In this document: piece after piece, positions 1 through 64,000 of the stretch
Layout of the letters: each line of letters starts with the position of its first letter
How positions within the stretch are numbered: the first letter of the stretch is position 1
Origin: Bacillota bacterium
GTDB lineage: Bacteria > Bacillota_I > Bacilli_A > Izemoplasmatales > Hujiaoplasmataceae
Assembly (NCBI GenBank): GCA_018816905.1
Contig: JAHIVB010000010.1
Location: 1 to 64,000 of the forward strand
Reading direction: 5' to 3'
DNA length: 64,000 bases
Notes under the pieces: generated by a model
Database searches by the model: none
What the model saw: only the letters and a program-made list of their open reading frames with translations
Told to the model about the DNA's origin: nothing
Position numbers and translations under genes: made by a program

Positions 1-91
1 CGTCATCAAAACAAATCAAGAAATATCCAAGTTATCCACATCAATTTCTTCGATTATTTACGATTTTATTCAAAACTCCCTTAAATCAAGA

Positions 92-127
92 AAAAAGAAC
101 CTAGTTTTCTTAAACTAAGTTCTTTTT
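92..127. terminator. Bidirectional intrinsic terminator
   Basis: A 16-base stem (92-107 with 112-127, one G-U type mismatch) has a 4-base loop. It is flanked by A-rich sequence on the left and T-rich sequence on the right, so it can act on both strands. On the minus strand it lies downstream of the 5'-nucleotidase gene. Bases 1-91 hold no gene that I can see. Confidence 0.6.
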
Positions 128-139
128 GTCTACACTCTG

Positions 140-177
140 AAGGTGTTCAAACTGAGGGTTTGAACACCTTTTTTTAT
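140..177 (+). terminator. Hairpin with T-tail on plus strand
   Basis: Perfect 12-base arms (140-151 and 159-170) are followed on the plus strand by a run of T. It sits directly behind the nucleotidase stop codon. The T-run faces the plus strand, so for the minus-strand gene the neighbouring hairpin at 92-127 is the better terminator. Together they may block read-through in both directions. Confidence 0.5.
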
Positions 178-1797
178 TTAGAGTATCGATTCGTAAATTG
201 AATCGTAATAATACTGGTTTCCTCTGTAGGAAGTAGGCATCAGTCCTGGATAATTCGATCCATTGAATGGTGAGAAATCACCGATGCAGTTTCTTAAATC
301 TTGCGCTAATAAATCTCTCATTAAAGTGGTTGTTTGAGTCACGTTTTGCCCTGAAAGGAAAGGATAGTAGTCTTTGTCAAATACATAATCGACAGCCGCA
401 ACTGTATAGAATTGTGAGTCGTTAACTTGGACTCCATTGATGTAAAGATGACCTCCAGACGAAGTAACCTCGTCATCGAAGACGATATCTCCATCGGTAT
501 AGAATAGATTATAGATGGTTAGTCCAGTGAGTTCAACTGTTTTTAAGTAATTGTCAAACGGATAAACTTCCACAAGTTTTCCCATTGTAATGTTTCCACT
601 ATCGATGCTGACTCTAAATCCTCCAGAATTAAGTATTCCGATATCGACTCCTAAATAATCACGTATTACGGAAGCTCCCCATGTCGGCATATCATATCTT
701 GAAATATAGTCAGGTGTTGTAGCCAAGACTTCTGATACAAAGGAAGTATACTCGCTGTCTTCTTGATAATATGTAATGATGTTTTGAATTTCTTGATCTG
801 AACTACCTAAGTCTGATAAAGAGAGTGTGTAAGCATATCCCGATGAAACGGTTCTGGTCGGATAATTGAATGAAAGAGAAATCTTCGTCAGTACAGACGA
901 ACTGGAATTAGAAGCCTGTGCATAAGGCATTGCGACACCGGCTCTAGAAACGGTTCTAGCGACGGAAGTATGAGAATGGCCATTGAATACTGCATCCACA
1001 TAGTGATCGCCCGTAAAGGCTGAAATAGCTACATTATCGTCGATATCATAATCATGGATCGACGCAATCACGATATCACAAAATTCTTGAGTTCGTAATA
1101 CGGAAGCGTAATCATATACCGTCATGACGGGATCTAAGAATTCGATGTTTTCTACTCTGGAAGCAGAAATTGAATTGATGACTTCTCCGATAACGCCGAT
1201 TATGCCAACACGTAATCCTTCGATTTCAACAACGGTATAAGGCTCTGTATTTGGTAATGTTTCCTGGGTGTCTTTATAGACAATGTTCGCTGCTAATATC
1301 GGAAAAGACGCTTCTCCGTTTTCTTCCAACCCGTCAGTATATTTCAAGACTTCTTCGATTCCCCAATCAAATTCATGGTTTCCCAGTGTGAAGGAAGAAA
1401 GTCCGATTTCATTGAAAACATCGATAATCGGTCTTCCGTGATAATAGTTGGAGAGTGCGGTTCCTTGAAAGATATCGCCCGAAGATATGAAAATCGAATA
1501 TGGATTATTTTCAACGGCATTCGAAATATAACCACCCACAGCGGAAAGTGTATCCATGCTAGTATAGGCTCCACCGTGAAAGTCATTCATTGAATATAAA
1601 TCCAAGACAATATTGTCAGGATGAGTGGATTGAGTAGATGACGTTGTAGTCTCTAAGGTTGTCGTCTCTAACGTTGTGGTTGAAGATGTGGTATCTTGCG
1701 TCGTTACGGTCTCAGTCGTGGAAGTCGTACTCAGACCACAGCCGATAAGAACCATTGCGAGAAGCAAAGTTGTAAAGAAAATAAATAGTTTTTTCAT
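178..1797 (-). CDS. Secreted 5'-nucleotidase (UshA-like) lipoprotein
   Basis: 539 aa. The N-terminus is a lipoprotein signal with lipobox LIGC near residue 20, followed by a Thr/Ser-rich linker to about residue 58, so it should be anchored outside the membrane. The metallophosphoesterase domain (about 64-330) shows the metal motifs NDFHGG, GNHEFDWG and NGHSHT. The C-terminal 5'-nucleotidase substrate domain follows, with LNSGGFR and YPFDN. The family strips phosphate from nucleotides outside the cell. Start supported by AGGGAGG a few bases upstream. It is monocistronic. With deoD, surE and the deoxyribose microcompartment it fits nucleic-acid scavenging; that link is an inference. The exact substrate (nucleotide or cyclic nucleotide) cannot be told from sequence. 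Confidence 0.9.
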   Translation of the reverse strand: MKKLFIFFTTLLLAMVLIGCGLSTTSTTETVTTQDTTSSTTTLETTTLETTTSSTQSTHPDNIVLDLYSMNDFHGGAYTSMDTLSAVGGYISNAVENNPYSIFISSGDIFQGTALSNYYHGRPIIDVFNEIGLSSFTLGNHEFDWGIEEVLKYTDGLEENGEASFPILAANIVYKDTQETLPNTEPYTVVEIEGLRVGIIGVIGEVINSISASRVENIEFLDPVMTVYDYASVLRTQEFCDIVIASIHDYDIDDNVAISAFTGDHYVDAVFNGHSHTSVARTVSRAGVAMPYAQASNSSSSVLTKISLSFNYPTRTVSSGYAYTLSLSDLGSSDQEIQNIITYYQEDSEYTSFVSEVLATTPDYISRYDMPTWGASVIRDYLGVDIGILNSGGFRVSIDSGNITMGKLVEVYPFDNYLKTVELTGLTIYNLFYTDGDIVFDDEVTSSGGHLYINGVQVNDSQFYTVAAVDYVFDKDYYPFLSGQNVTQTTTLMRDLLAQDLRNCIGDFSPFNGSNYPGLMPTSYRGNQYYYDSIYESIL

Positions 1798-1828
1798 GAT
1801 GTCCTCCCTAAAAACAAAGTGCTATTCT

Positions 1829-1834
1829 ATTATA
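1829..1834 (-). promoter_or_regulatory. -10 element for the nucleotidase gene
   Basis: On the minus strand TATAAT lies about 30 bases before the start codon. I see no convincing -35; the upstream terminator of the neighbouring gene occupies that position. Confidence 0.4.
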
Positions 1835-1844
1835 TCGTTTTCGT

Positions 1845-1874
1845 AAAAAAAAAGAAAGAGGAAAAACCTCTTTC
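1845..1874 (-). terminator. Intrinsic terminator of the 1327-aa CvpA-repeat gene
   Basis: Arms 1854-1861 and 1867-1874 (GAAAGAGG with CCTCTTTC) form a hairpin followed on the minus strand by nine T. It lies just past the stop codon of the repeat-protein gene. Confidence 0.8.
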
Positions 1875-1884
1875 TTCATAAGGA

Positions 1885-4800
1885 TTAAATGAGTCCGTAA
1901 TGTGTCAATACTTCATTGATTCCAGCTTCCGTGAGGAAGGTGAATGGATCATTGTTCATATAAGATGTATTGGCTGGCCAGTATAAATCGAATGGATCAT
2001 CGGAAGTCATTAAGGTTTCTAACTGATCCGTCAAAATATTTCTAACAATCATCGAGTCTAATACGATGTCCCTGTCACCTGCAGAGAGAGATGCAATTGC
2101 AGCGTAACTGAACGAAGCGGAGGTGAAATCACCAGCGGCGAGTGTATTTGAAGCGATGATGAATGCCTTGATTTCTGCGACCGTTGTGACACTGACGATA
2201 CCATAGATCGTCTCTTGTGCGAGCGCAGGAATCTGAGTATTGATATTGGCATTTCCTTTTAACATATTGTCAACTGTGATATGCATTGAACCGCTCGCAA
2301 GCAAGGTATCCAGCTGTGCATTAGATAATCCAGATACAATAGATGCATCCATACTTCCACTGAAATCGGAGATTCCAAGTGTTTGTAAAGAAGTCAGTAA
2401 AGCGATAAGTTCAGTTTTTTCAATTTGCTCACCTGCATCTACGACACCGTCAAGCATAATTCCCTCTCTTAAAGCCGTTGGGACAATGAGAGTTACTTGT
2501 CCAGGACCGCTTGTTTCATCCAGGGCATTTTCAAGGATGTAATAAGATACAGTGGCTTGCATTGTTGCACTTTCAAGCAAATCATTGAAATCGACTGAGA
2601 AAATCGTTGCCGGAGACAAATCGAAAGTGGACAGATCTGTCAAGCCAAGAAGTTCAAGTGCATCAATAATTTTTTGTATTTCTACTTTTGTGACATATTC
2701 AACGCCACCAACGACATTCACACGGATATCAGTTCCAAACTCATCTTGAGTCGGAATGACTAATGTACCGCTTGATACATTCGTCAATTGGTCAGAAAGC
2801 GTTGCTTGTAGGGATGAACTCAACAGGATTAATTCAGAATTGTCAAATAAATTGGTCGATGAAATCGAAGTTGTGAAAGAATCCAAATCGGAATATCCCA
2901 TCGCAAGAAGGGCATTGATCAATGCTTTAATCTCTGATTTCACCACAAATGTGGTTTCATTGCCTAAAGGTCCTGTTTCTACCTGTACAGGCGTGATGCC
3001 ATCTTCTTCTACTAGAGGGATGATTAAAATGGTATCACCAATATCAAATAATGTTTTCGATATGGTCGCTTGCATGATTGCAGAATCGAGTAAAGTGTTT
3101 TGATCTGCTTCTAATGCAAATGTTGATAAGTTAATCGAATTCGTTAATGATGAAGGATCGGTAATTCCCATTAAGTCAAGAGCATCGAATAAGTTGCCTA
3201 ATTCGGTCTTTTCAATGAATGTAGCCGATGCCGTCTCGATGATTACATCGTTTCCTAATTCGTCTTCATAAGGAATGGTTACGGAACCGGATCCTAGCCC
3301 TAAAATGATATCGGATACGGTCGCATGTATAATCGCTGAAGCCAGTAATTCTGTTTGATGCGTAAGGATCAGCGATGTATCTTCTAAGTTGATCGAATCG
3401 AAATCGGTGATATCGATTGCATAAAGCGCTTTTAACATATTTCCAATTTCTAATACAGTTAAATATTCTGTACTGAATGCGGTGAATTTAATTGAGGTGC
3501 CATCTTGGTCTTCCGTAGGAACAATCAAAATGCTTCCAGTTCCACTGCCAAGATCGATAATCATTTTTGATACGGTCGCATGAACGATTTTTGAATCTAG
3601 TAGAACCTCAATCAAATCATCATCTAGTGTGACGGGATCTCCTACAGGAGGAATCAATTCAAGTGATGAAATAATGGAAGCATCAAATGCAAAATTGTCA
3701 AAGTCGTCAAAGCCTAACACCTGGATTGACTTGATTAGGGCTGTGATTTCAGAAGCTGAAACCACATTGACACCTAATCCGTCTACCAATACACTTTGAA
3801 TCACATCACTAGGGACGACAAGCGGATCGGTATTCATATCGTATATCATTTTTCCGATGGTTGAAGAAATAATCTGTGAAGACATCAATGTATCTAAATC
3901 AGTATCGGAAAAGGCTAATATTTTTTGAACGTCAAACGATGTTTCATCGTCAATGGTGGTCACAATCAATGCGATTGATTTAGCTAAAGCTTTGAGTTCT
4001 TCTTTCAAGAGGTAGCCATATTCGTCCAAGACAGCATCTGGAACCACGAGAGGAAGATCTCCCAAGTCTTCAGATAGCAACAAATCAGAAATAGTCGCCA
4101 CAAATACTCTAGAATTGAAGATATCATCGATATCATCATCTGATAGATTTGAAATCGTGTCAAGGCCTAAATTGTTGATATCAAAATCAGTCAAGGAACC
4201 TGTTAAAGCATTCAAAGCGATTAAAATGTTTCTTAATTCTCCAGGGGTTTCCAGATTACCGAATTCATCGAAGGTATCTCTCCATACGATGTCTGCAGGA
4301 ATGGTTAATAATTCCAAGCCTTCGATTCCGGCTTCTCCTGATAAGATGTTGATTAATGCTCCAGTAATGATTTCAGATTCCATAAGTACAGTTAAATCTA
4401 TTTTAGATACGGCTTGTAATAAGATATTGGGATCTCCACCCATAATGTCAGAAACCGTCACATCCGCATCGAGAACTTCACCTAATACTTCGCCAATGGC
4501 GATGAATTCCGCTTCCCAATCCAAATCGGCAGGGATGTCGAGGATTAATTTGATATCCCCTTCACTTTCATCAAGGTAAGGAACAAGTAAATTAGAGGCT
4601 AACAATACGACAAGCGACGAATCTGCGAAATCTCCAAATAAGTCTCTTACGAGGTCACCGGTGACCTCGATTTCATCGATGGAACCATTTCCACCAACGA
4701 CACCGGCGCTATTCAATATATCAAATAGTGTTCCAGAAATGGCGCCAAGATTTTCCAGTTCGGCTTGATAGTCTATCGAATATAGGTCTTCTGCAGAGAT

Positions 4801-5868
4801 GTTTAAAGGTGTTTCATACATTTCTGCGCCAACTTCAATTGCGACAGGCAATATGGATGTAATTAATTTAGAATTGGATAAAATCGAAAATGCTTCTCTG
4901 ATTTCATCTCCAGTGATATCTGAAATTTCTTGAGATTCATAAAAATCTGATTGAAGAAAAACATTTAACACTTCTGAGAATACACTGAGTTCATAGCGAA
5001 TCGCAATGTTTTGTTCATCGATATCAAAGGATAAAACCGAGTCAAACAAGGATAAATGAAGCGGTATTTCCAGCGTGCTTCCTTCGACTGGAACGGTAAT
5101 CATTTCCGCAAGACTCACAAAGATGTTATTGTGGTAATTCTCAATCAATTGATTCATTAGTTCAAGTTCTTCAGTAATGTCAGGCAAATCCGTCTCCGCC
5201 AAAGGAATGACTGAGTAACTTGCCTGGTAAATTTCACGCCGTGGAACGAAAGTCAAATCCGTGTCCCCTGGTAGATTGGTTGAATTCATGATTGTGGCCA
5301 AACTTTCGGTAACACTCATCACTCCCCCGAGCATAATCAATGCGACAAACACAGCCATGGCTCCGTTTAAAGCACCAAAAACGGCTCCTAAGCCTCTGTT
5401 TTTGGATGCACCTTGTTTGCTCTTGCCAAAGAATATCGCACGGACAATGAGGCATAAGAGTTTGTATATCAACAAGATGACCGTGAAATAAAGAATCGTG
5501 TAGACAATCTTTAGTACAAACATTCCAAGACCTGTAGCTATCACCATGACTTCTTCATTCATTGATGAAAGATCGATGGTATCTCCTAGGAAAGTACCCA
5601 AGATTGCGGGTAGGCTTTCTGAAAATGAAGTAAAGCCTGAGAGGTCCGGACTCACTTGCGCTAGAAGCCCTCCAAGCCATGGCATCTCCATTGTCCAGAG
5701 GATTGAAACCACCTGGTTGATGGTTAAAAAGAATAAGGCGTAAAAAATCAACATGGTCACAAAAGAAAATAAGGTTTTTTTCAACCCTCTTATCACGCCA
5801 GAAAGAATGGCTAGACCAAATATGACATAAAAAAGTAAATCCAAAGATGTAAGGAAATTCAAGTTCAT
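1885..5868 (-). CDS. Giant CvpA-like membrane protein with ~9 tandem repeats
   Basis: 1327 aa. The start was moved to the ATG at 5868 because GGAGG lies 7 bases before it; the longer reading begins 11 codons earlier without a ribosome site. Residues 1-190 resemble the CvpA (colicin V production) family: four predicted helices, with the basic loop RGLKK after helix 1 and a second basic loop (KSKQGASKNRG) before helix 4. Residues about 215-580 are a divergent region, then about nine repeats of roughly 80-90 residues run to the end (about 590-1315). Each repeat starts with an ATxS-like motif, then an IP or VP strand, then xKxEIxAxxxALxxLGI. The long domain is acidic and poor in Lys/Arg. By the positive-inside rule the repeats would lie outside the cell (inference). 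Paralogue of the 2680-aa protein across rsgA. No function is known to me. Confidence 0.8.
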   Translation of the reverse strand: MNLNFLTSLDLLFYVIFGLAILSGVIRGLKKTLFSFVTMLIFYALFFLTINQVVSILWTMEMPWLGGLLAQVSPDLSGFTSFSESLPAILGTFLGDTIDLSSMNEEVMVIATGLGMFVLKIVYTILYFTVILLIYKLLCLIVRAIFFGKSKQGASKNRGLGAVFGALNGAMAVFVALIMLGGVMSVTESLATIMNSTNLPGDTDLTFVPRREIYQASYSVIPLAETDLPDITEELELMNQLIENYHNNIFVSLAEMITVPVEGSTLEIPLHLSLFDSVLSFDIDEQNIAIRYELSVFSEVLNVFLQSDFYESQEISDITGDEIREAFSILSNSKLITSILPVAIEVGAEMYETPLNISAEDLYSIDYQAELENLGAISGTLFDILNSAGVVGGNGSIDEIEVTGDLVRDLFGDFADSSLVVLLASNLLVPYLDESEGDIKLILDIPADLDWEAEFIAIGEVLGEVLDADVTVSDIMGGDPNILLQAVSKIDLTVLMESEIITGALINILSGEAGIEGLELLTIPADIVWRDTFDEFGNLETPGELRNILIALNALTGSLTDFDINNLGLDTISNLSDDDIDDIFNSRVFVATISDLLLSEDLGDLPLVVPDAVLDEYGYLLKEELKALAKSIALIVTTIDDETSFDVQKILAFSDTDLDTLMSSQIISSTIGKMIYDMNTDPLVVPSDVIQSVLVDGLGVNVVSASEITALIKSIQVLGFDDFDNFAFDASIISSLELIPPVGDPVTLDDDLIEVLLDSKIVHATVSKMIIDLGSGTGSILIVPTEDQDGTSIKFTAFSTEYLTVLEIGNMLKALYAIDITDFDSINLEDTSLILTHQTELLASAIIHATVSDIILGLGSGSVTIPYEDELGNDVIIETASATFIEKTELGNLFDALDLMGITDPSSLTNSINLSTFALEADQNTLLDSAIMQATISKTLFDIGDTILIIPLVEEDGITPVQVETGPLGNETTFVVKSEIKALINALLAMGYSDLDSFTTSISSTNLFDNSELILLSSSLQATLSDQLTNVSSGTLVIPTQDEFGTDIRVNVVGGVEYVTKVEIQKIIDALELLGLTDLSTFDLSPATIFSVDFNDLLESATMQATVSYYILENALDETSGPGQVTLIVPTALREGIMLDGVVDAGEQIEKTELIALLTSLQTLGISDFSGSMDASIVSGLSNAQLDTLLASGSMHITVDNMLKGNANINTQIPALAQETIYGIVSVTTVAEIKAFIIASNTLAAGDFTSASFSYAAIASLSAGDRDIVLDSMIVRNILTDQLETLMTSDDPFDLYWPANTSYMNNDPFTFLTEAGINEVLTHYGLI
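2000..4110 (-). repeat. Coding tandem repeats (about 9 units) in the 1327-aa protein
   Basis: Translated on minus, repeat starts can be read at SRVFVATISD, SQIISSTIGK, SKIVHATVSK, SAIIHATVSD, SAIMQATISK, SSSLQATLSD, SATMQATVSY, SGSMHITVDN and SMIVRNILTD. The units are clearly related but diverged in DNA sequence, unlike the middle units of the paralogue. The first two and last four units match the corresponding end units of the larger protein. Confidence 0.8.
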
Positions 5869-5907
5869 GTTTGTTCCTCCTTCATAATCTATAAGTATCA
5901 TTTTACA

Positions 5908-5957
5908 TTAGATTTTCCGAATATATCATATCTACTTTATATATACGGAAAATCTAA
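5908..5957 (-). other. 12-bp perfect inverted repeat in the leader of the 1327-aa gene
   Basis: TTAGATTTTCCG (5908-5919) and CGGAAAATCTAA (5946-5957) are exact reverse complements, separated by 26 AT-rich bases that pair partly further in. It lies inside the roughly 155-nt leader between the predicted promoter (6030-6057) and the start at 5868. It could be an RNA hairpin or a paired operator. No T-run follows, so it is not a terminator. Confidence 0.55.
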
Positions 5958-6029
5958 CGAAATTATTGAATCTATTCATAACTTAATGATGAATAATGTC
6001 ATGATTTCACGCATAGAATCATTACTTTC

Positions 6030-6057
6030 ATTATACTGCTTTCTCGTCTGTTTGCAA
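6030..6057 (-). promoter_or_regulatory. Promoter of the 1327-aa CvpA-repeat gene
   Basis: On the minus strand TTGCAA (6052-6057) and TATAAT (6030-6035) are 16 bases apart. Transcription from here gives a leader of about 155 nt. The 337-base gap 5869-6205 contains this promoter, the inverted repeat at 5908-5957 and the rsgA terminator, and no other gene that I can see. Confidence 0.55.
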
Positions 6058-6166
6058 TATCAATTGCTCATATTTTTTGTGAAGAATTGATTCTACCATG
6101 TCCCCAAAATAACCATGAAAAAAGAAATGATGAATCCCTAGCCAAAAACCTACAAATTCAATATAA

Positions 6167-6196
6167 AACGCGCCAAAAACAATGATTTGGCGCGTT
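6167..6196 (-). terminator. Intrinsic terminator of rsgA
   Basis: Eleven-base perfect arms (AACGCGCCAAA at 6167-6177, complement at 6186-6196) with an 8-base loop, followed on minus by TTTTATATT. It begins about 10 bases after the rsgA stop codon. Confidence 0.8.
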
Positions 6197-6205
6197 AGAG
6201 TAGGA

Positions 6206-7222
6206 CTACTTCTTCGTTTTATGCTGTAAAAGATTTTTCCGAGTATTCTCTGCAGTTCGGTTTAATTCTCTTTTCATCTTATGGTAGTTTTTGAGCCTTG
6301 AAGAATCGAGTAGTTTTTCGTCTACGGCCAATTTTACAGAACAACCAGGTTCGACAGTATGCGTACAGTCTCTGAATTTACAGGTTTTTCCCAAATCTTC
6401 GATATCGCTAAACGAAGCGTCAAGCTCGATCGATTCGATTTGGATTTCCCTCATTCCGGGCGTATCGATGACAAGCGCTCCATAAGGAGACAAGACCATC
6501 TGTCTAGAAGTCGTGGTGTGTTTTCCCCGATGATCTTTACGTAGTCCATTCGTCGCAAAGAACTCTTCACCCAAAAAATAGTTGATGATTGAAGATTTTC
6601 CTACGCCGCTCGATCCGATTAAGGCATAGGTCTTCCTGGACATGATATAGGGAAGCAATTCATCATATCCTGTCTCGCTTTGATTCGAACAGGTTAAGAC
6701 TTCAGCCCCCAAACAAATTTGTTCGGTTTCTAAAAGCTGTCTTTCATAGTCTACTGCTAAATCCGATTTTGTGAGAACGACGACGGGCCGTGCACCACTA
6801 TTCCATACAATGCTTAAGTAACGCTCCAAACGTCTTAAATTGAAATCTAAGTCCATTGACATGCAGATTAAAATCGTGTCGATGTTCGAGGCAATCGCTT
6901 GAATCATTTCCTTAGGTCCTGGTGCTTTTCTCTTTAAAAAACTTTTACGGGGTAATACTTTAACAATCGTGCCTTTTTCATGGGTATCGTCAGTATGTTT
7001 AACCAATACCCAGTCTCCGACAACTGGAAATGAGGTTTCTTCGATTGCTTCATAGATGAATTTACCACTCACTTGAGCAGAGATGGCACCTTCTTCGGTC
7101 TCTATTAAGAAAAAATCTCGCTGTTGCAAAGTAACTCGTGCTAAAAAAAGAAAGTCGTCACTTACCGCCATCTCTTGGATTTCTTTCGAAAGTCCATAGG
7201 CGGAAAGATGTTGATAATTCAT
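6206..7222 (-). CDS. rsgA: Ribosome small-subunit-dependent GTPase A (RsgA/YjeQ)
   Basis: 338 aa. Start placed at the ATG at 7222, where GGAGG lies 5 bases upstream; an upstream in-frame ATG pair has no ribosome site. An N-terminal OB-fold (about 1-70) is followed by the circularly permuted GTPase: G4-like TKSDLA, then the P-loop GSSGVGKSS, then DTPGM. The C-terminus carries a zinc motif with C, H and C residues (CKFRDCTHTVEPGC). The family is a checkpoint in 30S ribosomal subunit maturation. The gene stands alone between the two giant CvpA-repeat genes, with its own promoter and terminator. Nothing in the sequence suggests a functional link with them. Confidence 0.95.
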   Translation of the reverse strand: MNYQHLSAYGLSKEIQEMAVSDDFLFLARVTLQQRDFFLIETEEGAISAQVSGKFIYEAIEETSFPVVGDWVLVKHTDDTHEKGTIVKVLPRKSFLKRKAPGPKEMIQAIASNIDTILICMSMDLDFNLRRLERYLSIVWNSGARPVVVLTKSDLAVDYERQLLETEQICLGAEVLTCSNQSETGYDELLPYIMSRKTYALIGSSGVGKSSIINYFLGEEFFATNGLRKDHRGKHTTTSRQMVLSPYGALVIDTPGMREIQIESIELDASFSDIEDLGKTCKFRDCTHTVEPGCSVKLAVDEKLLDSSRLKNYHKMKRELNRTAENTRKNLLQHKTKK

Positions 7223-7259
7223 TGTTTCCTCCATCATTTAAATTGAGTGGAGGTACTTT

Positions 7260-7319
7260 TTATGCCGCGTTCATACCTCCACTGTCATAAGTGTTTGCGG
7301 CTAGAAATTGATCAATCAT
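7260..7319 (-). CDS. Possible 19-residue leader peptide upstream of rsgA
   Basis: In the rsgA leader an ATG at 7319 opens a 19-codon frame, MIDQFLAANTYDSGGMNAA, ending in TAA at 7260. AGGAGG lies 9 bases before the ATG, which is why I list it. A second SD-like GGAGG occurs inside the frame. There are no codon runs that would suggest classical attenuation. It may be a translated leader or chance; I know of no homologue. Confidence 0.3.
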   Translation of the reverse strand: MIDQFLAANTYDSGGMNAA

Positions 7320-7353
7320 TAAACATGACCTCCTTTAATATGAATCTAGGTAT

Positions 7354-7381
7354 AGTATACAATAGAATTTAATATTTGAAA
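7354..7381 (-). promoter_or_regulatory. Promoter of rsgA
   Basis: On the minus strand TTTCAA (7376-7381) and TATACT (7354-7359) are 16 bases apart. This gives a leader of about 125 nt before rsgA, containing the short reading frame at 7260-7319. Confidence 0.5.
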
Positions 7382-7411
7382 AGGGCTAATTTTAGAGACA
7401 ATGAAAAGAAA

Positions 7412-7436
7412 AAGTCGGGGACATGATCCCCGACTT
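7412..7436 (-). terminator. Intrinsic terminator of the 2680-aa gene
   Basis: GC-rich 10-base arms (AAGTCGGGGA with TCCCCGACTT) and a 5-base loop, followed on the minus strand by TTTCTTTTC. It begins 14 bases after the stop codon. Confidence 0.85.
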
Positions 7437-7449
7437 CGTTTGAATACTT

Positions 7450-10400
7450 TTAACTGTTAATGAATGCAATCGCATCAATTGCGCCTTGTTTTGTTAAGAA
7501 CAGTGCTGGATTGCTTTCTTCGTAATCGGTGTTGTCGATGGTGTAGAACGGTCCTCCAGGGAAGTTTGCCGCATTCTTAGCCGCTACTGCGGTTTCAACG
7601 TCGCTTGTAATCATGTTTCTTACAATCATCGAAGATAGAACGGTGTCTTGTTCTGCAGGAGTCAATGCTGCAATCGCTGCTAAGTCGAAGTCGACACTTG
7701 AAATGCTAGAGCCACCAACGGTGTTCGCTGCCTTAATGAAGGCTTTGATTTCTGCTACGGTTGTTATGTCAGTCATACTGAATACGTCTTCTACTGCCAA
7801 ATCAGGAATGAATGTATTGATGTTTGCATTTCCTTTCAGCATGTTGTCAACGGTGACTTGCATAGAACCGCTTGCGAGTAAGATATCGAGTTGAGCGTCT
7901 GAAAGTCCAGTCACAACGGAAGCATCGACTGCACCACTGAAGTCTGATACGCCAAGAGTTTCAAGCGAGGTGAGCAATGCCTTCAGTTCGACTTTCTCGA
8001 TTTGTGCTTGAGTACCTGCACCAACATTCAGAGTTTCTCTGAAGAAGTTCGGAACAATCAACGAACCACTGCCAGCGGCAGCCGAATCGTCTAGTGCTCC
8101 ACTTAATAAGGTATCGGATACGGTTGCCTGCATTGAGTAAGACGCAAGCAAGATGTCATAATCCGCTGCAAATACATTGGCAGGATTAATGGAAATTGCA
8201 CTGAAGTCGGTTAAGCCAAGGAGTTCTAGAGAAGTTAAGATGGCTTTAATTTCGACTAATTCGATGTATGTTACATCACTCATAACGATTCTGATCGTGT
8301 AATCAGCTGCGTAATTGGTATTTGGAATGATTAAGTTACCACCGGTATCGTTGAGTAATTTATCGGATAATGTTGCCTGAATCGAACTTGATAGCAACAA
8401 GGTATTTGGATCGTCGAAGAATTTAGATGAATCAATCGAAGCTCCAAACGTATCAAGATCGGTGTATCCCATCGCAAGGAAGGCATCAATTAAAGCTTTG
8501 ATTTCAGTTCTAACGATGAAATCGGTTGAACTGACTGTTTTTTGAACGCGGTTGATTTCTGCGACGCCTGCTTGTGTATATAGCGGTACGATTAATACTG
8601 CATCGTCTAAATCAAGCATGGTCTTTGAAATCGTTGCGTGCATGGAAGCACTTGTTAATACTGTATCTTGGTCGGCTGATAACGCTAGTGCGCTAATGTC
8701 AAAGCTTCCGTCAAATGCGGTGATGTCGGTGATGCCAAAGACTTCTAAAGCATTGATGATGGCTTTGATTTCGTCTTTGTAAATGAAGTGTGTCAATGAG
8801 ACTGTAGCTTCAATAACGTCTCCTTCATCATCGGTATGAGGAATCAATAATACACTTGAACCAAGATCATCTAGTTGTTTTGAAATCGTTGCGTGCATCG
8901 ATGCACTGGCAAGCAATGTATCTTGATTTGTACCATTGAATAGATTGGTCAGTGATACGGTACCTGTAAATGCGGTGATATCATTAATACCCAAAACTTC
9001 TAATGCATTGATAATCGCTTTGATTTCATCTTTGTATATGAAGTGCGTTAAGGATACCGTCGCCTGGATAGGATTACTTAATACATCCGTTGAAGGTACT
9101 AACAATACGGAAGAACCTAAATCATCAAGTTGTTTTGTAATTGTCGCATGCATCGAAGCCGACGACAACAACGTATCTTGATTTGGTTCGTTGAATAGAT
9201 TTAGAAGCGAGACTGTACCTGTAAATGCAGTAATGTCTGTGATGCCTAATACTTCAAGTGCATTGATGATGGCCTTAATCTCGTCTTTGTAGATAAAATG
9301 AGTCAGTGAGACAGTACCTTGAATCGAGACGTTCAAAACATCGGTATCCGGAATCAATAGAACACTTGAACCCAAATCATCGAGTTGTTTTGTAATCGTC
9401 GCATGCATCGAAGCGGAAGATAATAATATGTTTTGATTCGTATCGTCAAACAAATTGGCTAAGGATACGGTTCCTGTGAAAGTTGTAATATCATCGATTC
9501 CTAGAATTTCCAAAGAATCAATAATGGATTTAATCTCAGATTTGAAGATATAGTGCGTACCCGACACCGTTGCTTGGATGGAAATGCCATCCACATCAGT
9601 TAGTGGTACAAGCAAGACGGATGAGCCTAAATCATCGAGTTGTTTTGTGATTGTCGCATGCATCGAAGCACTTGCGAGCAGAATATTCTGATTAGTATCT
9701 CCATAGATTAAGGTTAGATCAACACTACCGTCAAAGGAGTTGATATCTGTAATGTTCAGAAGTTCAAGAGCCTCGAACATGGCGTCAATTTCTGTTTTAA
9801 CCACATACTCTGTCTCAAAACCGACTGGCCCAAAGGTGACTCTAATGTTTTGAGCAGCTTCGTCCTGAAGCGGAACACGTAACACTGCATCACCGAGATC
9901 TAATAGTTGTTTCGAAATCGTCGCATGCATCGAGGCACTGGCTAGAAGAATGTCTCTGTTTCCTTGAACGTAAAAACTGGTTAAGTCGATGTTTCCATCG
10001 AAGGTAGAAATATCCGTGATTCCAAGAATTTCAAGAGATTCGAACATAGCGTCAATTTCTGTCTTGATGACGTATTCTGTCTCGAATCCTACTTCTCCTG
10101 CTGATACTCTAATTGAAGTTACATTATCAGAAGCAATATAAGGAACGCTTAATACGGCTGGTCCTAAATCAAGCAACTGTTTCGTAATTGTCGCATGCAT
10201 GGAAGCACTTGCTAACAGAATGTCTCTATTTGCTTGAATATAAAAGTCGGTTAAGTCGATATTTCCATCAAAAGTGGTAATGTCTGTGATTCCCAAGATT
10301 TCAAGGGATTCAAACATGGCGTCAATTTCTGTTTTGATTACAAATTCCGTTTCATTTCCAACCGGACCGACAAGGACTCTAATATCCGTCGTATTGTCTG

Positions 10401-13400
10401 AAGCCCGATAAGGAACGGTTAATGTAGCAGCTCCTAGGTCAAACAATTGTTTTGATATCGTTGCGTGCATTGAAGCACTTCCTAATAACACGTCACGATT
10501 GGCTTGAATGTAGAAGCTTGTCAGATCGATATCGCCTGAGAAGGTCGTTACATCGGTAACGCCTAGAATTTCAAGAGATTCAAAGATCGCAGAAATCTCA
10601 GCTTTTGAAACATATTCTGTTTCATCACCGATGGGTCCTGTCATCAATCGAACATCCACTAATGAAGAATCGGTATAAGGAACCGTTAATGTTGCAGCTC
10701 CCAAATCGAGAAGTTGCTTGGAAATGGTCGCTTGCATGATGGAAGAGGACAGTAGAACATTACGGTTTGTTTCATCATAAAAACTGGTTAAATCAACCGA
10801 ACCATCGAAGGTTTCAACGTCGGTGATGCCAAGAAGATCCATGGCATGAATCATAGCCACAAGTTCGGATGCAAGGACGTAGTCCGTTGCTTCTGTTAAC
10901 AATCCGACAGTGATTCTTATTTCGGTTATGTCGTTGTCCGCAAAGAATGGAACGTTAATCGTATCAGATGCGTCAAGGTCCAAAACTTGTTTTGAAACGG
11001 TCGCTTGGATGACTGAAGAAGATAATACGGTTTCAGCATTCGTTCCGTCGGCGAGCGTACTAAGATCAACCGTACCCGAGAAGGTCTCTAAGTCTGTGAG
11101 CCCTAAAATATCAAGCGCATCGAAAATCGATATGAGTTCAGATTTAATTAAATAAGTGGTCTCAAATCCCAAAGGACCTGTAACTACTTGTATCAAGGTG
11201 ACTCCATCTTCTTGGTAGGTAGGAACTTCTAGAGTTCCATCGGTGCCTAAATCAAAGATTTGTTTTGAGACCGTTGCTTGGATGACACTGGAGAGTAACA
11301 AAGTATCCGCATTGTCTCCTTCTGTAATGACAGAGAGGTCGACACTTCCGTCAAAGGTTTCGACATCGGTGATACCTAAGATGTTCAAAGCGTCGATCAT
11401 TGCGGAAAGTTCGGATTTGATAATATATTCCGTATCGTTTGGAGCACTACCAACAAGAACTCTGATTTGAGTCGTATTATCTTGAGCCATATAAGGAACT
11501 GTTAAAGTACCTGAAGTAGCGAGATCAAAAATTTGATCTGATACGGTGGCTTGGATTGTTGAAGAAGAAAGTAAGATGTCACTGTTTCCGGGAATCGCTA
11601 GTAAGCTTAAATCAACACTACCACTAAAGGTCGTTACGTCTGTAATGCCTAAGACGTTGAGTCCATCGATGATGGCGCTGATTTCACTTTTAATCATATA
11701 TTCGGTTTCAAAACCAACAGGACCGACAGTGACTCGGATTTCAGTCACACCGTTTTGAGCAAGATATGGAACATTGAGGGTTCCGTCGGTTGCTAAATCA
11801 AAAATTTGATCTGAAACGGTCGCTTGAATGATGGCAGAAGTTAAGAGAATATCACTATTTCCTTCCACAGCCAACAGACTTAAATCGATGTTTCCGTCAA
11901 AGGTTGTAACGTCTGTGATTCCTAATACGTCCAATGCATCAAATACAGCGGAGATTTCAGCTTTTGTAATATAATCGGTTTCAAAACCGACTGGACCTAC
12001 GCTGACTCTAACTTCAGTGACTCCGTCTTCTTCAACATAGGGAATATTTAAGAATCCATCGGATGATAAATCAAAAACTTGTGTGGATACAGTGGCATGA
12101 ATAATCGAAGAGGAAAGTAAGATGTCAAGATTGCCTTCCACGCTTAACACACTTAAATCGACATTTCCATCAAAAGTGGTAACGTCATCGATTCCTAAAA
12201 CATCAAGAGCATCAAAAACCGCTCCAATCTCTGCTTTGGTAATATATTCGGTTTCAAAACCGACTGGACCTACGGTCTTTCTGATTTCCGTCGTTCCATC
12301 GGAAGCCACAAACGGTACTTCAATCAATCCGTCTCCTGTCAAATCTAACACTTGGGTGGAAACCGTCGCATGAAGAATCGAAGAGGAAAGTAAGATGTCA
12401 AGATTGCCTTCCACGCTCAACAAACCTAAATCGACGTTTCCATCAAAAGTGGTAACGTCTGTAATGCCCAAGACATCAAGTGCATCGAATACCGCACTGA
12501 TTTCGTCTTTAATGATATATTCGGTAACGAATCCAACTGGACCAACTGTTTTTCTAATTTCAGTCGTACCATCAGAAGCGACATAAGGAACTTCAATCAA
12601 TCCGTCTCCTGTCAAATCCAAAACTTGAGTGGAAACCGTCGCATGAAGGATAGCGGATGATAAAAGCGTTTGAAGATTGTCTCCTTCTGTCAAAGTAGAC
12701 AAGTCGACATTTCCATCAAAAGTTGAAATGTCCGATATGTTCAATACTGCAAGCGCATCAAATGCGGCTTGAAGTTCTGCTTTCGAAATGTACTCTGTTT
12801 CAAATCCAGGATCTCCTACGGTGATTCGAATTTCATTTTCGTCTTCGTCAACATAAGGAATTGTGACTAAATCTCCAGCTAAACTATAAAGTTGGTCAGA
12901 GATTGTCGCATGTAAAATCGCTGAAGCAAGGAGCGTTTCAGAATTATCCGTAATCAATGAAAGATCCAAGGAATCTATATTATTGAAGTCTTGGATGTCT
13001 AAAGAAAGAATCGCTTGAAGAACAGCCTCAAGTTCATCTCTGGATATATATTCAATGCTTCCAACACTACTGCGAATGACATTCTCATCTTGATCGACAT
13101 AAGGAACGGTCAAAATCGCTTCGTCGCCTTCAGCGAAACCTAAGATGACATCTGAAAGTGTTGCATGCAAGATGTCTGAAGCAAATAGTTTCTCCGCTTT
13201 GGCTGGATCTAAAGTCGTGGGTTCGTCTTCGAGTCCCAAAGCTTGTAGTATCGATGGATCTATTTCTATATTCTCAAAATCAGAAATTCCAAGAACGGTA
13301 ACGGCTTGAATGATTTTTGATATTTCTGCTTTTGATATTACGTCTTGAGCGACTGTTTTAACAAAGATTTCTGTAATCGCAGAGTCAGGAATGGTAAGTG

Positions 13401-15492
13401 TATCGCCTGCCATGGTAATAATTAAATCACCAATTGTAGCTGACAATATATCGGAGCCAACCAAAGTATCGATGTCTTCTGAGGACAGATTAAAGGCTTT
13501 GGAAATGTCAAATCCAAATCCATCTTCCTCACAAGCGATGTCTCCTTCGTCACAAAGAAGACTGGATGTCACCAAGGTGAGCGATGCGGATAGTGCTTGA
13601 AGTTCTGTTTTCAGTAAATAGCCGTCTTCATCGAAAACGGAATCGGGAATGATCAAAGGAAGTCCCAAATCCTGATTCAAGAGAAAATCAGAGATGGTAG
13701 CGACCAATATTCTGGATTCAAATAGCGAATTAATCGCTTCCTCCGTCAATCCTGAAAGCGAGCTGATTGAAAGATTATTAAAATCAATCGTGGAGGCTAC
13801 TCCACCAAGAGCATTGACTGCAAGTAAGATGTTTCTAAGTTCACCGTTTGAGATGATATTTCCGTCATCGTCAAGTTCATCCAACCATTGAATGCCATCG
13901 GGGATGATAATCATATTGAGTTCTTCTATATCCAAAGCACCCTCGAAAATATTGATTAGCGCCTGTGTTATTAATTTTGATTCCAGTATCACCGTAAAAT
14001 CAAGGGTCGAAAGTGCAGAAATGATTGCGAAAGGATCTTCATCGTTGATGATGTCAAAAGATACTCCGGTATCCAAAACCGAACCAATGATTTCTCCAAA
14101 AGCCGCCAATTCGTCTTCCCAAACAATATCTGCAGGAATCGTGACTATGGCACGTATCTCCTCACTGGCCATTTCTAATACCGGCTCGATTGCAACATAG
14201 GCCGCAAGCGTGATAAGCTGAGAATCTCCTAAGGCATCAAATACGTCTCTGACGTCATCTCCATCCAATGTCAATGTTTGAAGATCAATGTTTCCGGAAA
14301 GCATTCCGGCTGCATTCGCTATATCGAAAACTGTCCCAGCGATTTCACCTAACTGAGCGAGTTCGGTTGACCAATCAATGGCATACAATTCCTCAGTAGG
14401 AAGATCAATGTCGACTTCATATAAGCTAGCCCCTACTTCTACTGCAATAGGAATCAAACTGGTAAGAAGCGCAGAATTGGAGATGGTATCGAACACGAGT
14501 CGAATATCATCTCCGGAAATATCCGTCAATTCATTTGTCTCAAAATAAGAAGAATCCAACAATTGAACTGCAACAGTCGAAATGACTTGAAGTTCATGTC
14601 GAATCGCAATTTGAGTGTCGTGGTAATCAAATGATAGAACTTCATCAAAGAGATATAAATCTAGTTGCATCTCTTCAGAAGTAACAGGGTCGGTGACAGT
14701 CACTTGTGCAGCTGTACTGACAATGATATTTGCCTTATATGCCGTAACCATGTCATTCATCATCGCAACCGCTTCTTCAAACTCCGCTGGAATTTGAACA
14801 GGGCTTTCGGCTAAAACGATGGAACGACTTGCTTGATAAATATCTTCTCTGGGAAATTCCATTTCCACAGTATCAGGGTCATTTTCAGGAGCGAGAGCGA
14901 CAAAGCTTTCAGAAATGGAGATGAGTCCGCCAAAGCTGATTAAAGATACAAATACAGTAACGACACCATTAAGTAAACCAAATAGTGCTCCCATGCCTCT
15001 GTTTTTAGATGCATACTTGTCATTTTTCTTTTTAGAAGGAAAGAAAATAACTCGAATTAAAAAGAATAAGATGCGGTAGATCAGGTTGAAGACTGTAAAA
15101 TAAAGAATCAACCATACAATCTTCACTACAAACATGGCGAGTCCCGTGACGAAAGCTATTAGTTCAACATTCGTCAGTGCGGCTGCATAATCCGCAGGAA
15201 TGAAGAGTTCAAGTGCCAAAGGCAATGCGCCAGACAGCGAGGTTGCGGTAGAAAGTTCAGGTGCAAGCATCGCAAATCCTTGTCCGATATAGGGTGAATT
15301 AACCGTCCATAAAAAATTAACGGCCAAGTCGAGCGTCAAGAAAAAGATGGCGTACAAACCGAGTACGACAAGGAATGAGAATAACGATTTCTTAAGACCT
15401 CGCAAAAATCCAAACAGCATTCCTAGGCCTAACATCCCAAAAAAGGCTATATTGAAATAAAGAGCAAAATCCATGTTATCAAGTTGTGGCAT
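7450..15492 (-). CDS. Giant CvpA-like membrane protein with ~24 tandem repeats
   Basis: 2680 aa, by far the longest gene here. AAGGAGG sits just upstream of the ATG at 15492. Residues about 8-200 form a CvpA-like domain of four hydrophobic segments with basic loops RGLKK and PSKKKNDKYASKNRG. If both loops are cytoplasmic, the 2450-residue remainder is extracellular (inference). A diverged region (about 215-590) leads into about 24 repeats of 85-91 residues. The unit reads roughly: S-S-I-HATVSKQLLDL, then VPY, a gap, TEYIxKxEIxA, FDALDVLGITD, TFDGNVDL and ILLSS. The array is rich in Asp, Glu, Ser and Thr and nearly free of Cys. There is no LPxTG signal. CvpA itself is about 160-180 aa, so this is a strongly extended form. 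Role unknown; adhesion or surface coat is possible. Confidence 0.8.
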   Translation of the reverse strand: MPQLDNMDFALYFNIAFFGMLGLGMLFGFLRGLKKSLFSFLVVLGLYAIFFLTLDLAVNFLWTVNSPYIGQGFAMLAPELSTATSLSGALPLALELFIPADYAAALTNVELIAFVTGLAMFVVKIVWLILYFTVFNLIYRILFFLIRVIFFPSKKKNDKYASKNRGMGALFGLLNGVVTVFVSLISFGGLISISESFVALAPENDPDTVEMEFPREDIYQASRSIVLAESPVQIPAEFEEAVAMMNDMVTAYKANIIVSTAAQVTVTDPVTSEEMQLDLYLFDEVLSFDYHDTQIAIRHELQVISTVAVQLLDSSYFETNELTDISGDDIRLVFDTISNSALLTSLIPIAVEVGASLYEVDIDLPTEELYAIDWSTELAQLGEIAGTVFDIANAAGMLSGNIDLQTLTLDGDDVRDVFDALGDSQLITLAAYVAIEPVLEMASEEIRAIVTIPADIVWEDELAAFGEIIGSVLDTGVSFDIINDEDPFAIISALSTLDFTVILESKLITQALINIFEGALDIEELNMIIIPDGIQWLDELDDDGNIISNGELRNILLAVNALGGVASTIDFNNLSISSLSGLTEEAINSLFESRILVATISDFLLNQDLGLPLIIPDSVFDEDGYLLKTELQALSASLTLVTSSLLCDEGDIACEEDGFGFDISKAFNLSSEDIDTLVGSDILSATIGDLIITMAGDTLTIPDSAITEIFVKTVAQDVISKAEISKIIQAVTVLGISDFENIEIDPSILQALGLEDEPTTLDPAKAEKLFASDILHATLSDVILGFAEGDEAILTVPYVDQDENVIRSSVGSIEYISRDELEAVLQAILSLDIQDFNNIDSLDLSLITDNSETLLASAILHATISDQLYSLAGDLVTIPYVDEDENEIRITVGDPGFETEYISKAELQAAFDALAVLNISDISTFDGNVDLSTLTEGDNLQTLLSSAILHATVSTQVLDLTGDGLIEVPYVASDGTTEIRKTVGPVGFVTEYIIKDEISAVFDALDVLGITDVTTFDGNVDLGLLSVEGNLDILLSSSILHATVSTQVLDLTGDGLIEVPFVASDGTTEIRKTVGPVGFETEYITKAEIGAVFDALDVLGIDDVTTFDGNVDLSVLSVEGNLDILLSSSIIHATVSTQVFDLSSDGFLNIPYVEEDGVTEVRVSVGPVGFETDYITKAEISAVFDALDVLGITDVTTFDGNIDLSLLAVEGNSDILLTSAIIQATVSDQIFDLATDGTLNVPYLAQNGVTEIRVTVGPVGFETEYMIKSEISAIIDGLNVLGITDVTTFSGSVDLSLLAIPGNSDILLSSSTIQATVSDQIFDLATSGTLTVPYMAQDNTTQIRVLVGSAPNDTEYIIKSELSAMIDALNILGITDVETFDGSVDLSVITEGDNADTLLLSSVIQATVSKQIFDLGTDGTLEVPTYQEDGVTLIQVVTGPLGFETTYLIKSELISIFDALDILGLTDLETFSGTVDLSTLADGTNAETVLSSSVIQATVSKQVLDLDASDTINVPFFADNDITEIRITVGLLTEATDYVLASELVAMIHAMDLLGITDVETFDGSVDLTSFYDETNRNVLLSSSIMQATISKQLLDLGAATLTVPYTDSSLVDVRLMTGPIGDETEYVSKAEISAIFESLEILGVTDVTTFSGDIDLTSFYIQANRDVLLGSASMHATISKQLFDLGAATLTVPYRASDNTTDIRVLVGPVGNETEFVIKTEIDAMFESLEILGITDITTFDGNIDLTDFYIQANRDILLASASMHATITKQLLDLGPAVLSVPYIASDNVTSIRVSAGEVGFETEYVIKTEIDAMFESLEILGITDISTFDGNIDLTSFYVQGNRDILLASASMHATISKQLLDLGDAVLRVPLQDEAAQNIRVTFGPVGFETEYVVKTEIDAMFEALELLNITDINSFDGSVDLTLIYGDTNQNILLASASMHATITKQLDDLGSSVLLVPLTDVDGISIQATVSGTHYIFKSEIKSIIDSLEILGIDDITTFTGTVSLANLFDDTNQNILLSSASMHATITKQLDDLGSSVLLIPDTDVLNVSIQGTVSLTHFIYKDEIKAIINALEVLGITDITAFTGTVSLLNLFNEPNQDTLLSSASMHATITKQLDDLGSSVLLVPSTDVLSNPIQATVSLTHFIYKDEIKAIINALEVLGINDITAFTGTVSLTNLFNGTNQDTLLASASMHATISKQLDDLGSSVLLIPHTDDEGDVIEATVSLTHFIYKDEIKAIINALEVFGITDITAFDGSFDISALALSADQDTVLTSASMHATISKTMLDLDDAVLIVPLYTQAGVAEINRVQKTVSSTDFIVRTEIKALIDAFLAMGYTDLDTFGASIDSSKFFDDPNTLLLSSSIQATLSDKLLNDTGGNLIIPNTNYAADYTIRIVMSDVTYIELVEIKAILTSLELLGLTDFSAISINPANVFAADYDILLASYSMQATVSDTLLSGALDDSAAAGSGSLIVPNFFRETLNVGAGTQAQIEKVELKALLTSLETLGVSDFSGAVDASVVTGLSDAQLDILLASGSMQVTVDNMLKGNANINTFIPDLAVEDVFSMTDITTVAEIKAFIKAANTVGGSSISSVDFDLAAIAALTPAEQDTVLSSMIVRNMITSDVETAVAAKNAANFPGGPFYTIDNTDYEESNPALFLTKQGAIDAIAFINS
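7600..13720 (-). repeat. Coding tandem repeat array, about 24 units of 255-273 bp
   Basis: The minus-strand translation repeats an (H/Q)AT(V/I)(S/T) start motif about every 85-91 codons, from about residue 590 to 2625. Neighbouring units between about 11.9 and 12.7 kb are nearly identical in DNA: the same block begins at 12122 and again at 12395, exactly 273 bases apart. The outer units are more diverged. This pattern suggests growth of the array by recombination or slippage in its middle. Confidence 0.85.
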
Positions 15493-15529
15493 AAAGTCCT
15501 CCTTGTAAAAATTAGTACAATCATATGAA

Positions 15530-15548
15530 ATAATATGTTCATATTATA
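15530..15548. promoter_or_regulatory. 18-bp palindrome over the -10 of the 2680-aa gene
   Basis: ATAATATG-TT-CATATTAT (15530-15547) is a perfect palindrome. It overlaps the best minus-strand -10 (TATAAT, 15543-15548), about 50 bases before the start of the giant gene. A clear -35 is lacking. It lies in the divergent region shared with the plus-strand protease gene and could be an operator. Confidence 0.45.
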
Positions 15549-15633
15549 TCTTAAATAATGTCTATTTCCTAGCATGGTTATAAAAAATCCGCCTTTTTGT
15601 GCACTTTGCAAGGAATTTCCCAATAAAATGAGA

Positions 15634-15639
15634 TATAAT
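15634..15639 (+). promoter_or_regulatory. -10 element of the protease gene
   Basis: TATAAT lies about 31 bases before the protease start codon. The best -35 candidate, TTGCAA at 15606-15611, is 22 bases away, which is too far for a standard promoter, so only the -10 is proposed. Confidence 0.4.
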
Positions 15640-15669
15640 AAACGTATACAAGACTTAGGAGGTGTCCAT

Positions 15670-16545
15670 ATGTTGAAGAAATTTCTTTTATTGATGATTA
15701 TTTTATCGAGTACTTTGTTAAGTGGTTGTTCTTTTCTAACGATGACCTTTGATTTAACGACGAACTCAACCGTTTCAACGACACTTCCAACGACAATTAA
15801 TGGCACGATTAGCTTAGGAGATCAAGAATACTCTAGTTTTTCACTTTATCATTCAGGAACCTATGATATCGAAGATATCGATGATTATAATGAAACTCTT
15901 TTATCAACAAGAGACTTGATTCGCAGGAGCAATGTTTTCATCATCTCGAAAGCCTATGAATACACGAAACCTTATCCATGGTCTACTTCAACCGTTTTAT
16001 CAATCGTGGGGTCTTCCCAAGGTAGCGGAGTTATTTTCAAAGAAGATGACGAATATTATTATGCATTGACAAATTATCATGTTTTGGATGCAGAGGCTGA
16101 CGAATTTACGTATGAAATCGAAGCTTTTGGTGATTCAATGTCTTATGACGCAGAATTAGTGGTATATGATGAGGCCTTAGACCTTGCCGTATTGAAATTC
16201 ACGAAGGAGTCAAGAGAAGAGATCCATATTATCGACTATACTACCCGGCTCTTTACGTTGTTTAATCCTGATGAATTGGTGTTAGCTGTAGGAAATCCTT
16301 TGTCTTTACCAAACAACGTTACCTTTGGTGAATTCAAATCCATGGAGACGATTTCAAATGCTGAATTCAAGGTCATCTACCATGACGCTCCTATACACGA
16401 GGGATCGAGTGGGGGAGCGCTCGTCGATATTGACGGAAATTTACTTGGACTGAATACTTGGGGACTCACTTCTTCTGACGAATACTCGTTTGCAATCCCG
16501 AATTACATCATTTACATGTTTTTGGTTAATTACGGTATCATTTAA
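15670..16545 (+). CDS. Trypsin-like (HtrA-type) serine protease lipoprotein
   Basis: 291 aa. Start at 15670, with AGGAGG 8 bases upstream; the longer frame adds 32 unlikely residues. Signal peptide with lipobox LLSGC, so probably a membrane-anchored extracellular lipoprotein, followed by a Thr-rich spacer. The protease fold shows the triad: His137 in NYHVL, Asp171 in LDLAVL and Ser247 in GSSGGA. The C-terminal PDZ domain of DegP/HtrA is absent; the protein ends just after the protease domain. Divergent from the giant CvpA-repeat gene across 177 bases. A role in processing or quality control of surface proteins is possible but only inferred from the neighbourhood. Confidence 0.85.
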   Translation: MLKKFLLLMIILSSTLLSGCSFLTMTFDLTTNSTVSTTLPTTINGTISLGDQEYSSFSLYHSGTYDIEDIDDYNETLLSTRDLIRRSNVFIISKAYEYTKPYPWSTSTVLSIVGSSQGSGVIFKEDDEYYYALTNYHVLDAEADEFTYEIEAFGDSMSYDAELVVYDEALDLAVLKFTKESREEIHIIDYTTRLFTLFNPDELVLAVGNPLSLPNNVTFGEFKSMETISNAEFKVIYHDAPIHEGSSGGALVDIDGNLLGLNTWGLTSSDEYSFAIPNYIIYMFLVNYGII

Positions 16546-16552
16546 AAAATAG

Positions 16553-16584
16553 AGGAGCCAATGAATCTTGGCTCCTTTTTTTTT
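16553..16584. terminator. Terminator between convergent protease and GH2 genes
   Basis: AGGAGCCA (16553-16560) pairs with TGGCTCCT (16569-16576), followed by nine T on plus. On minus the same hairpin is followed by a shorter T-rich stretch, so it can serve both converging genes. Confidence 0.8.
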
Positions 16585-18973
16585 ATAATATATTGATTTT
16601 AAAGGAAATATCATTCAAGCCGGGAGAAGTGATTTTGATGGTCGCTTTTCCTTTTTTGATTGTTTTGACAAAGAAAGCGATGGAACCTCCAGATAAAGCA
16701 ATATCTTTTGGCCCGATGACTTCCATTTCTTTCGACGAATCAATGTGAATGACGTTATCCGCATACTCTTGAATGTTGTTGTATTCGTCTACTAAACGAA
16801 CGAGGATGCGAGTGACGTCGTAGGTTTCTTCATGATTCAGAGTCGTAGATAGCGTCTCTGATTGAAGTGTAAACTTCCTTGATTGGCCTTTTGTGACAGT
16901 GATAGCTAGTTGATCGTCAATATACCCTTCAAAACGATAAGCACTTCTTTCTTGGCCCCAGTGACCTAGGTATTTTCCATATAATCTTAAAGCTTCACTC
17001 ATATTGAATTTATGGAATGCGATTAAGTTGACGACTTTCATTTTGTCTTTGAAAGGAAGATCGATTCCATGCTTGTTATAAGAAAGGAGTACTTTCTTGA
17101 TTCTCTTTGCGACGTTTTTTCGGTATGGTTCGTTTTGTTCTATCATCGAACCGATGAAATCATCTATCAAAACCGGGGGATGAGGAATCAGAGGAAAATG
17201 TTGCCACTCCGAATAATATTTTCCGAGGAGTTCTTCATTGTGATAAACCAAGATATAATCACAATTGGTCATAATCACGACTTCTTCAATGACACTTCTT
17301 TCGTTGTCTCCGGGATTCATGTTCGAGAGCACTTGCAGTACGGGTTTTCCGTCTTTTTGAGAAGCATAGGCGTAAGCTGCGTATTTCGGAATTCGGAACA
17401 TGTCGCAAACGCCGTGATAACACACTCTATCCCCTGAGCCAAAGTCTTTATGGGTGTTGTAATCGGCGAAACACCAGCCGATTGCACCACTGATGCCATC
17501 GTATTTATAGACACTTTCCATCACGTTCATATGACGGATTGCTTGTTCGATTTGAATGGTTCCATCATCGGTTCTTTTGGTTGGAAACATATGTCCATTA
17601 TGTTCAGTCACTAAATATGGCACAAAAGGACGCATGACTTTTCTTGGGTTTTGTAGTCCAGGGTTTTTTCCAGTATGTGAAAAATCATTATAGGTATAAA
17701 CATCTTCAAGAAACTCGGAGTTTGGAAAATTACGAACCCCACCAATTTGTCTTGAATCGTCAAGTTCGAATGCTTTTTCACTTAATATCGTGTAAAAATC
17801 GTGGTCATCGGGAGATTCGTTGATTCTCGTACCCCATAAAACGATGGATGGATGATTTTTATGTGATTGAATCATCGAAGTCAGGTTTTGAAGGGACAAT
17901 TCTTTGAAGTGTTCATTTCCGATATATTGCCACCCGGGTATTTCTTCAAATACTAAAAGGCCGATTTCATCGCATCGTGAAATGAAATGATCGCTTTGCA
18001 TGTAATGAGACGTTCTGACAATATTGCAGCCTAAATCGAATTTAAGCATGTCCGCATCCATTTCTTGGATTCTTTTTGGCATCGCATAGCCTACATAGGG
18101 ATAACTCTGGTGTCGATTCAACCCAATCAGTTTGACTCTACGATTGTTTATCGAGAAACCTTCGAACGAAAATTTTACATCTCGATAACCAAAACGAACG
18201 GATAAACGATCCACTTCTTTTCCGTTGATCGATAGAATCGATTCCAATAGATACAGTTTTGGGTCGTCGATGTCCCAACGATGGACCTCTTTATGCTCTT
18301 CATCATGTTGATACTTATCGGCAAGCTTTCCTGTATATAAATGACTATGTTTGATTAAGCCATCGTCGATGACACAAAACTCGAGTTGAAAATCTGAATC
18401 GATGACTTGATTAAAATGAACTTGAATCGATACCATCATTTCGCTCGGAGATAAGCTCAAAGACTCATGTGTCTTAATCGTCAAATCCGATATATGAATC
18501 TGAGGTAATACTTCAATCCATACTTCTCTATAGATTCCACCAAATCCAAGGTAATCAACGACATTTCCAAAAGGAGGAATGTCTTTGATTTCTGTTGAAT
18601 CTACTTTGACAAACAAGATGTTTTCTTCTTCTCTTTTCACAAGATCCGTAATATCGAATGAAAAGGGGGTATAGCCACCTTCGTGAATACCGAGTAATTC
18701 GTGATTCAAATAAACTTCTGCAACATTCATCACAGCTTCAAAGTGGAGAATGACACGCTCTTCTTCAGAAAGACTGGAAATGGTGAATCTTTTTAGATAA
18801 CTGGAGACAGTCTGATAATCAAGTTCGTCAAAATGATGAAGTGGCAAGCACTTCACTGTATGAGGAATATGAACGACTTCTGCTTTTTGTGATAGTTTTT
18901 GGTCTTTAATGAAATGTTCCTTAAATTCGCTTAAAAATTCCCAATCGAAATTCAGATGGACTTTACGACGCAT
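16583..18973 (-). CDS. Glycoside hydrolase family 2, beta-galactosidase-like
   Basis: 796 aa, no signal peptide, so cytoplasmic. Order: N-terminal sugar-binding jelly roll (about 1-170), immunoglobulin-like domain (about 175-275), TIM barrel (about 280-560) and C-terminal beta domains. The barrel has the GH2 features GLNRHQSYPYVG, NIVRTSHY, the acid/base Glu386 in TRINESPD and the putative nucleophile Glu457 in TEHNGH. GH2 includes beta-galactosidases, beta-glucuronidases and beta-mannosidases; the partner GH36 gene suggests galactoside use. Its start overlaps the end of the GH36 gene by 11 bases, so the two are translationally coupled. No sugar transporter is adjacent. Confidence 0.88.
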   Translation of the reverse strand: MRRKVHLNFDWEFLSEFKEHFIKDQKLSQKAEVVHIPHTVKCLPLHHFDELDYQTVSSYLKRFTISSLSEEERVILHFEAVMNVAEVYLNHELLGIHEGGYTPFSFDITDLVKREEENILFVKVDSTEIKDIPPFGNVVDYLGFGGIYREVWIEVLPQIHISDLTIKTHESLSLSPSEMMVSIQVHFNQVIDSDFQLEFCVIDDGLIKHSHLYTGKLADKYQHDEEHKEVHRWDIDDPKLYLLESILSINGKEVDRLSVRFGYRDVKFSFEGFSINNRRVKLIGLNRHQSYPYVGYAMPKRIQEMDADMLKFDLGCNIVRTSHYMQSDHFISRCDEIGLLVFEEIPGWQYIGNEHFKELSLQNLTSMIQSHKNHPSIVLWGTRINESPDDHDFYTILSEKAFELDDSRQIGGVRNFPNSEFLEDVYTYNDFSHTGKNPGLQNPRKVMRPFVPYLVTEHNGHMFPTKRTDDGTIQIEQAIRHMNVMESVYKYDGISGAIGWCFADYNTHKDFGSGDRVCYHGVCDMFRIPKYAAYAYASQKDGKPVLQVLSNMNPGDNERSVIEEVVIMTNCDYILVYHNEELLGKYYSEWQHFPLIPHPPVLIDDFIGSMIEQNEPYRKNVAKRIKKVLLSYNKHGIDLPFKDKMKVVNLIAFHKFNMSEALRLYGKYLGHWGQERSAYRFEGYIDDQLAITVTKGQSRKFTLQSETLSTTLNHEETYDVTRILVRLVDEYNNIQEYADNVIHIDSSKEMEVIGPKDIALSGGSIAFFVKTIKKGKATIKITSPGLNDISFKINIL

Positions 18974-21338
18974 GTTCTACCTCCGCTACTTGTTTCAATA
19001 AATACATCCTAGATCCGTAATCGCCCATCAGGCGTACGGATTCATTATATCCTGTACCAATAAAGTTCTGTAAAAGATTGATTCCATGATTGGCAATGAC
19101 TTGTCCTGAATAGACTAAGTCTATTTCTTCTGCCTTCATCAAATACCTATTTTTCAATAAATGGAAAAGCAACCCATTTGCATTGAGATGGATGGGTAAT
19201 GCGTGTTTAATCAAATGTCCGAATTGATCCAAGTTGAAATATTGTATTCTGTTTTTAACACGATATGGAATGAACTCATCTATTTCTTTGATTTTGAATC
19301 TTTCTAGTTTTGAATTGGGTTCTTCATGGATTGTATAGACGCCCAGCATTGCACTTGTTTTATCTTTTGAAACCACATTCCAGACACATTGGTTTGTTGT
19401 AAAAGGACTGATGATTCTCGATAAGGTCCCGAACTGGAGAAGTGATCGGTTTTCTTTGTAGAAAGCGATTTGTTTTTGGATGACTTTCTTTTCAAAAGGA
19501 GTACATTTTGTCAAATCCAATTCATACCCTAGTAGACCGAAAGCTGCGGTATTAAATCTTGTTTCCAAGGGGACATTTCGAATGGTTTGTTGATTCGGGA
19601 CGGCACTGACGTGCGCTCCCATGGTTGATTGAGGATACACAAGACTCGTCCCATACTGGATTTTCAATCTTGAAATTCCGTCAGTGTTATCTGAAACCCA
19701 AGTCTGAGGCATGTAACAAAGCATTCCTAAATCATATCGATTACCACCGCTGGCACAAGATTCAAACAAGATATTAGGAAATGCTTGAACAAGTCGGCTT
19801 AGAAGTGAATATAGACCTTTCATGTATAAATGCGATAGAGCTCCTTGGTATTCTTCCGGCAAATAAGAAGAATAAATATCCGAAAGATTTCGATTCATGT
19901 CCCATTTTACATAGGTAATGTTTGCACTCGAAAAAAGTGTTGATAGAACTTCATACAAATGGGCAACTACTTCTGGGTTGGATAAATCAAGAATCAATTG
20001 ATTTCTTCCAAGTGAAGGTGTGTATTTGGGATGTTGGATTGCCCAGTCTGGATGCAATCGATAAAGATCGCTATCGATGTTCACCATCTCGGGTTCAACC
20101 CAAATCCCAAATTGCAATCCAATTTGATTGATTTTTTTGGCAAGCCCCTCAATTCCTGATGGTAATTTCTTTTGATTAACAACCCAGTCACCAAGAGAGG
20201 AGAAGTCATCATTTCTTTTCCCAAACCATCCGTCGTCTAGTACAAAAAGCTCTACTCCTAGTTTCTTTGCGATTCTAGCGAGTTGTAATAATTTTCGCTC
20301 ATTAAAATCAAAGAAAGTCGCTTCCCAGTTGTTAACTAGAACCGGCCTTTCTTTGTTTTGCCACTGAAGTGGTATGATGTTTTTTTTTACAAATTCATGA
20401 AAGTTTTGACTCAGTTTTGTTAGTCCCGATGCTGAAAAAGTTAGAGCGACTTCAGGTGTGACGAACCTTTCGTTTTTCTTTAAAGGGTAATGAAAATCAA
20501 AGGATTGAATTCCGAAAAGAACTCGAAGAAGCCGATGAGGAGAAACTTCTAAGGTCGCTTCAAAATTTCCGCTATAGATGAGTGAAAATCCGTAACAAGG
20601 TCCAAATTCTTCACTCGTATTTTTACCTTTTATTGCGATAAAAGGATTATGATCATTACTTGAATTCCCTTTTTTCGAATCTATCTTCAATATTCCGTAT
20701 TCTAATCGATGTTCCGTAATGTTTCTTTCCCGAATCCACGCGCCATCAAGAGATAAAAAGGAATAGTCCAGATGAAGCATATCAAGATTCATGCTTAATC
20801 CTTTTTCGATTGTAATGTCTTGTGAAGAACCATTTCTGATGACGATTCTTCTTGTCAATACATCCACTTCAAGAAACAAGGTGTAATACATGTCAATCTC
20901 AATGTCTTGGATATCGTCTCTGAGCGTAACCATCAAGGTTTCTGTTTCGTCTTGATTGGTTGTTTTCGATTCTGGAAGTTCAGGAAATAGAGGTTTTTCA
21001 GACAAAACTTTGAACTCTTTAAATAAGAAATCGGTTAATCTCGACCCATCAGCTAACCTGAAGTGAAGCATGGGATCACGAAAGTCTCCCTTGCCAAAAG
21101 TAGATAATTCAAGCATGGCAAGATTCAGATTAAAGGTTCTGTCATCTTGGCTATAGAGGACTTGATTTCCTACTTCGATATCGAATTTGGTAATGAGGGA
21201 TTCAGATTTTGTGTTTAGATCAAGTAATTCGCCAAAGTAAAGATGTCCCAGATGTCCTGTAGGCAGGATTTTGATTAGATAGGAGAGGTGTTTTGTTTGT
21301 AAATGAAATGTTTTATCTTCTTCAATGTACTTAATCAA
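18963..21338 (-). CDS. Alpha-galactosidase, glycoside hydrolase family 36
   Basis: 791 aa, cytoplasmic. The start codon is TTG, preceded by AAGGGAG; no nearby ATG gives a better N-terminus. An N-terminal beta-sandwich (about 1-320) is followed by the catalytic barrel with WEATFFDFNE, FVLDDGWFGKR, the nucleophile Asp480 in YVKWDMNR, SCASGG and the acid/base Asp550 in VSDNTDG. The family removes alpha-galactose from melibiose, raffinose and related sugars. First gene of a two-gene unit with the GH2 enzyme. It starts 40 bases after the ABC permease gene and may be transcribed with it, because no strong terminator lies between; a 14-bp palindrome (21371-21384) is all that is there. Confidence 0.92.
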   Translation of the reverse strand: MIKYIEEDKTFHLQTKHLSYLIKILPTGHLGHLYFGELLDLNTKSESLITKFDIEVGNQVLYSQDDRTFNLNLAMLELSTFGKGDFRDPMLHFRLADGSRLTDFLFKEFKVLSEKPLFPELPESKTTNQDETETLMVTLRDDIQDIEIDMYYTLFLEVDVLTRRIVIRNGSSQDITIEKGLSMNLDMLHLDYSFLSLDGAWIRERNITEHRLEYGILKIDSKKGNSSNDHNPFIAIKGKNTSEEFGPCYGFSLIYSGNFEATLEVSPHRLLRVLFGIQSFDFHYPLKKNERFVTPEVALTFSASGLTKLSQNFHEFVKKNIIPLQWQNKERPVLVNNWEATFFDFNERKLLQLARIAKKLGVELFVLDDGWFGKRNDDFSSLGDWVVNQKKLPSGIEGLAKKINQIGLQFGIWVEPEMVNIDSDLYRLHPDWAIQHPKYTPSLGRNQLILDLSNPEVVAHLYEVLSTLFSSANITYVKWDMNRNLSDIYSSYLPEEYQGALSHLYMKGLYSLLSRLVQAFPNILFESCASGGNRYDLGMLCYMPQTWVSDNTDGISRLKIQYGTSLVYPQSTMGAHVSAVPNQQTIRNVPLETRFNTAAFGLLGYELDLTKCTPFEKKVIQKQIAFYKENRSLLQFGTLSRIISPFTTNQCVWNVVSKDKTSAMLGVYTIHEEPNSKLERFKIKEIDEFIPYRVKNRIQYFNLDQFGHLIKHALPIHLNANGLLFHLLKNRYLMKAEEIDLVYSGQVIANHGINLLQNFIGTGYNESVRLMGDYGSRMYLLKQVAEVEHAS

Positions 21339-21378
21339 TTTTTAGTGCTCCCTTCAAAATTCAAACTCTGAAATAACG

Positions 21379-22101
21379 TTATTTGTTTTTAGATGTAACT
21401 AGGTATGATTTAAAAAATGGGAGAATCGCCCAGATGATGAGCACACCTATATAGATTACTTGAAGAAAGACAGATAAAAGTATTAAAGTCAACCCTGAAT
21501 ACATGACTCCTGCCATGACGTTTCCTAGCAGAACTCCAGATAAATAAGCTGGCGAGATAATCATCACATATTGAAAGGATATGGGAATCAATCCATTTTC
21601 ATAGAAAATTGGCGTGATTGAGAAAATGACAATGTAGGCTATATAACTGACGGATAGAATATTGTTGCTTTTAGATATGATTGAAAGTGTCAAACCAATA
21701 ATGATGTGTAGGAAGGTTCCTAATAGGTATGCACCGATAAAGGCGATGTAACTAATATCTAATTTTTGGATAAAGAGGAATACTAGCGTATAGAGTATGA
21801 CTGGAATAAGCTGTATGACCAATGCAGCAAACAATTTAGCCAAAAGAACGACATGACTTTTGCAACAAGTCGATAGCGTTGGCAAGATTGTTCCTTCTTC
21901 TTTTTCGATGTACATTGATATCGAAAAAAGAATGACTGGAAGGACGAATACGCTGACGTAGATGAAATTGCTTGGATTAAAAGTAGGAAACAACGCCATC
22001 GCAAACGTGAAGATGAATACGATTGTAATAAACACATGGAACAATCGATATTCGAAAAATCGTTGCAAGTCATTGATGAAGATTTTTTTAAAATTATTCA
22101 T
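21379..22101 (-). CDS. ABC-2-type transporter permease
   Basis: 240 aa with six predicted membrane helices and little else. A short N-terminal cytoplasmic segment (FKKIFINDLQRFFEYR) precedes helix 1, as in ABC-2 permeases. A central KEEGT motif in the loop after helix 2 is also typical of that family. Its start overlaps the end of the TetR-ABC fusion gene by 8 bases, so the two surely work together as a single exporter or sensor. Substrate unknown. Confidence 0.75.
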   Translation of the reverse strand: MNNFKKIFINDLQRFFEYRLFHVFITIVFIFTFAMALFPTFNPSNFIYVSVFVLPVILFSISMYIEKEEGTILPTLSTCCKSHVVLLAKLFAALVIQLIPVILYTLVFLFIQKLDISYIAFIGAYLLGTFLHIIIGLTLSIISKSNNILSVSYIAYIVIFSITPIFYENGLIPISFQYVMIISPAYLSGVLLGNVMAGVMYSGLTLILLSVFLQVIYIGVLIIWAILPFFKSYLVTSKNK

Positions 22102-23545
22102 TGGAATGTTCTCCTATCTCTATTTTTAGGATTTCGTCATATGATTTATGAACCATATTGATTTCGATTAATTGCTTATCTTTGTATTTTTCTTGAAAAG
22201 GCAGAGTGTTAATCATCGACAGCGGTATAGATTCTGAGTACTCTAAGCCGTTAAGTGTATACCTAATGATTACCTTTTTCGAGTCATATTTCTTTTTTAT
22301 ATCTGAAGAGTACGAAATCTTTTTGATGAATCCTCGATCAATAAAAGCGATTCGATCTGCCAAGTCGAGCAATTGGTCCAGTTTTGAATCTATCAAAACT
22401 ATTGTACTTCCTTTTGCCTTGTACTTCAACAACTTCCTTGAAATTAAGCCCAGATGATAGGGTGAAAGCGAGTATATCATCTGATTTATAATCAGTACTT
22501 TGGGTTTCATCCAAATTGCTTTAGATATCAGTAACAATTGTTTCGAATCATCACTCAAATCTTTGTATAGAATATCTTCCATTCCCTCCAGTCCGATGTC
22601 TTTCAGTTCCTGAGAAAGGTCGATATTAAGATGATGACTTTTATTCATCAGTTCAATGTTTTGAGAAATGGTTTTTTTCAAGTGAAATACAGGCTTATCT
22701 GATGATAATAGAACGTGTGGGACGTTTGGTGGATCTACTGTTTCATCATCTATGTATTGTATTGAACCTTCATATCTTTTCAGTTGACCCGCTAAGAGAC
22801 GTGAAATAGTTGATTTCCCTGAGTCTTCATCTCCGACAAGGGCAAAGATTTCTCCGCTAAATAATTGGAAGGTAGCTTGATGTATCGTATTGGTCGATAA
22901 CTGATAAGTATAGCTCAAATCCTTTATATCAACAATGACTTTTTGTTTCGAGTCTTCAGTCAACTCTTTCGTAGCTAAAGAAGCTGAATTAGTGATAAAA
23001 CGTAAATAATCCTCCATTTTAAAATTGGGACTATCCTTGAAGTCTGAAAAAACTGAATAAAAATGTTGAATGGATTCTTTTAACAAGGAAAGTTGTTTTA
23101 CATTGACTTGATTACTGAAATCAAGTGCCATAAACAGACGTTCTAGGGGTGAAAGAACACACTTTTCTCTTATTTCAGATTGTAATGATTTAGACTCAGA
23201 ATAGATTTTCTTTGAAAATTCAAGAAAACGGGGGTCCATCTGCATGAGTTGGATTAGACTATCAAACAGCATTTTCAGCTGTTGATCAAAGGGAAGTTGT
23301 GACATTAACCCTTCGATTGAATCATTGATATAATTGACTTGTTGAGTAAACATGTCATCAATTAAAGCAAAATACAATTCTTTCTTATCCGAAAACCTAT
23401 AATAGAAGCTGCCTTTATTCGAGTTGCTTCTTTTGATAATTTCATTCAGTGAAGCAAGTTCAAAAGGCCTCTCTGAAAATTCATTTAGAGTGGCATCGAA
23501 CAGCTGATGATTAGATTTCAAATAATACGTCTTATCATTCAACAT
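22094..23545 (-). CDS. TetR regulator fused to a degenerate ABC ATPase
   Basis: 483 aa. Residues about 5-55 are a TetR-type helix-turn-helix (LNEIIKRSNSNKGSFYYRFSD), followed by a helical ligand domain to about 190. From about 203 an ABC ATPase begins. Walker A is intact (GDEDSGKST, 238-246). The signature is weak (LSDDSKQ, 330-336). Walker B reads VLIINQ (350-355), with Asn for the magnesium Asp and Gln for the catalytic Glu. The switch His is Ser387. It should bind ATP but hydrolyse it poorly or not at all (inference). Overlaps the permease gene downstream. A consensus promoter and a tandem operator just upstream suggest self-regulation. I do not recognise this fusion as a described family. 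Confidence 0.85.
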   Translation of the reverse strand: MLNDKTYYLKSNHQLFDATLNEFSERPFELASLNEIIKRSNSNKGSFYYRFSDKKELYFALIDDMFTQQVNYINDSIEGLMSQLPFDQQLKMLFDSLIQLMQMDPRFLEFSKKIYSESKSLQSEIREKCVLSPLERLFMALDFSNQVNVKQLSLLKESIQHFYSVFSDFKDSPNFKMEDYLRFITNSASLATKELTEDSKQKVIVDIKDLSYTYQLSTNTIHQATFQLFSGEIFALVGDEDSGKSTISRLLAGQLKRYEGSIQYIDDETVDPPNVPHVLLSSDKPVFHLKKTISQNIELMNKSHHLNIDLSQELKDIGLEGMEDILYKDLSDDSKQLLLISKAIWMKPKVLIINQMIYSLSPYHLGLISRKLLKYKAKGSTIVLIDSKLDQLLDLADRIAFIDRGFIKKISYSSDIKKKYDSKKVIIRYTLNGLEYSESIPLSMINTLPFQEKYKDKQLIEINMVHKSYDEILKIEIGEHSNE

Positions 23546-23567
23546 AAATCATTCTCCGAAGGTAATT

Positions 23568-23595
23568 AGACTATATGGTTTAGACTATATGGTTT
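23568..23595 (-). promoter_or_regulatory. Tandem 14-bp operator repeats
   Basis: Two exact copies of AGACTATATGGTTT (plus strand) stand head to tail at 23568-23581 and 23582-23595, directly after the -10 of the TetR-ABC promoter. Each contains an imperfect palindrome (ACTATATGGT, 8 of 10 positions symmetrical). The position covers the transcription start, as expected for repression by the encoded TetR domain. Confidence 0.65.
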
Positions 23596-23596
23596 A

Positions 23597-23625
23597 ATTA
23601 TAAATCGAATTTTGAAAATTGTCAA
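23597..23625 (-). promoter_or_regulatory. Consensus promoter of the TetR-ABC operon
   Basis: On minus TTGACA (23620-23625) and TATAAT (23597-23602) are exactly 17 bases apart: a perfect sigma-A consensus. The start of transcription falls in the adjoining tandem repeats, about 45 bases before the start codon. Confidence 0.85.
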
Positions 23626-23645
23626 CAGCTAACTTTAAGGTATAT

Positions 23646-23670
23646 AAAAAAAACGGCTATTTAGCCGTTT
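23646..23670 (-). terminator. Intrinsic terminator of the thyA operon
   Basis: AAACGGCTA (23651-23659) pairs with TAGCCGTTT (23662-23670). It is followed on minus by a run of T and overlaps the stop codon of the YcxB-like gene. Confidence 0.8.
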
Positions 23671-24160
23671 TTTGAACTTTTCTGCTCTTAAAGTGGTCTT
23701 TTAAAAATTGGATTAAAGTATTTTTGTCTTCTTCAGTTTTAAATCCAGTTAGTGACACAAGATACGTCTTTTGATCCTTGCTTTGCATGACGATGAATTG
23801 TTTTGTAACTTTTACTTTTTTGATGAGCTCATATGTGGTCTTTTCACCATAGGACATGATGATTTCATCATCTGTAAACAAGTACTCTTGTACAAAAGGA
23901 TTCGCAACGATAGGGTTATTTTTTATATTCCTTTTCGTTGAGTATATTTGCATAAGATAGATCAAAATAAAATATGCGATTAGTATTCCAATGAGCGTCA
24001 GTGCATAACTCGTTTGATTGAGAATAAACATATACACTGAAAAACCTAATACTATGGCTCCCATAAACGAATATCTTGTTAGTAAAAAGTTTGTGAAGAA
24101 ATATTTGTTGTACTGAATAATAAGAAATTTGTCATACAACGTTCTGTTGTATATTTTCAT
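23657..24160 (-). CDS. YcxB-like membrane protein
   Basis: 167 aa. Two membrane helices (about 30-75) are followed by a soluble C-terminal part with the layout of YcxB-like proteins (VQEYLFTDDEIIMSYGEKTTYELI, then a predicted sheet and an end helix). The function of this family is unknown. Last gene of the thyA-folA-plsC-HAD-PAP2 unit, 11 bases after the PAP2 gene. The assignment rests on topology and a faint sequence resemblance only. Confidence 0.5.
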   Translation of the reverse strand: MKIYNRTLYDKFLIIQYNKYFFTNFLLTRYSFMGAIVLGFSVYMFILNQTSYALTLIGILIAYFILIYLMQIYSTKRNIKNNPIVANPFVQEYLFTDDEIIMSYGEKTTYELIKKVKVTKQFIVMQSKDQKTYLVSLTGFKTEEDKNTLIQFLKDHFKSRKVQKTAK

Positions 24161-24171
24161 GAAACCATCTC

Positions 24172-25128
24172 CTATAAATTTACGTTCTTAAACAACATTG
24201 GATAAATACCAATTCCAACAAAGACCATCGAGAAATATCTTATAAAATCGAAAATAACAGCGATAGTACTAGATATCAATTGGCCCTCCGTCATTTCTTC
24301 CGGATTGATAATCAGTGAGAATACTTCTTTTAATGCTAAACGAATCACCATTACAACTGCGACGCCCAAAACGAAACGAATGAGGTTTTTCCATACAATC
24401 CTGTGGTTTGAAAATTCGACTTTCTTCTTTTCAAAGGTAACCCCAAAGATAAAACCTACAATCGTTCCTAGCATTTTGGAAATGCCTTCAAGGTTGTTGT
24501 ACATGACAACAGCATTTGTGTTGGTTGAATCTGCTTTCGCGGTGAATAAAAAGAACACATAACTGACAATAAAAATACCTAGTGAAATATATAGCAACTT
24601 GGTGTAGAATTTTTGATCGAATGTTGCTTTTTTAAAATAAAGGAAAAATCCAATGCTGATGGATATTCCAAGGACTGCGCCTACAACAACGTCTGAAAAA
24701 TAGTGCACACCCAAATACATTCTACTAATGGCCACCATCGTAATGATGATGATCGTTAATACGGTGATCCATCTTTTTTTCATCCAAAGTGCAAAACTGG
24801 TAAACACAGTAGCTGCCCCTTGCGTATGCCCGGAAGGAAAAGAATATCCCCCTGATGTTTGCGGACGGATATTGACAATCGTATCGTCTGCTAGGAAGGG
24901 TCTAGGCCTCGCAACAATCACTTTGATGACCGAGTTTAGCACAAATGAGATAAAGACGGCGATTCCGACTTTCTCACCAATCTTTTTGTCATAACACCAG
25001 TACAGAAATCCCATAATTCCAATAATAATCAGTTCTTCTCCGAACAAGGTCCAAAATTGAAAAAACAAATCCATGAAAGTGCTTCTAAAGGTTTGTAGCC
25101 AATGAATTAAATCTAGTTCAAATCCCAT
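24172..25128 (-). CDS. PAP2-family membrane phosphatase
   Basis: 318 aa, multi-pass membrane protein with about eight helices. The three phosphatase motifs are present: KVIVARPRPF, PSGHTQG, and SRMYLGVHYFSDVVVG with its catalytic His. The family removes phosphate from phosphatidic acid, undecaprenyl pyrophosphate or related lipids. It is longer than bare PAP2 proteins because of four extra helices after the catalytic core. It lies in an operon with an acyltransferase (PlsC-like), which suggests a part in phospholipid metabolism. Starts 4 bases after the HAD gene. Confidence 0.88.
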   Translation of the reverse strand: MGFELDLIHWLQTFRSTFMDLFFQFWTLFGEELIIIGIMGFLYWCYDKKIGEKVGIAVFISFVLNSVIKVIVARPRPFLADDTIVNIRPQTSGGYSFPSGHTQGAATVFTSFALWMKKRWITVLTIIIITMVAISRMYLGVHYFSDVVVGAVLGISISIGFFLYFKKATFDQKFYTKLLYISLGIFIVSYVFFLFTAKADSTNTNAVVMYNNLEGISKMLGTIVGFIFGVTFEKKKVEFSNHRIVWKNLIRFVLGVAVVMVIRLALKEVFSLIINPEEMTEGQLISSTIAVIFDFIRYFSMVFVGIGIYPMLFKNVNL

Positions 25129-25132
25129 AATT

Positions 25133-25948
25133 TTACCTTCCTTGATTCAATATATAGTGATTGATTATTTCTGCAACTCCATCAAAATCATTTGATAATG
25201 TAATCATCTTGGCATTTTCTTTGACAATCGTTTTGGCATTCCCCATAGCAATCCCAAAACCAACAGATTTTAACATTGAGATGTCGTTTTCTTCATCACC
25301 GAACGCCATGGCTTCATCTTCATTGATATTCAAATGTTTAAGCAGTCTTTTCAGTGCGTCTCCTTTGGATCCTTCAATGCTTACAAATTCAAGCAATTGA
25401 TTATGTGATTTAAATACATGTGCGTTTTTTAAAATCGACTCAGGTACTAGCGTTTTAATTGTATTTAACTTATCGATTTCATCGTATACCAGAATTTTAT
25501 AGATGGGCTCATTAATCAAAGTATCATTGAGATTCACTTTCACTGAGATTTTCTCTCTCTCGCTTTGATTTTTTAAAGTAGCCTCTATATCATGAGATAC
25601 GAAAATGTTATTCGGAGTAAATATTTGAATTTTGACCTTATGTTCTAACAGAAAACGAATAATTGATTGTGAAGTATCTGGGTCCAAGAATTTTTCTTCA
25701 ATGAGTTGAAAAGGCTTGGTCTTCGCGGTAACGACACCGTTATAAGAAATAATGTAGCCTTCTGAGTATTCATTTAATTTAATCTGTTTTGCCATCTTCA
25801 TGATTTGCGAGGAGGTTCTTCCAGAGGCAATGACGATTGGAATCATTCGTTCCTTGAGACGTTCTAAAACATTAAGCGTGTTTTTTGAAAGATTACCCTG
25901 CGAATTAAGAAGTGTTCCATCAAGATCCGTTGCAATTAATTTTATCAT
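25133..25948 (-). CDS. Cof-type HAD-superfamily phosphatase
   Basis: 271 aa. Motif I is DLDGTLLNS with the nucleophile Asp near residue 8, motif II is ASGRT, and the C-terminal GDEENDISML completes the site. A type IIb cap lies between. Cof-like HAD proteins hydrolyse phosphosugars, flavin mononucleotide or pyridoxal phosphate; the substrate cannot be told from sequence. GAGGTG precedes the start. Within the thyA-folA-plsC operon. Confidence 0.88.
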   Translation of the reverse strand: MIKLIATDLDGTLLNSQGNLSKNTLNVLERLKERMIPIVIASGRTSSQIMKMAKQIKLNEYSEGYIISYNGVVTAKTKPFQLIEEKFLDPDTSQSIIRFLLEHKVKIQIFTPNNIFVSHDIEATLKNQSEREKISVKVNLNDTLINEPIYKILVYDEIDKLNTIKTLVPESILKNAHVFKSHNQLLEFVSIEGSKGDALKRLLKHLNINEDEAMAFGDEENDISMLKSVGFGIAMGNAKTIVKENAKMITLSNDFDGVAEIINHYILNQGR

Positions 25949-25975
25949 CGGTACACCTCATTTCTTCATCAGACT

Positions 25976-26803
25976 CTAGTTTTCTGGTATTCTTTTTTTG
26001 TATTCGATTAATTGATCATTAATCAAAGTCTTGACTTGTTCAGCTAGACTTTGAGAATCCATTCCCTGATATTCTTTATAAGGAATGATGGGAAGGATAT
26101 GAATATATATTTTGTGTGTCCTGAGACGGTATTTCTTTAATAGTCCATGCATGTTGTATAAACATACCGGGGAAATATCCGCATTGGCTTTCATCGCGAG
26201 TTTGAATGCCCCAGGCTTGAATTCAATCAAAGCATTCGAATAGGTCCGCTTTCCCTCAGGGAAGATGCCCATCGGTTGTCCTGATTTAACGATATTGATG
26301 CTTTCAATAATCGATTTCATTGCACTTCGATCAGCATCTTTGGTAATTGAAACACAGCCAATCGATCTGAGGACATTTTTGATTAAAACCGTCTTGAAAA
26401 GCGGTTCTTTTGCGACATATGCGACTGGGTATTTATGATATACGATTTTAACATAAATGGGGTCAGTATATTCAATATGGTTCATATAGATGACGAAATT
26501 GTTGTCTTTGGGGAGATTTTCCTTCCCTGTTACAATCATTTTGACTCGAAACATCATTACAAAAATATATTCACCAAGTGAGTTGATAAGATAATGCTTG
26601 ATTTTGTTAGTTTTACTCGCTTTCTCGGTTGTGTAAATAAAGATAACATATAAGATGAAAATGACAATAAATACGATGATAAAATTGACAATAAAAATAC
26701 CTAAAACCGATAGAACCCCAATAACAGAAAAATCAACACCGATTTTTATGCCAAAGAGTACGGTTAACACAAAAGAGGCGAGTAATTGGAAAATGATTAG
26801 CAT
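25976..26803 (-). CDS. plsC: 1-acyl-glycerol-3-phosphate acyltransferase (PlsC-like)
   Basis: 275 aa. Two hydrophobic N-terminal segments (about 1-55) anchor it in the membrane. The acyltransferase domain has the catalytic NHIEYTDP (HX4D) and the substrate motif FPEGKRT. It makes phosphatidic acid from lysophosphatidic acid. Directly follows folA without a gap. The long membrane region makes it larger than a minimal PlsC. Confidence 0.88.
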   Translation of the reverse strand: MLIIFQLLASFVLTVLFGIKIGVDFSVIGVLSVLGIFIVNFIIVFIVIFILYVIFIYTTEKASKTNKIKHYLINSLGEYIFVMMFRVKMIVTGKENLPKDNNFVIYMNHIEYTDPIYVKIVYHKYPVAYVAKEPLFKTVLIKNVLRSIGCVSITKDADRSAMKSIIESINIVKSGQPMGIFPEGKRTYSNALIEFKPGAFKLAMKANADISPVCLYNMHGLLKKYRLRTHKIYIHILPIIPYKEYQGMDSQSLAEQVKTLINDQLIEYKKRIPEN

Positions 26804-27274
26804 CTATTTCACCCTTTCATAAATGGCGAAAATCAAGTCTGTATGTTCTTCATATTGAATCTTTTTAAATGATGATAAGTCAAACTTCTTTAGATAGACA
26901 TCACCCTGATGCTCTTTTTTGATGTGAGTAATGTATAACCGATCTGCATAAGGAAAAGACAATTCATAGATCGTTTTTCCACCGATGATGAAAATTTCTT
27001 CATCGTGTGGGGCTTTGAGGTAAGAAAATAAATCTGAAATCACTTCAACCCCTTCATAGGCGAAAGGTTCAAGGCTTGCGACGACACTTTTGCGATTTGG
27101 AAGAGGTCTCCCTATTCGCGAAAAAATCGACTTGAACGTTTCAAGCCCCATTAAAACGGTTTTACCTTTCGTCGTATTTTGAAAATATTTCAAATCTTCT
27201 TTGTAGTCCCAAGGTAGATCGTTTCCTTTTCCAATCAGGAAGTTTGGATCGACGGCAAAAATCATGCTGATCAT
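26804..27274 (-). CDS. folA: Dihydrofolate reductase
   Basis: 156 aa, the usual length. It has the conserved start MISMIFAVDPNFLIGKGNDLPW, with the substrate Asp in the form W-DYKEDLKYF, and the cofactor motif GLETFKSI near 43-50. It reduces the dihydrofolate made by thymidylate synthase, which is encoded directly upstream with no spacing. PlsC follows immediately. Confidence 0.95.
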   Translation of the reverse strand: MISMIFAVDPNFLIGKGNDLPWDYKEDLKYFQNTTKGKTVLMGLETFKSIFSRIGRPLPNRKSVVASLEPFAYEGVEVISDLFSYLKAPHDEEIFIIGGKTIYELSFPYADRLYITHIKKEHQGDVYLKKFDLSSFKKIQYEEHTDLIFAIYERVK

Positions 27275-28153
27275 TTACACTGCCACCTTTCCTTTAATGG
27301 CTGGATAGGGATCATATCCCTCTAAAACAAAGTCTTCGTATTCAAATGATTCAATATTCGGATGATTTCCTTTGATAATCATTTTTGGTAATTGACGAGG
27401 AATTCTTGAAAGCTGAAGATTCACTTGTTCTAGGTGATTTGAATAAATATGTGCATCTCCAACCGTTTGAATTAAATCTCCAGGTATGAGATTACATACT
27501 TTTGCTACCATCATTAGCAACAAGGCATAACTGGCGATATTAAAAGGCACTCCTAAAAACGCATCGGCACTTCTTTGATAAAACTGTAAAGACAGTTTTC
27601 CGTCACTCACATAAAATTGATACATCATATGGCATGGTGGTAAAGCCATCTCTTTCAATAAAGGGGGATTCCATGCGTTGACAATTAATCTTCGACTACC
27701 TGGATTGGTTTTGATTTCATCGATGACTTCTTTTAATTGATCGACAGAATTTGTCTTTCCTTCGAAAGATCTCCATTGTTTTCCATAAACCGGGCCCAAA
27801 TCGCCAAACTGTATTGAAAAAGACTCATCGTCTTTGATTTTATCTATAAACTGAGACATCGTTTCTCCCGAATACGAAGAAGAATTTTTATATTTTTCAT
27901 AGGGCCATTCATTCCAAATCCGAACGTCATTTTGGACGAGGTATCGAATGTTGGTATCACCTTTCACAAACCATAACAACTCATGGACAATACTCTTCAA
28001 ATGGACTTTTTTCGTTGTCAAAAGTGGGAAACCCTCTTGCATGTCAAACCGCATTTGATAGCCAAACGTAGAGATTGTACCGGTATTAGTCCTATCGTTT
28101 TTTTGAGATCCTTTATCAAGGATATGTTGTAGAAATTCTAGATATGTTTTCAT
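27275..28153 (-). CDS. thyA: Thymidylate synthase
   Basis: 292 aa. The catalytic Cys sits in [11 protein letters not shown], and the nucleotide-binding motifs [10 protein letters not shown] and [14 protein letters not shown] are intact. Makes dTMP from dUMP and methylene-tetrahydrofolate. First gene of the operon; AAAGGTGA lies before the start and an extended -10 lies about 20 bases further up. The pairing with folA is the common arrangement in Firmicutes. Confidence 0.97.
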
Positions 28154-28171
28154 GCCATCACCTTTAGTAAG

Positions 28172-28180
28172 ATTATATCA
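28172..28180 (-). promoter_or_regulatory. Extended -10 promoter of thyA
   Basis: TGATATAAT on the minus strand fits an extended -10. No clear -35 is seen, because the region upstream is the T-tract of the ssb terminator. Confidence 0.5.
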
Positions 28181-28192
28181 TATTTTCATTTT

Positions 28193-28222
28193 AAAAAAAG
28201 AAAAAGATGCAAAATGCATCTT
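28193..28222 (-). terminator. Intrinsic terminator of ssb
   Basis: AAGATGCA (28204-28211) pairs with TGCATCTT (28215-28222), followed on minus by a T-rich tract. It overlaps the ssb stop codon. Confidence 0.65.
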
Positions 28223-28550
28223 ATTCCTTGTTCTTCGAAATAAATGATATTTTTTCTGCGATGACTTCAGGGTAAGAGAATACTTTTTTACCATCGACGA
28301 TGTAATCTTTCTGCTGAAGTCTGGCTTTTACACCTACGATCGAACCCTTTTTACAGTAGTCAACCGTTGCTTCAGCAATTCCTTGCCATAAGGTACAACT
28401 GATAAAATCCGTCTCGTATTCATTGGTCTTTCCACTTTTGAACGGTCTTTGGATAGCAAGACGAATTGTAGTGACGGTTTTGTCATCCTCAAACGTTCTC
28501 AGTTCGGGATCACTCGTTAGTCTTCCGACAAGTACTACTTGATTAAGCAT
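28221..28550 (-). CDS. ssb: Short single-stranded DNA-binding protein
   Basis: 109 aa: only the OB-fold domain (MLNQVVLVGRLTSDPELR ... ADFISCTLW-like core ... KARLQQKDY). The flexible tail and acidic DDDIPF-type tip that recruit partner proteins in replicative SSB are missing. It may be a second, accessory SSB rather than the replicative one, which is usually encoded between rpsF and rpsR. Monocistronic with a good promoter. Compare B. subtilis SsbB, also a short paralogue used in DNA uptake. Confidence 0.85.
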   Translation of the reverse strand: MLNQVVLVGRLTSDPELRTFEDDKTVTTIRLAIQRPFKSGKTNEYETDFISCTLWQGIAEATVDYCKKGSIVGVKARLQQKDYIVDGKKVFSYPEVIAEKISFISKNKE

Positions 28551-28571
28551 AATTTTCTCCTTTTTGAAACC

Positions 28572-28599
28572 AGTATACTGGGATTGTATTCGATTTCAA
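28572..28599 (-). promoter_or_regulatory. Promoter of ssb
   Basis: TTGAAA (28594-28599) and TATACT (28572-28577) are 16 bases apart on minus. The -10 lies in a perfect 12-bp palindrome (CCAGTATACTGG, 28570-28581), which may be a regulator site. Confidence 0.55.
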
Positions 28600-28654
28600 A
28601 ATGGCATTAACCTTGTTGACAAAAGGAAAAATGATTTATTTTCTAAAAAGAACG

Positions 28655-28724
28655 TAAAAAAAAGACACTTCAAATCGAAAATGTCTTTCATTTAGATAGG
28701 GTTGATAAAATAGCGTATTTTATC
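28655..28724 (-). terminator. Hairpins after lemA
   Basis: Two hairpins follow the lemA stop: 28704-28712 with 28716-28724 (9-base arms), and 28661-28667 with 28682-28688, the latter followed on minus by a run of T. The second is the likely terminator of the DUF3137-lemA unit. Confidence 0.6.
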
Positions 28725-28730
28725 GTTGAA

Positions 28731-29300
28731 TTAAAATTTGAATTCCACGTCTTCGCGTTTTTTCTCTTCAGCTTCGAAATAAGCTTTTTTCTCCATGTGG
28801 ATTGCATTTGCAACGATGGATTGAGGGAATGTAACGATGACAGTATTGATTCGTGTCACATTCGCATTGTAAAGGCGTCTTGCAGCTTGAAGATGCTCTT
28901 CTGTGTTCGCAACTGCTGATTGGAGTCCCAAAAATACGGTATTTGCTTTCAAATCAGGATATTGCTCAACAACGACATTGATTCCGGACGCAACTTGATT
29001 TAGTTGAGACAAGAATTCTTCTTTGTCTTTTACAGTTGCATTCTGTGGGATTCCTGAACGCCATTTTACGACTTTTTCAAGAGTCTCAGCTTCATGCTTT
29101 GCATACCCTTTTGTTGTTTCCAACATTTTGACAAGCATGTCAAATCTTTTTGTTAGTGCAACATCAATTCCGGATTCAGCTTCATGAACCTTTAACTCGA
29201 GTTGACGAAGACTGTTCATTGTGCCGATATACCATAATACGATTAAAACGATGATTACTCCTACGATGATTAATACTGTTCCTGTGGTTGATAAAAACAT
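28731..29300 (-). CDS. lemA: LemA family protein
   Basis: 189 aa. Start taken at the second ATG (29300), which is 8 bases from AGGAGG; the first ATG is only 2 bases away. One N-terminal membrane helix (about 5-25) is followed by a long helical domain with YNSL-like and EHLQAARRLYNANV motifs typical of LemA. The function of the family is unclear. It is encoded 12 bases after a DUF3137 protein, a common pairing. Confidence 0.9.
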   Translation of the reverse strand: MFLSTTGTVLIIVGVIIVLIVLWYIGTMNSLRQLELKVHEAESGIDVALTKRFDMLVKMLETTKGYAKHEAETLEKVVKWRSGIPQNATVKDKEEFLSQLNQVASGINVVVEQYPDLKANTVFLGLQSAVANTEEHLQAARRLYNANVTRINTVIVTFPQSIVANAIHMEKKAYFEAEEKKREDVEFKF

Positions 29301-29312
29301 TTGCATTTCCTC

Positions 29313-30206
29313 CTATTTTTTGAATAAATTATTGTTTAGTTTCAAAGCTGTAATGACATCTTTGATGACCAGTAAGTCCTTTTTAAATTCTTCAACAACG
29401 GAATCATCAATTTTTCTGAACATTTTGAGTTCAAAAGTATCGACGTTGTTATTGATGGCGATGTATAAAGTGTCTCCCGTAAATGACAATCCGATTCTTC
29501 CGGGATTTCTTTGTTCCAGTTTCATGATGGCTTCCATGATGTCTGGAGTTAAAACGTAAAACGCTGAAAGTTCGGTTGTCGCATAAGTTTTGAATTTCTT
29601 ATTGAAATCGACAGATTCAAGTTCAACTTTTTTGAAAGGTCTGTTCGATCTTGGAGATCCTGACTCTAAGACTTGAAGATGGCCTTCGAATTCCTTATTA
29701 AAACTGAATTTGAATACTCTGCCTAAAAAATAAGTGACGTAGTATACTCTCGTTCCATTCTTAGTATGTTGAACATGCCGCTCTTCCAATCTGACATCCG
29801 AAGAGATAAATTTAACGTCTTCAAGGGAGCCAGAGATGAAATCTTCAGTATGATATCGATCAGCTCTTTTGAGAAATTCGGTGTTATATACGTCTTGCAT
29901 CGATAATCCTTGATTTGGAAAGTACTCCACTCCAGGAATCAGTTCTTTGAATACACCGGATAAAATTTCTACCTTGAATCTTCCAGATAGTTTCTTGAAA
30001 TCAATTGCCCCTTTTGCTGCAAAAGCTATACCAACTATACCGATGATAATCCCGACTACCATGATACCTTGGCTTTGGTAATTGGCTTGTGAAATCAAGA
30101 ATAAGATGACAGCGATAGCGATGATCACAAAACCGATGACGCTGGTCTTTTCAGATGCTTTCTTTTTGGTATTAAATTCGTTAAATTTTTCTTGCACTTC
30201 ATTCAC
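29313..30206 (-). CDS. DUF3137 family membrane protein
   Basis: 297 aa. A short N-terminal coiled segment is followed by two membrane helices (about 22-65) and then a soluble domain with EELIPGVEYFP-like and SGSPRSNRPFKKVELES motifs, which fits DUF3137. The gene lies directly upstream of lemA in the same unit; the two families are often neighbours and may act together at the membrane. Function unknown. Confidence 0.75.
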   Translation of the reverse strand: MNEVQEKFNEFNTKKKASEKTSVIGFVIIAIAVILFLISQANYQSQGIMVVGIIIGIVGIAFAAKGAIDFKKLSGRFKVEILSGVFKELIPGVEYFPNQGLSMQDVYNTEFLKRADRYHTEDFISGSLEDVKFISSDVRLEERHVQHTKNGTRVYYVTYFLGRVFKFSFNKEFEGHLQVLESGSPRSNRPFKKVELESVDFNKKFKTYATTELSAFYVLTPDIMEAIMKLEQRNPGRIGLSFTGDTLYIAINNNVDTFELKMFRKIDDSVVEEFKKDLLVIKDVITALKLNNNLFKK

Positions 30207-30252
30207 CTCGTATTTAATTACTATTATACTACATTTTTGAAAATTTATAGAA

Positions 30253-31752
<1,500 letters not shown>

Positions 31753-31758
31753 TCAATT

Positions 31759-31767
31759 ATTATAACA
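31759..31767 (-). promoter_or_regulatory. Extended -10 of glpK
   Basis: TGTTATAAT on the minus strand, 19 bases before the TTG start. This would give a very short leader that begins next to the ribosome site. No -35 was recognised. Confidence 0.35.
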
Positions 31768-31794
31768 AATCTTATTTTAAAATATAAGTCTAAA

Positions 31795-31803
31795 TGGTAT
31801 AAT
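31795..31803 (+). promoter_or_regulatory. Extended -10 of the lipase gene
   Basis: TGGTATAAT on the plus strand, 34 bases before the chosen start. It is divergent from the glpK promoter; the two -10 elements are about 30 bases apart. Confidence 0.5.
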
Positions 31804-31836
31804 TAATTTATCGTAATGAAAAAAGGATGTGTTCGA

Positions 31837-32760
31837 ATGAAAAAGGTAGTATTGAAAGACTCAGCTCAAAATCAGATACATATTTATTTGTATGAACCTG
31901 AGACGAAGATGAAAGGTATCATTCATATCATACATGGCGCAAGTGAACACTTTGCTCGCTACGGCGTTTTCGCCGAATTTTTGACATCGAAGGGATATGC
32001 CGTTATAGGATGCGACATCTTAGGCCATGGTCTTTCGACCGATACGAACGATTACGTTCATTATGCTGATAAAGATGGTGATAAACTTGCATATGAATCC
32101 ATTTTATTGGTCAAAGATTTCATCAGCGAAAACTACAAGAATGCACCAGTTTATGTGCTTGGTCATTCAATGGGTTCCTTTTTGGCAAGAAAACTGATTA
32201 TTGAATATCCAGATTTTTATAAAAAAGCTGTTATCTCTGGCACAACTTACGTTCCGGGCGTCGTCACGACATTCGGAATCCTGCTTACAGGAATGTTTTC
32301 GTTGTTTAAGGGTCCTAAATATGTTTCTCCTTTTGTTCAAAACATGTCGATTGATGCCAACCCGAAAAAAATGAAAAAGGATGGTATCATTGGGGATTTC
32401 AAAGAAGCGTGGCTTACAAAAGATGAAGCCATTCAACAATACTACCATCATTCGAAAATGTGTGGTCAACCTTTCACGGTGAAAGCAAATCAAGATTTAT
32501 TCCGTTGGCTCGCATTTATAAACAAAAAATCAAATATGAACAAAGGAAATAAGAATCAGCCGATATTGTTAATGTCGGGTGCGAAAGATCCATTGAGTAA
32601 TTATGGGGAGACCGTTCTTCAACTTGGAGATATGATGAAAAAAATGGGTTACCTCAATGTCTCTGTGAAACTCTATGAAGATGATCGACATGAAACGCTC
32701 AATGAATTAGATCATGATCAAGTATTTAAAGACGTACTAAGTTTTATCGAAACCAAATAA
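31837..32760 (+). CDS. Alpha/beta hydrolase, monoacylglycerol lipase-like
   Basis: 307 aa. Start at 31837, where AAGGA lies about 10 bases upstream; an ATG 21 bases earlier has no ribosome site. Fold markers: oxyanion HGASEH near 32, nucleophile Ser in LGHSMGS near residue 113, acid Asp in SGAKDPLS and His in DDRHETLNE. This is the serine aminopeptidase/hydrolase-4 type found in bacterial monoacylglycerol lipases and lysophospholipases. No signal peptide. Divergent from glpK, which would use the glycerol released. Confidence 0.85.
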   Translation: MKKVVLKDSAQNQIHIYLYEPETKMKGIIHIIHGASEHFARYGVFAEFLTSKGYAVIGCDILGHGLSTDTNDYVHYADKDGDKLAYESILLVKDFISENYKNAPVYVLGHSMGSFLARKLIIEYPDFYKKAVISGTTYVPGVVTTFGILLTGMFSLFKGPKYVSPFVQNMSIDANPKKMKKDGIIGDFKEAWLTKDEAIQQYYHHSKMCGQPFTVKANQDLFRWLAFINKKSNMNKGNKNQPILLMSGAKDPLSNYGETVLQLGDMMKKMGYLNVSVKLYEDDRHETLNELDHDQVFKDVLSFIETK

Positions 32761-32781
32761 AAAAACACCGTTGGTGTTTTT
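32761..32781. terminator. Bidirectional terminator
   Basis: AAAAACACC (32761-32769) pairs with GGTGTTTTT (32773-32781), followed by T on plus and by T on minus. It lies between the convergent lipase and radC genes. Confidence 0.8.
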
Positions 32782-32783
32782 TT

Positions 32784-33461
32784 TTATTTCCTTCGAATAT
32801 AATCCATCACGGAAAGATATCCGTTCTTCCCTATAATGACATGATCAACACAATTGATTTGAAGCATTTTTCCGGCTTCGATAAAGCGTTTTGTGACTTC
32901 AATATCCTGTGTTGATGGTTCAGTGTCTCCTGAAGGGTGATTATGAACCAATATGATTTGAAAGGCGGAATACTTCACCGCATACTTAAATACTTCTCTT
33001 GGATGAACTAAGGATTGGTTCAGACTTCCAACGAAAACTTGTTTCTTGGATATCAGATTGCTTTTCAAATCCAGAAACAATACATAGAGCACTTCTTGTT
33101 TCAATAAGGAAATATCGTCTTTTAAAAGGTGATATACCTCTTTTGGTGAGGTAATTCTTATGACTTCCTTCTGCGGATTCAGCACTCTTTTCCCAAGTTC
33201 AATCGCCGCCAGAATCGTCATTGCTTTTGCAGGTCCCATGCCTTCAAAACTTGATAACTCCTGTAAAGTTTTATGTCTAAGTTCCCCTAAATCATCCATT
33301 TCATGAATGATTGCGCTCGATACATCGATGGCGGAAGATTTAGAACAGCCTGTACGAATTAAAATCGCTATGAGTTCCGCGTTGCTCAGACTTTCAACGC
33401 CATGGATTGCCAGACGTTCTCTTGGCCTTTCTTGAAAAGGCATTTCCTTGATTGTGTACAT
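32784..33461 (-). CDS. radC: RadC family protein (JAB/MPN domain)
   Basis: 225 aa. An N-terminal helix-hairpin-helix (SLSNAELIAILIRTG, FEGMGPAKA) is followed by the JAB metalloprotease-like domain with HNHPSGDTEPS, in which the metal ligands are intact. The family (UPF0758) has been linked with DNA repair, but the true role is disputed. It lies alone behind the folC terminator. Confidence 0.92.
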   Translation of the reverse strand: MYTIKEMPFQERPRERLAIHGVESLSNAELIAILIRTGCSKSSAIDVSSAIIHEMDDLGELRHKTLQELSSFEGMGPAKAMTILAAIELGKRVLNPQKEVIRITSPKEVYHLLKDDISLLKQEVLYVLFLDLKSNLISKKQVFVGSLNQSLVHPREVFKYAVKYSAFQIILVHNHPSGDTEPSTQDIEVTKRFIEAGKMLQINCVDHVIIGKNGYLSVMDYIRRK

Positions 33462-33515
33462 GTTACACCTCGCTTCTGTAAATATTACACCGCAGAAACG
33501 ACTGTTCTTTAATTA

Positions 33516-33554
33516 AAAAAACGGAGACTTTTCATAATGAAAACTCCGTTTTTT
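33516..33554 (-). terminator. Intrinsic terminator of the NUDIX-valS-folC operon
   Basis: Eleven-base arms (AAAAAACGGAG 33516-33526, complement 33544-33554), followed on minus by TTTTTTAATT. It lies 16 bases after the folC stop. Confidence 0.8.
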
Positions 33555-33570
33555 AAGTTTGGTTAGTGTA

Positions 33571-34842
33571 CTACTTACCTTCTTGAACAAATAATTTTCG
33601 AACTTCTGAAATAAAATAGAGAGATCCTGTTATCAACAGAATTTCATCTTTTTCAAGATGGCTTAAGGACTCCACTGCTTCTTTGAAATCTTCATGAACC
33701 ATTTTTTTAGGATGATTGCTTTCCTCATAAAGCGTGATCGCATCCGCTCTTCTAGGGTACTCAATCTGAGTAAAATGAAATTCGTCTACCATTTGATCGA
33801 GTTCGTTAATGACTTTACTGTGTTCTTTGTCCTTCATCATACAGAGAAGACATTTGATTTTCTTTCCAGGATACATGATTTTGACTGTCTCCTCTAGTGA
33901 TGCAAATCCACCTGTGTTATGAGCTCCGTCCAAAATGATGTTGTGATTGAAAATTTCAAATCTACCTGGCCAAAATGTATTGTACAATCCATTTTTGACT
34001 GAGGTTTCAGTGATTTCTCTTTTTAATAAGGGTCTAAGATAATGGATGACTTCGATAGCTAGAGCGGCGTTTTTTACCTGGTGTACGCCAGGTAATTTCA
34101 CTACATATGGTTCATTCTTATAATGAAACTTTGTAACTTCACCAATCTCAACCTGATTTAATTTTGAATAATCGACACGTTTCAACAAAGCGTTTTTCTT
34201 CATCGTATATTCTTCAAAAAGAGGGAATAAAGATTCATTTTGATCACTTGTGACAAGTGCTCCATTTTGTTTCACGATTCCAAGTTTGTTCAAAGCGATG
34301 CTTTCCAATGTGTCACCGAGTTGTTTCATGTGATCGTATGAGATGTTGGTGATGACTGAAACCATCGGAGTAATCACATTGGTCGCATCCAAAGTACCAC
34401 CGAGGCCGACCTCAATGACCCCGATTTCAATCTGTTTGTCCTTAAAGTAAATGAAGGACATTAATGTTAGTATTTCAAAAAATGTAATAGCTTCTTGATG
34501 ATTCTCATAAACAAAATCCCAAAGATCTTTGATTCTGTTTGCATAGATGATGACGTCTTGATCGGATATATAATCATTGTTAATCGATATTCTTTCGTTG
34601 AACTTAACGACATACGGTGATATATATAAACCTACTTTGTATCCTGATTCCATCAATATATTTTTGAGATAAGATGCAGTAGACCCTTTTCCATTGGTCC
34701 CGGCGACATGAATTGTAGCGTAGGCTCTTTCAGGATGCCCAAGGATTTCACAGGCGATTTCCATTCTCTTCAAATCAAGTTTATCTCCGAAACGATGTGA
34801 ATTTTCAATCCAGTCTTTCGCTTCTGTCAGTGTATTGAACAT
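33571..34842 (-). CDS. folC: Folylpolyglutamate/dihydrofolate synthase
   Basis: 423 aa. The Mur-ligase ATP motif HVAGTNGKGS (about 44-53) is followed by SPYVVKFNERI, VGLGGTLDATN and the C-terminal DGAHNTGG. Adds glutamate to folates. It starts one base after valS, the standard Firmicute order valS-folC, and shares the T-box control. With folA and thyA elsewhere it completes part of folate metabolism; no folP or folK is in the window. Confidence 0.95.
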   Translation of the reverse strand: MFNTLTEAKDWIENSHRFGDKLDLKRMEIACEILGHPERAYATIHVAGTNGKGSTASYLKNILMESGYKVGLYISPYVVKFNERISINNDYISDQDVIIYANRIKDLWDFVYENHQEAITFFEILTLMSFIYFKDKQIEIGVIEVGLGGTLDATNVITPMVSVITNISYDHMKQLGDTLESIALNKLGIVKQNGALVTSDQNESLFPLFEEYTMKKNALLKRVDYSKLNQVEIGEVTKFHYKNEPYVVKLPGVHQVKNAALAIEVIHYLRPLLKREITETSVKNGLYNTFWPGRFEIFNHNIILDGAHNTGGFASLEETVKIMYPGKKIKCLLCMMKDKEHSKVINELDQMVDEFHFTQIEYPRRADAITLYEESNHPKKMVHEDFKEAVESLSHLEKDEILLITGSLYFISEVRKLFVQEGK

Positions 34843-34843
34843 G

Positions 34844-37429
34844 TTATTTCTTTAACTCCTCCAACCTATTCAAGGTTTCTTCATGAGCCTGAAGGTATTG
34901 ATTTAATTTATTCTTTTCTTCATCAATTTTAGATTGAGGTGCTTTTGACAAGAAATTGGTGTTTTCAAGCATCTTTTTCGATCTTGTCAACTCGTTTTCA
35001 AGAGTCACTAATTCTTTTTCTAATTTTTTGATTTCTTCTTCGATATCGACAAGCTTTCCTAGAGGAATGAATACCGTCATCTCAGGTAATATGACAGAGA
35101 TGACTTCTCCTTCGATGTTTGGATTTTCAGAGATATCAAACAACCCTGGATTTAAAAACTTTTGGATATAATGCTTATTGTCTAGTAGGAATCGAATGAC
35201 TTCAGGATTGCTTGCTTTCACGAATAGATCAATCGGTTTTGTGTAAGATACGTTGTAGTCGTTTCGAATCGTGCGAATACTTTTGATCAGTTCAAAGAAA
35301 TACTCTTTTCCATGGGCTTCTTCATATACAACTTCGCTTTGTGTAGGCCAGGAAGAAACCATGATGGATACTTCACTATGTGGCAGCAACAAATAAATCT
35401 CTTCGGTCACGAACGGCATAATCGGGTGTAGCAGTTTGATGATTGATTTCAATACCGTCAGTAAAACAGATTTGGTCTTTCTCGTTGTTTGAGACAGTTT
35501 TGCCATTTCTATGTACCAAGAGGCAAAGTCGTTCCAAGTGAAGTTATAGATGATTTTAGCGGCTTCGGTGAAATCGAATGATTCGTAAAATTTATCGGCT
35601 TCAAAAATGGTTTCACTCAAACGGTTTAAAATCCATTTGTCCGCAAAATCAAGTTCTTTTTCATTGATTTGAATATCTTCTGTTTGAACGTCTTCCGTGT
35701 TCATCAAAACATATCTTGATATATTCCAAAGCTTATTGATAAAATTCCAACTGGATTCGACTTTTTCAACTTCATATCTGAGGTCCAGTCCTGGTGCTGA
35801 ATTCGTCGAGATAAAGTATCTTAACGCATCTGCGCCATATTGATTGATAACTTCAATCGGATCCACTCCGTTGCCAAGAGATTTCGACATTTTTCTTCCG
35901 TCGGTAGCTCGAATCAATCCATGAATCACACATTTTTCAAAGGGTGATTCTTGCGTAAATTCCAAGCCTTGGAATATCATTCTAGCAACCCAAAAGAAGA
36001 TGATATCATACCCAGTAACCATGACGGAATTCGGATAGTACCGTTTGAAATCTTCTGTATTTTCCGGCCAACCTAGAGTTGAAAAAGGCCATAATGCAGA
36101 CGAGAACCACGTATCAAGAACATCTTCATCTTGAACAAAACCTGGTTCTGTCGGCGGCGTTTTTCCACAATAGATTTCTTCTCCTCGATACCATACCGGA
36201 ATTCGGTGTCCCCACCAAAGTTGTCTTGAAATGCACCAATCTTCAATGTCGCCCATCCAATGGGAGAATATTTTTTCGAAACGGTCTGGAACGAAATCGA
36301 CTTTGCTCATTGAGAGTGCGTTTTCAGCCAATTCTTTCATTCGAACGAACCATTGTTTGGAAAGCCTTGGTTCGACGATGACACCGGTTCTCTCTGAATG
36401 ACCGACATTGTGTAGAATCGGTTCGATCTTGACTAGTAAGCCCAGTTCTTTTAAATCTTCGACTACTTTTTTTCGACATTCAAATCTTGGAAGTCCTTCA
36501 TATTTGTGAGCACGTTCATTCATTGTGCCGTCTTCGTTCATGCATAGAGGCATATCCAAATGATGTCTTTTTCCAACTTGGAAGTCATTCGGATCGTGTG
36601 CTGGTGTGACTTTGACGATACCAGTTCCGAATTCTTTATCAACATATTCATCCGCAATGACTTCAATCTCGACTAAAGTCGTTGGAATATAAACTTTCTT
36701 GCCAATGAAATCTTTAAATCGAGGATCTTGAGGATGTACCATCAATGCGGTATCACCAAACATGGTTTCAGGACGAGTGGATGCGACGGTAAGACCACCG
36801 CTACCATCAACCAATGGGTAAGTATAGTAATAAAGAGCTCCCTTGACTTCTTGGTGCTCGATTTCAATGTTTGAAAGCGCAGTTTTGGCCTCGATGTCCC
36901 AGTTGATGATTCTTTCGCCTAGGTAGATGTATCCTTTTTCATACAGTTTGACGAAAACGGTCTTGACTGCTTCACTCAATCCTTCATCAAGGGTAAAGCG
37001 CTCTTTCGAGTAATCGAGAGACAGTCCCATCGATGCCCATTGCTCCCGGATGAATTTTGCGTATTCTTCTTTCCATGCCCAGGCAATTTCTAAATATTTT
37101 TCTCTACCTAGTTCATAGCGATTGATCCCTTCGGATCTTAATTTTTGATCCACTTTGGCTTGTGTGGCAATCCCTGCATGATCCATTCCAGGAAGGTAGA
37201 GAGCATCATAGCCTTGCATTCTTTTTCTTCGGATGATGATATCTTGAATCGTATTGTCCCAAGTGTGTCCAAGATGAAGTTTACCTGTAACGTTGGGAGG
37301 AGGAATCACGATTGTAAATGGTTTTTTTGAAAGATCACCACTTGAAAATAATTTGTTTTTCAACCAAAAATCGTATTTCCCCGTTTCAACTTGTTTAAAA
37401 TCGTATTTTGGTTCCATTGATTTATTCAT
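34844..37429 (-). CDS. valS: Valyl-tRNA synthetase
   Basis: 861 aa, normal length. Class Ia signatures: PPPNVTGKLHLGH (HIGH form) near residue 42 and KMSKSLGN near 520. The editing domain lies between (TVASTRPETMFGDTA), and the C-terminal coiled coil (EEEIKKLEKELVTLENELTRS) is kept. Overlaps the NUDIX gene upstream by 8 bases. Controlled by the T-box leader ahead of the NUDIX gene, so uncharged tRNA-Val should raise its expression. Confidence 0.98.
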   Translation of the reverse strand: MNKSMEPKYDFKQVETGKYDFWLKNKLFSSGDLSKKPFTIVIPPPNVTGKLHLGHTWDNTIQDIIIRRKRMQGYDALYLPGMDHAGIATQAKVDQKLRSEGINRYELGREKYLEIAWAWKEEYAKFIREQWASMGLSLDYSKERFTLDEGLSEAVKTVFVKLYEKGYIYLGERIINWDIEAKTALSNIEIEHQEVKGALYYYTYPLVDGSGGLTVASTRPETMFGDTALMVHPQDPRFKDFIGKKVYIPTTLVEIEVIADEYVDKEFGTGIVKVTPAHDPNDFQVGKRHHLDMPLCMNEDGTMNERAHKYEGLPRFECRKKVVEDLKELGLLVKIEPILHNVGHSERTGVIVEPRLSKQWFVRMKELAENALSMSKVDFVPDRFEKIFSHWMGDIEDWCISRQLWWGHRIPVWYRGEEIYCGKTPPTEPGFVQDEDVLDTWFSSALWPFSTLGWPENTEDFKRYYPNSVMVTGYDIIFFWVARMIFQGLEFTQESPFEKCVIHGLIRATDGRKMSKSLGNGVDPIEVINQYGADALRYFISTNSAPGLDLRYEVEKVESSWNFINKLWNISRYVLMNTEDVQTEDIQINEKELDFADKWILNRLSETIFEADKFYESFDFTEAAKIIYNFTWNDFASWYIEMAKLSQTTRKTKSVLLTVLKSIIKLLHPIMPFVTEEIYLLLPHSEVSIMVSSWPTQSEVVYEEAHGKEYFFELIKSIRTIRNDYNVSYTKPIDLFVKASNPEVIRFLLDNKHYIQKFLNPGLFDISENPNIEGEVISVILPEMTVFIPLGKLVDIEEEIKKLEKELVTLENELTRSKKMLENTNFLSKAPQSKIDEEKNKLNQYLQAHEETLNRLEELKK

Positions 37430-37898
37430 AGGATTTACCCTCCACTAAATGAAATTTGTTTTGAAAATAGGCTTGAATCGAATCGATGTTGTCTTGCGCA
37501 TGAATCTGTGGCAAGTCATCATAATCAAAATATCTGAATTCCAGTGACTCTTCATCGTTGACTCTTAATTCTCCTGATAGTACTTCAGCCGCAAATGAAA
37601 AAGCAAACACTTTCGCCTTATCAGTGACTCGCCAAGTCATGCATGGATTGATGAAGACGCCAATAAACTTTGTCAGCCGAACGTCAAGGTTTGTTTCTTC
37701 CTTGACTTCTCTAATGGCGGCTTCTTCAATCGACTCGTCGAGTTCAAGAAGACCCCCGGGAAGCCCCCAAAGATGATTGTCGCTTCTTTTTTGAAGAAGA
37801 ACTTGGTTCTTCTCGTTCACAATGACGACGGATGTCGCATTGAGCATAATAAAGGTATCTCCGACCATTGAACGAATTGATTTGATATAACTTTCCAT
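37422..37898 (-). CDS. NUDIX hydrolase
   Basis: 158 aa. Start taken at the second ATG (37898), 5 bases from AGGAGG. The NUDIX box is complete: G-LLELD-E-SIEEAAI-REVKEETNL (about residues 49-71). It should hydrolyse a nucleoside diphosphate derivative; the substrate is unknown. Its position between a Val T-box and valS is odd: it is the first gene under the control of charged tRNA-Val. Confidence 0.9.
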   Translation of the reverse strand: MESYIKSIRSMVGDTFIMLNATSVVIVNEKNQVLLQKRSDNHLWGLPGGLLELDESIEEAAIREVKEETNLDVRLTKFIGVFINPCMTWRVTDKAKVFAFSFAAEVLSGELRVNDEESLEFRYFDYDDLPQIHAQDNIDSIQAYFQNKFHLVEGKSYE

Positions 37899-37912
37899 CA
37901 TAGCCTCCTATT

Positions 37913-38128
37913 AAAAAAAGTCACCCTTAAAAGGACGACTTTGCGCGTTACCACCTTAATTCCAGATTGCTCTGGCTCTCGTTTCCTTAACGCGGAGAAC
38001 GGATTGGGTTACTAGATTTCCCCCAATCTACTCGATGGCGACATTCCACAAAACCCTAGGTAAACTTTCACCAACCGTTTACTCGCTTTTTACCGGGTGC
38101 CGTGTACTCTTCCACTTCGTTGTATTTG
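37913..38128 (-). ncRNA. T-box leader, valine type, with terminator
   Basis: Read on minus. The conserved T-box segment is AAGGTGGTAACGCG (37944-37957). It is followed by the terminator (arms 37918-37928 and 37931-37941, then seven T at 37913-37919). Upstream lies an AGTA-containing stem I. By alignment with the ileS leader below, the specifier is GTC at 38042-38040, a Val codon. This agrees with the downstream valS. The 5' end overlaps the methyltransferase coding end. Confidence 0.85.
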
Positions 38129-38807
38129 ACTTGTATTTTACCAAATTATCTTCATATTGTAAAGCATATTCATGATAATTTTCAATGACGATGATTCCAC
38201 TGCTTTCACTGACTTCTAGAAAAGACATCGAAAGATGGTTCTTCATTTTCGAAACCAATTGATTGTACACATGATAATGATGGTCGTGATCCCAAGAATC
38301 GAGGTTTTGTTCATAGGCTTGCTTTTTTGAAATGTCATCAAGAAACAAAACATCCGCCAGTACAATCTTTCCAAATGGGGTTAAATAACGAAGATAGTGA
38401 TGAATCAAATCAATGAGTGCATCCAGGCTCATGTGATGAATTGTATACGTGGAAACAATAAAATCAAATCTATTCTCAGGTAGACCATCGGGTAATCCAT
38501 TTAAAAAATCATATTCATAAAAAGAACCGTCAGGGATTTTCAGTTTAGCGATTTCCAACATTGGTTTTGAAAAATCAATTCCGGAAAGTTCAATTCTATC
38601 AGGAATGAATTTAGTGTATAATTCCGCGGTTCCGACACCTAAGTCGAGTACTTTTACACTTTCGCTCCTTGAATGTTCTATGATATATTCCGCGGTTAAA
38701 GTAAGAAGATTTGAATATCCGTCATACGGAAAAATCGAAAGTTTGTCCATTTCGCTGATTTCTTGGTCATATCGAGGAGCGATGAGATCATAATATCCTT
38801 TTAGCAT
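38079..38807 (-). CDS. Class I SAM-dependent methyltransferase
   Basis: 242 aa. Motif I is VKVLDLGVGTAELY (about 54-67), followed by GIDFSKPMLEIAK and FDFIVSTYTIHHM. These fit a small-molecule methyltransferase of the ubiE/YrrT type; the substrate is unknown. AAGGTGG lies before the ATG. The last 16 or so codons lie within the start of the T-box RNA, and the T-box promoter lies inside the gene. Follows engB at a gap of 10 bases. Confidence 0.85.
   Translation of the reverse strand: MLKGYYDLIAPRYDQEISEMDKLSIFPYDGYSNLLTLTAEYIIEHSRSESVKVLDLGVGTAELYTKFIPDRIELSGIDFSKPMLEIAKLKIPDGSFYEYDFLNGLPDGLPENRFDFIVSTYTIHHMSLDALIDLIHHYLRYLTPFGKIVLADVLFLDDISKKQAYEQNLDSWDHDHHYHVYNQLVSKMKNHLSMSFLEVSESSGIIVIENYHEYALQYEDNLVKYKSNTTKWKSTRHPVKSE
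38135..38163 (-). promoter_or_regulatory. Promoter of the valS T-box operon, inside a gene
   Basis: TTTACA (38158-38163) and TAAAAT (38135-38140) are 17 bases apart on minus, with TGG just before the -10. It lies in the coding end of the methyltransferase gene. Confidence 0.6.
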
Positions 38808-38817
38808 ATTCCACCTT

Positions 38818-39408
38818 CTAAATGGGAGGTAATTGACTATCTAACTCGTCCAGTATCTCTTCTTGGTTCTCTTTTGTGACGGATGAAAACATAAACCACT
38901 TGTCTGATGGATTCCATTCTAACTTCGCTTTGATGTCTTTCAAACTTTTAGCTCTTTGATTAGAGGAAAGCTTATCCGCTTTTGTCAAAATGAACAAGAT
39001 TGGAATTCCCTTTGAACGAAAGTAATGAATCATCGTTAAATCGTCAGCCGTGGGAAGATGACGGATGTCCAGAAGTTGAATCGCTCTGGTCAGGGATTGA
39101 GAATTTTCCAGATAGTTTTCAATCGTGTATTGAAACGATTCCTTCATTTCCTTGGAAACTTTGGCATACCCGTAGCCCGGGATGTCGACAAAATAGAACC
39201 GGTCGTTGATTAAAAAGAAGTTGACGAGTCTTGTTTTTCCTGGAGTTGAAGATACTTTTGCGATTTTCTTTCGATTGAGGATGGCATTGATAAATGAAGA
39301 TTTTCCAACGTTGCTGCGACCTGCAAGTACGATTTGAGGCAAACCATCGGTCGGGTATTGACTGGTCTGGACTGCAGATCTGATAAATTCGACTTTTTGA
39401 ATCTTCAA
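38818..39408 (-). CDS. ysxC: GTPase EngB/YsxC, ribosome biogenesis
   Basis: 196 aa. Start set at the TTG at 39408: AAGGAG lies 8 bases before it, and the N-terminus MKIQKVEFIRSAVQTSQYP matches the family; the GTG three codons earlier sits too close to the ribosome site. GTPase motifs: GRSNVGKSS (P-loop), STPGKT, VDIPGYGYA and TKADK. Needed for 50S ribosomal assembly. Upstream of the methyltransferase in the same unit. Confidence 0.95.
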   Translation of the reverse strand: MKIQKVEFIRSAVQTSQYPTDGLPQIVLAGRSNVGKSSFINAILNRKKIAKVSSTPGKTRLVNFFLINDRFYFVDIPGYGYAKVSKEMKESFQYTIENYLENSQSLTRAIQLLDIRHLPTADDLTMIHYFRSKGIPILFILTKADKLSSNQRAKSLKDIKAKLEWNPSDKWFMFSSVTKENQEEILDELDSQLPPI

Positions 39409-39428
39409 TGAGATCACTCCTTCCTATT

Positions 39429-40592
39429 CTAGAAAATTCTTAATACTGCCAATTTGAGGTACAGCGTTTCTTCAGAACCGAGAAGTGTCGGATGATCACT
39501 GCCTTGAATTCTAAAATCAATCATTTGAGCTATGACTCCACTGTCCACTTTCGCTTCCTCAAGCATTTCAAAAAACAAAGAAGGCGTTAAATAATGGGAA
39601 CAAGAAGCACTGACGAGAATTCCGCCGCTTCGAAGTAGTTTCATAGCTTGGAGGTTGATTTCTTTGTATCCTGAATAGGCTTCTTTCAACTTGGACATGC
39701 TTTTTGTAAATGCAGGAGGGTCCAGTATGATGAGGTCAAATTTCTTTCCTGATTTATTGTAATCACGAAGCAAATCAAAAACATTCGCTTGTGTGACTTT
39801 GATTTCTAGTTGATTTAGTGACGCATTATGACTTATTTGATTGCAGGCATGTTTAGATAAATCAACCGCTTCAACGGTTTTCGCACCTGCGCGTTTTGCA
39901 TGAAGCGCAAATTGTCCCCCATGCGAGAAACAATCTAATACGTCTTTATTCTTGGCATATCTCTTTACCAACAGGTGATTGGTTCCCTGATCGAGAAACA
40001 ATCCTGTTTTTTGGCCGTTTTGAATGTCAACATCCAGTAATATTCCGTCTTCTTCTATTCTGACGGTCTCTGGAACACTGCCATAGATACACCCTTTATA
40101 AAGTTCGAGTCCTTCTTTTTTTCGGACTTCAAGGTCGCTTCTTTCATAGATTCCAAGTGGATGAAAGATTTCAACCAATATCTTAATGAACATCTCTTTT
40201 CGTTTTTCAATGCCGAGCGATAGGACTTGAATGGAAAGATAGTCCCCATATTTATCGACAATCAGTCCAGGAACGAAATCCGCTTCTCCAAACAGTACTC
40301 GGTAATGACTAACATAACCCTGTTCAACTCTTCTATTGGTTGCCTCTTTGATGGCATTCATGAAATATTTTTCATCAAGAATAACGTCTTCTCTTGACAC
40401 AATCCTTACAAAAATCTTTGAAAAGGTATTTAAAAAGCCAGTCCCTAAGAATAATCCTTGGTTGGAGTACACTGAAACAATATCACCTGAAACGATTTCT
40501 CCTTCCATTCTTTGAACTTCATTGTTAAAAACCCAAGAGTGACCTTGGAGAATTCGAACTTCTTCAGTTGGATTAAGAAATATTTTTGTCAT
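39429..40592 (-). CDS. Class I rRNA methyltransferase with PUA domain (RlmI-like)
   Basis: 387 aa. The N-terminal PUA domain (about 1-75, ILQGHSWVFNNEV) is followed by the EEHUD domain and a Rossmann methyltransferase with DCFSHGGQFALHA (motif I) and LDPPAFTKS (motif IV). It resembles RlmI, which methylates 23S rRNA at C1962, and B. subtilis YwbD. The exact target base is not proven. Start supported by GAGGAAA. First gene of the rlmI-engB-methyltransferase unit. Confidence 0.88.
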   Translation of the reverse strand: MTKIFLNPTEEVRILQGHSWVFNNEVQRMEGEIVSGDIVSVYSNQGLFLGTGFLNTFSKIFVRIVSREDVILDEKYFMNAIKEATNRRVEQGYVSHYRVLFGEADFVPGLIVDKYGDYLSIQVLSLGIEKRKEMFIKILVEIFHPLGIYERSDLEVRKKEGLELYKGCIYGSVPETVRIEEDGILLDVDIQNGQKTGLFLDQGTNHLLVKRYAKNKDVLDCFSHGGQFALHAKRAGAKTVEAVDLSKHACNQISHNASLNQLEIKVTQANVFDLLRDYNKSGKKFDLIILDPPAFTKSMSKLKEAYSGYKEINLQAMKLLRSGGILVSASCSHYLTPSLFFEMLEEAKVDSGVIAQMIDFRIQGSDHPTLLGSEETLYLKLAVLRIF

Positions 40593-40646
40593 AATTTCCT
40601 CACGAATTCATTATAATCGATGAACGACTTTCTTTCAAGGACGATT

Positions 40647-41918
40647 CTAGGAATGATAGATGACTTCAACGATTTTATCTTCTTGAATCAATTCAACGAG
40701 CGGAGTCATTTCTTCGATGTCGAAAGACTCAATTGAAGCAATCAGTTCATCTATTCTTGTGTTCTTAAGCGCGTATTCACTTACGAGTGCGCTCGCACTT
40801 GAAGTGGAATTGAAAATCTGAACAAACTGACCGATGATTTTTCTTTTCTGAATGACGAAACGTTCAACGTCAAGCTTCAACGTCTTGATTTTCAAAATCA
40901 TAGATTTGATTGCGGATGCCGTTTTCTCCGGTGTTTTTGTTTCCGCGAAAAATAATATGTGGGCAAAGGACGGCTCTACAGTGACAGAAAAATCAAAATT
41001 GTTGTTAATTGCTTTCTGCTTTTGAAGAGTTTTATAGAATTCACTTGATTTCGAAAAGAAGTTATCCATCAAGAGTAACAGTTTCATTTCTTCTATCGCC
41101 CCTTGTGAAGGCGTATAGAAAGGCAAGTCTAGACGAATTCCAATCATGACGAAGGAATTCATCATGTCTTTCTTGACTGACAGACGAGGAGAGACTATCG
41201 ATTGATGTTCATCCTCAATCAGTAAAGAAGTTTGATGATGGACGCCAAAGTTGATTCCGCTCATTTTGGCGTTGACAAGGTCTTTAACGAAATCGGTATC
41301 AACATCGCCACTGATGACTAATAGTGCGTTTTCGGGGTGATAGAAGACGTCAAATGCTGTTTTTAAAACAGTCTCATTAATTTGAGCTATGGATTCTTTC
41401 GTACCAGCAATGTCTGAAGATATCGGATGATGCTTATACATCAGTTTCATGGTGTCATAGTAAAGGGACTGTTCCAAGTCGTCTTCATACATTTGGATTT
41501 CAGAAGAGATGATTTTGCGTTCCTTTTCTATTTGTTCACTGTCAAATTCAGGATGAAAAACGGTTTCTAGCAATAAGTTCAATCCTTTTTCCAAAGGACT
41601 TGCGGTAGAAAAATAATAGACGGTACGGTTATAAGTGGTATAAGCATTGACTGAAGCACCGATTTCAGTAAATGACTTTGAGATATCTTTATCTGTATTT
41701 TCAAATATCATGTGCTCAAGAAAGTGGGCAATCCCGTCTGGAAGTTTGAAATCTCCATTGGAGTTTCGAACAAAGACATCAATCGACCCAAAACCGATTT
41801 GAAGTGACACGCTTGTTTTAACAAATCCTTTTTTGGGCAGAATTCTAACATTCAATCCATTTTCCGAAACGAATTCGACAATGGTTTCATGAAGAGGTTC
41901 AAGATGGATTGTTTTCAT
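40647..41918 (-). CDS. M16 family zinc peptidase (active member, YmfH-like)
   Basis: 423 aa. The inverted zinc motif HFLEH is intact near residue 66, followed by the distal Glu region (ERKIISSEIQMYEDD). The family includes processing peptidases of bacteriocins and B. subtilis YmfH/AlbF. It overlaps the upstream paralogue by 20 bases; such active/inactive pairs usually form a heterodimer. The start has an AGGGGG site. No signal peptide. Confidence 0.9.
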   Translation of the reverse strand: MKTIHLEPLHETIVEFVSENGLNVRILPKKGFVKTSVSLQIGFGSIDVFVRNSNGDFKLPDGIAHFLEHMIFENTDKDISKSFTEIGASVNAYTTYNRTVYYFSTASPLEKGLNLLLETVFHPEFDSEQIEKERKIISSEIQMYEDDLEQSLYYDTMKLMYKHHPISSDIAGTKESIAQINETVLKTAFDVFYHPENALLVISGDVDTDFVKDLVNAKMSGINFGVHHQTSLLIEDEHQSIVSPRLSVKKDMMNSFVMIGIRLDLPFYTPSQGAIEEMKLLLLMDNFFSKSSEFYKTLQKQKAINNNFDFSVTVEPSFAHILFFAETKTPEKTASAIKSMILKIKTLKLDVERFVIQKRKIIGQFVQIFNSTSSASALVSEYALKNTRIDELIASIESFDIEEMTPLVELIQEDKIVEVIYHS

Positions 41919-43191
41919 GATTTTCCCCCTGATTTTGATAAATATGAACCGTATCCAGTCTCAAAGAATGAGAGACTCGGAAGATGTCTTCTAGCGTTAC
42001 TTTCAAAATCTTTTCTATTTTATCTTCTTCATTATATGGCGTATTGAATAATTTCATATTCATGACGTGACGGGCAATGACTGAGGACAAAGAGTCTGAA
42101 CTCCTCTTGATTCTATTAATCAATGTTTCTTTGGCGAGGTCAAGAGATTCTTCGCTTAATTGATGTAGTTGAATTTGTTTTAGGGAATCTTGAATCAAAA
42201 GAATGGTTTGATCCTCATCTCCCTTGGCAACGCCTGCAAAAACAAATAAAACACCTTTATTACCAAAATAACTCGAAGAAACATAATACCCGAGGTGATG
42301 TGATTCTCTGATGGTTTGAAAAAGTATGGCTTGGTCGGATTCTCCGAAGAGAATGTTGAAAAGAATCATGGCTTCCGTATCTTCATGATTTGAAAGAATA
42401 TTCGTACGATACCCCATCGTTATTCTTGATTGAGACAATTCACCATGCTCTTTATAAGTCTGGGGTTCGGACTCCTTTACGATTTCATCGTCAAGCCATC
42501 TTGATTGAGGCAAGCCTTCTTCAAAACGGAATGTGTTACTGATGATATCGATGATTTCGTCGGCGTCGATATCCCCAATGATATACATCTCTTTTTGATT
42601 TGAATTCATCATTTCTTTATAACAATTCATGAGGGTTTCAGAAGTGACTTCCTGTAAGGATTCAAGTTCTCCTTTCGGATTGAATCGAAACATTTCTTCT
42701 GAAAACATTTTATTCTTGAACAAATGGAATGCATACTCCGATTTATCATGATATGTGACTTCCAATTCTTCTTTCAAAAGCCGAATTTCTTCTTTAACGA
42801 GATGCTTCAAAAAGAGTCCTTTTCTTAAATTAGGGCGAAACAATACATCCGATAACAATTCAAGTCCATCTGAAATTAAATGTTCAGAATGATGGACGTA
42901 TTTTGGGTTCACAAGAAGCATGTCAAAAGAAACGACACTTTGAAGTCCGACTTTCTGCGTCGATGTCTGTAGTTCTGTGGAGTAGAGATAATCCAGTCTT
43001 CGGTTCAGTTTTTGCTTATTTGGATACTTTTTTGAAGCTCCAAGCAAGACTGAACCGAGCAATGCTCGATCATTCAAACTCCGTTGTTCAAAAGGTCCAA
43101 TGATCCGAAGGCTTATCCCTATGGTCTTGAATTTTTCCATCGAAACACATGTGATGGTGAGTCCTGGTAGAGAAATGGTTTTTATTGTCAT
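41899..43191 (-). CDS. M16 family peptidase-like protein (inactive partner, YmfF-like)
   Basis: 430 aa. Start set at 43191 (CGGAGG upstream); the longer frame adds 11 residues without support. The fold and length match M16, but the place of HxxEH reads ASKKYPNKQKLNRRLDYLY, so the zinc motif is absent. Such subunits provide substrate binding for the active partner encoded just downstream (overlap of 20 bases). Corresponds to YmfF beside YmfH in Bacillus (family knowledge). Confidence 0.85.
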   Translation of the reverse strand: MTIKTISLPGLTITCVSMEKFKTIGISLRIIGPFEQRSLNDRALLGSVLLGASKKYPNKQKLNRRLDYLYSTELQTSTQKVGLQSVVSFDMLLVNPKYVHHSEHLISDGLELLSDVLFRPNLRKGLFLKHLVKEEIRLLKEELEVTYHDKSEYAFHLFKNKMFSEEMFRFNPKGELESLQEVTSETLMNCYKEMMNSNQKEMYIIGDIDADEIIDIISNTFRFEEGLPQSRWLDDEIVKESEPQTYKEHGELSQSRITMGYRTNILSNHEDTEAMILFNILFGESDQAILFQTIRESHHLGYYVSSSYFGNKGVLFVFAGVAKGDEDQTILLIQDSLKQIQLHQLSEESLDLAKETLINRIKRSSDSLSSVIARHVMNMKLFNTPYNEEDKIEKILKVTLEDIFRVSHSLRLDTVHIYQNQGENHENNPS

Positions 43192-43234
43192 GCAAATCCT
43201 CCGAAAAAAGAGGATGTGGTCCACATCCTGATTT

Positions 43235-43942
43235 TTATTCTGCGAATTCCAGTGCGATTTTCATCATATTTGTAAAAGCGGTCTGCCGTTCATCGGCAGT
43301 CGTTACTTCGTGAGTGACAAGGGAATCTGAAATCGTGAGTAAGCAAGCCGCTTGTTTGCCCAAAACGTTTGCATTGTGAAATAGAGCAAATGATTCCATC
43401 TCTACCGCAAGACAATGATGTTTTTGATAAATATCAATATGAGCATCTTTTGCTTCTTTGTAAAATACGTCACTGGAATGAATTCTTCCTTTGACAATGG
43501 GAATCGAGAGTCTCTTTGAAATTTTTTCGATTTCTTTGTTCAATTCTTTCGAAGACTTCAAGAGATGACTTTTTTCACCGTTTTGGGCAAAGGCGAAATT
43601 CGACTCACTCCAAGCCTCTTTCACGAGCAGTGTATCATATAGTTTTAGTTCTGGCGCATAGGCACCTGCAGAACCGATTCGAATGATTCGATCTACATCA
43701 TAGAACTTGAATAATTCAAATGAATAAATTCCAATCGAAGGCATTCCCATTCCGGATCCCATGACAGATATTTTTCTCCCTTTATACGTTCCAGTGTATC
43801 CAAACATGTTTCTAACGGAATTGAACTCGACAACGTCTTCTAAAAACGTATCTGCGATGTATTTTGCACGAAGAGGATCTCCGGGCATTAATACTGTTCT
43901 TGCGATTTCTCCTTTTGAAGCACTATTGTGTGGTGTTGACAT
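43235..43942 (-). CDS. deoD: Purine nucleoside phosphorylase, DeoD type
   Basis: 235 aa, standard length. Trimeric/hexameric PNP signatures: MPGDPLRAKYIA, VMGSGMGMPSIGIYS and EMESFALFHNA. Cleaves (deoxy)purine nucleosides with phosphate to the base and (deoxy)ribose-1-phosphate. Overlaps the 202-aa membrane gene by 20 bases and follows the DeoC-like gene, in one unit behind a strong promoter. It supplies deoxyribose-1-phosphate that, after mutase action, could enter the microcompartment DeoC route; no phosphopentomutase is in the window. Confidence 0.96.
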   Translation of the reverse strand: MSTPHNSASKGEIARTVLMPGDPLRAKYIADTFLEDVVEFNSVRNMFGYTGTYKGRKISVMGSGMGMPSIGIYSFELFKFYDVDRIIRIGSAGAYAPELKLYDTLLVKEAWSESNFAFAQNGEKSHLLKSSKELNKEIEKISKRLSIPIVKGRIHSSDVFYKEAKDAHIDIYQKHHCLAVEMESFALFHNANVLGKQAACLLTISDSLVTHEVTTADERQTAFTNMMKIALEFAE

Positions 43943-44531
43943 CTTTATAATTTCCTTTCTCGAAAGTGATGAATGTGGATAATTGATGGATGAGCCCCGG
44001 CAAATCGATGGTATAGAAATGATACTCCGTATCCATCAAAGTGCCAGAATACTTTATTAGATGTTCTTCAGGAATCAATTTAGCTTCTGTTATTTCAAAG
44101 TCTTTTCCATATGGAACAGAAATTGAATCCGTCGGTTTGGTTGAAAAATAGGTTGATCGGAAAGCTTCTAAGAATAGTTTGTCCTTTTGAATGAAAAGGG
44201 CTGAAGATTTCACAAATGTTTTTTTGCCTACTTTTTCTAGGATTGGAATATAAAGCGTTGCATCGGTGTTCTTGCTCATTAAAAACTTGCTTTGATTAAT
44301 CAGTGTCTTTTTGGTTCTTGATATAATCATCAGTTCTTTTAAAAAAGTATAGAAAAAAGAAATGAAGACAATCATCGAAATGCTAATCCAATTGAGGACG
44401 ATAGCCGCAATCCAAAAAACAATCAAGGCAAAAGGAATGAATATAACACTGTTGATTACCACTCTTGATATCTGGAAAAGATGTGCTTTTTTTACAGTGG
44501 TTTTGACGATTTCATATTGTAGATCATTCAT
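43923..44531 (-). CDS. Hypothetical two-helix membrane protein
   Basis: 202 aa. Two membrane helices (about 22-65) followed by a soluble, mostly beta part of about 130 residues. The layout resembles the YcxB-like protein at 23657-24160 (two helices, then a soluble domain), but I see no clear sequence motif to confirm kinship. It lies between the DeoC-like and deoD genes. Function unknown. Confidence 0.6.
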   Translation of the reverse strand: MNDLQYEIVKTTVKKAHLFQISRVVINSVIFIPFALIVFWIAAIVLNWISISMIVFISFFYTFLKELMIISRTKKTLINQSKFLMSKNTDATLYIPILEKVGKKTFVKSSALFIQKDKLFLEAFRSTYFSTKPTDSISVPYGKDFEITEAKLIPEEHLIKYSGTLMDTEYHFYTIDLPGLIHQLSTFITFEKGNYKDVNTTQ

Positions 44532-44548
44532 AAGTTCTCACTTCCAGT

Positions 44549-45112
44549 TCATTCATTAGTAGAATTCAACGCCGATTTTACTTCTATGTTCCTATTCTTT
44601 ATAGCTTCTTTCAACCATTGGATGCGTTCTGAAATTGACTCGTCCACTGTGTTAGCACTCCTGACAAAGCGGACTTCAGAGATTGAAAGCAGTTGCGCGA
44701 GTTCGAGGATCTCAGCTTTTGACATCCATTCCAAACGAATCAGTAATCCAAGCGTCTGTCCCTGGCAAGCTTTCAAGACTTGGTCTATTTCTTCTTTAAC
44801 CAGGTCATATCGATGAGATAAGATTGAAGACATGTTAAGGACAAGTTCTATCTCGTCAGCGCCATTCAAGACAGCGTTAAGCGTTTCAAAGACTTTTGTT
44901 TCAAGTGTATTCGCACCCAGAGGATAACCAACGACAGAAGAGATTATTATCTCTGAAGAAAAAAGGAATTCCTTTGCGGGTCTGATAAAGCAAGGTAATA
45001 AATATAAGGTTTTGAAATGAGAATTCAGTGCATTCTCCAAAAATTGGTTCAATTCACTTTCCGTCCCAGAAGGGTTCATAAATCGATTGTCAAGTGGTAA
45101 TGGATAAGACAT
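44549..45112 (-). CDS. DeoC-like protein lacking the catalytic lysine
   Basis: 187 aa, shorter than DeoC (about 220-255). The middle aligns with DeoC: VVGYPLGAN, ETLNAVLNGADEIELVLN and SEVRFVRSA. The Schiff-base Lys of FVKTS is Arg (FVRSA, Arg151), and the Asp of DEIDMV is Glu. The C-terminal part past EVKS (177-180) is missing. It should not work as an aldolase. AGGAG precedes the start. First gene of the operon with deoD; a true DeoC is encoded at 60164-60931. A regulatory or binding role is possible. Confidence 0.8.
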   Translation of the reverse strand: MSYPLPLDNRFMNPSGTESELNQFLENALNSHFKTLYLLPCFIRPAKEFLFSSEIIISSVVGYPLGANTLETKVFETLNAVLNGADEIELVLNMSSILSHRYDLVKEEIDQVLKACQGQTLGLLIRLEWMSKAEILELAQLLSISEVRFVRSANTVDESISERIQWLKEAIKNRNIEVKSALNSTNE

Positions 45113-45194
45113 GATTCATTTCTCCTTTAAGCCTTACAATTAGGTGGTTTTTACATTGAATAACAAGACTGAATTCGTTTGTGAAAACAAAGAT

Positions 45195-45223
45195 ATTATA
45201 CTTTATTCTCTAGTATAAGTCAA
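45195..45223 (-). promoter_or_regulatory. Promoter of the DeoC-like/deoD operon
   Basis: TTGACT (45218-45223) and TATAAT (45195-45200) are 17 bases apart on minus. The leader is about 75 nt; I see no riboswitch in it. Confidence 0.75.
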
Positions 45224-45231
45224 TTTAATCA

Positions 45232-45265
45232 CAGTGAAAAAGCCGATTGGACCCCAATCGGCTTT
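45232..45265 (-). terminator. Intrinsic terminator of ileS
   Basis: AAAGCCGATTGG (45239-45250) pairs with CCAATCGGCTTT (45254-45265), followed on minus by TTTCACTG. It begins 4 bases after the ileS stop. Confidence 0.75.
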
Positions 45266-45269
45266 CAGT

Positions 45270-48008
45270 TTAATTATTTAAGATATTTGAACATCTTGGG
45301 CAAAGACCATCTGAATCAAGATGAGGCACGATTTGCCAGCATCTTGCACAGGTCTCACCCTCTGCAGGGAAAACATCCACTGAGAGTTCTTCTGTCTTGT
45401 ATGCACCAAATCCAGCATCTTTCATTTCGAATCCTGAAACGATGAATATTTGTGCAAAATTACACGACAAGCCAAGAAGTAATTCCTTTGTTTTGTCTTT
45501 TGGATAGACGACGACTTTTGCATTCAGACTTTTACCGATGATTTTACTTTCTCTTGCATTCTCCAAAGCTTTTAAAACCACTTCCCTGACTTCCATGAAA
45601 GCATCGTATTTTGATTCGAGTTCTGGATGGAAGGGTTCCACTTTTGGCATATCTTGCAAGTAGACGTCTTCTAGTGCATGTCCAGGAATATAGGAATAGG
45701 CTTCAGAAGTCGTGTGTGGAATGATTGGAGTCAAGATTTTTAATAACTTGTCTAGGACTAAAGAAATCACGGTTTGTACAATTCTTCGTTCTGGATCATT
45801 TGGTTTTTCAATATAAAGAATGTCTTTGGCGAAATCCAAATAGAAAGAAGAAATAAAATTGACAAAATTGCTGACTTTTCGGAATACATCATCAAAACGG
45901 AAGTCTTCGTAAGCTTCTAAAGATTCTGAAACTAATTTATTCGTTTTTTCAAGAATGTATTGGCCAATTTCATTGAGTGATTCATATGCAACGGCATTCT
46001 CTTCTGTTTTGAAGTCAAAAAGATTTCCCAGCATGAATTTGAATGTGTTTCTGATTTTGCGGTAAGACTCGGATACTTGTTTTATCAAATCATCAGAGAT
46101 TCTAACATCCGCTTGATAATCGACACTCGCTACCCATAAACGGAAAATATCGGCTCCTAATGTATTTGCAATTTTATTGGGGTCGACTACATTCCCGAGT
46201 GATTTGGACATTTTTCTACCTTCTCCGTCCAAAACGAATCCATGAGATACCAATGTTTTATAAGGGCTTTTGCCCATCGTAGCAACGCCTGTAATTAGAC
46301 TGGAGTTAAACCATCCACGATATTGATCTGAACCTTCAAGGTACAAATCTGCAGGATAAGGTAACCCTCTGTCAATCATCGCACCATGATGGGAAGACCC
46401 CGAGTCAAACCAAACATCCATGATGTCGGTTTCTTTCGTGAAAATGCCATTAGGAGAATCTGGATGAGTAAATCCTTTTGGAAGGAGTTCCGTTGCGGTT
46501 TTTGAGAACCATGCATTGGTGCCTTCTTCTTCGAAGATCTTCGCAATGTGGTCAATAACTGCTTTATCTAGTATTGCAGTCCCTTTTTCTGTATAAAATG
46601 CAGGAATCGGAACACCCCAAGTTCTTTGGCGGGAAATGCACCATGAACCTCTGTCTTTAATCATGTTGGAAAGTCTTAAATCTCCCCATGAAGGATACCA
46701 TTTGACTTCTCCAATTGCTTTTAAAATATCTTCTTTCAATATCTCAATCGATGCAAACCATTGAGGAGTTGCACGGAAAATGACCGGTTTTTTGGTTCTC
46801 CAGTCATGAGGATAACTATGAACGATATGCATTGTCTTCAACAAACATCCGAGTTCGCTTAATGCTTTGATGACTTCGTTATTACAATCGTCAACGAATA
46901 GCCCTTCAAAACGTTCGCCCGCTTCTTTCATCATCATTCCCTTGGAATCGACTGGGCAGAATACATCTAAATTATATTTTTGACCGACAATGAAGTCATC
47001 TTCACCGTGTCCAGGAGCCGTATGAACTAAACCGGTTCCGTCTTCGGTCGTGACGTGATCTCCCAAGATAATTGGCGAAACTCGGTCATAAAGAGGATGG
47101 ATATAAGTCATACCTTCGAGTTCCCAACCAAAAACGGTTTGGACAATCTCAAATTTTTCAAATCCAATCAATTCTTTTAGTTCATCAACTCTTGCTTTGG
47201 CAACGACATAGTATTTTTGGTTTTCTGTTTTACATAATGAATATTCGATTTCAGGCCCGACAGCAATCGCAAGATTCGCAGGGATTGTCCAAGGTGTCGT
47301 TGTCCAAATCATGAATTCCGTGTTTTTTGGAAAAACGTTATTCGTTGATTTGGCAGGCATTGACACATAGATTGAGGGGCTGGTTACATCCGCATACTCA
47401 ATTTCAGCTTCCGCTAATGCGGATTCACTGGACGGTGACCAATAAACGGGTTTTAAGCCTTTGTAGATCAATCCTTTTTCGACCATTTCACCAAACAATC
47501 TGACCTGAGAGGCCTCATACTTGCGATCAAGGGTAATATAAGGGTTATCCCATTCACCTAAAACACCCATCCGTTTGAATTGTTTTCTTTGAATGTCGAG
47601 TTGTTCTAACGCATACTCCTTGCATAGTTCACGAAAAGCAGGAATGTCAAGTTCTTTCCGATTGACTTTCTTGTCTTTTGACAAAGCGTTTTCAATCGGT
47701 AGTCCATGAGTATCCCAACCAGGAATATAAGGTGCGCTAAATCCAGACATGTTTTTATACCTTAAAACAAAGTCTTTTAACACTTTGTTCATTCCGGTTC
47801 CCGAATGAATCGAACCGTTCGCATACGGAGGACCATCGTGAAGAATATAACTGGGCCTTCCGATGTTCTTTTCTATTATTTTTTCATACAGATTCATCTC
47901 TTCCCATCTATGTTGGACGAGAATTTCGTTTTGACCTAAGTTTCCTCTCATTGGAAACTCTGTCTGCGGCATCTGTAACGTGTCTTTGTAGTTCTTTGTT
48001 TGTTCCAT
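45270..48008 (-). CDS. ileS: Isoleucyl-tRNA synthetase
   Basis: 912 aa. Class Ia signatures: GPPYANGSIHSGTGMNK (HIGH form) near 58 and KMSKSLGN near 595. An editing domain lies between them. The C-terminal zinc motif CARCW ... CPRC is present, which marks the bacterial type with zinc. AGGAGG precedes the start. Controlled by the T-box just upstream, with the Ile specifier ATC. Confidence 0.98.
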   Translation of the reverse strand: MEQTKNYKDTLQMPQTEFPMRGNLGQNEILVQHRWEEMNLYEKIIEKNIGRPSYILHDGPPYANGSIHSGTGMNKVLKDFVLRYKNMSGFSAPYIPGWDTHGLPIENALSKDKKVNRKELDIPAFRELCKEYALEQLDIQRKQFKRMGVLGEWDNPYITLDRKYEASQVRLFGEMVEKGLIYKGLKPVYWSPSSESALAEAEIEYADVTSPSIYVSMPAKSTNNVFPKNTEFMIWTTTPWTIPANLAIAVGPEIEYSLCKTENQKYYVVAKARVDELKELIGFEKFEIVQTVFGWELEGMTYIHPLYDRVSPIILGDHVTTEDGTGLVHTAPGHGEDDFIVGQKYNLDVFCPVDSKGMMMKEAGERFEGLFVDDCNNEVIKALSELGCLLKTMHIVHSYPHDWRTKKPVIFRATPQWFASIEILKEDILKAIGEVKWYPSWGDLRLSNMIKDRGSWCISRQRTWGVPIPAFYTEKGTAILDKAVIDHIAKIFEEEGTNAWFSKTATELLPKGFTHPDSPNGIFTKETDIMDVWFDSGSSHHGAMIDRGLPYPADLYLEGSDQYRGWFNSSLITGVATMGKSPYKTLVSHGFVLDGEGRKMSKSLGNVVDPNKIANTLGADIFRLWVASVDYQADVRISDDLIKQVSESYRKIRNTFKFMLGNLFDFKTEENAVAYESLNEIGQYILEKTNKLVSESLEAYEDFRFDDVFRKVSNFVNFISSFYLDFAKDILYIEKPNDPERRIVQTVISLVLDKLLKILTPIIPHTTSEAYSYIPGHALEDVYLQDMPKVEPFHPELESKYDAFMEVREVVLKALENARESKIIGKSLNAKVVVYPKDKTKELLLGLSCNFAQIFIVSGFEMKDAGFGAYKTEELSVDVFPAEGETCARCWQIVPHLDSDGLCPRCSNILNN

Positions 48009-48028
48009 AAGTCATTCCTCCTAAATAG

Positions 48029-48254
48029 AAAAAAAATCATCCTGATTCAAGGACGATTTTAACCGTGGTACCACCTTTGTTCCAGAATAATCTGGCACTT
48101 GAAGCTCTTAACGCGAGCACACGGAATGGTTTACTCGATTTCAACCATTCTCTCATAGGGGATAAACCTCATTGTTCCGTCCAAGTTTACACCATCCACT
48201 TGGTCTCTATAACGGTAGTTCAATTCGGTTCGTATCCTAATCTTCGATTCTATT
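48029..48254 (-). ncRNA. T-box leader, isoleucine type, with terminator
   Basis: Read on minus. The T-box sequence AAAGGTGGTACCACGG (48063-48078) is followed by the terminator hairpin (arms 48033-48043 and 48050-48060) and a T-run. Stem I lies between about 48130 and 48250. The specifier is most likely ATC at 48163-48161, an Ile codon, in the same context as GTC of the valS leader. Low charged tRNA-Ile should favour read-through into ileS. Confidence 0.9.
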
Positions 48255-48260
48255 GAGTAC

Positions 48261-48289
48261 ATTATAACTAATTTTCACTTGATTATCAA
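48261..48289 (-). promoter_or_regulatory. Promoter of the ileS T-box leader
   Basis: TTGATA (48284-48289) and TATAAT (48261-48266) are 17 bases apart on minus. Its -35 lies in a short palindrome, CTTGATTATCAAG. Confidence 0.75.
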
Positions 48290-48309
48290 GTAAAACAAGC
48301 GATTTATTT

Positions 48310-48567
48310 TTAAAGCAACCGTTGCATGAATGTTAAAAGAAGATAATATAAGAAAATCCCAAGCGTGGGGGTCAAATCAAACTGACCGATGATGATGTAT
48401 CCCCTGAATATATTCAAAAAAGGATCGGTGATTTTCTCGATAAAACCATAGAATTTTGTATGAATGAGCGGTGTCCAAGAGAGCAGGATTGCGACGACCA
48501 ATATCACGAAGTAGACATAGAGCAGATTGTATACGATGACGAGTAAGATGTGAGCAATGTCTGTCAT
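48310..48567 (-). CDS. YggT family membrane protein
   Basis: 85 aa. Start set at 48567, directly after the sepF stop (TAACATG); the longer frame runs back into sepF. Two membrane helices with the family core NLLYVYFVILVVAILLSW and DPFLNIFRGY-like motif. YggT is commonly encoded next to sepF in Firmicutes and has been linked to cell division and osmotic stress. Confidence 0.9.
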   Translation of the reverse strand: MTDIAHILLVIVYNLLYVYFVILVVAILLSWTPLIHTKFYGFIEKITDPFLNIFRGYIIIGQFDLTPTLGIFLYYLLLTFMQRLL

Positions 48568-48568
48568 G

Positions 48569-48886
48569 TTATTTCTTTTGATACTCCGCAACGAATCTTT
48601 TGAGTGTCGGACCTGCCAAATCCGTTTTTTGAGCCATCAAATAAATCTTATCTTGAATTTTGACGACTTCTCCATCACATGCATATAAAACTCCGGTTAA
48701 GAACAACAGGACTTCATTCGCTTCTGAAATCAAACAATTATCGAAATTCAGTACAATCGGAACTCGGTGCATGATGACTTCCGCATAATCATAGATGGCG
48801 GTACTGTCTTGTACACGATAGAATTTTACATCTTCCAAATCAACGTCTGTCGACTCAATGACCGGTTTTTTATTGAATAAACTCAT
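48569..48886 (-). CDS. sepF: Cell division protein SepF
   Basis: 105 aa. Core with PIVLNFDNC and EANEVLLFLTGVLYACDG matches SepF; it recruits FtsZ to the membrane. The N-terminal membrane-binding helix and acidic linker are short (MSLFNKKPVIESTDVDLEDV), so this SepF is about 40 residues shorter than in Bacillus. Overlaps yggS by 4 bases. No ftsA lies near ftsZ, so SepF may be the main membrane anchor (inference). Confidence 0.92.
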   Translation of the reverse strand: MSLFNKKPVIESTDVDLEDVKFYRVQDSTAIYDYAEVIMHRVPIVLNFDNCLISEANEVLLFLTGVLYACDGEVVKIQDKIYLMAQKTDLAGPTLKRFVAEYQKK

Positions 48887-49533
48887 TGTGATTCCTCTTT
48901 TCTGAATAGAATGCTTCCCAACCGAAGATGGGTAGCTCCTGCTTTGATTGCTAATTTATAATCTTGCGACATTCCCATCGATAAATACATCATCGGTGCG
49001 TTCGTCAATTTTAATTCTTTGATTTGTTCTTGGAGACGTTTTAAAGACTTGAATTCGAGAAAAGTATCTTCTTCGGTTCCATTCAGCCTTGCCATTCCCA
49101 TTAACCCTACGATACGTATTTTATCATATTTTGAACAATTGTGAATAAAAGAAATCACTTCTTCTGGTTTCATTCCGGTTTTTGAAGGTTCAGAAGAGAT
49201 GTTTACTTCTACGAAACAATTCAAAACGTCGTTTCTTTCCTTTTGAATTGTTTCAGCAAGACTTTCTCGATCTAAAGAATGGAGATAATCGATGAGATTA
49301 ATGATTTTTTTGACTTTGTTTGTTTGTAAATGCCCGATGAAATGCCAGGTGATGTCTTCCTCTTTCAAGAGTTCATATTTCTCATAAAAATCTTGAGCTC
49401 TGTTTTCACCAAAATCATGGATTCCGGATTTTAGAAGTTCTCTCATTTCATGAACCGTCACATATTTGGTTGCCGCAACAATCGTTTGATTCGAAATTTC
49501 TTTCATCATGCTTTTTACATTGTCAGAAATCAT
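48883..49533 (-). CDS. PLP homeostasis protein (YggS/PLPBP)
   Basis: 216 aa. The pyridoxal-phosphate Lys sits in VAATKYV near residue 23, and IGHLQTNKVK and LSMGMSQDY are kept. It is a PLP-binding regulator without known catalytic action, often encoded next to sepF and yggT (YlmE in B. subtilis). The sepF gene follows with a 4-base overlap. Confidence 0.93.
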   Translation of the reverse strand: MISDNVKSMMKEISNQTIVAATKYVTVHEMRELLKSGIHDFGENRAQDFYEKYELLKEEDITWHFIGHLQTNKVKKIINLIDYLHSLDRESLAETIQKERNDVLNCFVEVNISSEPSKTGMKPEEVISFIHNCSKYDKIRIVGLMGMARLNGTEEDTFLEFKSLKRLQEQIKELKLTNAPMMYLSMGMSQDYKLAIKAGATHLRLGSILFRKEESQ

Positions 49534-49537
49534 GAAA

Positions 49538-49723
49538 TCACTCCTTTTTTCTGGTCAATTTATGAAGTTGATAAGAAAAGATGCTTGTGACGACGATTAA
49601 GTATAAGCTGAACATCATTTTCAAAAAAGTGGTTTCAAAAACGAATATCATCAACAAAACGACCGTAATAACATTGACGGCGTAGATTGCGAGATTCATC
49701 CAAATTCTAGTGCTGTTCTTCAA
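49538..49723 (-). CDS. Small two-helix membrane protein
   Basis: 61 aa. Two hydrophobic helices (about 8-32 and 35-50) with a basic tail KLTRKKE. Starts within the end of surE (overlap 17 bases) and ends 4 bases before yggS, so it is surely co-transcribed. I do not recognise it. Confidence 0.6.
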   Translation of the reverse strand: MKNSTRIWMNLAIYAVNVITVVLLMIFVFETTFLKMMFSLYLIVVTSIFSYQLHKLTRKKE

Positions 49724-50444
49724 GCGTTTGAACCTTCCTTCTCAATTCTTCAAGCCCTTTTTCTGTTTGATTTGCATATTTAAGCGGTGTAATCGAAATA
49801 TAACCGTAATGCATGGCATATAAATCGGTTCCTTCGACAAACTCATATGGTAGAAACTTACGTCTTCCCGAGTACTTTGAACCGCTGTTTTTTAAATAAT
49901 AATGCTCGGTCGGTCGAAAACCTAGATCCGTAATCATAATTCCTTTGGATTCATGGAATTCTTTTGTAATGAAATTAACATTGAGAAGATATTCATTTGT
50001 CAATAAATCATGATCCAATATGAATTTCATCACCTTGTCAAATTCTCGCTCTGCGGCTTCAAAATACTTGAAATCCGCAGAAAAAGCGATTGCTTTTTTC
50101 TTCGCCTTCAACGCCTCCATGCAAGCACCTACGGTTCCTGAATAAACCGTATCTCCGCCCAGATTGAGTCCGTCGTTGATTCCGGACACCACTAAGTCTG
50201 GCGTAAATTCCAAACCATGAAGAGCGAACGCTACGGCATCCGCAGGCGTGCCTTCCACAGAATATTGATGATCTCCGTGTTTGTGTACAATGGCTTCGTC
50301 CCAAAATATCCGGGAAACGGAAGCTCCGCTTTTATGATGATGTGGCGCAACTAAAAGAACTTCACCATAAGGCTTAAGCAAACGATAGAGCAGTTGAATT
50401 CCTGTGGCTGAATAGCCATCGTCATTTGTCAGTAAGATTTTCAT
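49707..50444 (-). CDS. surE: 5'/3'-nucleotidase SurE
   Basis: 245 aa. Starts with the signature KILLTNDDGY (metal-binding Asp-Asp), then PHHHKSGASVS and VSGINDGLNLG. The family releases phosphate from nucleoside monophosphates in the cytoplasm. Overlaps yhbY by 4 bases (ATGA). A third nucleotide-degrading enzyme in the window, beside the secreted nucleotidase and deoD. Confidence 0.93.
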   Translation of the reverse strand: MKILLTNDDGYSATGIQLLYRLLKPYGEVLLVAPHHHKSGASVSRIFWDEAIVHKHGDHQYSVEGTPADAVAFALHGLEFTPDLVVSGINDGLNLGGDTVYSGTVGACMEALKAKKKAIAFSADFKYFEAAEREFDKVMKFILDHDLLTNEYLLNVNFITKEFHESKGIMITDLGFRPTEHYYLKNSGSKYSGRRKFLPYEFVEGTDLYAMHYGYISITPLKYANQTEKGLEELRRKVQTLEEQH

Positions 50445-50734
50445 CGTGGTAAAGTAATCTTCTGCTCAAGTCTTGGATTTCCCTTGTACAGGAGAAGCGT
50501 TTTTCCGATCGAACCCGCAAGTTCGATACCCGCATCTTGAAAAGCGTTGATCAACTCTTCTTTGGATAAGGGGCAAGTGTCTAAAATAGACACCTTCAGA
50601 AGTTCGTTTTTCAGTAGATTGTCTAGAACACTATTTAAGAGTTCAGCGGTCAATCCGGTTTTTCCAATTTGAAAAACGGGTTTTAATCGCTGTCCTTTAG
50701 CTCTTAAAAAGCTTTTTTGTTTTCCTGTTAGCAT
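50441..50734 (-). CDS. yhbY: YhbY-type RNA-binding protein (CRM domain)
   Basis: 97 aa, a single CRM domain with KGQRLKPVFQIGKTGLT and the end GSIGKTLLLYKGN typical of YhbY. It binds pre-ribosomal RNA in 50S assembly. Between mgtE and surE in the same operon, 18 bases after mgtE. Confidence 0.93.
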   Translation of the reverse strand: MLTGKQKSFLRAKGQRLKPVFQIGKTGLTAELLNSVLDNLLKNELLKVSILDTCPLSKEELINAFQDAGIELAGSIGKTLLLYKGNPRLEQKITLPR

Positions 50735-50752
50735 AGTTTATAATATCCCTTC

Positions 50753-52192
50753 CTAAAGATATAACGGTAATAAGATTGCGAGTGCAATCGAGTAATAAAT
50801 CGATAATGTCGTAATGTCAGAAACAGTAGAGATAAAAGGTCCGCTTGCGACAGCAGGGTCTATCTTGAATTTTTCCATGAGCAGCGGCACGATTGCGCCT
50901 AATGTTGTGGAAAGTATCAGTGCGACGAATACGGACCCGCTGGTTACGATCGCGGTCATCAATGTTAAGTGGTCAATTGAAACGGATCCCGTAATCATAT
51001 GGGTAATAAGAATCATCAAGAATACCAAAAGCCCAATCACGAAACCTTGAAAAATACCTGTGCCAAGCTCTCTTGATAAATACTTCAGGATGCCTTTGAA
51101 AGACAGTTCTTTCTTATTGGTCGCCAAATAGCGAATCATAACCGCAAGTGATTGCGTACCTGTATTTCCAGACATTCCTAGAATCATCGGCAGATAAACT
51201 GCTAACCGAGCCGCAAGCAGGCTTGCCCCAGAACTTCCGGTCAGACTGTTTCCAAACAAAGAGAGAATAATCGAAGTAATGAGACTTAAGAATAAATTGA
51301 TGACTAGCCAAGGGATTCGTTTCTTGACTCTGACAGGGAGTGTGTCGGTTTGAATGTCGACATCATCACCAGCCAAAGCGGCAAATCTGGTATAGTCTTC
51401 TGATTTTTCTTCGGAGATGATGTCCATCAAATCGTCATAGGTCACAATTCCAACCATATGCATCAAATCATCGACGATGGGCATTGAAGACTCTCCATAG
51501 TCCTGCATTTTAAGTGCAACGTCTTCTTTATCATCATGAGGATGAGCGAAAATCAGATGTGTTTCCATAATCTCTTCAATCGTTTGAGAAGCTCTAGCCA
51601 CAATCAATTGTTTCAATTTCAGATATCCAATCAATGCATGTTTGGATACGACATAAAGGATTGAAATGTATTCTGTATCTGCGGCAATCATGGTCACTTT
51701 TTTCATTGCATCCTTGACTGACATGGATTTGGTCAATTCAATGAAACTGTTCGACATTCTAGAACCAATTTCATCTTCCGAATAAACCCAAAGCTTTTTC
51801 AACTCTATTCGTTTTTTTGGACTCAAAAGACTGACGATATCCAAGTCTTCTTCTTCGGACTCTAAATATTGTAACAGGTCGACGGCATCGTCGGTATCCA
51901 TTTGGTCAATGATCTTGACCGCAAGTTGAAGTGGGAGTTCCTTGATGAACTCGATTGCTTCATCGGTTTCAAGATGCTCAAAAACACCCGCTGCCAAATC
52001 AAGGTCGATTCGATTGAATAAACTGATTCTTTCCTGGGGTTCTATTTCAACAATCGCATTTGAAATGTCAAAAGAGTGGTACTCTTCCAATAAACTTGAA
52101 AAGTTTTCAAGTTGCAAGGACGAATGGATTAAGTCAATGATTTCCTGGCGAAAATCTCTGTCTTCGTCAAACTGACGGATTTGTTTTTCCAT
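50753..52192 (-). CDS. mgtE: MgtE-type magnesium transporter (copy 2)
   Basis: 479 aa. N-terminal superhelical domain (about 1-130), two CBS domains (about 140-260), a linker helix, and five membrane helices from about 288. The selectivity region GNTGTQSLAV and the last helix with DPAVASGPF are present. The family is a magnesium channel gated by cytoplasmic magnesium. It follows a paralogue by 12 bases. A GGGGG ribosome site precedes the ATG. Confidence 0.95.
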   Translation of the reverse strand: MEKQIRQFDEDRDFRQEIIDLIHSSLQLENFSSLLEEYHSFDISNAIVEIEPQERISLFNRIDLDLAAGVFEHLETDEAIEFIKELPLQLAVKIIDQMDTDDAVDLLQYLESEEEDLDIVSLLSPKKRIELKKLWVYSEDEIGSRMSNSFIELTKSMSVKDAMKKVTMIAADTEYISILYVVSKHALIGYLKLKQLIVARASQTIEEIMETHLIFAHPHDDKEDVALKMQDYGESSMPIVDDLMHMVGIVTYDDLMDIISEEKSEDYTRFAALAGDDVDIQTDTLPVRVKKRIPWLVINLFLSLITSIILSLFGNSLTGSSGASLLAARLAVYLPMILGMSGNTGTQSLAVMIRYLATNKKELSFKGILKYLSRELGTGIFQGFVIGLLVFLMILITHMITGSVSIDHLTLMTAIVTSGSVFVALILSTTLGAIVPLLMEKFKIDPAVASGPFISTVSDITTLSIYYSIALAILLPLYL

Positions 52193-52204
52193 ATGCGCAC
52201 CCCC

Positions 52205-53602
52205 TTACAGTAGGCTTGCAAGCAATAAACTTGCAAGACCAAAATAAATGAGGAGTGTTGTGATATCGCTGACAGTGGTAATGAAGGGACCCGAAGCAAC
52301 TGCAGGATCTATTCTTACCCATTTCATCACTAGTGGAACCAAAGCTCCGGCAAGAGAGGAAACAATGAGAGCGACCGATATGGCCAAAGCGATGACACCG
52401 GCAAATGGAAGTACTTCAATCAACGTCTGACCAGATATCATCTTCATGACGATGACCATGACGAATAAGAACATCGCAATGATGACGCCATTAACAACAC
52501 CTGTTAGAAACTCTTTCAGTAGATGTTTGACGACTGAACTTCTAGTGTCAAGTTGGCTTTTCGCAAATAGACGGATAATCACACCCAGAGATTGGGTTCC
52601 TGAATTACCTGCCATGTTGGATAGCAAAGGCATGAACAAAGCAAGCGTAGGAATCGCAGTCAATACGCCGGAGTACCCTCTGACAATCGAGGAAGTGATG
52701 ATATTGATGAATAACAATACAACAAGCCAAGGCATCCTTTTTTTAACGGTTGAAAAGATGGTTTCATGTTCTTCAATCGTAATGTCGGTCACACCGGCTA
52801 GTCTTGAATAATCGGCATCCGATTCTTGATTTAAAGCTTCGACCATGTCATCGAAAGATACGATTCCAAGCATTTTAAAGTTTTTATCTACAATTGGCAA
52901 AAGCAAGAAGTCATAATTTTTCATTATTTCGATGGCTTCTTCGTTTTTTGTTTCTGGAGTCGAGGCAATTAAATTCGTTGCCATGATCTCTTCAATTTTC
53001 ATCTCGGGACGATTTCCAGATGAGATGAGATCTTTCAATGATACAACGCCTTCTAAGTAGCCTAGATCCGTAACGTAAACATTTGAGATGAACTCGACGT
53101 CAGGGGCTTGATCGACTAATTTTCTAATGGCTTGTTTTATTGAATCCGATTTCCGGATTTCCACATAACTGGTATTCATTATCGAACCAACGACGGTTTC
53201 GTCGAAATTGATCAATTGCTTGATGTTAGGTCTAATATGTGGGTTGATTAATGACAAATAGGATGTTTGATCTTCTTCATCCATTTCTTTAATGATGTCA
53301 ACGAGATCATCCGGTTGCATTTCGTTGATGACTTTGGATACACGCGTCATATCCATCTCTTTGAGAATCGGGATGACGTCGTCTTCACTTAATTGGGAAA
53401 GGATGTTCGCAACGCCTGGATCACTGAAAAACAGAAAGAAATTAGACCGTTCTTCCATTGTCAGTTCCATCAGACATTGGCTAAGTTCAAAATCATGAAA
53501 TTCATCGAGTTTTTCACGTTTTTCTTCAAAGGAAAGGTCGCTTCTGAACAGGTCAATTATCTTGGTTGTCAATGTTTCTAAATCTTCGAAATCTGCGCTC
53601 AT
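52205..53602 (-). CDS. mgtE: MgtE-type magnesium transporter (copy 1)
   Basis: 465 aa. Start at 53602 (AGGAGG upstream). Same domain order as its neighbour: N-domain, CBS pair, membrane part with GNSGTQSLGV and DPAVASGPF. The two copies are diverged but keep the same core, so the duplication is old. MgtE forms homodimers; a heterodimer is possible. First gene of the mgtE-mgtE-yhbY-surE-yggS-sepF-yggT unit. Confidence 0.95.
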   Translation of the reverse strand: MSADFEDLETLTTKIIDLFRSDLSFEEKREKLDEFHDFELSQCLMELTMEERSNFFLFFSDPGVANILSQLSEDDVIPILKEMDMTRVSKVINEMQPDDLVDIIKEMDEEDQTSYLSLINPHIRPNIKQLINFDETVVGSIMNTSYVEIRKSDSIKQAIRKLVDQAPDVEFISNVYVTDLGYLEGVVSLKDLISSGNRPEMKIEEIMATNLIASTPETKNEEAIEIMKNYDFLLLPIVDKNFKMLGIVSFDDMVEALNQESDADYSRLAGVTDITIEEHETIFSTVKKRMPWLVVLLFINIITSSIVRGYSGVLTAIPTLALFMPLLSNMAGNSGTQSLGVIIRLFAKSQLDTRSSVVKHLLKEFLTGVVNGVIIAMFLFVMVIVMKMISGQTLIEVLPFAGVIALAISVALIVSSLAGALVPLVMKWVRIDPAVASGPFITTVSDITTLLIYFGLASLLLASLL

Positions 53603-53660
53603 AGCTATCCCTCCTTTTAAATGAAATTGTACCATTTATGGCTTGAATTTTCAATCCATT

Positions 53661-53693
53661 TATGAAATAAAAGAGACTGAAATTCAGTCTCTT
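53661..53693 (-). terminator. Intrinsic terminator of ftsZ
   Basis: AAGAGACTGAA (53671-53681) pairs with TTCAGTCTCTT (53683-53693), followed on minus by TTATTTC. It overlaps the ftsZ stop codon. Confidence 0.65.
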
Positions 53694-54864
53694 ACTTTTT
53701 GAATCTCTCTTTGAGCCAAGAAGGAATTTGAATGTCTTCTTTTTCTTCTGGTTCTTGTTTAATCGGAATGTCTATTTCCTTTTGTTTCTTATTTTTTTTC
53801 TTTTCTTCTTTTTTCGAGAGCGGTTTCTTAGGTTCAAAGACTTGTTCTATTTTTGGTTCTTCTACCTTACGCTCTGTTGCACGGTTCAGTGTGACGTCTT
53901 TGAAAATAGGATCTTCACTGAATCCGGTGGCTATGACGGTGACGATGATTTCGTCTTGAAGATCTGAATTGATTGCGGAGCCGTAAATGACGTTGATGTC
54001 CGTCGTTGAAGACTTTTGAATTTCTTCAATGATTTCATTGATTTCATAAAGTGAAGCATTATATCCGGATGTGATATTGACAATAGCATCTGTAGCGCCA
54101 TTGATGGAGGTTTCTAGAAGCGGACTTCGAATCGCGTTTCTAGCGGCTTCGATTCCTCTGTTCTCGCCTTCCGCAATACCGATACCCATCAATGCGGTAC
54201 CTTTGTCTTTCATGACGGTTTTAACGTCGGCAAAATCGACATTGACCACGCCAGGAACGGCGATGATTTCAGTAATGCCTTGAACACCTTGTCTTAAGAT
54301 GTTGTCAACTTCACGAAAAGCATCGAGGTATGGTGTGTTTTTGTCGACAATGTATAAAAGTTTGTCATTTGGAATGACAATTAACGTATCTACATACGGT
54401 TTGAGTTCTTCAAGCCCTTGAAGAGCAACGCTCGCACGTTTTCTTCCTTCAAAGCCAAAAGGTTTCGTAACGATTCCAATCGTCAAACAGCCCATTTCTC
54501 TTGCGACTCTCGCAATCACAGGAGCTGCACCGGTTCCGGTTCCGCCGCCCATGCCTGCAGTAATGAATACCATGTCGGTATCGGCAAGAAGATCTCTGAT
54601 TTCGTCTTCGGACTCCAGCGCGGCTTTTCTTCCAACGTCCGGATCCGCTCCAGCACCTAATCCCCTTGTCAGCATTTTACCAAGTTGCAAGCGAACATCT
54701 GCTTTGGACAGTTTCAAAACTTGGGCATCGGTGTTCATCGCTACGAATTCGACACCTTGAACATCATTTTCAATCATTCGATTGATAGCGGAACCTCCTC
54801 CGCCTCCAACTCCAATGACTTTGATGCTTGGCTTTTGATTAAACTTATCATTAATGTCAAACAT
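53692..54864 (-). CDS. ftsZ: Cell division protein FtsZ
   Basis: 390 aa. The tubulin signature GGGTGTG is near residue 107; [11 protein letters not shown] and NTDAQ are at the N-terminus. A long basic/acidic linker (about 320-375) of Lys, Glu and Pro leads to the C-terminal peptide [14 protein letters not shown], the docking site for SepF. No ftsA or mur genes are adjacent. Under its own promoter with a hairpin in the leader. The ribosome site is GGGGGG. Confidence 0.98.
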
Positions 54865-54893
54865 TGTTTTCCCCCCAAGTGTTGTGGTTGCCT

Positions 54894-54912
54894 AAAAAAG
54901 TCTTTTAGACTT
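54894..54912 (-). other. Small terminator-like hairpin in the ftsZ leader
   Basis: On minus AAGTCT-AAA-AGACTT is followed by four or more T, about 20 bases after the -10. It looks like an attenuator but the stem is only 6 pairs. No alternative antiterminator was found. Confidence 0.4.
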
Positions 54913-54922
54913 CTATTCATTA

Positions 54923-54951
54923 ATTATACGGAATAATTACCTAGAATTCAA
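54923..54951 (-). promoter_or_regulatory. Promoter of ftsZ
   Basis: TTGAAT (54946-54951) and TATAAT (54923-54928) are 17 bases apart on minus, about 60 bases before the ftsZ start. Confidence 0.75.
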
Positions 54952-55002
54952 TATGATTTGAATATTTATCTCGATAATTCGAGAGAATGGCTGTTTTATT
55001 CG

Positions 55003-56711
<1,709 letters not shown>

Positions 56712-56726
56712 GAAAATCCTCCAAAT

Positions 56727-56746
56727 AATGTTGAAATGTCAACGTT
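56727..56746 (-). promoter_or_regulatory. Inverted repeat at the pduL start of transcription
   Basis: AATGTTGA (56727-56734) and TCAACGTT (56739-56746) form an imperfect palindrome (7 of 8 pairs) directly after the pduL -10. It could be an operator. Confidence 0.4.
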
Positions 56747-56775
56747 ATTTTACCTCTTTTTGGTGATTTTTACAA
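56747..56775 (-). promoter_or_regulatory. Promoter of pduL-tgt
   Basis: TTGTAA (56770-56775) and TAAAAT (56747-56752) are 17 bases apart on minus. Confidence 0.5.
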
Positions 56776-56792
56776 TTCAAATCGACTTTTAA

Positions 56793-56820
56793 TTGAATTT
56801 TAAGTTCAGTTTGATATAAT
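56793..56820 (+). promoter_or_regulatory. Promoter of yhhQ
   Basis: TTGAAT (56793-56798) and TATAAT (56815-56820) are 16 bases apart, with TGA extending the -10. Divergent from the pduL promoter. Confidence 0.7.
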
Positions 56821-56832
56821 AGTATCGCAAGT

Positions 56833-56871
56833 CGCAGTTCGAAACCATCCTGCGTAATCAAAACTAGGAGG
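56833..56871 (+). ncRNA. preQ1 riboswitch (type I)
   Basis: Stem P1 is CGCAG (56833-56837) with CTGCG (56850-56854), and the 12-base loop is TTCGAAACCATC. It is followed by the A-rich tail TAATCAAAACTAGGAGG, which merges with the ribosome site (AGGAGG, 56866-56871). This is the small H-type pseudoknot layout of class I preQ1 aptamers. Ligand binding would hide the ribosome site and shut translation of the precursor transporter. Confidence 0.8.
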
Positions 56872-56879
56872 ATTTTCAC

Positions 56880-57575
56880 ATGAGCAACGAAGTACTATGG
56901 CTTCTTTTTGCCATAACCAATTTTCTTTTGATGATGGGTATGTACAAATTATTCGGAAAAACAGGCATTTTTGTCTGGGTAGGTATCGCGACGATTATCG
57001 CGAACATCCAAGTCATCAAAAGTATTGAATTATTCACAATGAGTGCAACGCTTGGAAACATTATGTATGGAACCATATTTTTAGGAACTGACGCGTTGAA
57101 TGAGATTTACGGTAAAAAACAAGCTAAAAGAGCGGTCCTAATGGGATTTTATGTTTTGATCGCAACCTTGATTGTAATGCAAATGATGCTTCTGTTTACA
57201 CCCGGTCCCGACGATTTTGGTCAAGAACCTCTTTCGATTATTTTTGGTTTTTGGGTTCGTCTAATCATCGGTAGTTTGGTTGCATTCCTCGTCTCTCAAT
57301 TACTTGACGTTACCTTGTTTCAGTGGATTAAATCGAAGCTGCCAGGAAATAAGTGGCTATGGGTTAGAAACAATGGTTCAACGATACTTTCTCAAGCCGT
57401 TGATACAATGATATTCGTTCCCATTGCTTTTTTAGGAACAATGCCTTTCGAAAGCGTGATTGAAATTGCCATCAGTACGTATCTGATTAAATTGATGGTT
57501 GCCCTTTTAGATACGCCTTTCCTCTACGCAATGAAAAAAATCAAACCACTAGAGTTATTCAAAGATTTAGGCTGA
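56880..57575 (+). CDS. yhhQ: Queuosine precursor transporter (YhhQ family)
   Basis: 231 aa with about six membrane helices. Family features: TNFLLMMGMYKLFGK, TDALNEIYGKKQA and VRNNGSTILSQAVDTMIF. The COG1738 family imports preQ0, preQ1 or queuine. The preQ1 riboswitch just upstream and tgt on the other strand both support preQ1 uptake and salvage. Ends in TGA, with a terminator over the stop. Confidence 0.93.
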   Translation: MSNEVLWLLFAITNFLLMMGMYKLFGKTGIFVWVGIATIIANIQVIKSIELFTMSATLGNIMYGTIFLGTDALNEIYGKKQAKRAVLMGFYVLIATLIVMQMMLLFTPGPDDFGQEPLSIIFGFWVRLIIGSLVAFLVSQLLDVTLFQWIKSKLPGNKWLWVRNNGSTILSQAVDTMIFVPIAFLGTMPFESVIEIAISTYLIKLMVALLDTPFLYAMKKIKPLELFKDLG

Positions 57576-57593
57576 TCATCAGCCTTTTTTTTT
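57569..57593 (+). terminator. Intrinsic terminator of yhhQ
   Basis: AGGCTGAT-C-ATCAGCCT (57569-57585) is followed by nine T on plus. It overlaps the stop codon. Confidence 0.85.
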
Positions 57594-57604
57594 CGAATCA
57601 TTTA

Positions 57605-57652
57605 AAAGAGGTTCATAAACACATTCCCCATTTTGTGCTTATGAACCTCTTT
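57605..57652. other. 14-bp perfect inverted repeat between convergent units
   Basis: AAAGAGGTTCATAA (57605-57618) and its complement (57639-57652) enclose 20 bases. It lies between the yhhQ terminator and the end of the microcompartment operon. On minus it is followed by TTTTAAA, so it may be a second terminator of the pta operon; the gap 57594-57766 has no gene. Confidence 0.5.
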
Positions 57653-57699
57653 CAATTTTATATTCTAAATTTTACTCAATGTGTTATTCAAACGCATTG

Positions 57700-57733
57700 A
57701 AAAAAACATCCAATCATGGAAACCTGATGGATG
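57700..57733 (-). terminator. Terminator of the microcompartment operon
   Basis: CATCCAATCA (57707-57716) pairs with TGATGGATG (57725-57733, one bulge), followed on minus by seven T (57700-57706). Confidence 0.65.
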
Positions 57734-57766
57734 AATGAGTCTCTAATAGAGTCATTCTTTTCAAAC

Positions 57767-58768
57767 TTATAACTGTTTGTTTTGTTGGGATTGAAGTGCA
57801 GTAATTGCCGCAACAGCGACGATATCCTTAGATGAACATCCTCTTGACAAATCGTTGACCGGTCGAGCAAGACCTTGAGTTATAGGTCCATAAGCATCGG
57901 CATGTGCCATTCTTTCCACAAGTTTATAGCCAATGTTACCTGCCTGCAAATCCGGGAATATCAAAACATTCGCTTGACCTGCGACAAGACTGTTTGGAGC
58001 TTTTTTACTAGCGACTGAAGGTACGATGGCCGCATCCAATTGAAGCTCGCCATCCACCTTAAGATTGGGATAACGATCTTTTACAATGTTGGTTGCTTGG
58101 ACTACTTTGTCGACTAAATCTCCACTCGCACTGCCATAAGTCGAAAAGGATAGCATGGCAACTCTCGGTTCTTCTTTGGTTAGATAATCAAAAGATTTAG
58201 CCGTTTGAATTGCGATTTCTGATAGTTCTTCGGCGTTTGGATTGACAACCAGCCCACAATCTGAAAAAGCATATTCATGTGCGCTGATTCCTCTCGCATC
58301 AGGAATGTCCATCAAGAAAAACGATGAAACAAGTTTGACGTTGGGAGCCGTTCTTAAAATCTGGAGTGCCGGTCTTAATACATCTCCTGTTGAAGTCATG
58401 GACCCTGCGACCATTCCGTCAGCTTCCATGTTTTTCATCATCAGCACACCAAAATAAATGGTATTTTTCACCCATTGGTTGGCTTCCACTTCTGTCATCC
58501 CTTTTGATTTTCTGAGTTCGAAAAGCAGCTTTGCATAAGTATTCAGTTTAGGTGATTGTTCGACAATGATGACTTGAATGCCTTCTTTCGAAAGTTTTGT
58601 GATTTCTTCTAAAGCATCCACTTGATTGACCAATACGATGACTTCTGCGATTTTTTGAGAATGAATTTCTCTTGCGGCTTCAATCACTCTTTGATCTCTA
58701 CCTTCAGCTAAGATGATGGTTTGAATGTCCTGTTTGGCTTGGAACACAATTCTGTCAAGTAGTTTCAT
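57767..58768 (-). CDS. pta: Phosphate acetyltransferase (Pta/EutD type)
   Basis: 333 aa. Short form (PTA_PTB family) with AEGRDQRVIEAA near the N-terminus, MVAGSMTSTGDVLRPALQI, and PVNDLSRGC at the C-terminus. It turns acetyl-CoA into acetyl-phosphate, from which acetate kinase can make ATP. Last gene of the microcompartment operon, 12 bases after a vertex protein. No N-terminal targeting helix is visible. Having Pta here in place of PduL is like the ethanolamine operon (EutD). Confidence 0.95.
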   Translation of the reverse strand: MKLLDRIVFQAKQDIQTIILAEGRDQRVIEAAREIHSQKIAEVIVLVNQVDALEEITKLSKEGIQVIIVEQSPKLNTYAKLLFELRKSKGMTEVEANQWVKNTIYFGVLMMKNMEADGMVAGSMTSTGDVLRPALQILRTAPNVKLVSSFFLMDIPDARGISAHEYAFSDCGLVVNPNAEELSEIAIQTAKSFDYLTKEEPRVAMLSFSTYGSASGDLVDKVVQATNIVKDRYPNLKVDGELQLDAAIVPSVASKKAPNSLVAGQANVLIFPDLQAGNIGYKLVERMAHADAYGPITQGLARPVNDLSRGCSSKDIVAVAAITALQSQQNKQL

Positions 58769-58780
58769 AAGATCCTCACT

Positions 58781-59077
58781 TTATTTTAAGACTTCATAGT
58801 GATCATCGGTTTGAATTGAATCAACAATGCCTGCAATGCAGACTTCAATCGGGGCATATGGACTTTTCGCTTTGGTAATTAGACGCGCGGATCCGCCTTC
58901 ATTTAGAATGATAACGACGTCACCCACACCGGCACCGACACCGTCAACCGCAAGCATTTCGTTTCCAAAAGGAACCAGTCGATCATCCAACGGTTGAACG
59001 AATAGCAGTTTTTTTCCTTTTAACATTTCGTTTTTATGTGTCGAGACTAAAGTCCCGATGACTTTTGCAAGTTGCAT
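58781..59077 (-). CDS. Microcompartment vertex protein, EutN/CcmL (BMC-P) 1
   Basis: 98 aa. Start at the ATG at 59077, with GGAGG before it. Contains the BMC-P core (MQLAKVIGTLVSTHK, FVQPLD, AVDGVGAGVGDVVIIL). These pentamers close the corners of the polyhedral shell. One of three vertex paralogues in this operon; the C-terminus ends QTDDHYEVLK. It lies between pta and vertex protein 2. Confidence 0.94.
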   Translation of the reverse strand: MQLAKVIGTLVSTHKNEMLKGKKLLFVQPLDDRLVPFGNEMLAVDGVGAGVGDVVIILNEGGSARLITKAKSPYAPIEVCIAGIVDSIQTDDHYEVLK

Positions 59078-59091
59078 ATCATTCACCTCCG

Positions 59092-59367
59092 TTAAGATTC
59101 TTTGACGATTGCGATGCTATCGATGATTCCGGCGATCCCTGCATCTGCACAAGCAGTCGGAATCGGAAGATTCATCGCTCCTTCTTTGCTGGTAGAATAA
59201 AATACGTATTCTCCTACACCTGCACCGAAGCGATCTGCGGCGACAATCGGTGTTCCTAGTGACTCATATAATGTATTAACAGGTTGAATCACTAGGAGTG
59301 TCACACCTTTTAAATCCGGGACTTTTACGGTCGAAGTAACCATACCAATAACTCTAGCTATTTGCAT
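59092..59367 (-). CDS. Microcompartment vertex protein, EutN/CcmL (BMC-P) 2
   Basis: 91 aa. Core MQIARVIGMVTSTVKV, VIQPVN and AADRFGAGVGEYVFY. In the loop after the GAGVGE motif it has STSKEGAMNLPIPTACADAGI, a loop unlike those of the other two copies, which may tune the vertex. 4 bases follow rpiB. Confidence 0.94.
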   Translation of the reverse strand: MQIARVIGMVTSTVKVPDLKGVTLLVIQPVNTLYESLGTPIVAADRFGAGVGEYVFYSTSKEGAMNLPIPTACADAGIAGIIDSIAIVKES

Positions 59368-59371
59368 AATC

Positions 59372-59833
59372 TCACTCCTTCGTTATGTAAAGTCTTTTTT
59401 CGATGTCTAGAATGCTTTTGATTCTTTGAAGATTGCGTTCTCCTTCGAATTTCGTCGTTAAAAAGACTCTAACGATCTCTTTCGCTACGCCTTCACCAAT
59501 GACCATACTACCAAGCGTTAAGACATTGGCACCATTATGTTCTCTTGCGTTATGTGCGGTGTAAACTTCATTTGCACAAGCTGCCAAAACGCCCGGTACT
59601 TTATTTGCCATCATTGCAGACCCAATTCCAGCTCCGTCAATCATGATTCCAAAATCGGATTTTCCTGAAGAAACCGAATGCGCAACCAAGAAAGCGTAAT
59701 CTGGATAATCACACCGATTTTTATTGTAAGTACCAAAATCTTCAAACTCGATTTTCAAGTCTTCAGACAAATACTTTTTGATCTTTTCTTTCAGTTCAAA
59801 GCCACCATGGTCACAACCAATTGCAATTTTCAT
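59372..59833 (-). CDS. rpiB: RpiB/LacAB-family sugar-phosphate isomerase, Cys66 replaced
   Basis: 153 aa. Family core: GCDHGGFELKEKIK, EDFGTYN, DYPDYAF, GIMIDGAGIGSAMMANK and NAREHNGANVLTLG. The catalytic Cys in the usual CGTGIG is Asp66 here (IDGAGIG), while the phosphate-binding and His99 regions are kept. The usual ribose-5-phosphate isomerase reaction may therefore be changed. RpiB-like proteins are known in the sugar-phosphate-utilising microcompartment type. Its stop/start overlaps vertex protein 3 by one base. Confidence 0.88.
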   Translation of the reverse strand: MKIAIGCDHGGFELKEKIKKYLSEDLKIEFEDFGTYNKNRCDYPDYAFLVAHSVSSGKSDFGIMIDGAGIGSAMMANKVPGVLAACANEVYTAHNAREHNGANVLTLGSMVIGEGVAKEIVRVFLTTKFEGERNLQRIKSILDIEKRLYITKE

Positions 59834-60141
59834 TATTTAGACTCCTCTTTGTGTTTACTGAAGACGTTCTTGCCTTCAATGTCGACATAGTCAATAATGG
59901 CCATGATGGTTGAATCCACGGGTTTGTTCTTTGTCAGTTCTGTCAATCTTCCTGAACTACCGCTAACAACCAATACGAGTTCTGAATATCCAGCTCCTAC
60001 CGCGTCGATCGCGACTGCTGGTTTTCCTTCGTCTTGAAAGGTAACGATGTTGACAGGTTGAACGACCTGCATTTTTAAACTATTCATGCTTGGATCCTTT
60101 TGTGTACACACAACGGTTCCAATTATTCTAGCGGCATACAT
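59833..60141 (-). CDS. Microcompartment vertex protein, EutN/CcmL (BMC-P) 3
   Basis: 102 aa. Core MYAARIIGTVVCTQK, VVQPVN and AIDAVGAGYSELVLVVSG. The C-terminal tail NVFSKHKEESK is longer than usual. First of the three vertex genes in transcription order, 22 bases after deoC. It overlaps rpiB by one base (TAATG). Confidence 0.94.
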   Translation of the reverse strand: MYAARIIGTVVCTQKDPSMNSLKMQVVQPVNIVTFQDEGKPAVAIDAVGAGYSELVLVVSGSSGRLTELTKNKPVDSTIMAIIDYVDIEGKNVFSKHKEESK

Positions 60142-60163
60142 ATAATTTCCTCTTTTCTAGGCA

Positions 60164-60931
60164 TTAATAAGTGCCTGCCGAAGGTTTTGTACCTTTGACT
60201 ATATTAATTCCTGAACTGGTTCCAATTCGATTCGCACCAGCTGCAATCATTGCTTTTGCTGTTTCGGTGTCTCTGATTCCACCGGAAGCTTTGACGCCCA
60301 TTTTGGGTCCAACCACTTCACGCATCAATTTGATGTCAGAGATGGTGGCTCCTCCGGTATTGAATCCCGTCGATGTTTTAACGAAATCCGCTCCAGCCAT
60401 TTTTGCAATGGTACAAGCTTTGATCTTTTCTTCGTCGTTGAGAAGCGAAGTCTCTAAAATCACTTTGACGATGGCTCTTCCTCTGCACGCAGAAGTAACG
60501 CCTTCAATGTCTTTTTTTACCGTGTTCCAGTCTCCTGACTTCAATGCACCGATATTGATAACCATATCGATTTCGTGTGCACCACTTTTTAAAGCATCGT
60601 AAGTTTCGTCGATTTTCGCTCTCGTCGAGGATGCGCCTAAGGGGAATCCAACGACACAGCAAGTCAAGACGCCGCTACCTGCCAAAAGACGAGAAACGAG
60701 GGATACATAATGAGTGTTGATGCAGACGGATTTGAATTTATATTCAATCGCTTCTGCGCATACTTTTCTGATATCTGCTTCCGTTGCTTCTGGTTTTAAA
60801 AGCGTATGGTCAATCATTGATGCGATGTCACGGTTGTCACTTACAGGAGTTGAAGACGCTCCATTATTTTCTTTTGCAATCTTACGATATATTTCTTCAG
60901 CAATCTTATCGATAAGTTTATCTAATTCCAT
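60164..60931 (-). CDS. deoC: Deoxyribose-phosphate aldolase with targeting helix
   Basis: 255 aa. Start at the ATG at 60931. Catalytic residues are all present: Schiff-base Lys185 in DFVKTSTGF, Asp122 in EIDMVIN and Lys214 in VKASGGIR. It cleaves 2-deoxyribose-5-phosphate to glyceraldehyde-3-phosphate and acetaldehyde. The first about 22 residues (MELDKLIDKIAEEIYRKI...) form an amphipathic helix, joined to the enzyme by a Ser/Pro-rich linker, which is the form of an encapsulation peptide. So it is probably the core enzyme inside the shell. Between shell genes in the operon. Confidence 0.96.
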   Translation of the reverse strand: MELDKLIDKIAEEIYRKIAKENNGASSTPVSDNRDIASMIDHTLLKPEATEADIRKVCAEAIEYKFKSVCINTHYVSLVSRLLAGSGVLTCCVVGFPLGASSTRAKIDETYDALKSGAHEIDMVINIGALKSGDWNTVKKDIEGVTSACRGRAIVKVILETSLLNDEEKIKACTIAKMAGADFVKTSTGFNTGGATISDIKLMREVVGPKMGVKASGGIRDTETAKAMIAAGANRIGTSSGINIVKGTKPSAGTY

Positions 60932-60961
60932 AGTTTCAACTCTTTTCAATTTTCAATTTTA

Positions 60962-61237
60962 TTACAATACGCCTTTAATGAGTTCTTCAACATCATTATG
61001 TGGACTTGGAATCACATGAACTGAGACCAGTTCACCAACTCTACGTGCAGCTTCTGCCCCGGCTTCAGTCGCAGCTTTCACTGCTCCAACGTCTCCGCGG
61101 ACCATCATTGCGACGAGTCCAGATCCTGATTTTTCTTTTCCAATCAATCTGACGTTTGCGGCTTTCACCATCGCGTCAGCGGCTTCGATTGCAGCGACGA
61201 ATCCTCTGGTTTCAATGAGTCCTAATGCTTCTTTCAT
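60962..61237 (-). CDS. Hexameric shell protein (BMC-H) 1
   Basis: 91 aa, single BMC domain close to PduA/EutM ([36 protein letters not shown]). The pore loop is KSGSGL, as in PduA. Ends ...VEELIKGVL. It forms the flat facets. Its two neighbours are highly similar but have KSGTGL pores, so this copy may pass different metabolites. Confidence 0.95.
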
Positions 61238-61272
61238 TTTGTTTTCCTCCTATATCATTTTTTTAATGATAT

Positions 61273-61557
61273 TTATTTTGTGTCTTTTAAAGATTTAAGC
61301 ATTTCTTCGACATCATCATGTGGTCTTGGGATGACATGAGAAGTCACTAATTCTCCTACACGGCGTGCAGCTTCCGAACCAGCTTCTACGGCTGCCTTCA
61401 CTGCGCCAACGTCTCCGCGGACCATAATTGCGACAAGTCCAGTACCTGATTTTTCTTTTCCAATCAATCTAACGTTTGCGGCTTTCACCATGGCATCTGC
61501 AGCCTCGACTGCGGCTACGAATCCTCTTGTTTCTACTAATCCTAAAGCTTCTTTCAT
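61273..61557 (-). CDS. Hexameric shell protein (BMC-H) 2
   Basis: 94 aa. Start at the ATG at 61557 (GGAGG upstream). Nearly identical to BMC-H 3 but with EAGSEAARR and tail [11 protein letters not shown]; pore loop KSGTGL. Part of the shell operon. Confidence 0.95.
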
Positions 61558-61597
61558 TGTTCTTTCCTCCATTTGAGTGTTTGATTTGTTTTGTTCT

Positions 61598-61903
61598 TTA
61601 CTTTGTTTCTTTTGCGGCTTTTGCGACTTCTTTGTTAGGCTTTAATAATTCTTCTACATCATCATGTGGACTTGGAATGACATGGGAAGTCACCAATTCT
61701 CCTACACGACGTGCAGCTTCTGCCCCCGCTTCAACAGCGGCTTTTACTGCGCCAACATCTCCGCGAACCATGATTGCGACAAGTCCAGTACCTGACTTTT
61801 CCTTGCCAATCAATCTGACGTTTGCGGCTTTCACCATGGCATCTGCAGCTTCAACAGCGGCTACAAATCCTCTGGTTTCAATCAATCCTAATGCTTCTTT
61901 CAT
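61598..61903 (-). CDS. Hexameric shell protein (BMC-H) 3
   Basis: 101 aa. Same core as BMC-H 2 with pore KSGTGL and a longer, Lys-rich tail ([14 protein letters not shown]) that may reach into the lumen or cytoplasm. First of the three BMC-H genes after pduT. Confidence 0.95.
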
Positions 61904-61930
61904 TATAATGTTCTCCTTTCTCTTTTAAAT

Positions 61931-62476
61931 TTATAATAGTGTTTGTAACATTTCTTTACTAATCCTTGGAATGACTGCGGTATGCGCAAGCAATCCATCA
62001 TCTTGACTTGCTTCTATTGCTGCATCCACCGCTGCTCTGACATTACTGACGTCCCCGGTTAAAATTGTAAATGCTTTTCCACCAAGCCCTCGTCCTAGTC
62101 TGATTTCCAGCAGTTCGACATCCGCTGCTTTGACAGCTGCATCTGAAACCAATACCGCTGTTGCGAGTGAATAAGTTTCGATGATTCCAACCGCCCCTTT
62201 TGGGACGATTTCAGTCGTGCAGCTTAAGGCTTTAAATACTTGGTCGTGAAGGTTGGGAATCATAATGTCTTTGACAAGTGACTTCCCTGCTGTTTTTGCG
62301 CCAACTTCGATTGCGCTTTTCACTGCAGAAACAGACCCGCGGACAATGACGACATATTTTCCTGGACAAGAGGCGTATGCGCCTACCAGTTTGACTTCAG
62401 CTGTTTTTATGATGGCATCTCCAGCTTCAATCCCTCTGGCGATACTGTTCAGTTCTATCATACCTAATGCTTCCAT
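61931..62476 (-). CDS. pduT: Tandem shell protein (BMC-T), PduT-like with Cys pore
   Basis: 181 aa with two BMC domains (about 1-90 and 92-181). The first has the pore sequence YASCPGKYV with Cys37, matching the Cys that holds a [4Fe-4S] cluster at the trimer centre in PduT. Such a shell can pass electrons. It lies next to a PduS-like flavoprotein, its usual partner, so redox balance across the shell is likely (inference). Confidence 0.93.
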   Translation of the reverse strand: MEALGMIELNSIARGIEAGDAIIKTAEVKLVGAYASCPGKYVVIVRGSVSAVKSAIEVGAKTAGKSLVKDIMIPNLHDQVFKALSCTTEIVPKGAVGIIETYSLATAVLVSDAAVKAADVELLEIRLGRGLGGKAFTILTGDVSNVRAAVDAAIEASQDDGLLAHTAVIPRISKEMLQTLL

Positions 62477-62487
62477 ATCGTTTCTCC

Positions 62488-63801
62488 TTAAGCCTTGATT
62501 TCGATATAATCTGGTGTTACTGAGATGATTTTACCACTGATGCTCGCATGGATGTTCGCACCTAACAAATCACCGCAGGAACCAACTAAAGTGCCTTTTG
62601 TTACGGTATCTCCTTGGGAAACCAAAGGAGAAGCAACCACGCCAATATGTTGTTTTAACAATATCTTCACTGAATACGATTCAAATAGTGTTTGATTCAG
62701 CGGTGCCGGAACATCATAATCTGATAAGTCCAGTCTTGCGATTAAACGTTTTGTCGGAACGAGTTTGCTTTCTCGTAACGAATCGACTTCATGAGGGATT
62801 ATTTTTTCTGTCTTTACGCCCTTTTTCAGTAAACTTTGCTTCACCATATTGGTAATTTTCCCAGGGTCTAGATCCATTGGACATGCATAGAGACTACATA
62901 ATTGACAGTCGCAGCAAGATACAACGGACGAGATTGCGCCAAGGGCGCTTGGATCTTCATTTGCGAGACCTCTCATTACTTTGTGAGGTTCTGTATTGAG
63001 CCCATTGATATTTCGCGGACATAGATCTGTACAATAACTGCATTGGCAGCAAATAGCTTTCGTCAGTTGTAAGTCAGTCTGTGTTTTTCTCGTTTTTTTC
63101 GCGATAAGATGATGTTCTTTTGGTAGGATGATGATTGCCCCAGTCAGTTTGGTGACGGGTGCATCCCAGTCTTCTTCGACATGTCCCATCATCGGACCTC
63201 CGACAATCATGCTGTAACGACTCTCATCTCTGGGTCCTTCACAGAATTCGATCAGTTTTCGAAACGAAGTACCAATTGGAACAATCAATGTTTGTGGATT
63301 TTTGACCTCTCCGGTGACTGTAATGACTCTTTCTGTCACAGGGACGTTTCTTGCGATGTTCATCGCCGTTAAGACGTTAATGACAACGGCTCCGACATCG
63401 AGTGGAATACCCATTAAAGGTACAATCTTCTTTGTGACTTCATAAACGAGTTGTTGCTCGTCTCCTGCAGGATAGTAATCTTTAATGATTTTGATCTCGA
63501 TTTGTTTGTCGTTTTTCGTCAATTCTTTTAGATTTGAAATTGCAGAATGATGTTTTCCTTTTAAACAAATGACACCTTTTTCAGCGCCGGTTTGGATTAA
63601 GGCAATTTTCAGTCCTTCGACAACGTCTTCGCCGTAGAATTCCATCAATTGTTGATCAACCCTTAATAGAGGCTCACACTCCGCACCATTGACAATCACG
63701 ATTTCAGGAGTGCTATTTAGTTTTACATGTGTCGGAAAACCGGCTCCACCGGCACCGACAATGCCTTGTTCTTTAATTCTATCGATATAGTTTGAAGGCA
63801 T
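62488..63801 (-). CDS. pduS: PduS-like electron-transfer flavoprotein (RnfC type)
   Basis: 437 aa. Start at 63801 (AAGGAGTG upstream). N-terminal RnfC-like NADH/FMN domain (GAGGAGFPTHVKL, ECEPLL, PAGDEQQL), an SLBB domain, and two iron-sulphur motifs: CCQCSYC-TDLCP near 251-262 and CCDCQLC ... CP near 296-308. The C-terminal part is lipoyl-like. In Pdu systems PduS moves electrons from NADH to cobalamin or across the shell; with no cobalamin enzyme here, NADH re-oxidation linked to PduT is the likelier job (inference). Confidence 0.92.
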   Translation of the reverse strand: MPSNYIDRIKEQGIVGAGGAGFPTHVKLNSTPEIVIVNGAECEPLLRVDQQLMEFYGEDVVEGLKIALIQTGAEKGVICLKGKHHSAISNLKELTKNDKQIEIKIIKDYYPAGDEQQLVYEVTKKIVPLMGIPLDVGAVVINVLTAMNIARNVPVTERVITVTGEVKNPQTLIVPIGTSFRKLIEFCEGPRDESRYSMIVGGPMMGHVEEDWDAPVTKLTGAIIILPKEHHLIAKKTRKTQTDLQLTKAICCQCSYCTDLCPRNINGLNTEPHKVMRGLANEDPSALGAISSVVSCCDCQLCSLYACPMDLDPGKITNMVKQSLLKKGVKTEKIIPHEVDSLRESKLVPTKRLIARLDLSDYDVPAPLNQTLFESYSVKILLKQHIGVVASPLVSQGDTVTKGTLVGSCGDLLGANIHASISGKIISVTPDYIEIKA

Positions 63802-63827
63802 AAATTTCACTCCTTGTGATGGTTTGA

Positions 63828-64000
63828 TTATACAATTCTGAAAGCACCTGATAAAGTACATCTTCTAATCCTTGAAAAACTTCTTGCGGATGTCAATCCT
63901 TCTCCGGTCGGCGTTGCAATCGTTAAAGTAGTGAATCCTTCTCCTTCGATGCCAAGCGCAGCGAAGGATGGGGCGTTTTTAACGAAAATAGAGGTATCAA
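63828..64000 (-). CDS. CoA-acylating aldehyde dehydrogenase, C-terminus (PduP/EutE type), partial
   Basis: Only the last 56 codons are inside the window; the gene runs off the right edge. The reading frame gives NAPSFAALGIEGEGFTTLTI, ATPTGEGLTSARSFSRIRRC and a stop TAA at 63830. GGEGFTT..TIATPTGEG..SARSF..RRC is the typical end of PduP/EutE. It would oxidise the acetaldehyde released by DeoC to acetyl-CoA. It lies 26 bases before pduS in the same operon. Confidence 0.9.
   Translation of the reverse strand, partial: DTSIFVKNAPSFAALGIEGEGFTTLTIATPTGEGLTSARSFSRIRRCTLSGAFRIV

Follow-up and report, generated by a model that had tools for sequence, protein, structure and literature searches.

Giant surface repeat proteins are already known. 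By analogy, the nearest functional counterparts of the proteins considered here would be the fibrillar adhesins, whose relatives, the fibrillar adhesin-like (FA-like) proteins, lack a known anchor in nearly half of cases (PMC8286594), and Gli349 of Mycoplasma mobile, which combines an N-terminal membrane segment with 18 repeats of ~100 aa and a distal C-terminal foot (PMC7052211). MarP (Rv3671c) has a four-helix N-terminus that carries a periplasmic trypsin-like serine protease (PMC4992679). The locus described below joins a CvpA-type anchor to long series of a repeat, a combination that appears undescribed in the sources we searched; literature searches on CvpA with Izemoplasma or Tenericutes turned up no such proteins.

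The gene pair and its neighbours

The window (the whole stretch of 64,000 nucleotides that was analysed) carries two uninterrupted open reading frames (ORFs) on the minus strand, a short one, A, and a long one, B. Their parts and immediate surroundings are as follows, in window positions.

178-1797, minus strand: 5'-nucleotidase/UshA-like lipoprotein, downstream of A (PF02872, PF00149)
1851-1877, minus strand: terminator-like hairpin after A
1885-5901, minus strand: short CvpA-anchored tandem-repeat protein A, 1338 aa (open ORF; Pfam Colicin_V match at residues 20-208)
2050-4107, minus strand: A residues 599-1284, seven canonical repeats and one divergent copy (unit HMM)
6167-6196, minus strand: terminator-like hairpin between rsgA and A
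6206-7237, minus strand: rsgA, between B and A
7411-7437, minus strand: terminator-like hairpin between B and rsgA
7450-15492, minus strand: long CvpA-anchored tandem-repeat protein B, 2680 aa (open ORF, with homologues among relatives)
7453-7626, minus strand: B residues 2623-2680, conserved C-terminal cap, YE..NP..FLT..G (C-termini of relatives)
7627-13710, minus strand: B residues 595-2622, 22 canonical repeats and one divergent copy (unit HMM; AF2 of three units)
13711-14880, minus strand: B residues 205-594, linker and conserved region, predicted to be extracytoplasmic (relatives' alignment and AF2 model)
14881-15492, minus strand: B residues 1-204, CvpA-like anchor with four predicted transmembrane (TM) helices (AF2, hydrophobicity, hhalign, charge)
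15670-16545, plus strand: HtrA/trypsin-like lipoprotein, divergently transcribed (PF13365, 77.6 bits; HTRA1/DegP-like in PDB)

Both proteins have the same order of parts: a predicted hydrophobic four-TM region, a disordered linker, a conserved region of ~350 residues, the repeats and a short C-terminal cap, which is kept in both paralogues and across families f1, f3 and f10. Translation of A probably starts at M12. In B the disordered linker (residues 205-230) leads into a conserved alpha/beta and helical region that includes an LFDxVLSF motif, and residues ~205-594 form a separate conserved region, not canonical repeat. The original prediction, two giant ORFs with CvpA-like and tandem-repeat parts, proved real: the frames are intact and every canonical unit is significant alone.

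Gene order is constant in family f1: HtrA/trypsin-like lipoprotein (on the opposite strand), long protein, short protein, 5'-nucleotidase lipoprotein. Every f1 locus that has the flank in question has an extracytoplasmic lipoprotein there, the HtrA-like one, with its likeness to HTRA1 and DegP catalytic domains, in 14 of 14 and the 5'-nucleotidase in 12 of 12. Outside f1 the neighbours differ, and f3, f10 and other lineages have no adjacent HtrA-like protease. Giant genes elsewhere stand without these partners. For the undescribed system that had been suspected in the protein pair, a surface cassette of four genes, in one family only, is the more fitting description.

The pair had also been taken to form a unit flanking rsgA, which the comparison of loci does not support. 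Only in the host genome does rsgA lie between the two genes; in the congener L015 it is found beside the short gene, at the same end, while the congener L067 has a ~133-bp gap free of rsgA and 12 further loci also lack it at this place. The long and short genes are directly adjacent in 13 other loci. This absence, together with the terminator-like hairpins that bound the gene, indicates that rsgA is a recent insertion outside the cassette, and we rejected it as a functional partner.

Other genes lie close by. GH2 beta-galactosidase-like and GH36 alpha-galactosidase genes (16583-21338, minus strand) adjoin the cassette, and one or both are also present at the cassette in several f1 relatives, L016, L017, L020-L022, L024, L026, L028 and L029. 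At 22094-23545 (minus strand) a single ORF contains a TetR-type DNA-binding domain and an ABC transporter ATPase, an unusual fusion of regulator and transporter ATPase; a membrane protein follows it (21379-22101), and similar-looking ORFs occur near the cassette in L023, L025 and L027.

The membrane anchor and its orientation

In the AF2 model of B the anchor helices span residues 9-31, 33-63, 109-150 and 165-198, with which the hydrophobic segments agree. Against the Pfam CvpA family (PF02674, Colicin_V; gathering cut-off 29.3 bits), A scores a sub-threshold 22.2 bits and B gives no match to this family, so that on Pfam alone the CvpA identity would stay doubtful. Three orthologues exceed the cut-off (G011 with 30.3, G021 with 31.8 and G032 with 30.1 bits), and 14 of the 32 aligned members have a CvpA match at E<=0.01. 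In addition, when the anchors of the giant proteins were compared, profile to profile, with 17 ordinary CvpA proteins of the same group, hhalign gave a probability of 92% (E 6.7e-7, 100 columns); the aligned part was TM3-TM4, including the LG.xFG motif before TM4. These three results argue for a divergent CvpA-type domain, and the CvpA-like anchor of the original prediction thus holds at the level of profiles.

An ordinary CvpA protein of 243 aa is encoded elsewhere in the host genome. The earlier statement that normal CvpA proteins stop shortly after their helices was too strong, given the MarP-type proteins and a CvpA protein of ~780 aa in family f3. The latter, a second type of CvpA-domain protein, occurs in L100-L103 beside a ~620-aa secreted and a ~340-aa membrane protein, an arrangement that presents CvpA as a carrier for other parts. 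The largest ORF among those fetched, 6,049 aa in L085 (1-18147), has a CvpA-like N-terminus; the canonical repeat was not detected there.

The distribution of charges around the helices is highly consistent. Of 40 aligned sequences, all have a basic TM1-TM2 loop and 39 a basic TM3-TM4 loop (in f3 this loop is larger, with tens of extra K/R residues), while K+R exceeds D+E in 0 of 40 for the TM2-TM3 loop and the region after TM4. Under the positive-inside rule this pattern places both termini of the anchor, and the repeats, on the outside; the repeats are very probably extracellular. A and B are also low in K+R and poor in Cys, as are both neighbouring lipoproteins: Cys makes up 0.07% of A/B vs ~0.6-1.8% of many cytoplasmic enzymes of the window, where some cytoplasmic proteins are Cys-free too. 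The description of the pair as acidic, huge, membrane-anchored surface proteins is supported, with charge bias as the basis for the outside location.

Fold, evolution and distribution of the repeat

A unit HMM detects canonical units of 78-95 aa lying head to tail in both proteins, with i-Evalues of ~1e-12 to 1e-35: 22 in B (residues 595-2542), followed by a divergent copy (2543-2622), and 7 in A (599-1204), again followed by a divergent copy (1205-1284). By these values the series stands far above chance level. The predicted repeats are therefore present, but not over the predicted 2450 and 1100 residues: they occupy ~2030 aa in B and ~685 aa in A. The unit consensus, which agrees with the motif pattern first noticed, comprises a helix (HATxSxQLxDL), a strand starting with VP, a hairpin (IRxTVG...TEYI), a second helix (KxEIxAxxxALxxLGxTD) and an LLxS helix.

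Modelling of three tandem units, one of the checks proposed with the original prediction, gave a confident AF2 structure (85 aligned rows, pLDDT 95.7), and the pTM of 0.90 means that the orientation from unit to unit is confidently predicted as well. Helices 80-88 and 90-102, with which one unit closes and its neighbour opens, adjoin at the junction between the two. Foldseek searches with this model against PDB and BFVD returned nothing at E<=0.001 (best PDB E-value 0.17). The model of the N-terminal 700 residues is weaker (pLDDT 80, pTM 0.66) and returned nothing from PDB at E<=0.001. At the sequence level, the repeat matched no family in Pfam, NCBIfam or PDB: B had no PDB match, the three-unit profile had PDB matches only at E>0.2, and no Pfam family recurred in more than 4 of 85 members. 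As suspected, then, the repeat matches no known family in these databases, and it probably represents a new fold, judged from the model against PDB and BFVD.

Matches inside B to DUF7881_C, choline kinase N, HDOD, HpaI and others were rejected. They are partial, nearly all lack a passing stretch and they differ between members, which points to chance hits of Pfam and NCBIfam models on a long repetitive sequence. PADLOC defence models gave no match in A, and in B one partial 18-bit match without a passing stretch.

How the arrays evolve can be read from the units themselves. Adjacent middle units are up to 91% identical in protein vs 84% in DNA (87% vs 70% for another pair), and the datable pairs of recent duplicates have dN/dS values of 0.07-0.16. 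This excess of protein over DNA identity, with the low dN/dS, indicates strong purifying selection on recently duplicated units. Units 1-3 and 20-23 of B have their best matches among the end units of other genomes; most of units 4-19 are closest to one another; and repeat number differs greatly between relatives. The end units are thus conserved in position, with a middle that expands and contracts. Fixed ends, an elastic middle and conserved sequence are what would be expected of a stalk of variable length.

The layout of CvpA-like anchor plus repeat, which the original prediction had proposed to look for in related genomes, was found there: homologues exist in 47 of 61 close relatives, among them Izemoplasmatales/'Izimaplasma' MAGs, strain zrk2 and a Haloplasma MAG. 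Among the genomes of the class that were sampled, 91 of 296 have a match to the N-terminal profile, for the most part within ORFs of 1,000-6,000 aa, and genomes from many lineages usually have one or two giant genes. Profile iteration located the repeat inside the giant ORF in 16 of 20 distant loci, a count that excludes the fifth round (collapsed alignment, 9 sequences), with one weak stray match in another ORF. When the search was widened to the phylum, the additional genomes all came from the same class, which is not in itself proof that the family is missing from other groups. At G206:C1:1314026-1314430, a further giant open frame, the second in that genome and 3,689 aa long, weakly matches the part of the profile that contains repeats.

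Is the family tied to the loss of the cell wall? No transpeptidase (PF00905) was found in the host genome, and the cultured Izemoplasma zrk13 has no distinct cell wall (PMC8397711). However, 32 of the 91 carriers have PF00905, which rules out a restriction to wall-less bacteria, so that carrying the family does not mark a genome as wall-less; in 104 genomes both the family and the transpeptidase are missing (both counts ignore phylogeny).

Possible roles and known counterparts

The best-supported part of our interpretation is anatomical: a tethered extracellular rod of variable length with a conserved tip. A CvpA-like four-helix bundle would span the cytoplasmic membrane, its two termini on the outer side, and from it an acidic, nearly Cys-free chain would lead outward through the linker and an adaptor region to 7-22 stacked alpha/beta repeats, joined into a stiff array by the helices at unit boundaries and closed by the C-terminal cap as the tip. 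Reach would be set by repeat number, and changed by duplication or loss of middle units under purifying selection. Anchor homology, repeats, predicted rod and topology come from computation; from them we infer adhesion and processing. The rod may display its tip or its repeat surface to substrates or other cells, like Gli349 in Mycoplasma mobile, adhesion being by analogy the likeliest function for a stalk of this kind. In f1 only, the HtrA-like lipoprotein could trim or quality-control the rod, on the same face of the membrane. Pfam and NCBIfam scans recognised no adhesive domain at the tip or elsewhere, and for this reason we give the full mechanism (a membrane-tethered rod serving as a fibrillar-adhesin-like stalk or spacer, with the HtrA-like lipoprotein acting on it in f1) an even chance. 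The link to the protease cannot be general, since the partner genes are confined to f1.

The main rival is a role as coat or scaffold, with rods packed side by side into an S-layer-like layer that lends stability to a membrane poor in, or free of, peptidoglycan. A host without transpeptidase, rigid repeats in the AF2 model, selection on the units and the presence of one or two giant genes in many lineages would all suit such a coat, but the transpeptidase counts reveal no tight link to wall loss, the large variation in repeat number between relatives fits a lattice poorly and a coat should be very abundant, so we consider it unlikely. Less probable still is an envelope stress module in the manner of MarP, in which the CvpA-repeat protein would be the platform, or the substrate or sensor, controlling the adjacent protease. 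It is possible in f1 only, where the divergent HtrA-like gene is constant and recalls the union of four helices and protease within MarP; in f3, f10 and other lineages the giant protein occurs with no such protease next door, and 22 rod-like repeats would be left unexplained.

Two further readings fare worse. Cytoplasmic repeats forming a cytoskeleton-like tether to the membrane would agree with the lack of a cleavable signal peptide, and a cytoskeletal element would also suit very long rods, but by the charge bias of 39-40 of 40 sequences the loops lie inside and the repeats on the outer side, and the composition is like that of the adjoining lipoproteins; we find this very improbable. Slippage and unequal crossing-over can generate large repeats, yet an artefact or a decaying, functionless expansion is hardly credible when frames are open across dozens of genomes, dN/dS is far below 1, end units are positionally orthologous and the fold is predicted with high confidence.

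More broadly, CvpA domains might serve as a general base in the membrane for giant rods outside the cell, built from a new repeat fold and lineage-wide in Izemoplasma-, Haloplasma- and Acholeplasma-type bacteria, whose cell surface and contacts with other cells the rods would then define. We put this forward tentatively, as clearly short of an even chance. CvpA-like domains, whose role is poorly understood, would gain a clear anatomical use as anchors for extracytoplasmic parts, and the locus supplies an undescribed repeat without solved structural match and, maybe, a major structure on the surface of a lineage that is little known and in part wall-less.

How do A and B compare with the known systems? 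With fibrillar adhesins and FA-like proteins (PMC8286594) they would share a surface-attached stalk of tandem repeats, 7 and 22 units here, but they have no recognised adhesive domain, their repeat matches no known Pfam stalk domain and their anchor is N-terminal where that of fibrillar adhesins is C-terminal. The likeness to Gli349 (PMC7052211) is one of layout only (N-terminal membrane segment, repeats, C-terminal end, wall-less cell): the anchor is laid out differently, no gliding partners are seen at the A/B locus and the genus of zrk13 is described as non-motile (PMC8397711). MarP, by its description, also has four N-terminal helices and a large extracytoplasmic part, and a trypsin-like protease adjoins the A/B cassette; in MarP, however, the protease belongs to the same chain, which has no giant repeats, whereas here it is encoded by a separate, divergent gene. 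Finally, the CvpA family (PF02674) shares with A and B the four-helix membrane domain, the G...G motif in TM1 and LG.xFG before TM4, but its ordinary members are short, while A and B add 1,100-2,500 residues that are predicted to be extracytoplasmic.

Follow-up and report, generated by a model that had tools for sequence, protein, structure and literature searches.

The gene at positions 22094-23545 (minus strand) of the 64,000-nt stretch of DNA analysed here (referred to as the window) encodes a protein, FUS, that joins a TetR-type repressor to the remains of an ABC ATPase. Judged from its sequence, FUS is a TetR family member by its helix-turn-helix (HTH) and its operator, and is a descendant of the ABC ATPases, not a functional ABC ATPase. 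Comparison among related genomes establishes the fusion itself, the death of the catalytic site, the presence of one dedicated operator and the linkage to a permease gene. By its residues the nucleotide-binding domain (NBD) is catalytically dead in every fusion member, and in most of them the P-loop has been lost as well.

The fusion protein and its locus

FUS is a single uninterrupted open reading frame (ORF) of 483 aa, beginning with an ATG that is preceded by a GGAG Shine-Dalgarno sequence. The HTH occupies residues 16-61, followed by the TetR ligand/dimer domain (approximately residues 62-195), a linker (approximately 194-200) and a pseudo-NBD (approximately 203-477). Two Pfam domains score above the gathering cut-off, TetR_N at residues 16-61 (5.8e-10) and ABC_tran at residues 222-353 (8.5e-13), and an AF2 model (with 25 family members; mean pLDDT 83.5) contains a TetR fold and an NBD fold, with a low-confidence linker at residues 194-200. 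Among the solved ABC ATPases matched by the predicted structure of the NBD half, the best PDB match is the ABC ATPase 4yer. The Walker A motif is present, with K244 in GDEDSGKST (the GxxxxGKS form). The Walker B Asp and the catalytic Glu are both absent, N354 and Q355 standing in their places, and the switch His position is S387. With one ORF and both domains above the cut-off, the fusion with a dead-looking active site that the initial annotation described is real, and its numbering of these residues is exactly right; it did not mention that the signature motif is degraded to LSDDSKQ and that the Q-loop Gln is lost too. A frameshift or the mis-joining of two separate genes, which it had raised as an objection, is ruled out by 22 independent full-length relatives, all of them single ORFs of 429-490 aa.

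FUS is followed by PERM (21379..22101, minus strand), the gene of an ABC-2-type permease of 240 aa, whose first 8 nt overlap the end of the FUS gene. After a 40-nt gap comes a GH36 alpha-galactosidase gene (18963..21338, minus strand), probably in the same operon; no terminator was found between these two genes in the window. A GH2 glycosidase gene (16583..18973, minus strand) overlaps the GH36 gene and is probably the last of the operon, with a terminator-like hairpin 3′ of it (16553..16576, minus strand). The upstream neighbour of FUS is a gene for a YcxB-like small membrane protein (23657..24160, minus strand), and the two are separated by a terminator-like hairpin (23648-23673) and the FUS promoter. 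The likely transcription unit is FUS-PERM-GH36-GH2. The locus has no intact NBD gene and only a single permease gene.

The YcxB-like gene is upstream in all 25 fusion loci recovered, and also in genus g7, which has no fusion. Beyond it lie PAP2, HAD, acyltransferase, dfrA and thyA genes, in an order shared by most relatives; several loci of the family (for example L066, L075 and L103) have paired ChrA-like chromate-transporter half genes between the acyltransferase and the HAD/PAP2 genes. In genus g11 (L066, L067, L070, L071 and L072) the GH36 and GH2 genes are absent after the permease and the fusion and permease are kept, so the glycosidases are optional members of the module. Four loci (L069, L074, L077 and L082) have an additional gene, of the BadF/BadG type (N-acetylglucosamine kinase-like), between those of the permease and GH36. 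The window also holds a very large ORF of 2680 aa on the minus strand at 7450-15492.

Distribution of the fusion

A profile of the TetR part recovered the fusion from 25 of the 34 genomes of the window's GTDB family (f1) and from none of the 56 genomes of two sister families. Three of the 25 are cut by contig ends and 22 are full-length, and in all 22 an ABC-2-type permease gene lies directly 3′ of the fusion, its product 32-53% identical to PERM. Searches of 395 genomes of the class and 392 of the phylum, sets that were drawn evenly and overlap, found no fusion outside the family. Four apparent matches (L014, L016, L125 and L124) were rejected, as each spans one in-frame TAG and represents separate genes. 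A scan of genome contigs with the window protein matched only unrelated ABC ATPases. Genomes of the family are small, at 1.2-2.4 Mb, and that of the window is 1.67 Mb. We know of no named family with a TetR-pseudo-NBD build; the initial annotation had said the same, and titles and abstracts of the open-access literature likewise yielded nothing relevant on TetR-ABC fusions.

Operator and probable autorepression

The FUS promoter, TTGACA-17-TATAAT (23597..23625, minus strand), matches the consensus at 12 of 12 positions, and its −10 box abuts a 30-bp tandem-dyad operator of 37 bits that begins right after it, over the start site of the operon (23567..23596, minus strand; TAAACCATATAGTCTAAACCATATAGTCTA). 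The operator consists of two overlapping dyads 14 bp apart, and the regions upstream of the fusions have in common two copies of TA-n-AC(C/T)A-nn-T(A/G)GT-n-TA with this spacing. The operator is unique in the genome of the window, even when up to 3 mismatches are allowed. Among 90 genomes of the order, it lies directly upstream of the fusion in 22 of the 25 that bear one; the three exceptions all belong to one genus, in which a TAAACTTATAAGTCTA dyad is kept at the same place. Other matches in the 90 genomes are few and all have 3 mismatches, a reversed control pattern is equally frequent, and in genomes without the fusion the matches are at chance level. Action at its own promoter, as the initial annotation had supposed, is therefore strongly supported by the operator, which is the strongest evidence that FUS is dedicated to repressing the operon to which it belongs, irrespective of what has become of its NBD.

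Decay of the ATPase half

The HTH is the best conserved part of the fusion, its NKGSFYYR being essentially invariant across the 25 members. The TetR C-terminal domain and the pseudo-NBD diverge much faster than the HTH and the permease, both of which are strongly conserved, and for the NBD half the rate is 2-3 times higher. Five of the 22 full-length members keep a canonical P-loop (the window protein, L073, L077, L081 and L089), two have a damaged one (L074 and L078) and 15 have none; the partial member L079 also retains GxxxxGK[ST]. None of the 22 has a P-loop and the catalytic Glu together, the position being Q, D, H, D and D in the five P-loop members, respectively, and D, H, R or others across the relatives. 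In L073, L081 and L089 a His stands one residue past the switch-His column, so that loss of the switch His is ambiguous there. The signature motif is unrecognisable in most members (LSDDS in the window), and Pfam finds ABC_tran in 6 of the 25 and TetR_N in all 25. The initial annotation had proposed aligning homologues to see whether N/Q/S at the Walker B, catalytic Glu and switch His positions is conserved. The alignment of the 22 full-length members rules this out, the exact combination being peculiar to the window protein.

These patterns bear on the mechanism first suggested, ATP binding without turnover, in which FUS would bind but not hydrolyse ATP and nucleotide occupancy would set its DNA binding. 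The GxxxxGK[ST] kept by the window protein, its four full-length P-loop relatives and partial L079 agrees with such a sensor, but the Walker B Asp is Asn in the window protein itself, the P-loop is missing from most members and damaged in two, and the operator and permease are retained regardless of its state. The absent P-loops and the scarcity of ABC_tran matches leave the suggestion unsupported as a general mechanism, and we hold it to be improbable for FUS.

In a tree of TetR plus permease, members without a P-loop from three genera group together in a single clade (support 100/99), and further losses in L082 and L069 are separate, giving at least three branches in total. The NBD halves of P-loop members align end to end with intact NBDs (hhalign 100%, E 4e-45), and the C-terminal halves of P-loop-less members align with those of P-loop members (hhalign 93%, 2.8e-7). 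Between the P-loop-less halves and intact NBDs hhalign gave no alignment, the pseudo-NBD being unrecognisable in 13 members; the P-loop intermediates and synteny point to NBD descent for these halves. An AF2 model of the P-loop-less L068 has a TetR fold (Z 14.3 to TM1030), and the Foldseek and VIA matches listed are to TetR only; these barely probe the C-terminal half, for which no new fold is claimed.

Rapid divergence and P-loop loss on at least three branches would also be seen if the pseudo-NBD were a vestigial passenger and FUS an ordinary TetR autorepressor, sensing a small ligand through its TetR C-terminal pocket. The fusion would have removed a stop codon, and the ATPase would have decayed as the permease gained an ATPase-independent or trans-energised role. 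Such a passenger is hard to reconcile with a domain present in 22 of 22 full-length members at near-constant length (229-290 residues past position 200) and free of stops, despite undetectable similarity, since a useless tail of approximately 700 nt is expected to be lost in genomes of this size. The P-loop-less clade, moreover, has a conserved motif of its own, LP..K.SKI. The pN/pS ratio, below 1 in every close pair (0.21-0.77), also speaks against it, as a weak test since dS is partly saturated. On balance we consider a passenger domain a possible but rather unlikely explanation.

Relatives without the fusion and the origin of FUS

Outside the family the operator was sought, as a degenerate pattern with at most 1 mismatch, in 390 genomes of the class. 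It was found in 4 genomes only (L124 and L141-L143), of one family of another order, and a control pattern gave 0 matches in the same 390 genomes. In these four it fronts an operon without a fusion, in which the NBD is intact, two permeases are encoded and TetR is a gene of its own, the first in L124 and the last in L141-L143. Among the unfused TetR proteins seen, that of L124 is the nearest (97 bits), and a single in-frame stop separates it from its NBD. Since the same operator serves unfused, catalytically intact operons, autorepression at this operator most likely came before the two genes fused and before the ATPase died. Normal Walker B and His residues, which the initial annotation had named as evidence against its reading, are confined to the unfused homologues, and these have the look of the ancestral state. 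The shared operator further suggests that the repressor of an ABC exporter took up the ATPase of that exporter, and that the ATPase died afterwards. FUS may thus have arisen in an ordinary ABC-2 exporter operon under TetR control, when its repressor gene fused with the ATPase gene next to it, an origin that, taken jointly with the mode of action proposed below, has in our estimate about an even chance of being correct. What may be a series of intermediates survives in living genomes: the intact operon, the fusion with a P-loop, the fusion without one, and loci from which the fusion is absent.

The window's own genome also carries an unfused, intact paralogous TetR/NBD/permease operon (L002; G000:C4:101721), whose upstream sequence is different and whose permease has a match to FLQE3 that stays under the Pfam cut-off. 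This operon has a candidate dyad of its own, TGACCATGTGGTCA, just before its TetR gene. A canonical NBD such as this one might pair in trans with FUS as the degenerate half of an active, asymmetric ABC transporter, the repressor being carried on the degenerate half. In a pair of this kind the degenerate NBD must supply the signature motif to its partner's site, and in the fusions that motif is also lost. Moreover, most members have no P-loop, and the second permease of the ancestral-type operon is missing from the FUS locus. Pairs of a degenerate and a canonical NBD are well known among heterodimeric exporters (PMC7756269), and a suitable intact operon is at hand in the same genome, but we judge a trans-energised transporter to be unlikely here.

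In genus g7 (L103, L104 and L105) the gene order is kept, except that the permease gene comes immediately after YcxB, with no fusion or operator and with a plain promoter instead. The permease thus has a role for which the fusion is not required, nor an ATPase gene next to its own, and it works alone or with another ATPase. Loss of the fusion in g7 is deduced from synteny only, as the permease tree fits either loss or earlier branching (AU test with g7 as outgroup, p 0.32, not rejected). The retention of the permease without the whole fusion, and the use of the same operator by an ancestral-type TetR that is not fused, add to the case for a passenger domain.

A proposed mode of action

The reading that we prefer is that the pseudo-NBD couples the repressor to the permease. 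Two FUS dimers would occupy the tandem dyads and shut off FUS-PERM, together with GH36 and GH2 in the window. NBDs dock on the cytoplasmic face of permeases, and the pseudo-NBD, retained as a structural domain, would dock there on the permease, whose amount or conformation (substrate occupancy) would set whether FUS is free for DNA. ATP turnover would play no part, and ATP binding would be at most an optional relic in the P-loop minority. This scheme of two-dimer binding, repression, docking, and relief by the state or amount of the permease seems to us evenly poised between right and wrong. It draws on the HTH as the most conserved part, on the unique operator and the permease gene after every full-length fusion, on a C-terminal half kept in all full-length members with pN/pS below 1, on the confident AF2 prediction of TetR and NBD folds, and on the same operator at unfused intact operons. 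Against coupling to the permease counts the g7 permease, which has neither fusion nor operator; against a role for the pseudo-NBD count its fast evolution and the members in which it is unrecognisable, which also fit a decaying passenger. With more reserve, at somewhat less than an even chance, FUS may represent a new class of membrane-coupled one-component regulator, in which an NBD has been exapted as an ATP-independent docking or sensor module of a TetR repressor, and the pseudo-enzyme drifts freely between a DNA-binding part and a permease that stay fixed.

If coupling of this kind is true, FUS offers a testable case of a motor domain turning into a regulatory domain, with the unfused operon and its operator still readable in relatives. 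For annotation the family is a warning against labelling such genes ABC transporter ATPases; members in which ABC_tran goes undetected resemble a plain TetR with an unknown tail.

Comparison with known systems

The FUS locus has the same parts as ABC-2 exporter operons under TetR control, of the fluoroquinolone-export type (an ATPase and two permeases; compare Pfam FLQE3_permease), and in the unfused relatives L124 and L141-L143 even the operator is identical in kind. It differs from these operons in having TetR and NBD joined in a single polypeptide, in lacking the catalytic site and the second permease, and in being found in one bacterial family only. QacR/TetR-type autorepressors bind a small palindromic operator over the promoter, with tandem dimers on overlapping dyads. 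FUS resembles them in its palindromic operator over the promoter, its overlapping tandem dyads and its recognisable TetR fold, and differs by the extra C-terminal pseudo-NBD of approximately 230-290 residues.

Transporters that report on themselves usually combine an active ATPase with a separate regulator. In the maltose regulon of E. coli the active ATPase MalK acts in trans on the STAND activator MalT, and there too an NBD-type protein connects a transporter and a transcription factor, whereas the NBD of FUS is dead and fused to a repressor. In flux sensing by BceAB-BceRS, the active ATPase BceAB signals through a histidine kinase and a response regulator (PMC6978683, PMC7828314). What the two share is the proposed feedback from an ABC-type membrane protein, whose state would be relayed to the promoter of the operon that encodes it; FUS, in contrast, would be a one-component TetR covalently joined to an ATPase remnant. 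By analogy FUS resembles BceAB-BceRS or MalK-MalT in its proposed logic and is identical to neither; in its case the regulator seems to have taken in the ATPase, which lost its chemistry and kept its place.
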